The translations under genes and the position numbers were made by a program. A DNA stretch of 21,813 nt from a virus. Shown here piece after piece: positions 1-21,813 of this stretch; positions within the stretch are counted from its first letter, which is position 1; each line of letters begins with the position of its first letter. The notes below the pieces were generated by a model that saw only the letters and a program-made list of their open reading frames with translations, did no database searches and was not told where the DNA came from. The stretch covers positions 1 through 21,813 of the IMG/VR virus record IMGVR_UViG_3300032046_000246, one strand, 5' to 3'.

Positions 1-44
1 TCAATCGCGCTTCGATTAAGAAGGGGCAGAGGGGGTGGGACGGA

Positions 45-58
45 TGTCCGTTGTTGTA
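45..58 (-). repeat. Inverted copy of the ACGGACA element (possible terminal transposase site)
   Basis: Read on the - strand this is TACAACAACGGACA, closely matching the copies at 236-268 but in the opposite orientation. On the + strand it starts with TG, the usual terminal dinucleotide of Mu-family ends, so base 45 is a possible left terminus. It also forms part of a near-palindrome at 40-51. The role is inferred. Confidence 0.4.
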
Positions 59-235
59 AAGGTAAAAGGGGGAAAGGGATGCGGGGGAAGAAGGGGTTGG
101 AAGGTGTTGGGAAAGTTGAGGGGCTTCTGTGGGTTTTGTGAAGGGCGATTAAAAAGACTTAGAACGGTCAGGAAAGGGGGCTGCGGGCGCGTAGAGTAAG
201 AGGGAGGGAAGAGAGGCGGCCGGGGCGGGGAGGGG

Positions 236-268
236 TACAACGGACACACAACGGACAAGTGACGGACA
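236..268 (+). repeat. Three tandem 11-bp repeats (iteron-like, possible transposase-binding sites)
   Basis: Three contiguous 11-bp units, TACAACGGACA, CACAACGGACA and AGTGACGGACA, occupy 236-246, 247-257 and 258-268. All end in ACGGACA. The 11-bp period places each copy on the same face of the helix, as expected for cooperative protein binding. An inverted copy lies about 180 bp to the left. Position at the outer end of the early operon suggests transposase end-binding sites; binding sites for the HTH regulator encoded at 558-1142 are an alternative. Confidence 0.55.
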
Positions 269-294
269 TGGGGAGGGGAACTATACAAACGCTT

Positions 295-582
295 TCAGGG
301 CGAAGTGGCGGGGGTGACAGATATGGTAGGGGGCGGGGCGAGAGGGGGTTGCGGAAGGGTGGGGCGGGGCGCCGGCGCGGGTTGGGGTTCAGGGTCAGCC
401 TCGACGACTCCGGCGTGGGCAGCGAAGACGGCAGTGCAGGCGCAGGCGAAACAGGAGAGAACGGTGATCTTGTCGCCCGGCTGGGTCACGGCGTAGGAGG
501 CAGCATTCTCGCAGTCCGACGTTGCACAGAACATCGTCTCCGCCTCCAGCGGCACGGCTACTCTTCCGGCTTCTGCATACAT
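295..582 (-). CDS. Small Cys-rich protein with proline-rich tail, hypothetical
   Basis: A 95-residue protein and the last gene of the leftward early operon. I chose the ATG at 582 because it has an AAAGGA ribosome site about 8 bases upstream and overlaps the previous gene by 25 bp; the longer frame upstream is not needed. Cysteines occur as FCATSDC near residues 18-24 and as CFACAC near 44-49, a spacing that could bind one zinc ion. The C-terminal third is almost all Pro/Ala (PEPQPAPAPRPTLPQPPLAP) and lies opposite the G-rich + strand, so it may be a low-complexity extension. No family is recognised. Confidence 0.55.
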   Translation of the reverse strand: MYAEAGRVAVPLEAETMFCATSDCENAASYAVTQPGDKITVLSCFACACTAVFAAHAGVVEADPEPQPAPAPRPTLPQPPLAPPPTISVTPATSP

Positions 583-1142
583 CGGATCATCCTTTCCACG
601 TGCTCCGGCTTCAAGCAGATATGGCCAGTCTCGTAGTTCGAATAGGTGCCCAGGGTCAAGCCACATCGCTGGCCCGCCACCTTTAGAGTTAGCCCAGCAT
701 CCTGGCGCACGCGTCGGAGTTTCTCGCCGATCTCTCCGCGGGCGGTCTCCCGTTTGATGCCCATGATCTCATCCACCGCCTCACACCAGGCCAGCCACGT
801 GCCGTGGTGCTTGATGCCTCGCGCCATCCAAGACCGCACCCGCGAGGGCGGGACGCGCAGCGCCTTTGCGAGTTTCCAGATGGCCGCTGCCTCCGGGATT
901 TGCAAGGTCACCGATACCGCCTGGACCCCGTGATGCACAAGCGTCTGCCGGAGGCCCACGACGTCGAGGGGCCCCCTCGGGATGTGCCTGTGGAACTCCT
1001 CCGCCAGAGTGGTTGCCTGGCCCTTGGCCCACGCTTTTTGATAGAGGGCGTGGCTGGGATTCGCGACGGTTCCGGGCGAACAGCCCCGCACTGTCCCCCG
1101 CCCGTTGCGGAGCATCGTCTGAAGGATGTTCTCGCTCAGCAT
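558..1142 (-). CDS. XRE-type helix-turn-helix regulator (Mor-position candidate)
   Basis: A 194-residue protein. The C-terminal part, roughly residues 135-190, is a Cro/C1-type HTH: a helix starting GEKLRRVRQDAGLTL, then a turn and recognition helix around CGLTLGTYSNYETG. A separate helical segment near residues 88-130 (IWKLAKALRVPPSRVRSWMARG) looks like a second HTH. The ATG at 1142 follows a GAGGAGGG site that overlaps the stop of the upstream gene, which suggests translational coupling. In Mu the gene after gemA is mor, the middle/late activator; this gene holds a similar place at the end of the early operon but shows no Mor-family signature that I can see. It may therefore control late transcription, or it could be a repressor. 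Confidence 0.75.
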   Translation of the reverse strand: MLSENILQTMLRNGRGTVRGCSPGTVANPSHALYQKAWAKGQATTLAEEFHRHIPRGPLDVVGLRQTLVHHGVQAVSVTLQIPEAAAIWKLAKALRVPPSRVRSWMARGIKHHGTWLAWCEAVDEIMGIKRETARGEIGEKLRRVRQDAGLTLKVAGQRCGLTLGTYSNYETGHICLKPEHVERMIRCMQKPEE

Positions 1143-1157
1143 GCTCGTCGTCCCTCC

Positions 1158-1325
1158 TCAATCCACTGTCGGCCGGATCAGGACCCAGCCGACCGCGCCG
1201 CCGGCGATCAGGCCGATCAGGATGCCTTCCCACTCAAGCCGGCCGGGATCCATAAACGCGCCGCAGACGACGCCCATCGCAGTGAACCCACACCAGGCCA
1301 GCCACCGGATCGTTCTCTCGCTCAT
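1158..1325 (-). CDS. Tiny two-helix membrane protein
   Basis: A 55-residue frame starting MSERTIRWLAWCGFTAMGVV and ending WVLIRPTVD. It has two hydrophobic stretches, residues 7-25 and 34-51, separated by a short charged loop (MDPGRLEWEG). A near-perfect ribosome site, AAGGAGGTGAGGGG, directly precedes the ATG at 1325. Its stop codon overlaps the ribosome site of the HTH gene downstream. Topology with both ends on the same side fits a small holin-like or host-membrane-modifying protein, but no lysin lies nearby and the early position argues against a standard holin. Function unknown. Confidence 0.72.
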   Translation of the reverse strand: MSERTIRWLAWCGFTAMGVVCGAFMDPGRLEWEGILIGLIAGGAVGWVLIRPTVD

Positions 1326-1348
1326 CCCCTCACCTCCTTACCTTGGCT

Positions 1349-1480
1349 TCATCTACCCCAGAGAATCCCGATAGCGGCCGCCCCACACAGAACAATCCAG
1401 GTGAGAATGGCCGCGTAGAAGACGCCAAGCGCGCAGCCCTTCGTTATCGCCCACAGAGTTTCCTTCAGTTCCACTTTCAT
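1349..1480 (-). CDS. 43-residue single-span membrane protein
   Basis: A 43-residue frame starting MKVELKETLWAITKGC. A hydrophobic segment from about residue 17 to 40 (LGVFYAAILTWIVLCGAAAI) makes one membrane span, after a charged amphipathic N-terminus. A GGAGGTGAAGGG ribosome site precedes the ATG. The start overlaps the gemA stop as ATGA (1477-1480), which marks it as a coupled operon member. With the gene at 1158-1325 it makes a pair of micro-membrane proteins between gemA and the HTH regulator. Function unknown. Confidence 0.7.
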   Translation of the reverse strand: MKVELKETLWAITKGCALGVFYAAILTWIVLCGAAAIGILWGR

Positions 1481-2049
1481 CCCTTCACCTCCGTTCGTGA
1501 CTGCTCGCTTCTCTCTTCGCCGCCCTGCGTAGCGGGCTTCGCAGAGCAGGGCACTACTGACTGCCGTTCCACCGGGTAGTGCTTCGCCATGTTCCTCAAC
1601 CCCACGATCAGCGCGCTGGCCACATCGCGCGGCAGCGCGGTCCACTTTTCCGCAGCGAGATGGCGCTTGATGAGGGTATACTTCGGGTCGGCCAGGAAAT
1701 GCTGGAGGACGTAGGCCAACGGGCCGAGTTCCCGGCCGGCATACCACGCGATCTGATCGCAAAGATCCTCGATCATCTCACATTGGCGGGCCGTGGCGAA
1801 CTCGCCGTCCTCGACCGAGACCTCGGTCGGCTTGTCGGCCTTGAGGCGTGGCCGGCCGGGGCTGACCGTCTGGCCGTTGAGTTGCTGGAGTTCGGCGACG
1901 GCGGCCTTCCAGTCTTTGCGTCCCCAGGTCTTCGTGGATTCCTTCCCAACGCGCGACAGGTTGAACGCGTGCCGGTCCTCCTCGGTCATCGCGAGACCCT
2001 TGACCAGGGCGAAGTAGGCGCGCCGCAGATGTGCAGTCGTGTAGGCCAT
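1477..2049 (-). CDS. gemA: Mu gp16/GemA-like early regulatory protein
   Basis: A 190-residue protein. The first 60 residues carry the hallmark of the Mu gp16 (GemA) family: HLRRAYFALVKGLAMTEEDR followed by a Gly-Lys-Glu-Ser segment and a KDWKAAVAELQQL helix. A second helical block (residues 85-160) ends the family region. In Mu, GemA is an early protein reported to modify host gene expression and DNA topology. From about residue 160 onward the tail (VERQSVVPCSAKPATQGG...) is encoded by a hairpin-type repeat at 1522-1552, so the true conserved protein probably ended near there. The ribosome site (GAGGG) is weak, and a run of TCAGC repeats lies immediately upstream. Confidence 0.85.
   Translation of the reverse strand: MAYTTAHLRRAYFALVKGLAMTEEDRHAFNLSRVGKESTKTWGRKDWKAAVAELQQLNGQTVSPGRPRLKADKPTEVSVEDGEFATARQCEMIEDLCDQIAWYAGRELGPLAYVLQHFLADPKYTLIKRHLAAEKWTALPRDVASALIVGLRNMAKHYPVERQSVVPCSAKPATQGGEERSEQSRTEVKG
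1522..1552. repeat. Hairpin repeat inside the gemA 3' end
   Basis: GCCCTGC at 1522-1528 pairs perfectly with GCAGGGC at 1546-1552 around a 17-base loop containing GGGCTTCGC. Its layout resembles the hairpin at 9031-9058 (GCCCTCC...GGAGGGC with a TTCGC loop). It encodes residues of the GemA C-terminal tail, so it appears to be an intergenic repeat that became coding. Confidence 0.55.
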
Positions 2050-2053
2050 AACG

Positions 2054-2087
2054 TCAGCCCTCAGCGGTCAGCGTTCAGCGGTCAGCC
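2054..2087. repeat. Short TCAGC direct-repeat cluster upstream of gemA
   Basis: TCAGC recurs five times in about 34 bp, mostly spaced by GGT or GT (read on the - strand as GCTGA units). It fills the small gap between the 2082-2339 gene and gemA and covers the usual ribosome-site region of gemA. It looks like a small intergenic repeat rather than a defined operator. Confidence 0.5.
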
Positions 2088-2339
2088 ACGGGAATAATAA
2101 GGAACAGGCAACGGCGCCATCCGTTCCGGGGAATCCGCACGTATGAGTTCGTCCGCCTCAAAATATGCCGAGAGTGACAGAGGCTCTCCATTGAATACGA
2201 CCTCGACCAGTTCCAGATCTTCATGCGTCCGGAACGTGCGGAGAACCCGCGCAGTTAGGCGCCGCCGATGGCGCGCCACGTGGCGCATGAACGAGGGAGC
2301 CAACACCTTCATGCCGGGTCTGACTTCAGCGAATATCAT
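2082..2339 (-). CDS. Small early protein, unknown function
   Basis: An 85-residue protein. I chose the ATG at 2339 because AGGAGAAGG lies just upstream and it overlaps the preceding zinc-ribbon gene by 14 bp; the longer frame lacks such support. It begins MIFAEVRPGMKVLAPSFMRH and continues with a basic stretch (RHRRRLTARVLRTFR), then alternating hydrophobic residues (LELVEVVFNGEPLSLSAYF), which suggests a small beta-barrel. It sits between gemA and the zinc-ribbon gene in the early operon. No family recognised. Confidence 0.6.
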   Translation of the reverse strand: MIFAEVRPGMKVLAPSFMRHVARHRRRLTARVLRTFRTHEDLELVEVVFNGEPLSLSAYFEADELIRADSPERMAPLPVPYYSRG

Positions 2340-2544
2340 CTGCCTTCTCCTGTTCAAGGTTCGTGAGTGTGCAACGGCAGTTGTGGTGCATCGGCGGGGG
2401 AAAGTAGTCGAGGCGGATCCTCCCACATCGCGCGCACCGTAATTGTCGCCACCAATAGGCGATGCCCACGACAACTTCGTCGTGTCCACGGAGGCAGCAC
2501 CACAGGCGCCTAAGTAATTTCTTAATAGTCCTCGCGTTCTTCAT
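2326..2544 (-). CDS. Zinc-ribbon miniprotein (DUF1660-like pattern)
   Basis: A 72-residue protein with a basic N-terminus (MKNARTIKKLLRRLWCCLRG). Metal-ligand candidates are CCLRGH near residues 16-21 and CARCG near 37-41, with a further HHNCRC near 53-58. The first two resemble the small phage zinc-ribbon proteins grouped as DUF1660, although that match is by eye. The ATG at 2544 lies 2 bp after the Gam stop with an AAGGG site inside the end of gam, so it is coupled to it. Probably nucleic-acid or protein binding; function unknown. Confidence 0.6.
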   Translation of the reverse strand: MKNARTIKKLLRRLWCCLRGHDEVVVGIAYWWRQLRCARCGRIRLDYFPPPMHHNCRCTLTNLEQEKADDIR

Positions 2545-2546
2545 GG

Positions 2547-3080
2547 TCAGCCCTTCTTCTCGTGTTCTGCGATCTTGGCCCGTTCGAGTTCGTAGACGAA
2601 CTTCTCGCCGGGGCACTTGAAGATCAGCCCGCACTTGTGGAGCTGCTCCTCTGTCAGCTCGCCAGCCGAGAGGGCGGCCTGGATGGCCTCCTTGTTCACT
2701 TCAAGCCGCGTGCGGACGAGCTGGTCGAGTCCCCGCTTCTGAAGCAGGGCGACCGCCTCATCCTCGGACGTCCCCCTCGGCACCGTGACGCTGCCCCGCA
2801 GCTCCCGGAACCCGACCCAGCCGAAGAGGAGTCCAAGGGTCTTTACACCCTTCTTAAACAGGCTTTTACGGGCGCCCGCGACCTCCTCGCCCAGGGCCTT
2901 CTCAAGCGCCGTGATCTCCCCCACGAGTTCGCCCAGGCGGCCGGCGTAGTTCGCCTTGACTTGCGTGATGTCATGGTTCATCCGGACCTCGATCGCCTCG
3001 AGCTCGAGGCGCCGCCGGCCGATCGCCAGCAGGTGCGCGTTAACGTCCTCCAGGCCAGCTTCTTGTCTTACCTCTGCCAT
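2547..3080 (-). CDS. gam: Host-nuclease inhibitor Gam
   Basis: A 177-residue protein, close to the length of Mu Gam. The N-terminal half is a long coiled coil (residues 8-70, with IGRRRLELEAIEVRMN and GRLGELVGEITALEKALGEE), then the conserved central stretch with LGLLFGWVGFREL. The C-terminal region contains EEQLHKCGLIFKCPGEKFVYEL, close to the usual Gam ending. Gam is a Ku-like dimer that binds double-stranded DNA ends and blocks host exonucleases, protecting the injected or transposing phage DNA. The ATG at 3080 has a good AAGGAG site 5 bases upstream. The preceding gene overlaps its start by 41 bp. Confidence 0.92.
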   Translation of the reverse strand: MAEVRQEAGLEDVNAHLLAIGRRRLELEAIEVRMNHDITQVKANYAGRLGELVGEITALEKALGEEVAGARKSLFKKGVKTLGLLFGWVGFRELRGSVTVPRGTSEDEAVALLQKRGLDQLVRTRLEVNKEAIQAALSAGELTEEQLHKCGLIFKCPGEKFVYELERAKIAEHEKKG

Positions 3081-3291
3081 GGTTGCTCCTTGGGCCGGTT
3101 GGTGTCTTCTTGGCCCTCTTCTGTTCTTGCAGTATTTCTTCGTGTCGTTGCCGGACGATCTTCAAGTCCCGGTCCCGCGCCTCTGCCGCCTTCCTGGCGC
3201 GTGCCATGGAGACGAACTCCTCGACGATGAGGCGCCGCGTGCGGAACTTCGTCTCCTCTATCCGGCGCTTGATGATCTCGTCGTCGTTCAT
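3040..3291 (-). CDS. Small basic helical protein, hypothetical
   Basis: An 83-residue, highly charged protein starting MNDDEIIKRRIEETKFRTRR, followed by long helices rich in Arg, Lys and Glu (ARARKAAEARDRDLKIVRQR) and a basic tail. It is predicted to be mostly coiled coil. The ATG at 3291 lies 7 bp after the stop of the previous gene; the ribosome site (GAGAA) is modest. Its 3' end overlaps gam by 41 bp. The C-terminal 13 residues are in the overlap and may be unconstrained. No family recognised. Confidence 0.55.
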   Translation of the reverse strand: MNDDEIIKRRIEETKFRTRRLIVEEFVSMARARKAAEARDRDLKIVRQRHEEILQEQKRAKKTPTGPRSNHGRGKTRSWPGGR

Positions 3292-3298
3292 GCCGTTC

Positions 3299-3616
3299 TC
3301 ACCGGTGCAAGGGAAGGATGAAGATGCCCCCACCGCCGCCGCCCGCGATGCGCTGTGTGCGTTCACTTTCTGGCGCTGGCGGCGGGAGGACTACGCGAGG
3401 GCTGCGCATCTGCCGAAGCATGATGCCAGTCTTCAGGCCCTTGATCTGGTCTGTCAGATCTCCAAGGCGATGGGCCAATTCACGACGCTTCTTGTGGCTG
3501 TGGTCGCAGAAGTCCGGATGGCAATCTTCGACAAGGTTGAGGAAGTCGCAGATCACCTTCTCCCGCTCCGCTTCCACCTCCTCCAGTCGCACCTGGACGA
3601 TCTCTTCTTCGGTCAC
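3299..3616 (-). CDS. Small coiled-coil protein, hypothetical
   Basis: A 105-residue protein with a GTG start at 3616 after a GAGGAGG site. It opens with an acidic helix (TEEEIVQVRLEEVEAEREKV), followed by a His/Cys-containing segment (DCHPDFCDHSHKKRRELAHR, residues 31-50) that could bind metal, then a helix, and ends with a Pro-rich linker and a run of six glycines. It lies between the winged-helix gene and the small basic gene in the early operon. Function unknown. Confidence 0.58.
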   Translation of the reverse strand: MTEEEIVQVRLEEVEAEREKVICDFLNLVEDCHPDFCDHSHKKRRELAHRLGDLTDQIKGLKTGIMLRQMRSPRVVLPPPAPESERTQRIAGGGGGGIFILPLHR

Positions 3617-3630
3617 GGCATCCTCCTCAA

Positions 3631-4038
3631 CTAATCCTTGAACTGCCGGTTCATCTGGAACAGGAGGCGCTGCGCGAGCGCCATGCCCCGCTCAAGGTTG
3701 CGTGTGTTCGTCGCCATCTGCCGTTCTCCTGCCGTGTCATCCCCGCCGTAGTCGGCCGGCAGGCCTTCCAGGACGTCGCGGCGCAGGACGTAGACCGGCC
3801 GCTTGCGCGGGTCGCCGGGGCGCTTGAGCCAGACGAGGGGGACGGTCTCACCCTGATAGCCCTGGCGGCGGAGATACTCCCGGAGCCGGCTCACGCTGGT
3901 GTGCGGCGCCTCGACGTCGTGAAAGCGCCGGATCTCCCGCGAGGTGCCCCGGCCGCCAAGGAGAACGAGCGCCCGGAGGCAACCCTTGGCATCGGGTTCC
4001 GAATAGTGCATGACGTCTTCTGTCGCCGGGTCACTCAC
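3631..4038 (-). CDS. Winged-helix-like early protein
   Basis: A 135-residue protein. I prefer the GTG at 4038 because it overlaps the B stop codon as GTGA, with GGAAGAG upstream; GTG at 4047 and ATG at 4011 are alternatives. Residues 20-90 look like a winged helix: CLRALVLLGGRGTSREIRRF, then a recognition helix around TSVSRLREYLRRQGY, and a wing with KRPGDPRKRPVYVLRRDVLE. This suggests a DNA-binding regulator acting with the transposition genes. The C-terminus is a separate helix (ERGMALAQRLLFQMNRQFKD). No precise family. Confidence 0.68.
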   Translation of the reverse strand: MSDPATEDVMHYSEPDAKGCLRALVLLGGRGTSREIRRFHDVEAPHTSVSRLREYLRRQGYQGETVPLVWLKRPGDPRKRPVYVLRRDVLEGLPADYGGDDTAGERQMATNTRNLERGMALAQRLLFQMNRQFKD

Positions 4039-4955
4039 GGGGTCCACTCTTCCCAGGGCATGAGGGTATCGTAGGCGCGGCGGATGGTTGCGGGGCTGAT
4101 CTTCTCATGCCCGTTCATGCGCTGCGCGGCGACGATGCAGTTCACGGCCCGGCGCGCTTCGCCATGCGCGCCGTCAATGATGGCCTCGAGGGCCGCCTGG
4201 CTGAGACTGTAAGGGGCCAGGATCCCGGCCAGGTCATCGTCGGAACAGGACGGCAGCCGGACGGCGTGCTTGACGCGTCCGAGGACCTGGCGGATAGTTG
4301 CGCTCTTGCGCGCCCGGAGGCGTTCGAGATAGGCCGGCGTGCCGGCCCACGCCATGCCGATCCCCGCGTCGTCGTGGAGGAGACGGAGGGTTTGGACGAG
4401 CGGCTCGTGGACGTAGTCGATCTCATCCACGACGAGGAGGCGGGGGTGATTGAGAAGCTCGTGACCGACGCACTTCCGGAGGGTGAACAGATCGGAGTGC
4501 ATGGAGAGCTCGAGCCTGGCCGCGAGTTCGCGCAAAACCGCCCAGGGCGTGGCGCCGACGCCGGCGGTGAGAAGGAGGGTATCCGGCTCGGCCTCGCAGT
4601 AGCGGCGGATGCCGACCGACTTGCCGACGCCGGTGGGGCCGAGCAGGAGGACGATCACGCGTTCCATCTGGGCGATGCCGAGGGCGCGGACGACCTCCTC
4701 GACGACGGAGGTCTTCACATAAGGGGGCGGCTGCGGGGCGAGGGAACGGAGGCGCTCCCGCCTCAGATGCCTCCGCATCTGATCTGTGATCCGGGCCACC
4801 CGCCCCGCGTAAGTTTCGCTGTAGACCTGGCTGAGCGTCGCGCCGCTGACGCGCAGGAAGCGGCACTGCTCGGATCGGCTCATGCCGTGCAGATCGGCGA
4901 AGGCCGACCACTCGCGGACAGTCTTTCGTTCTTCGTCAATCCAAAGGTGCGGCAT
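4035..4955 (-). CDS. B: MuB-like AAA+ ATPase, transposition target-DNA activator
   Basis: A 306-residue protein, close to Mu B in length. Residues 15-60 form an N-terminal HTH-like region (EWSAFADLHGMSRSEQCRFL). The AAA+ core has Walker A GPTGVGKS at 106-113, Walker B LLVVDEID at 173-180 with D177 and E178, and a sensor-like AWAGTPAY near 202-209. The C-terminal helical domain (residues 235-300) is typical of this family. MuB forms ATP-dependent filaments on target DNA, stimulates MuA and gives target immunity. It lies downstream of A in the same direction, separated by a 112-bp gap containing three palindromic repeats, which may lower B expression relative to A. The ribosome site is GAGGGG. 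Confidence 0.94.
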   Translation of the reverse strand: MPHLWIDEERKTVREWSAFADLHGMSRSEQCRFLRVSGATLSQVYSETYAGRVARITDQMRRHLRRERLRSLAPQPPPYVKTSVVEEVVRALGIAQMERVIVLLLGPTGVGKSVGIRRYCEAEPDTLLLTAGVGATPWAVLRELAARLELSMHSDLFTLRKCVGHELLNHPRLLVVDEIDYVHEPLVQTLRLLHDDAGIGMAWAGTPAYLERLRARKSATIRQVLGRVKHAVRLPSCSDDDLAGILAPYSLSQAALEAIIDGAHGEARRAVNCIVAAQRMNGHEKISPATIRRAYDTLMPWEEWTP

Positions 4956-4968
4956 TGTTTTCCCCTCT

Positions 4969-5061
4969 CTGTGCGCGGCGGGACGCCGCGCCTACCCAGC
5001 TGTGCGCGGCGGGACGCCGCGCCTACCCAGCTGTGCGCGGCGGGAGGCCGCGCCTACTCAT
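4969..5061. repeat. Three tandem 31-bp palindromic repeats between A and B
   Basis: Units run 4969-4999, 5000-5030 and 5031-5061. The first two are identical; the third differs at a few bases. Each contains GCGCGGCG-GGA-CGCCGCGC, an 8-bp perfect stem with a 3-base loop (one mismatch in the third). On the leftward A-B mRNA this gives three consecutive very stable hairpins. It resembles REP-type intergenic palindromes. A polarity or mRNA-processing role between A and B is possible. Confidence 0.85.
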
Positions 5062-5067
5062 AATTGG

Positions 5068-7101
5068 CTACGCGATATCGGCCAGTCCCTCGTCGTAGAT
5101 CGTAGTGCGTTTGCGCGGTTGCGCGGAGGCGGCGGCCTCGACGGCAAGTTGCTGGCATGCGACGAGTTCGCGGACACGGTCATCCGCGACAGAGCGTTGC
5201 ATCTCGGCCGCGGCCACGTCAGCCTCGCGTTGGTGGATCGTGGCGACGGCGCCGATCGGGTCGAGTCGGGCGAGCGGGGTAGCCCCGTGCATTTCGACCG
5301 CGCGGGCGCGCAGGTATTCTCTCTGGAGACGCGCCCCGCGTTTCGACGCAAGGTTGGCATCGCCCCACTCGCCCCATTGGGCGTCGCGTGCGCGCGGCAC
5401 GGCCAGGACCCGCTTGTCCGGGGTGTAGACCCAGATGCAACCGGACTCCTCGGGGTCCCATCGGACAGTGACCACGCAACCGACGTAGATGGACAACTCG
5501 TCAGACCAGAAGCGCATCTGGACGCCGGCCGATTGGAGGTTGACGCCGGTCTGTTCGACGTGGACGCGCGGGCGCTCGTCCTGGAGGAGGAAGTTCAGGG
5601 TTGCCGGGTCTATGGTGCGGGGCTGAAAGTCTTCATAGAACGCGGCAGGCGGCTTGCCGCGATCTCCGCAGACGTGGTCCGTATGCCAGCGTTGGAGCTG
5701 CTCGTCAAAGACCGCCTCGAACTCTGGGAGGAAGAGGAGCATGCCGTCGCGGATCTGCGTATCGAGGATTTCCGGTTTCTTCTTCGCGTCGCGTCCGGTC
5801 CAACCGGGGACGAGGTTCTCCCACTGTCCGGAGAAGGCGTGGAAGATTGATTCGATCGGCTTGGACCAGGGATGGTAAGGCAGGGCCGTGACGAGCTCGA
5901 CGTCGAGGGCAGTCCAGACGCCGCACTGCTCAACGTCCGGGGGCAGGGCGCAGGGCCATTGCTGCCGCCCGTCGAGGTCCGTGCGCAGCGGTTTAAGGAG
6001 GCGGTCGGCGCGGCCGCCGAGGCGGCGGGCGCTGAACTCACGGCCGTTGTCGCGATAGAAGTGCTTCGGGATCCCCGCGCGCAGGATTGCGGATCGAAGG
6101 GCATGGCAGACGCCGGAGGCGGTCGGGACGAGTCCGAGGCGGTAGCCGACGAAGGCTGCGCTCGCGATATCTACGATCATCGAGAGCCAGGGCCGGCGGA
6201 CGGAGCAGCAGTGGCGGCGCTCGCGTCCCGAGCCACAGGGGCAGGCTGTTTTTTCGTGTTTGCCCCAGCCGGCGCCACGCCCGTCCGGGACGATTACCAT
6301 GAGGTCCCAGAGACGGTGATCGGCACACCACCAATCGTTGGGTTCAGTGGGCAGGGCGCGGACGACCTTTGGGGCGGCGTCGGCTTCGTAGGCGCGTCGG
6401 CCTTCGCGCCAGAAGACCTTTTCCAGGGGGAGGATGTGCTTGCGGACGAACCGGGCGACGGTGCTTCGGTGTGGCGGGTCCTGGGATATATCCTTATAGT
6501 AAGGGAGGACGACGTGGCTGTAGACCTGGGCGACGGTTGCGCGGCGCGAGTTGAGGTAGAACTCACGGACCTGGCATTGGAGGTCGGCGGGGAGGACGGT
6601 GCCTCCTTCGGAGACGCGCCAGGCAGGGAGGAGTGCGGCGGGGCCGCCGTCGCGGAGGTCCTTCCACCAGCGGTAGATGGTGGAGACGGATTCGCCGTAT
6701 TTGGCTGCGACGAGGTGGGCGGCGGCGCGCTTGCCGCCGTGCGCGGCATGGAGTTGGCGGTCGGCGTATTCCGCGACGATGCGCATGCGGCGGTCCCACT
6801 CCGAGGCATGGGAGGCGAGGCCGAGGGCGCGCATGGCGGCCACGTCGGGGATGCCGTCGTGGGTCAAAGGGACCATGTCAGGGGCGGGACCGCGGGCGGG
6901 AGCTGCGGTGAGCGCCAGCCGACTGTCGCCAAGGGCGAGGCCCTCGACGGCCGCCCGTGCGATGCCGTAGGTGATTTTGCCGTTCGGGTGCCGACCCGTA
7001 GGTTCGGCCTGGAGACGTCCGAGGCGGACGAGGCGGCGGACGGAGCGCAACGAGAGGCTGAGTTGGGTTGCGGCGTCCCGGAAGGTGAGTAGTTCTGTCA
7101 T
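5068..7101 (-). CDS. A: MuA-like DDE transposase with an internal SEC-C-type zinc motif
   Basis: A 677-residue protein; Mu A is 663. The ATG at 7101 overlaps the upstream stop as ATGA and follows GGGAGGG, so the longer frame upstream is rejected. Residues 1-55 are a MerR/Xis-like winged helix (LTFRDAATQLSLSLRSVRRL). Residues 100-165 are a further HTH (STIYRWWKDLRDGG). The integrase core runs about 250-430 with the likely triad D261 (CADHRLWD), D351 (YRDNGREF) and E417 (SKPIESIF). The Mu C-terminal beta-barrel follows near 525-590, then a helical tail likely to contact B. Unusually, residues 287-299 read CPCGSGRERRHCC, a textbook SEC-C zinc motif (C287, C289, C298, C299), placed between the first catalytic Asp and the next core strand. 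It carries out cut and strand transfer at the phage ends for integration and replicative transposition. Confidence 0.96.
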   Translation of the reverse strand: MTELLTFRDAATQLSLSLRSVRRLVRLGRLQAEPTGRHPNGKITYGIARAAVEGLALGDSRLALTAAPARGPAPDMVPLTHDGIPDVAAMRALGLASHASEWDRRMRIVAEYADRQLHAAHGGKRAAAHLVAAKYGESVSTIYRWWKDLRDGGPAALLPAWRVSEGGTVLPADLQCQVREFYLNSRRATVAQVYSHVVLPYYKDISQDPPHRSTVARFVRKHILPLEKVFWREGRRAYEADAAPKVVRALPTEPNDWWCADHRLWDLMVIVPDGRGAGWGKHEKTACPCGSGRERRHCCSVRRPWLSMIVDIASAAFVGYRLGLVPTASGVCHALRSAILRAGIPKHFYRDNGREFSARRLGGRADRLLKPLRTDLDGRQQWPCALPPDVEQCGVWTALDVELVTALPYHPWSKPIESIFHAFSGQWENLVPGWTGRDAKKKPEILDTQIRDGMLLFLPEFEAVFDEQLQRWHTDHVCGDRGKPPAAFYEDFQPRTIDPATLNFLLQDERPRVHVEQTGVNLQSAGVQMRFWSDELSIYVGCVVTVRWDPEESGCIWVYTPDKRVLAVPRARDAQWGEWGDANLASKRGARLQREYLRARAVEMHGATPLARLDPIGAVATIHQREADVAAAEMQRSVADDRVRELVACQQLAVEAAASAQPRKRTTIYDEGLADIA

Positions 7102-7328
7102 GCGCCCTCCCGCGCAAGCTCGAGGGCCGTCTGCCAGATCAGTCTCCACTGTTTGGCGCTGACGCACTTCCCGTTTGTGTCGGCGTGGAGGACGTCGCAG
7201 ACGTAGCGCCGGCCGGTCCCAAGGGCGGCAGCCAGGGCCGTCCGGCTTATGCGGTTACGCTCGCAGAAGCTGCGCAGTGCCCACGGCCGGCCGGCCTGTA
7301 GGCCTCGCTTTTTGGTCTTGACATCCAT
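7098..7328 (-). CDS. Ner-like small DNA-binding protein, first gene of the early operon
   Basis: A 76-residue protein starting MDVKTKKRGLQAGRPWALRS. A helix-turn-helix is visible at about residues 15-50 (FCERNRISRTALAAALGTGR, then RYVCDVLHA). I chose the ATG at 7328 because of the CAGGAGA site upstream; the start at 7412 would cover the promoter. Size, position before A and ATGA overlap with A match Mu Ner, which turns down the early promoter and the repressor gene. The sequence itself is not closely Ner-like, so the name is by role. Codons 2-4 contain the -35 box of the opposing rightward promoter. Confidence 0.72.
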   Translation of the reverse strand: MDVKTKKRGLQAGRPWALRSFCERNRISRTALAAALGTGRRYVCDVLHADTNGKCVSAKQWRLIWQTALELAREGA

Positions 7329-7346
7329 TTGGGTCTCCTGTATGCT
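7318..7346 (+). promoter_or_regulatory. Rightward sigma70-type promoter of the switch
   Basis: TTGACA at 7318-7323, a 17-bp spacer, and TATGCT at 7341-7346 preceded by TG at 7339-7340 would start transcription near 7353. It drives the HTH/zinc-ribbon gene at 7406 and the exported protein behind it. The -35 box lies inside codons 2-4 of the leftward gene. Confidence 0.75.
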
Positions 7347-7360
7347 ATTCGCCCTGCCCG

Positions 7361-7374
7361 GTGGCGTCCGCCAC
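7361..7374. promoter_or_regulatory. Palindromic candidate operator between the two switch promoters
   Basis: GTGGCG-TC-CGCCAC is a perfect 6-bp inverted repeat with a 2-bp centre. It lies between the predicted start sites of both promoters (about 7353 and 7377), almost at the midpoint of the -35 boxes. A second, related inverted repeat, GGCG-TAA-CGCC, occurs at 7439-7449 inside the rightward gene, and CCAC-T-GTGG overlaps it at 7371-7379. Likely bound by one or both HTH proteins encoded on either side. Confidence 0.55.
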
Positions 7375-7383
7375 TGTGGACAG

Positions 7384-7412
7384 ATTTTACACCCCGGAGA
7401 GGGCAATGTCAA
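7384..7412 (-). promoter_or_regulatory. Leftward early promoter of the switch
   Basis: On the - strand TTGACA (7412-7407) is followed by a 17-bp spacer and TAAAAT (7389-7384), with TG directly before the -10. Start of transcription would be near 7377, giving a leader of about 49 bases to the ATG at 7328. It would drive the whole early operon. Its -35 overlaps the start codon of the rightward gene at 7406. Confidence 0.75.
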
Positions 7413-7876
7413 GAAAAAAATTGACGGAAATACCGGATGGCGTAACGCCCTTTCGGCGCCTCGCCTGGGCGATCAAAGACGCGGGCTATAGCATCGGGGA
7501 GGCGGCGGGCCTCATGCGGATTTCGGAGGACCACTTGTCGGCGGTAATCAATGGGAGGCATACGCTCACCAAGAAACTCCTTCACTCCGCGCAGGAGGCT
7601 TTGCGCATTCAGATGCTATGGGTGATGAGCGGAATTGGCCCCTACCGCACGCAGGAGGACGGGCCTCAGTACGTGCTCGGGCCAATGTCCGCGCCGGCCT
7701 CAGGCACGGTGGCGGCACCGGTGATCGCGCGGCAGACCTGGCAGTGTGGATATTGCTATGCCGAGGTCAGGCAGTACGCGGAGACTTGTCATCGATGCGG
7801 GTCGAGGATAGACTGGAGCAACCAGGTGGAGTCTGCTTTGCCCGAATCTCAAAAGGATAAGGGGGAAGAAAGATGA
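7406..7876 (+). CDS. HTH plus zinc-ribbon regulator, probable lysogeny repressor
   Basis: A 156-residue protein. The ATG at 7406 has GGAGAGG upstream; the GTG at 7361 lies within the operator palindrome and is unlikely. Residues 14-62 form a Cro/C1-type HTH (FRRLAWAIKDAGYSIGEAAG, then a recognition helix near SEDHLSAVINGRH). After a flexible linker, residues 114-131 hold CGYC and CHRC, a four-Cys zinc ribbon. It has no S24 peptidase domain, so it is not the LexA-like self-cleaving type. Facing the early operon across shared promoters, it is the best candidate for the lysogenic repressor. Its stop overlaps the next gene as ATGA. Confidence 0.75.
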   Translation: MSRKKLTEIPDGVTPFRRLAWAIKDAGYSIGEAAGLMRISEDHLSAVINGRHTLTKKLLHSAQEALRIQMLWVMSGIGPYRTQEDGPQYVLGPMSAPASGTVAAPVIARQTWQCGYCYAEVRQYAETCHRCGSRIDWSNQVESALPESQKDKGEER

Positions 7877-8385
7877 AAAGGCACATGTTGATCGGCCTCG
7901 GGTTTGTGTCGGCGCTGGCCCTGGGCGTGGCCACTCAGGTCAGCCGCGAGGAGTTTGATGCGCTGGCGAAGAAGCTGTCCATCCTGGAACAGAATGTTTC
8001 TGCGCTGAGAATAGACGTGGACAGGTTTAAGTCTTCTCGTGCGGAGAGCGGGTTGCCGCGGGACGCGAAGGGACAGAAGGCGGGGGCCGTATTGGGGGCC
8101 TGGGAGGGGACGGGGATCGAGGCCACTAAGGCGTTCCAGGCGCGTTCTCCATGGCGGATCGAATGGACAGCGTCGGGAGATGGCTTTCTGAGCGTTCGAG
8201 TATGCGAGGCGGGTGGCGCGTCATCCTCGGACCTCGTCGTGAATGAAATGACCACACGCAACCCGAAGAAGGGAGAGACTTATATCCACGCCTCCGGGGC
8301 GTTCTACTTGAAGATTGAGGGGTTCGACTCGAAGTGGTCCGTGCGCGCGATTCAGGAGGCAGCGGAGACGCCTGCCGTTCCCTGA
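7873..8385 (+). CDS. Exported or membrane-anchored protein coupled to the repressor
   Basis: A 170-residue protein. Residues 1-21 (MKRHMLIGLGFVSALALGVA) are a signal peptide or N-terminal anchor; there is no lipobox Cys. A short coiled coil follows at 25-55 (EEFDALAKKLSILEQNVSAL). Residues 75-160 look like a compact beta domain, with SPWRIEWTASGDGFLSVRV and GAFYLKIEGFDSKWSVRAIQ. It is translationally coupled to the regulator by ATGA and followed by a terminator, so the two genes form one unit likely expressed in the lysogen. An envelope protein in this position may act as a lysogenic conversion or superinfection-exclusion factor. That role is inferred, not recognised. Confidence 0.72.
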   Translation: MKRHMLIGLGFVSALALGVATQVSREEFDALAKKLSILEQNVSALRIDVDRFKSSRAESGLPRDAKGQKAGAVLGAWEGTGIEATKAFQARSPWRIEWTASGDGFLSVRVCEAGGASSSDLVVNEMTTRNPKKGETYIHASGAFYLKIEGFDSKWSVRAIQEAAETPAVP

Positions 8386-8414
8386 CGTGGCTCGTTGACT
8401 ATTGGTGAATGATC

Positions 8415-8450
8415 GCCGGGCGTGGTTGATCGCCGCGCCCGGCTTTTTTT
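8415..8450 (+). terminator. Intrinsic terminator of the lysogeny operon
   Basis: GCCGGGCG (8415-8422) pairs perfectly with CGCCCGGC (8436-8443), followed directly by seven T residues at 8444-8450. It closes the two-gene rightward operon about 30 bp after its last stop and separates it from the late promoter. Confidence 0.88.
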
Positions 8451-8470
8451 GTGCCGGGCGGGAATAGGTC

Positions 8471-8500
8471 TTGACGGGGGCACTGCTTTTCCTGTATTCT
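8471..8500 (+). promoter_or_regulatory. Candidate late-operon promoter
   Basis: TTGACG at 8471-8476, an 18-bp spacer, and TATTCT at 8495-8500 with TG before it (extended -10). Transcription would start near 8507. It lies 21 bp after the terminator T-tract and upstream of the first late gene. An inverted repeat GCCG-GAA-CGGC at 8514-8524 just past the start could be an operator. The rest of the 8386-8568 gap holds no gene. Confidence 0.6.
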
Positions 8501-8568
8501 TGTTCGCGGAAGTGCCGGAACGGCTCCAGGCGGTGGAGGACCGGCCGAGAACGCTATAGGGATATGCG

Positions 8569-9021
8569 GTGCCTGCGTCGAAGAAGGACCTGAAGCCGAG
8601 AGCGCGCTCAAGATTTGCGGCCGGGTTGTCTCTCGAACAGATCGCCGCTGAGCTGGGGGTCTCGGTCGCCACAATCTCCCGCTGGAAAGCCTTCGACAAA
8701 CGCGCCGGTCATTCCTGGGAGCAGGAGGCGCCGATAAGCGATCTCGCGGATCTGCGCGACGTGATCTCGGCTCTCATCAAACGCCTTCGCTCTCTCGCCC
8801 ACGACGAGAGCATGGGCACACCCGCCTGGGCCGACGCGCTCATGAAGCTCATGAACAGCCTGGACAAGACGATCGGGCTGTTCGGCGACAGTCTTCAGCT
8901 CATGATTGCGATGGACCGGTTCTCGCGTTGGTTCGAGGAGCGGCTGAAGGACGAGGACTTGGCCCTCGTGCGGCGGGTGGTGAATGGGTTCGTTGCAGAT
9001 CTCAAGGAGGAAGCCAAGTGA
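8569..9021 (+). CDS. Small terminase-like DNA-binding protein (DUF1804/Mu gp27-like)
   Basis: A 150-residue protein with a GTG start at 8569 and a modest AGGG site. Residues 10-42 are an HTH (ARSRFAAGLSLEQIAAELGV followed by SVATISRWKAFD), and the rest is long helices (DVISALIKRLRSLA, MKLMNSLDKTIGLF). HTH plus helical oligomerisation region, and a position before the large terminase, fit the DNA-recognition subunit of the headful packaging motor in transposable phages. It is the first gene of the late operon. Confidence 0.72.
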   Translation: MPASKKDLKPRARSRFAAGLSLEQIAAELGVSVATISRWKAFDKRAGHSWEQEAPISDLADLRDVISALIKRLRSLAHDESMGTPAWADALMKLMNSLDKTIGLFGDSLQLMIAMDRFSRWFEERLKDEDLALVRRVVNGFVADLKEEAK

Positions 9022-9030
9022 GCCTACTCC

Positions 9031-9058
9031 GCCCTCCTTCGCTAAAGCTACGGAGGGC
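9031..9058. repeat. Intergenic hairpin repeat, CCTCCTTCGC family
   Basis: GCCCTCC (9031-9037) pairs with GGAGGGC (9052-9058) around a loop with TTCGC. A related stem-loop lies at 11293-11308, and a similar layout occurs at 1522-1552. It fills most of the 94-bp gap between the small terminase gene and the next gene. Confidence 0.65.
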
Positions 9059-9115
9059 TACGAAGGCCAGGGCAGTGAGTAGAAACAGCAACGATACTGA
9101 CGAAGGGAGCCCGGC

Positions 9116-9412
9116 ATGATCTGGATTCAAATCGTGATCTCGGCGGTCAGTGCAGTGGTTGGGGGCCTCGTAGGAAGCTGGAGCGTAGCGTTCAGGTTCG
9201 GGCAACGGCTCCAGCGCATTGACGATCGGCTGGAGGCAGCGGAGGGCCGCCTTGAAAGGGGCAACCGCCCGCTGGACCTGGTCCCTGTGCTGGACGTGCG
9301 GCTGCAAGCCCTGATTGATGATGTCCATGAGATAAAACAGGAGCTTCGCGACTGGCTGCCGCGACTGGTGTCAAAAGAGGAATGCGATCGGAGGCATGGG
9401 GATGGGAGATAG
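9116..9412 (+). CDS. Membrane-anchored coiled-coil protein (DUF2730-like)
   Basis: A 98-residue protein. Residues 1-25 (MIWIQIVISAVSAVVGGLVG) are a membrane anchor; residues 28-90 form a coiled coil (LQRIDDRLEAAEGRLERGN). This design and its place between terminase genes match the DUF2730-type proteins common in Mu-like phages, whose function is not established; a spanin- or holin-like role has been considered for proteins of this shape, but this is inference. Ribosome site GAAGGGAG. It overlaps the next gene by 11 bp. Confidence 0.7.
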   Translation: MIWIQIVISAVSAVVGGLVGSWSVAFRFGQRLQRIDDRLEAAEGRLERGNRPLDLVPVLDVRLQALIDDVHEIKQELRDWLPRLVSKEECDRRHGDGR

Positions 9413-9641
9413 AGAGGCGCTGGAGAAGTTTGCAGTCGGGGTCCGGGCCGACCGCGACAACGCGGAGGCGGTGGCGACGCACGCGCAGGAGAGCCTGTCC
9501 CGCCAGGCGTGCGGGATCGTGAAGCTCGAAGATCTGAACCCGGACGAGATCCGGGCGGCCGCCGACGATCTTGCGAGCGCGGTGGAGAAGTTGAAGATCT
9601 GGGAAGAGGTGGCGAGGCGGGTAAGACACATACTCATGTAG
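9402..9641 (+). CDS. Small helical late protein, hypothetical
   Basis: A 79-residue protein from the ATG at 9402, which sits at good distance from GGAGG (9390-9394); the ATG at 9396 is too close to it but possible. It is acidic and helical (EALEKFAVGVRADRDNAEAV, then DEIRAAADDLASAVEKLKIW). It overlaps the end of the previous gene by 11 bp. No family recognised; position suggests a Mu gp26-like small protein. Confidence 0.6.
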   Translation: MGDREALEKFAVGVRADRDNAEAVATHAQESLSRQACGIVKLEDLNPDEIRAAADDLASAVEKLKIWEEVARRVRHILM

Positions 9642-9649
9642 CCGCCACA

Positions 9650-9713
9650 TGACGCAGATGAACACGAATGAGGCGAAAGAAAAAACGGCGTTCATCGGCG
9701 TCCATCTGCGGCT
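9650..9713. repeat. MITE-like intergenic repeat, copy 1
   Basis: It starts TGACGCAGATGAAC and ends GCGTCCATCTGCGGCT, with an 8-bp terminal inverted repeat CGCAGATG/CATCTGCG. A longer copy with both end sequences identical lies at 19938-20041. It fills the gap between the stop at 9641 and the large terminase gene. No coding capacity. Confidence 0.75.
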
Positions 9714-9731
9714 TGATTGAAGGCTTCGATT

Positions 9732-11291
9732 ATGGCGGTGAAGTGGTCACGGGAGCACGAGGTGATCCGGCAGCGGATACTTGAGCGGCAGCAGCTCGAG
9801 GCCCCGCCGTTCGAGGATCTGTCGGAGGAGGCCGTTGCGACCCGCAAGGCGCTGCCGCTCGTTGATCTGCACGGGACGACGGACTGGTGTCGAACCTACT
9901 TGCCGCATTACTTCGATCGGCCCTTCGCGCGGTTCCACGGGCGGATGGCCGGCGCGGTCGGCGAGGGGGCGATGCCGACCTTCGTGGCGGCGTTCAGGGG
10001 GGCGGGCAAATCAGTCCTGCTGGCCCTGGCGAGGCCACTGCGGGAGATCCTGAGCCGGCGCCTGCCTTTTGCGATCTACGGCGCGCGCGTGCAGAAGTTG
10101 GCCGCGCAGAACATGGACTACGTCCGGCTTGAGATCGAGCACAACCCGCGCATCCGGTGCGACTATGGCGAGTTGACTGTCGAGGGTGAAGAGAACGAGT
10201 GGATCGTCAGTCTGCCGAAGGTGCGGGACGAGGGGGGCAAGTGGGCGCTGCGCGGGGCGAAGGTGGAGGCGTTCGGCATCGGGATGAGCCCGCGTGGCCG
10301 CAGGTTCGGCGAGTGGCGTCCCGCGGAGTTCATCGGCGACGACCTGGAAGACTCCGAGCTCGCCCGGAACCCGGAGCGGGAGAAGAACCTTTGGGACTGG
10401 ATGATGGACGAGGTCCTTCCGGCGCTGGAGCCGGAGCGCTACAGGTTCACGGTGCTCGGGACGATGTTCGGTCCCCTGTGCATGATGGAGCGGGCGAAGG
10501 AACTTGCGGCGAAGCGCGACGCGCAAGGGCGGGCGCTCGGGCGGCTGTTCCTTCAGCAGGCGGTGGAGAACGGGCACAGCGTCTGGCCGGAACGGTTCTC
10601 GGATGCGGCGCTGGAGCGGACTCGTGCGCAGATCGGGCTGAGGAACTGGAACCGGAACTTCGCGCTCATAAGCGAGGACCCGGACAAGCCGTTCCAGGCG
10701 GCGTGGTTTACGGATTACGAGGCGGACGCGCTCGACGTGTCTCAGCTCGACGTGGTTGCGTTCCTTGACCCGGCGATCTCGCAGTCGGCGATGGGTTGCC
10801 CGAGGGCACTCATCACGGTCGGCGCGGACCGGGACAGCGGGCGGCGCTACGTGCTGGAGGCCTGGGTCACGCGCGGCACGCCGATGCAGATGGTTGACCA
10901 GATATTCGAGGTCAACACGCGCTGGCAGCCGAGGGTGATCGGGATCGAGATCAACGGCGGGTATGCGCTCATTCGGCCGCTGCTGGAGATGCGCGGTGGG
11001 GATGCCTTCCTGCCGATCCGATACGTGACGCACGTGAGGCCGAAGGAGCTTCGGATCGAGCGGCTGGCGCCGCAGTTCGAGGCGAAGCGCTGGTTCTTCC
11101 CTCGGAACCCCGGGCCGGGGATCCGGGCGCTCCAAGAGCAGTTGCTTAGTTATCCGGATGGGTTCGTTGACGGGCCGGATGCGCTGGCTGGGTGCGACGA
11201 GATGCTGCCGGACGCGCTGCGGCCGCGCAAGCGAGGGACGGAGTATCGGTCGCTTGGTCGAAGACGTGAAGGAATGAGGGTGCTCGTGTGA
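9732..11291 (+). CDS. Terminase large subunit (Mu gp28-like)
   Basis: A 519-residue protein; ATG at 9732 with a GAAGG site (the TTG at 9717 lies next to the repeat and is not needed). The ATPase half shows Walker A FRGAGKS at 88-94 and a Walker B-type strand EFIGDD ending at D203-D204, preceded by the terminase signature PRGRRFGEWRPAEF. The RNase H-like nuclease half has FLDPAIS with D346, GIEINGG with E406, and an acidic site near 480-489 (DGPDALAGCD). The protein pumps DNA into the prohead and cuts it headful by headful; in Mu-like phages this cuts from integrated copies into flanking host DNA. It follows the small subunit by two genes. Confidence 0.94.
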   Translation: MAVKWSREHEVIRQRILERQQLEAPPFEDLSEEAVATRKALPLVDLHGTTDWCRTYLPHYFDRPFARFHGRMAGAVGEGAMPTFVAAFRGAGKSVLLALARPLREILSRRLPFAIYGARVQKLAAQNMDYVRLEIEHNPRIRCDYGELTVEGEENEWIVSLPKVRDEGGKWALRGAKVEAFGIGMSPRGRRFGEWRPAEFIGDDLEDSELARNPEREKNLWDWMMDEVLPALEPERYRFTVLGTMFGPLCMMERAKELAAKRDAQGRALGRLFLQQAVENGHSVWPERFSDAALERTRAQIGLRNWNRNFALISEDPDKPFQAAWFTDYEADALDVSQLDVVAFLDPAISQSAMGCPRALITVGADRDSGRRYVLEAWVTRGTPMQMVDQIFEVNTRWQPRVIGIEINGGYALIRPLLEMRGGDAFLPIRYVTHVRPKELRIERLAPQFEAKRWFFPRNPGPGIRALQEQLLSYPDGFVDGPDALAGCDEMLPDALRPRKRGTEYRSLGRRREGMRVLV

Positions 11292-11292
11292 T

Positions 11293-11308
11293 CCTCCTTC
11301 GCCGGAGG
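11293..11308. repeat. Short hairpin at the terminase-portal junction
   Basis: CCTCC-TTCGCC-GGAGG forms a 5-bp stem directly after the terminase stop. It shares CCTCCTTCGC with the repeat at 9031-9058. The flank (AGAGGAC) supplies the ribosome site of the portal gene. Confidence 0.55.
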
Positions 11309-11323
11309 CTTCAGAGGACTTAA

Positions 11324-13474
11324 GTGGGGACGACAGAGGTGAAGACTCTTGGTCCGGACGGCAGGCCGCTGCGGCTGCCGGACAAGGCGCTGCAGGCGCC
11401 GGCTGAGACGACCGGCGGCGCGCGGACAGTGGTGAGCCACGTGGACGTGGAGACGCTCACGCCGCGGCAGATCAAGGCGATGCTCGTCGCGGCGGAGACA
11501 GGGGACCTTTCCAGCCAGGCAGCGCTCTTCGAGCGGATGCAGGAGAAGGACGGCGAGCTGGACGCGCACCTGCGGACGCGGCGTGCGGCCGTGGCCTCGC
11601 TGCCCTGGGAGATCCTCCCGGGAGAGGACAGCGCGGAGGCAAGGCGCGCGGCCGACTATGCGCGCGACGTGGTCGCGGGGATCCCCGCGCTCGCCGATGC
11701 GATCCAGGACCTGCTCGATGCGGTGCCGATGGGGTTCGCGGCGGTCGAGATTGACTGGGAGACGAGCGAGAAGGAATGGCGGCCGGCGCGGCTTCTCTAC
11801 CGCCCGCAGCGTTGGTTCGAGGCGGCCGCGGACGGCGTGACGCTGAGACTCAAGAAACCGTGGGGGGGGGCCGAGGTCGAGTTGAACCCCACGAACTGGA
11901 TACTGCACCGCGCGAAGGCGCGCAGCGGGTTCCTCGGCCGCACGTCACTTCTGAGATCGTGCGTCCGGGGCTTCATCGTGCGCCACGTGTCCTGGAAGGA
12001 CTGGATGGCCTTCGCAGAGGTCTACGGCATGCCGATGCGGATCGGACGGCTGCGCGAGGGCGTGCCGTGGGATTCCGACGAGGCGAAGCAACTCTGGGAC
12101 GCGGTCCGGGCGCTGGGGATGGACGCGGCGGCCGTGGTGCGCGAGGGGAACGAGATTGCGACGGTCGAGACGAAGGGCGGGACCGGTGCGATCTTCCAGG
12201 CGATCCTGGAGTCCGGCAGCCGGGAGATCACGCTGGCGATCCTGGGCCAGACGCTGACCAGCGGAGGGGAGAAGGGCGGCTCCTTCGCGCTGGGCCAGGT
12301 GCACAACCTGGTGAGGACGGACCTGCGTAACGACGATGCGACTTCCCTCGCGCAGACACTGAGCGACCAACTCCTCGCGCCGATCGTGCTACTCAACCAG
12401 GGGCAGGTGCCGCTGCCGCGATGGGGTTACGCGATCGAAGAGCCGGAGGACGTCGGTCTCCTCGCGACGACACTGAAGACGTTGGGCGAGGCGATCCCGG
12501 GACTGAAGGTGCCGAGGGCCTGGCTCTACAAGAAGTTCGACATCCCGGAGCCGGGCAAGGGGGAGGAGACGGTTGAACTCAGGCCGGCTACGATGGGCGC
12601 ATTCAGCAACGAGGATTCACCACGAAGCGCACGAAGAACACGAAGAACGGCACAGCAACTGATTACTGCTGACTACTCACTGCTCACTGCCGTTCCTGCG
12701 TTCCGGCACGAGGCGCGGATGTGGCGGTGCTCGCCGGAGGATTTTGCACTGAGGCTTCACCAAGACGAGGCGTGGCGGGTGCTGGACAAAAACGCGCTGG
12801 CGTTCCTGGCAGAGAAGCGCGTCGCAAATCCAGCGACGTGGCAGGCGCTCAGCCCGGCTGGGAAGCAGCGGGCCTGGTGGGTGACTGGACTGGACGAGAA
12901 GCAGACGGCCCGGGTGGCGCACGATCTGACGCGGGTGCTCGAAGAGGGCGAGACAGAGAACCAATTCCTTGAGCGGCTCGAGGCGCGCGGGCTGAGCGTG
13001 CCGGAATCGCTCGCGCCGGAGGTGGGGCAGATCCCGGCGTGGCAGGCGCGGCTCGTCCACAGGAATAACCGGTGGACTGCGCAGAACGCAGGGCAATACA
13101 TCCGCATCCAGCAGGACAGCGACGTGCGGCCCTACGGCCAATGGCTCTGCCACACGCCCTGCGAGGTCTGCGCGCCGCTCTGCGGCAACGTCGCGCCGCT
13201 GAACGGCGATTTCTTCAGCACCTACTGGCCGCAGATCCACCACGGCTGCCAGTGCGAAGTCGTGAGCATGTCCGACGACGAGATTGACAGTGAGGGGCTG
13301 CGCGGTAGGCTCGACCAGGCTGATCCAAGTCCGCTCGATGCACCGCCGGACTTCATGTATCACCCCGGCGATGCGTTCTACCTTCAGGACGAGGGCGGTG
13401 AGCCGGCGACGGAGGCGGGCCGAAGCGACCTGGCGCTGTTGATGAAACTCGCACGGGTCGCAGATCTGCTTTGA
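11324..13474 (+). CDS. Portal protein fused to MuF-type head morphogenesis domain
   Basis: A 716-residue protein with a GTG start and AGAGGAC site; a GTG at 11339 is an alternative. Residues 45-420 are a Mu gp29-type portal (DUF935): TPRQIKAMLVAAETGDLSSQ, PYR-type core around RPQRWFEAAADGV, RTSLLRSCVRGF, and the late ILGQTLTSGGEKGGSFALGQ. Residues 465-650 are a MuF/gp30-like domain ending with CEVC (613-616) and WPQIHHGCQCEVV (635-647), the His/Cys signature. The two are separate genes in Mu. Residues 429-458, at the junction, are translated repeat DNA (see 12610-12691). The portal forms the DNA gate at one capsid vertex; MuF-type proteins act in early head assembly. A G9 run occurs at 11872-11880. 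Confidence 0.92.
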   Translation: MGTTEVKTLGPDGRPLRLPDKALQAPAETTGGARTVVSHVDVETLTPRQIKAMLVAAETGDLSSQAALFERMQEKDGELDAHLRTRRAAVASLPWEILPGEDSAEARRAADYARDVVAGIPALADAIQDLLDAVPMGFAAVEIDWETSEKEWRPARLLYRPQRWFEAAADGVTLRLKKPWGGAEVELNPTNWILHRAKARSGFLGRTSLLRSCVRGFIVRHVSWKDWMAFAEVYGMPMRIGRLREGVPWDSDEAKQLWDAVRALGMDAAAVVREGNEIATVETKGGTGAIFQAILESGSREITLAILGQTLTSGGEKGGSFALGQVHNLVRTDLRNDDATSLAQTLSDQLLAPIVLLNQGQVPLPRWGYAIEEPEDVGLLATTLKTLGEAIPGLKVPRAWLYKKFDIPEPGKGEETVELRPATMGAFSNEDSPRSARRTRRTAQQLITADYSLLTAVPAFRHEARMWRCSPEDFALRLHQDEAWRVLDKNALAFLAEKRVANPATWQALSPAGKQRAWWVTGLDEKQTARVAHDLTRVLEEGETENQFLERLEARGLSVPESLAPEVGQIPAWQARLVHRNNRWTAQNAGQYIRIQQDSDVRPYGQWLCHTPCEVCAPLCGNVAPLNGDFFSTYWPQIHHGCQCEVVSMSDDEIDSEGLRGRLDQADPSPLDAPPDFMYHPGDAFYLQDEGGEPATEAGRSDLALLMKLARVADLL
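12610..12691. repeat. In-frame repeat insert at the portal-MuF junction
   Basis: CACGAAG occurs three times with exact 9-bp spacing (12621, 12630, 12639), followed by a run of ACTGCT/ACTACT/CACTGC units at about 12659-12691. Both are simple intergenic-type repeats, lower in GC than the gene around them. Translated they give a basic SPRSARRTRRT segment then TADYSLLTAV, unlike either neighbouring domain. Confidence 0.7.
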
Positions 13475-13485
13475 AGGAGGGTTAC

Positions 13486-14958
13486 ATGGCGTTCAACCAC
13501 AATTCGACGGTAGCCGAAAATGAGCCTGAGTGGGGCTCGGTGGAGAAGCCGCGGCTCCCGATGATCGCGCACGCAAACTATCAGAGCGCCGATCCGCAGA
13601 AGAAGACCACGTGGCGTTTCCCCCACCACTGGATTCAGAACGGCGGGGGCCTCGACGCGGACGGTGTCTACACAACCGGCGAGATGTTCCTGCATCGCGG
13701 CGGACTGGCGGCGGCGCGGAGCATGGTTGAGGGCGGCCGTTCCGGCGCGGAAGGCACGCCGGAAGAAAAAGCGCACCTCGAGGATCACGCGAAGACGATC
13801 GGCATGGGCGACGCAGGGAATGCCCTGGCGCTCAATCAAGAAATCCCCACGAACGTGCCCGAGTGGGTAATGATCGCGCGGACCGGGCAGTGGCGCGGCC
13901 ATCCGGCCGGGCCGGAGACGATCACGCCGGCGCACCTGGCAGCGGCCAAGGCTGCATTCGACCGGCGCGGGGCGGACCTGGTGATTGATTGGCACCATCA
14001 GAGCATCACAGCCTCGGGCGCACCGGGGCCGAGCGCGCCGGCCGGGGGTTGGATAAAGGAGATGCAGTTGCGCGCCGGCGGCACTGAACTCTGGGGGCGC
14101 GTGCAGCCCTGGGTTGAGGAGGCGAGGCTCTTGATCGCCTCCCGCGAGTATCGCTATTTGAGCCCCGTGCTGCGGTTCAACGCAGCAGATCCCGTGACGG
14201 GCGCGCCGCTGCTCATGCAGCTCCACAGCGTGGCCCTTACGAATACGCCGTTTATGACAGAGTTGCAAGCCTTGAACGAAGCCGCAGCCACGGATGGCGG
14301 CGGCACACCAGGTCGCGAGAGCGACCGCTCTGAGCAAGGAGAAGAGACGATGAGCCTGCTCGAGATGCTGGCAAAGGCCCTGGGTAAGACGGCCGGCCAG
14401 GTCGCGGATACTCTCGGCCTGGACCCAGCGGCGGATGATGGAAAGGTGGCGGCCTTCGCGGTGGCGGCCGCGGCGAAGGCGCGGAACGCACCCGTGGTGA
14501 ACGATGCGATCGCGGCCCTGCTCGCCGTGCCCTCCGGGGCCGACGAGAAGACCGTGAAGGCGGCAATCGGCCGGCTTCAGCTCGACAGCGACGGCACTGC
14601 GGTCCGCGCCGCGCTCGGGCTGACCTCCGATGCGAAGACGGAGATCGTGCTGAACTCCCTCGTCGAGCTTCAGCAGAAGAAGGTGAAGAGCGAGGTGGAT
14701 GATCTCGTGGCGAACGCGGTGGACACCGGCAAGGTATCGCCGGCGAAGAAGGAGGCCTTCCGGGCCTTCGCCGTGAACGACATCGAGGCGGCACGGGAAC
14801 TCGTGAACGGGTTGCGGCCGCAGGTCAGCCCGGCGGGGAATCGTCTGCCCGGCGTCCCCGTGGTTGACGAGTTGAGCGACGGCGAGAAGCGCGTGGCCGC
14901 GCAACTCGGGTTGTCGAAGGAGTCCATGATCGCCGCGCGGGCGGTCCCCGCAAAATGA
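13486..14958 (+). CDS. Mu I-like prohead protease-scaffold with N-terminal PHH domain
   Basis: A 490-residue protein. ATG at 13486 follows GAAGGAGG; the TTG at 13471 is rejected. Residues 30-110 contain RFPHHWIQNGG and LHRGGLAAARSMVEGGRSG with HLEDHAKTIG, the LPHH...HL..H pattern seen in several phage maturation proteins. Residues 125-270 are the Mu I protease region: WVMIARTGQWRGHPAGPE, ADLVIDWHHQSI, REYRYLSPVLRF, LHSVALTNTPFM. The C-terminal 200 residues are Ala- and Lys-rich helices, the scaffold. The protease matures the prohead by cutting the scaffold. The gene starts 12 bp after the portal stop. Confidence 0.9.
   Translation: MAFNHNSTVAENEPEWGSVEKPRLPMIAHANYQSADPQKKTTWRFPHHWIQNGGGLDADGVYTTGEMFLHRGGLAAARSMVEGGRSGAEGTPEEKAHLEDHAKTIGMGDAGNALALNQEIPTNVPEWVMIARTGQWRGHPAGPETITPAHLAAAKAAFDRRGADLVIDWHHQSITASGAPGPSAPAGGWIKEMQLRAGGTELWGRVQPWVEEARLLIASREYRYLSPVLRFNAADPVTGAPLLMQLHSVALTNTPFMTELQALNEAAATDGGGTPGRESDRSEQGEETMSLLEMLAKALGKTAGQVADTLGLDPAADDGKVAAFAVAAAAKARNAPVVNDAIAALLAVPSGADEKTVKAAIGRLQLDSDGTAVRAALGLTSDAKTEIVLNSLVELQQKKVKSEVDDLVANAVDTGKVSPAKKEAFRAFAVNDIEAARELVNGLRPQVSPAGNRLPGVPVVDELSDGEKRVAAQLGLSKESMIAARAVPAK
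14311..14330. repeat. Alternative hairpins before the internal scaffold start
   Basis: GGTCGC-GAGA-GCGACC (14311-14326) is a perfect 6-bp stem. It overlaps a second, exclusive stem GAGCG-AC-CGCTC (14319-14330). Both end just before the internal ribosome site at about 14336-14345. Confidence 0.5.
14350..14958 (+). CDS. Nested scaffold protein (Mu Z-like), internal in-frame start
   Basis: An ATG at 14350 is in frame with the protease gene and has its own AAGGAGAAGAGACG ribosome site. It would yield a 202-residue protein starting MSLLEMLAKALGKTAGQVAD, consisting only of the Ala-rich helical scaffold part (LQLDSDGTAVRAALGLTSDA, EVDDLVANAVDTGKVSPAKK). Mu uses the same design: gene Z, the scaffold, is nested in frame inside gene I. 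Scaffold is needed in many more copies than protease, so a strong internal start makes sense. The start is inferred from the ribosome site and domain boundary. Confidence 0.68.
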   Translation: MSLLEMLAKALGKTAGQVADTLGLDPAADDGKVAAFAVAAAAKARNAPVVNDAIAALLAVPSGADEKTVKAAIGRLQLDSDGTAVRAALGLTSDAKTEIVLNSLVELQQKKVKSEVDDLVANAVDTGKVSPAKKEAFRAFAVNDIEAARELVNGLRPQVSPAGNRLPGVPVVDELSDGEKRVAAQLGLSKESMIAARAVPAK

Positions 14959-15023
14959 CACAATGCGCCGCCCCGCGCTGAGTCGAGGGACGGACGCGAC
15001 ATCACGAATCGGAGGATTGTTAG

Positions 15024-15503
15024 ATGGCTGCTGCAACCTATGACAGAAATACCGACTACAGTCTCGGGGACTTGCTGGCGATCCCGGTGGCTGCAGGAGA
15101 GCGGATCTTCGCCGGCACGCTGGTCAACGCCAATCTCGCGGGTTATGCCAAGCCCGCCGAAGACATCGCCGGTGAGGTCTTCGAGGGTGTCGCTACAAAG
15201 CAGGCGGACAATCGCCTCGGTGGCGACGGCGATGCGGACGTCGTGGTCCGCCGCAACGGACGTTTTCGCTTCGCGGCAGACGGCTTTGTGGATCAGTCCG
15301 CCCAGGGCGGGTGCTGCTACGTCGCGGACGATCAGACGGTCGAGGTGGATGCGAACAAGGTCACCGGCGACGTCCTGTGCGGGATGATCGACAGGATCGT
15401 AAGCCCCCACGACGTGTGGGTCGCGATCATGCCGAACTGCCGCACCTGGGTCACGCCGACCACGACGACCTGTGCGCCGCACACGACCACGACGGCTCCG
15501 TGA
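15024..15503 (+). CDS. Capsid decoration protein (DUF2190-like) with Thr-rich tail
   Basis: A 159-residue protein; ribosome site CGGAGGATT. It begins YDRNTDYSLGDLLAIPVAAG and continues with the beta-rich pattern of DUF2190-type capsid cement proteins (IFAGTLVNANLAGYAKPAED, FEGVATKQADNR). The conserved part ends near residue 142. The last 17 residues are TPTTTTCAPHTTTTAP-like, almost all Thr and Pro. A similar tail ends the tail tube protein. It lies between the protease and major capsid genes, as expected of a protein that stabilises the expanded head. The 14959-15023 gap holds only the ribosome site. Confidence 0.8.
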   Translation: MAAATYDRNTDYSLGDLLAIPVAAGERIFAGTLVNANLAGYAKPAEDIAGEVFEGVATKQADNRLGGDGDADVVVRRNGRFRFAADGFVDQSAQGGCCYVADDQTVEVDANKVTGDVLCGMIDRIVSPHDVWVAIMPNCRTWVTPTTTTCAPHTTTTAP

Positions 15504-15562
15504 CGGAGCCTCGTGAGCAGGCGGTTGAGAAGAGCGAAGAACATTCTTAAGGAGACTGACAG

Positions 15563-16450
15563 ATGGACGTGACACTTGGCAACGTTCAGGCAATGTTTCA
15601 GGGCCTCAAGGCGACGTTCGCCGACGCCCTGAAGACCACTGAGATCGAGGACATCGTGCGTCTGATGGAGCAGACGCCCAGCAACACCGGCACGGAGAAC
15701 TATCCGGTGGCGACGCTCCTCGGTGACCTGGAGGAGGTGATCGACGAAGTGACGATCACCAGCATCGGGCGCTGGGTCCAGGCCGTGCCGAATAAGACCT
15801 TCGCGCGCATCGTCCAGGTCAAACGCGAGCACGTCGCGGACGACAACATCGGAGTCTATCGTCCGGGCGTTCGGCTTCTCGCGCGCCGGGCCGCGTTGTA
15901 TCCCCTACGGCTCGCCGTCGAGTGCCTGCTCCGAGGTTTCGTAGACGTCTGGGTTGACGGCCAGGCCGTCTTCTCCGGCGCTCACATCTGGGTCGGCGGC
16001 GGGCCGTGGTCGAATCTGGGCGCGCCCGCTGCTCTGGCCGTCGCCAGCTTCGATGCGGCCTGCCTGGCGCTCGAAACCCGGGCCGGCCCCGGTGGCGCTG
16101 CTCTGGGATTGACTCCCCGCCTTCTGGTTGTGGGGCCTCAGAACAGAGCTGCTGCTGAGGCGCTGGTCGAGGTCGAGTTCCTCGCCGGCGGCGCGAGCAA
16201 CCGGCTCTACAAGCGGTGCGACCTGATGGTCCTGCCGCGCTTCGGGACTTCAAGGGCATGGTTCGTCATCGACGACGAATACGGGAAGTCGATGGTGCTC
16301 CAGAACCGCGAGGGTCCGGAGTTCGTGGAGAAGGAAGACCCGCGTGACGACGATGCGTTCTACCGTGAGGTCTTCGCATACAAGGGCCGTCGCCGCTGTG
16401 CGGTGGCGATCCTCGCTCCGTGGCTGATTCAGGCCAACGTGGGCGCATAG
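15563..16450 (+). CDS. Major capsid protein (Mu T-like)
   Basis: A 295-residue protein, near the size of Mu T (about 305). It starts MDVTLGNVQAMFQGLKATFA and contains the Mu major-head pattern: TENYPVATLLGDLEEV, then PNKTFARIVQVKREHVADDN, a Gly/Ala-rich middle region (VASFDAACLALETRAGPGGA), LTPRLLVVGPQNRAAAEAL, and a C-terminal strand AWFVIDDEYGK. It likely has the HK97 fold and forms the icosahedral shell. A strong AAGGAG site precedes the ATG. It directly follows the decoration gene, with 59 bp between. Confidence 0.9.
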   Translation: MDVTLGNVQAMFQGLKATFADALKTTEIEDIVRLMEQTPSNTGTENYPVATLLGDLEEVIDEVTITSIGRWVQAVPNKTFARIVQVKREHVADDNIGVYRPGVRLLARRAALYPLRLAVECLLRGFVDVWVDGQAVFSGAHIWVGGGPWSNLGAPAALAVASFDAACLALETRAGPGGAALGLTPRLLVVGPQNRAAAEALVEVEFLAGGASNRLYKRCDLMVLPRFGTSRAWFVIDDEYGKSMVLQNREGPEFVEKEDPRDDDAFYREVFAYKGRRRCAVAILAPWLIQANVGA

Positions 16451-16479
16451 ACAGCCAACACTAACAGCGAGTGAGAGGC

Positions 16480-16508
16480 CGGGGCCTGGAGATAAATCAC
16501 GGGCCCCG
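16480..16508. repeat. GC-rich hairpin after the capsid gene
   Basis: CGGGGCC (16480-16486) pairs with GGCCCCG (16502-16508) around a 15-base loop. There is no T-tract, so it is not a classic terminator. It lies 30 bp after the major capsid stop and could stabilise the abundant capsid mRNA at its 3' end. Confidence 0.45.
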
Positions 16509-16522
16509 AGCCTCCCCGGGTT

Positions 16523-16612
16523 GCGGTCCGCCTAGGTCGGCGGACCTACTCGGTATGGGTAGCCGAGGCGGTCCGCCGAGGACGGCGGACCTACCGAATA
16601 TGGGTAGGTGAG
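16523..16612. repeat. Two tandem 45-bp palindrome-containing repeats
   Basis: Units 16523-16567 and 16568-16612 are near-identical. Each has a GGTCCGCC...GGCGGACC inverted repeat followed by CTAC, then TATGGGTAG. A partial third copy with GAGGCGTCTCGCCTC follows to about 16627. This accounts for most of the 191-bp gap between the capsid and connector genes. The ribosome site of the next gene (GAGGAAC) lies at its right edge. Confidence 0.8.
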
Positions 16613-16641
16613 GCGTCTCGCCTCGGACGAGGAACAGACGG

Positions 16642-17061
16642 ATGGCATACTGCACGCAACAGGACCTGGCCGACCGGATCTCGCAGACGGACCTGGTCAC
16701 GCTGTCCGATCAGAACGGCGACGGCAACCCCGACCTGGTCGTGGTCGCGAAGGCGATCCGGGACGCGGACGCGCTGATAGACAGTTACCTCAGCGTTAAG
16801 TTCACCGTGCCGGTCAGCCCCGTGCCGGACGTGCTCCGGACGCGCGCGGTTAACCTGGCGATCTACTTCCTGAAGCTCGGCCGGGACAGCGTCACTGAGG
16901 ACGCACGGAAGCAATACGAGGATGACGTCAAGTGGCTCGAGGCCGTCGTGGCGGGCAAGGTGAGCCTCGGGATCGCGCCGATGCCGGCTGAGAGCACGAG
17001 CGCCGGCGGCGTGAGGGCCGAGAGCAAGCGGAGGATATTCGGAAGGGACGAACCGCTGTAG
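16642..17061 (+). CDS. Head-tail connector, Mu gp36-like (DUF1320)
   Basis: A 139-residue protein. It opens with the DUF1320 signature MAYCTQQDLADRISQTDLVT and continues with LVVVAKAIRDADALIDSYLS and VPDVLRTRAVNLAIYFLKLG, the helical core. The C-terminal 30 residues are a disordered basic tail. Proteins of this family form an adaptor ring below the portal. It is the first gene of the head-tail joining group, after the capsid. Confidence 0.88.
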   Translation: MAYCTQQDLADRISQTDLVTLSDQNGDGNPDLVVVAKAIRDADALIDSYLSVKFTVPVSPVPDVLRTRAVNLAIYFLKLGRDSVTEDARKQYEDDVKWLEAVVAGKVSLGIAPMPAESTSAGGVRAESKRRIFGRDEPL

Positions 17062-17076
17062 AACACCCGCACCCTC

Positions 17077-17097
17077 CCCTCTCCCGGTGGGAGAGGG
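17077..17097. repeat. CCCTCTCCC hairpin repeat
   Basis: CCCTCTCCC (17077-17085) and GGGAGAGGG (17089-17097) form a perfect 9-bp stem with a 3-base loop, followed by a GGGAGA-rich tract to about 17115. It fills the gap between the connector gene and the next gene. Confidence 0.7.
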
Positions 17098-17131
17098 AAA
17101 GGGAGAGGGAGAGGGCGCTGAGGACGAACAC

Positions 17132-17695
17132 GTGATAGAAATCCAAGTGGACGACGCGCATATCCCGGACCGCCTGAAGCGGATGGCGAAGGCCGTGAAG
17201 GAACCCAGGCGTCCGCTCGCGGATCTCGGCGGCCACTGGCAACGGCGGGTCAAGCAGGGCATGCCGCATCTGCCGCCGGGCCAGGCCGCGAACGCGGGCA
17301 GCCCCCCGGCCGTCCACACGAGCGAATACGTGCATAGTATCACCTACGACCCGAGCGACGCGGACAGCGCCGGCATCCTCAGACTGGGCAGTTCGAGTAT
17401 CCACGCGAGGATGACGGAGAAGGGCGGGAAGATCGTTCCGAAGCACGCGAAGAGGCTGGCGATCCCGGTCAGCGCGGAGAGTTTCGGCAAACGGCCGCGG
17501 GACTTCATGGGCCTCAAGCTGACAATGCCGGCGGGTGCGGCCTACCTCGTCCAGCGGGGCGTGCCGCTCTTTCTTCTACTGCGTTCTGTCACGCTCCATC
17601 CTCACCCGCACATGGCGATCACAGACGCGGATTGGGATTACTTCGGTGGCGCGCTTCAGCGCGAACTCGACAAGGAGTGGGGTAAAGCAACCTGA
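17132..17695 (+). CDS. Virion morphogenesis protein (Mu G-like, tail completion)
   Basis: A 187-residue protein. The GTG at 17132 follows GAGGAC; the longer frame from 17087 would translate the CCCTCTCCC repeat and is rejected. The N-terminus IEIQVDDAHIPDRLKRMAKA, the central SSSIHARMTEKGGKIVPKHA with KRLAIPVS, and the late WDYFGGALQRELDKEWG fit the phage virion morphogenesis family, which includes Mu G and P2 S. These act at the head-tail interface. The region 150-165, usually an Arg-Pro-Phe motif, reads HPHPHM here. Confidence 0.75.
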   Translation: MIEIQVDDAHIPDRLKRMAKAVKEPRRPLADLGGHWQRRVKQGMPHLPPGQAANAGSPPAVHTSEYVHSITYDPSDADSAGILRLGSSSIHARMTEKGGKIVPKHAKRLAIPVSAESFGKRPRDFMGLKLTMPAGAAYLVQRGVPLFLLLRSVTLHPHPHMAITDADWDYFGGALQRELDKEWGKAT

Positions 17696-17713
17696 AGGCT
17701 ATGGAGAACTGAC

Positions 17714-18169
17714 GTGTCGAACATCCTGACAGACGGTCGCACGGCGCTCCTGGCCGCCCTCAAGGCGGACATGAGCATCGCGGCCCTCGTTAAGACTTGG
17801 TGGGAGTTCAACCGCCCCCTCATTCAGCGGTTCGAGGTAGAACCGGCCGCATGCACTGCCTATGCGCTCCATCCCGGGCCGATCGTGGAGCCGGACGAAC
17901 GCTACAACGCCGCCTACGACCTGCGGCAGCAGGTCATCGTCCTCATCACGAGTGACGGCCAGGTGCCGGATCCGTGTGAGGAGCTCGTCATGCTGACGAT
18001 CAAGCGCGTGCGCGCCTGCCGGGACGGGGGGATGCTCGGTCTTTCCGCTGACGGACTCGCGAACCTGCGCGCCGGGGCGAACGTGGAGCCGTGGGAGCAC
18101 CCGACCTCGGCCAGGCTCATGTGGCAGGCCGCGATGACGATCACGCTGGATTGGATTTTGTTCCCATAA
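17714..18169 (+). CDS. Tail terminator or neck protein (DUF1834/gp37-like)
   Basis: A 151-residue protein with a GTG start and GGAG 7 bases upstream. It opens with a helix (LTDGRTALLAALKADMSIAA) and then alternates strands typical of neck/terminator folds (YDLRQQVIVLITSDGQVPDP, ARLMWQAAMTITLDWILF). Its order, after the G-like gene and before the tail tube gene, is the expected place for the tail terminator ring. Assignment rests mainly on position and length. Confidence 0.6.
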   Translation: MSNILTDGRTALLAALKADMSIAALVKTWWEFNRPLIQRFEVEPAACTAYALHPGPIVEPDERYNAAYDLRQQVIVLITSDGQVPDPCEELVMLTIKRVRACRDGGMLGLSADGLANLRAGANVEPWEHPTSARLMWQAAMTITLDWILFP

Positions 18170-18181
18170 GGAGGGTTTAAG

Positions 18182-19216
18182 ATGCCCGGACCAAGAAGCC
18201 ACGGCGGGGCTCGCCGCCACATCCGCATCTGTCGCGGTGCCGACACTGACGCCTACGGGGCATTGCCCAGCCCCCAGAACTGGGTCTGGGTGCCCCTCCT
18301 CGGGGACGGCATGAAGATGAAGGCTACGGCGCCACGTTACGTCCCCGACACGAATTACTCCGAGGACTTCAGGCAGCAGATCGCTATCCACCATCGCCAG
18401 GAGGTGGCGGGCAACATCACCACGCTGCCCTGGCCGGAAGTGACGCAGTTCCTGCTCGACATGGCGCTCCTGCGCGTCGCGAACCCGCTCAGCCCGACCT
18501 ACCAGGACCTCTATCAGCACGTGGTCGAACACCACACGCCCGAGGACCCGCGCCGCCACTACGGCTGCGTCGCCAACACGCTGGGCATCTCGGCCACCGG
18601 AACGGGCGCCAACGACGTCCAGTTCACACTGGGCCTGATCGGCCAGCGCGAGGTGGAGATCGGATGGGAGGCCTCGGACTACAGCGGCGTGACGCCGGCC
18701 CCGTTCATGTTCGCGCATGCTGAACTCCGAGTTGACACCACTCTCGTGACCGACGTGGAAAACTGGAAGATCAACGTGGACAACAAGGTCGCCGAAGCCC
18801 CGTTCATCTGGGCCAACGACGTGAAGATGGCCGTCCGGGCCTATGCGATTGCCGGCGGTCTGCGCAGCGTGACGCTCGATCTGACCAAACTCAACAACAC
18901 GCGGAACTTCAATCGGCACATCCGTCGCGGCACCTATGCGACCTTCGAGGCGCTGTTCCGGCATCCGCTCGGGCACATCATGCAGATCCTGTTGCCCTAC
19001 CTCGCAGTTGAGGAATCGGACGAGGACGGGACACCGAGCGCGAAGGCGAAAGAGGCGCCCAAGATGATCGCCCTGAAGGCGCCAAGCGGCCCCTACGCGG
19101 GCCAGGACATCATTGTCAGCGTTGACCTTGCTGCGGGCGGGACGACGACGCTCGCCGCCATCCCGCCGTGGACGACGACGCCCGCGCCTGCGACCACGAC
19201 AACCACTTTGCCGTAG
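18182..19216 (+). CDS. Major tail tube protein (siphovirus type) with Thr-rich tail
   Basis: A 344-residue protein with an excellent AAGGAGG site. It is rich in beta strands: ISATGTGANDVQFTLGLIG, REVEIGWEASDYSGVTPAPF, LVTDVENWKINVDNKVAEAP, and RSVTLDLTKLNNTRNFNRHI. The pattern of strands with an internal duplicated look, the gene order (terminator, tube, chaperone, tape measure), and absence of a sheath gene point to the tube subunit of a non-contractile tail. The C-terminal 25 residues are Thr/Pro-rich (PPWTTTPAPATTTTTLP), matching the tail on the decoration protein. A surface-exposed extension is likely. Family assignment is by context. Confidence 0.7.
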   Translation: MPGPRSHGGARRHIRICRGADTDAYGALPSPQNWVWVPLLGDGMKMKATAPRYVPDTNYSEDFRQQIAIHHRQEVAGNITTLPWPEVTQFLLDMALLRVANPLSPTYQDLYQHVVEHHTPEDPRRHYGCVANTLGISATGTGANDVQFTLGLIGQREVEIGWEASDYSGVTPAPFMFAHAELRVDTTLVTDVENWKINVDNKVAEAPFIWANDVKMAVRAYAIAGGLRSVTLDLTKLNNTRNFNRHIRRGTYATFEALFRHPLGHIMQILLPYLAVEESDEDGTPSAKAKEAPKMIALKAPSGPYAGQDIIVSVDLAAGGTTTLAAIPPWTTTPAPATTTTTLP

Positions 19217-19260
19217 TGCGTCGCCCTGGCCTGCCTGGGCCGCTCCAGCGCAGGCTAAAG

Positions 19261-19311
19261 GGGGGCCGGTGAGATTCCCCTCGCGCCGGCCCCCACCTCC
19301 CTCGAGGGGAA
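19261..19311. repeat. Two overlapping, mutually exclusive hairpins
   Basis: GGGGGCCGG (19261-19269) pairs with CCGGCCCCC (19286-19294). TTCCCCTCG (19275-19283) pairs with CGAGGGGAA (19303-19311). Both stems are 9-bp perfect, and they interleave as in an attenuator or pseudoknot. No T-tract follows. They lie between the abundant tail tube gene and the low-demand chaperone gene. Confidence 0.65.
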
Positions 19312-19332
19312 AGAGAGAAGAGGGAGATGGAG

Positions 19333-19827
19333 ATGGAAAACGGTCCCACACCGAAGGGCTGGACCCCGGACTGGATCACCGCTGACGGTTTTTACGCGGC
19401 GCGCGTCTGGTTTGGGCACAACGACTACGCAATCATCTGCGCGTGCTCCCTTGAACCGGTCCAGAAGGGCATGGACATCGTGATGGACCTTTACGCCGCC
19501 GCGATGACGGCCGGGCCGAAGGCAGACGAGATGGCGGTCTTCGAGACGGTCCGGCAGAAGTTGAGCAAGGAGAAGGTCGCCGAGCTCGTCGCGTGCGTTG
19601 ACGAATTGATCGAGGAGTGCCTGGTCACGTGGAAGATGTCGGGCCTGGCCGAGTTGCCCGCATTCGCGGGCGAGGCGCCGGCCCCGCCGAACATGAAGAT
19701 GGAGGAGGGGGAGCGAACCGAGATCCTGCGGTTCCTTCCGATCCCCGTCAAGTTGCGCCTGGTCGCGGGGATATTCTGGCAGTTAAAAAACTCCTTGGGG
19801 GGCTTCAGGAAGCCTGCCCCGGCCTGA
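19333..19827 (+). CDS. Tail assembly chaperone, short form (lambda G-like role)
   Basis: A 164-residue protein; ATG 19333 is at better distance from AGGGAG than ATG 19327. It is helical (GMDIVMDLYAAAMTAGPKAD, VAELVACVDELIEECLVTWK), with a late LRFLPIPVKLRLVAGIFWQL. Position just before the tape measure gene and the presence of a -1 extension are hallmarks of tail chaperones, which hold the tape measure protein during tail assembly. Two slippery heptamers lie near its end, 12 to 13 codons before its stop. Confidence 0.8.
   Translation: MENGPTPKGWTPDWITADGFYAARVWFGHNDYAIICACSLEPVQKGMDIVMDLYAAAMTAGPKADEMAVFETVRQKLSKEKVAELVACVDELIEECLVTWKMSGLAELPAFAGEAPAPPNMKMEEGERTEILRFLPIPVKLRLVAGIFWQLKNSLGGFRKPAPA
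19785..19803 (+). promoter_or_regulatory. Programmed -1 frameshift site with tandem slippery heptamers
   Basis: In the chaperone frame the mRNA reads A-AAA-AAC at 19785-19791 and G-GGG-GGC at 19797-19803. Both fit the X-XXY-YYZ rule in the correct phase. The frame entered by a -1 slip at either one is open to 19940, well past the normal stop at 19827. Confidence 0.82.
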
Positions 19828-19940
19828 GCCCCGTGGACCTCTATTGGCTGGCGACGCACGGCCAGCCGGTGCCGATGAAGGCCTGGCCGGCCCTGCTCTG
19901 GATACGAGACCTGCTGGAAAAGGAAGCAGCCGCAACGTGA
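19791..19940 (+). CDS. -1 frame extension of the tail chaperone (lambda T-like role)
   Basis: After a -1 slip, translation continues as LLGGLQEACPGLSPVDLYWL and ends KAWPALLWIRDLLEKEAAAT. The added 49 residues give a fusion of about 202 residues. It has no start or ribosome site of its own. The Pro-Val-Asp-Leu-Tyr-Trp-Leu helix and PALLWIRDLL segment look like a real folded region. In lambda the G-T fusion binds the tape measure with its T part. The stop codon is the first three bases of the repeat at 19938. Confidence 0.75.
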   Translation, partial: LLGGLQEACPGLSPVDLYWLATHGQPVPMKAWPALLWIRDLLEKEAAAT

Positions 19941-20041
19941 CGCAGATGAACGCGGATCGGGCAAAAGAAGGAAAGAACAACGGCAGTCATGGGCGAGCAA
20001 GAAAAAGAAAAAGTGGCGTTATGTGGCGTCCATCTGCGGCT
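19938..20041. repeat. MITE-like intergenic repeat, copy 2
   Basis: It shares TGACGCAGATGAAC at the left and GCGTCCATCTGCGGCT at the right with the copy at 9650-9713. The middle is longer, with A-rich GAAAAAGAAAAAG stretches. It supplies the stop codon of the frameshift product at its left edge and is followed by the tape measure ribosome site. Confidence 0.75.
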
Positions 20042-20063
20042 CACTTGTCCGGAGGCTTAAGGC

Positions 20064-21716
20064 ATGGCTGAAGACATCAAGTATGGCATCCTGGTGAAGA
20101 TGCGCGACGAGGTCTCGGGTGCGCTGGGCAAACTCCAGAGCAACCTGAAGGACTTCCACAAGAAGGTGGAAGAGGCCTCCCGAATAGCGCGGACCGGCCT
20201 CCTCGCCGTGGCCGGCGGCGTGGGTGCGATCGTCTACGAAGCAGCGCAGCACGAGGAGGCCAGCCGGAAACTGTCCAGCGCCCTCGAGACGGTCGGCGAG
20301 AAGGGCGGGGATGCGTTCAAGAGCCTGAGCGACCTCGCCGACAAAATCCAGGACACGACGGTTTATAGCAGCGAGGCCGCCATGGACATCATGGCGTATG
20401 CCGTGAACCTGGGCGTAACGAAGGACAATATGGAGGAGGTGGTAGACGGCGCGATCGGCCTTTCCGAGGTCCTCGGAATGGACCTCCAGTCGGCCCTCCG
20501 CGCCGTCGTCGCGGCGGAGCACGGTCAGTTTACGATGCTCGAACGCCAGTTGCCCGCTCTGCGGGACGCAAAGACCGATGCTGAGAAGCTCGCCGTTGTT
20601 CAGGACCTGATGGCCAGGGGATTCAAGCAGGCCACGGACAAGGGCGATACGCTGGTGGGTAAGATCACCCAACTCAAGAACATCTTCGGGGATCTCCTGG
20701 CAGCGATCGGGCAGACCATCTTCAAGACAAGCGACTGGGGCGGGACACTGGACGCGCTGAAAGACAAGATCAAGGGCGCGATCGAGTGGGTCCAGAACCT
20801 CACCAAAGAGCAGAAGGAGAACATCATCACCCTGCTCAAGTGGGGCGTGGGGTTTCTGTTTATCGTGGCCGTCCTTGGCCCGTTGTCGAGCGCGCTGTCT
20901 GGGTTCGTGGGGCTTATCGCAGCCGTCACCTCGCCAGTGGGATCGGTCGCGCTTGCCGTTGCTCTGCTCGGTGGCACCCTGTTGGTCCTCACTGATGTCT
21001 TGGGTTGGACGAATATCGGCCTGGAGAACCTCGCCAGGTCCATACTCCCCCTGGATATGGCCTTGACCGGTGCGCAGATTGCATTCGCCTTGGCTGCGGA
21101 CGAAATAAAGGGGACGTTCTCTGACCTGGTGACCGGCATCCGAGAGGACGTGGCCAACATCCTTGAGCTCGGCAAAAAGCTCTACGGCTTCATCCCCGGC
21201 CTGACCCCCCTGGCGAAACTCGGAGGCGTGGACTTTGACAAGTGGATCGGCGAGCTCCGCATGCAGATCAGCGAAGCAAAAGAGGCCAGGGCGAAGGCCT
21301 GGTTTGAGACGGAATGGCACTTGGGCGACCTCAGAGCGGCGCTGGAGAAGCGGCATCCAGGGCATGGATTTGAGCCGAAACCGCTCATACCCCACCCAAC
21401 AGCAGCGGCAGAGCCGCCGGGCGCGCCGGGACCGGCGGCCGGCGACACGGAGAAGGCCAGGGCGGAACTCGACCGTCTCACCCAAGCGGCGTCCCCGTTT
21501 GCGGCAGGGGCTTTCGGTCCTGTGGGGCAGACCGCGGCGGCGTTGGCTGCGGCCAAGAAGGCGGCCGAAGAGGCCCAGGGCGTCCCCCAGGCCCTCAAGG
21601 ACTACACGGACGAGTCCATCAATCTCATGGTGCAGCTCATGGACGATCAGAAGGTCACGAAGGATCAACTCCAGCAGCTCCAGAAGATGGTGCATCGCCT
21701 GGCGACGGCGAGGTAG
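20064..21716 (+). CDS. Tail tape measure protein
   Basis: A 550-residue protein with a GGAGG site. It starts MAEDIKYGILVKMRDEVSGA, followed by coiled coil (residues 15-45), then a TP901-type tape measure region (EEASRKLSSALETVGEKGGD, AYAVNLGVTKDNMEEVVDGA, FTMLERQLPALRDAKTDAEK). Residues 254-312 are strongly hydrophobic (GVGFLFIVAVLGPLSSALSG and onward), as in tape measures that pass the membrane during injection. The C-terminus is Ala/Pro-rich with more coil. Tape length sets tail length; at about 0.15 nm per residue this predicts a tail near 80 nm, short for a siphovirus. Confidence 0.92.
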   Translation: MAEDIKYGILVKMRDEVSGALGKLQSNLKDFHKKVEEASRIARTGLLAVAGGVGAIVYEAAQHEEASRKLSSALETVGEKGGDAFKSLSDLADKIQDTTVYSSEAAMDIMAYAVNLGVTKDNMEEVVDGAIGLSEVLGMDLQSALRAVVAAEHGQFTMLERQLPALRDAKTDAEKLAVVQDLMARGFKQATDKGDTLVGKITQLKNIFGDLLAAIGQTIFKTSDWGGTLDALKDKIKGAIEWVQNLTKEQKENIITLLKWGVGFLFIVAVLGPLSSALSGFVGLIAAVTSPVGSVALAVALLGGTLLVLTDVLGWTNIGLENLARSILPLDMALTGAQIAFALAADEIKGTFSDLVTGIREDVANILELGKKLYGFIPGLTPLAKLGGVDFDKWIGELRMQISEAKEARAKAWFETEWHLGDLRAALEKRHPGHGFEPKPLIPHPTAAAEPPGAPGPAAGDTEKARAELDRLTQAASPFAAGAFGPVGQTAAALAAAKKAAEEAQGVPQALKDYTDESINLMVQLMDDQKVTKDQLQQLQKMVHRLATAR

Positions 21717-21724
21717 AGAACGGA

Positions 21725-21813
21725 ATGGCTGAAGGCTATTTCAACGACGGGACGGTTGACGTGCAGCTCGGGCGCCACGTGTTCGCGACGCCGGGACTCA
21801 AAAGGCGCAACCT
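21725..21813 (+). CDS. Distal tail gene, truncated by the window end
   Basis: An ATG at 21725, 8 bp after the tape measure stop with a GAGGTAGAG site, opens a frame that runs to the end (MAEGYFNDGTVDVQLGRHVF, then ATPGLKRRN). Only 29 residues are visible. Its place suggests a distal tail or baseplate-hub component. No family can be assigned. Confidence 0.6.
   Translation, partial: MAEGYFNDGTVDVQLGRHVFATPGLKRRN

Follow-up and report, generated by a model that had tools for sequence, protein, structure and literature searches.

A SEC-C-like cysteine motif in the beta1-beta2 loop of a MuA-type phage transposase

The locus considered here raises the question of whether a metal-binding motif best known from the C-terminus of SecA can lie inside the catalytic core of a transposase and, if so, what it could do there. 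The 21,813-base window (the whole stretch of DNA analysed) is a virus record with the gene content of a Mu-like phage. The transposase gene is on the (-) strand (5068..7101) and encodes 677 amino acids; residues are numbered from the ATG at 7101. The longest open reading frame begins at an in-frame GTG at 7167, 22 codons upstream, and would lengthen the protein by 22 amino acids. We identified matches to phrog_310 (E 1.2e-68), to HTH_28 (exceeding the Pfam cut-off) and, after the core, to the Mu-transpos_C beta-barrel domain (PF09299; 26.2 bits vs a cut-off of 21.7). Overall identity to the MuA protein of Mu is 17%.

Encoded nearby on the same strand are a MuB-type AAA+ transposition protein, the partner of the transposase (4035..4955; phrog_296, E 4e-39; AAA_22), Gam (2547-3080; phrog_491) and GemA (1477-2049; PF06252). 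Genes for the Mu-type terminase, portal/minor head, protease, major head and tape measure proteins are on the (+) strand. The protein is a MuA-type phage transposase, as the RNase H DDE triad, Mu-transpos_C and the neighboring MuB, Gam and GemA are all present; these features and the domain order are shared with Mu MuA (4fcy, 1bco) and its phage relatives (phrog_310; BalMu-1 type). In Mu, A and B point the same way as the late genes; here, the early transposition genes (558-7412, (-)) and the late structural genes (7361-21716, (+)) diverge around ~7.4 kb. The small protein encoded at 7361-7876 (+), divergent from the transposase operon, has a weak HTH match and possibly a C-terminal zinc ribbon (CGYCYAEVRQYAETCHRCG), and is likely a repressor. 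Other features of the window include a single 716-aa open reading frame (11324-13474, (+)) in which portal and Mu gp30-like minor head proteins are fused (phrog_113, phrog_220), and a small Cys-containing protein (295-666, (-); CATSDCENAAS...CFACAC) that matches no Pfam family and has a proline-rich tail.

The catalytic residues D261 (6319-6321), D351 (6049..6051) and E417 (5851..5853), all encoded on the (-) strand, are invariant in an alignment of 35 sequences. An AlphaFold2 model of the transposase calculated from this alignment has a MuA/TnsB-like fold, with 7svw, 8aa5, 8ea3 and 4fcy as its best PDB matches and further matches to the Mu core (1bco/1bcm). In the model, D261 is in strand beta1 of the RNase H fold (residues 257-264; 6310..6333, (-)). 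The segment RPWLSMIVDI (residues 303-312; 6166..6195, (-)) is strand beta2, modelled as a strand over residues 305-311; R303 is nearly invariant and D311 is invariant in the alignment. The original prediction had therefore placed the first catalytic Asp and RPWLSMIVDI correctly, given that the triad is invariant across the 35 relatives.

Between these two strands is the motif CPCGSGRERRHCC (residues 287-299; 6205..6243, (-)), exactly as had been claimed from the translation. It has a CPCGSG core and a CxCx8CC pattern. The transposase contains 13 Cys in its 677 residues, and a random protein of the same composition is expected to contain CxCx8CC ~9e-5 times and CPCG[SGA]Gx5C[CH] ~2e-8 times. 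The profile comparison places a SEC-C match at residues 287-299 but with a low score: Pfam SEC-C (PF02810) gives 11.7 bits (E 0.26), under its cut-off of 20.4 bits, and a profile built from 17 phage SEC-C proteins gives a weak 12.6 bits. When the 28-residue insert alone was compared with all PDB chains (E<=10), it retrieved five SEC-C chains of SecA or YchJ, a hypothetical protein whose C-terminus matched, and nothing else. The best match is the SecA SEC-C peptide 1ozb (E 0.0077), and the others include YchJ and the SecA peptides 1tm6 and 1sx0.

The CPCGSG-x5-CC identity and spacing are common to the SEC-C family, which includes the SecA C-terminal metal-binding domain, YchJ, YecA-family proteins and small phage SEC-C proteins. 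In canonical members, CPCG is usually preceded by GRND, the Cys pairs are separated by KKxKK, and the domain is often a terminal tail. The motif in the window is internal, has RERRH in place of the lysine-rich KKxKK, and has two extra residues before CPCG (GKHEK-TA); these flanking and intervening stretches resemble the canonical ones but have diverged. We term the motif SEC-C-like because the predicted metal-ligand pattern is the same and the insert retrieves SecA and YchJ in the PDB, but the residues between the Cys pairs have diverged. The small phage SEC-C proteins form a family in their own right, which recurs in several viral contigs (L008 6413-6697, L010 3268-3552, L163, L168, L169 and L194) with the pattern RN[DEQ]x-CPCGSG[KR]KAKxCC-L followed by a LAALPP-like stretch.

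The motif forms the core of an insertion of ~21 residues (residues ~280-300, GKHEKTACPCGSGRERRHCCS; 6202..6264, (-)) in the loop that joins beta1 and beta2 of the RNase H core, as residue spacing and alignment to MuA show. The distance from D261 to D311 is 51 residues in the window and in a second phage (contig L001) vs 25-30 in 33 insert-free relatives, which bears out the predicted position between the first Asp and beta2. In the nearest insert-free sequences (L140; L155-L159), the loop passes directly into RPWL. For example, the L158 loop reads VKLPDGKGGWQYKRPWL, whereas the window has VIVPDGRGAGW, then GKHEKTACPCGSGRERRHCCS, then VRRPWL. In the alignment with Mu MuA, the insertion point is flanked by G282 and R286. 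The Mu beta1-beta2 loop, FNGDVIRPK, is without Cys, and the claim that MuA has no zinc site here thus agrees with the alignment; the window transposase is ~21 residues longer and carries CPCGSG..CC. The AlphaFold2 model has a strand at 269-271, a long loop, and strands at 300-302 and 305-311, a strand-loop-strand arrangement around the insert, with low confidence for the insert itself (pLDDT about 50-56). A model of the core from two sequences has a mean pLDDT of 33.

Metal-binding modules have been added to RNase H-type enzymes elsewhere, as in RAG1, hAT and piggyBac transposases and the HHCC domain of retroviral integrase. To our knowledge, these zinc modules are at the termini or at a late RNase H insertion site, not in the beta1-beta2 loop. 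TnsB of the type V-K CAST (7svw, 8aa5), the best solved-structure match by both sequence and fold, also differs: the word zinc is absent from its structure paper and no zinc site is mentioned there (PMC9527255). In the titles and abstracts covered by our literature search, nothing relevant on SEC-C within transposases was identified.

The independently assembled contig L001 (22.7 kb) has the same divergent early/late layout as the window phage and a homologue of the putative repressor (41% identity). Its transposase is 71% identical to that of the window, and the adjacent MuB is co-inherited (74% identity). The insert in L001 retains all four Cys and CPCGSG, and has RERRR between the Cys pairs. 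Upstream it reads GRHDK-LS, which resembles GRNDK of the phage SEC-C proteins with two additional residues. The L001 transposase has no Pfam SEC-C match at E<=1. Across the motif, the two phages differ by five synonymous changes and one non-synonymous change (dN 0.035, dS 0.88), compared with a gene-wide dN/dS of about 0.26, and four of the seven residues directly upstream differ (GKHEKTA / GRHDKLS). This pattern is suggestive of selection on the motif cysteines, and is not proof, because the substitution counts are small and come from a single sequence pair. It also bears on whether the motif could be a product of sequencing error, frame error or chance, a reading to which the Pfam score under the cut-off lends some color and to which we assign a negligible probability. 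The frame is open in two independently assembled phages, the changes are biased towards synonymous sites, and the chance expectation is ~2e-8; L001 and this expectation rule it out.

The clade anticipated for the motif is real but consists of only two known phages. In a tree of 37 transposases the two carriers group together with support of 100/100, on a long stem amid insert-free relatives. L140 groups with them, but its placement is unsure because the branches are long. The insert is probably confined to a narrow lineage and gained once. We did not see it in the loops read from ~150 further, more distant loci with related transposases. Likewise, scanning 2.9 million viral contigs for a SEC-C motif with RP[W/Y/F] after it, or for a long insertion of any kind in the loop, identified no third carrier. 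These patterns accept only TGC for the first Cys codon, or a start of W-C-x-D-H, and so could miss divergent carriers. Other SEC-C pattern matches fell in separate small proteins of phages or at the ends of unrelated proteins, or arose by chance, and matches to the long-insertion pattern were unrelated open reading frames. Wider searches of the clade with a family signature (77 genome loci), the pattern PYxPWxKP and profile seeds returned only the window and L001 as carriers, and a scan of genome contigs with P0001 gave 0 relatives. When a core-plus-insert peptide was compared with plasmids and phages, the combination of SEC-C and transposase was not seen among the matches listed, which, judged by match lengths and annotations, were YecA-type SEC-C proteins, insert-free transposases and weak unrelated sequences. 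It is conceivable, although we consider it rather improbable, that in a distinct lineage of Mu-like phages the transposase captured a folded SEC-C metal knuckle within its catalytic domain, and that transpososome assembly or target choice in this lineage depends on the bound metal or on a partner recognizing the knuckle.

The direct observations are the insertion, its position and the conservation of its Cys across two phages. The reading that we favor, with slightly more confidence than doubt, is that the transposase gained a metal-stabilised SEC-C-like knuckle in its beta1-beta2 loop, which corresponds to the G282 loop of MuA, and that this knuckle acts as a surface contact module that tunes transposition. 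The four Cys would together ligate a single metal ion (Zn or possibly Fe), such that the insert may fold on its own and leave the catalytic fold undisturbed. The insert has a net charge of about +5 in the window phage (+6 in L001), and the knuckle could provide a contact site on the protein surface, close to where the RNase H core meets the beta-barrel and outside the active site. It may touch target or end DNA, a neighboring protomer or a partner, and through this contact tune transpososome assembly or target capture. The most likely role of the insert would be that of a metal-stabilised contact patch for DNA, protomer or partner. Counting against a metal knuckle are the Pfam score below the cut-off, RERRH instead of KKxKK, the existence of only two carriers and the low pLDDT of the insert.

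Experiments on MuA suggest that this site could accept such a module. A pentapeptide scan found the core to be almost wholly intolerant of insertions except in a few loops, and residue 282 is in one of two domain II loops where insertions raised activity, which the authors tentatively ascribe to flexibility of subdomain IIalpha relative to IIbeta (PMC3362531). Region 280-290 is variable among 44 MuA homologues, in which relatively long natural domain II insertions are 8-10 residues, and the authors proposed that such loops could receive whole domains (PMC3362531). The tolerance of the MuA loop and the variability of the region imply that the larger, Cys-stapled module was placed in an early core loop able to take it. 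The description of the motif as inserted in the catalytic core is accurate as to location, but sounds more disruptive than a tolerated surface loop warrants. The same tolerance, whereby the equivalent MuA loop takes foreign pentapeptides without loss of activity (PMC3362531), and the confinement of the insert to one small lineage could instead mean that it is a passenger in a permissive surface loop, metal-binding or not, with little or no role in transposition. This is the main rival to the contact-patch role, and we consider it unlikely: at a dS of ~0.8, the 13-residue motif has one protein change vs five silent changes, while the upstream residues have drifted.

The behavior of SEC-C in SecA offers two further possibilities. 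The SecA knuckle, which carries positive charge, coordinates a metal, thought to be Zn, via CxCx8C(H/C), and it binds SecB (1ozb is a complex of the metal-binding domain with SecB) and ribosomes (PMC6620043). By analogy, and given the SecA peptide as top PDB match and the co-inherited MuB, the insert might dock a host protein or the MuB encoded by the same phage and so recruit or regulate the transposase. We regard this docking as improbable, though not strikingly so. In Mu, MuB contacts are attributed to the C-terminal domain III rather than the beta1-beta2 loop, and the present data point to no particular partner. Iron has also been proposed as the physiological ligand of the SecA domain, which may change its structure according to iron or redox state (PMC6620043). 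If this applied here, loss of metal or oxidation could alter the loop and shift transposition down or up with the state of the cell. Such a switch seems very improbable, as nothing specific to the window protein indicates it and the loop is outside the active site.

Overall, the observation behind the original prediction is confirmed, and its interpretation is supported in part: the kind of motif, its place and a clade sharing it are borne out, with DNA or protein contact and metal dependence as putative properties. The transposase fold, the tolerance of the loop and the SEC-C motif were each known separately; new is the motif in an unusual place, with two members in the collections searched. 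If the favored reading is true, these phages carry a natural folded mini-domain in a MuA loop that experiment has marked as insertion-tolerant and activity-raising, which could inform the engineering of Mu-type transposases and would mean that SEC-C is not restricted to terminal tails.
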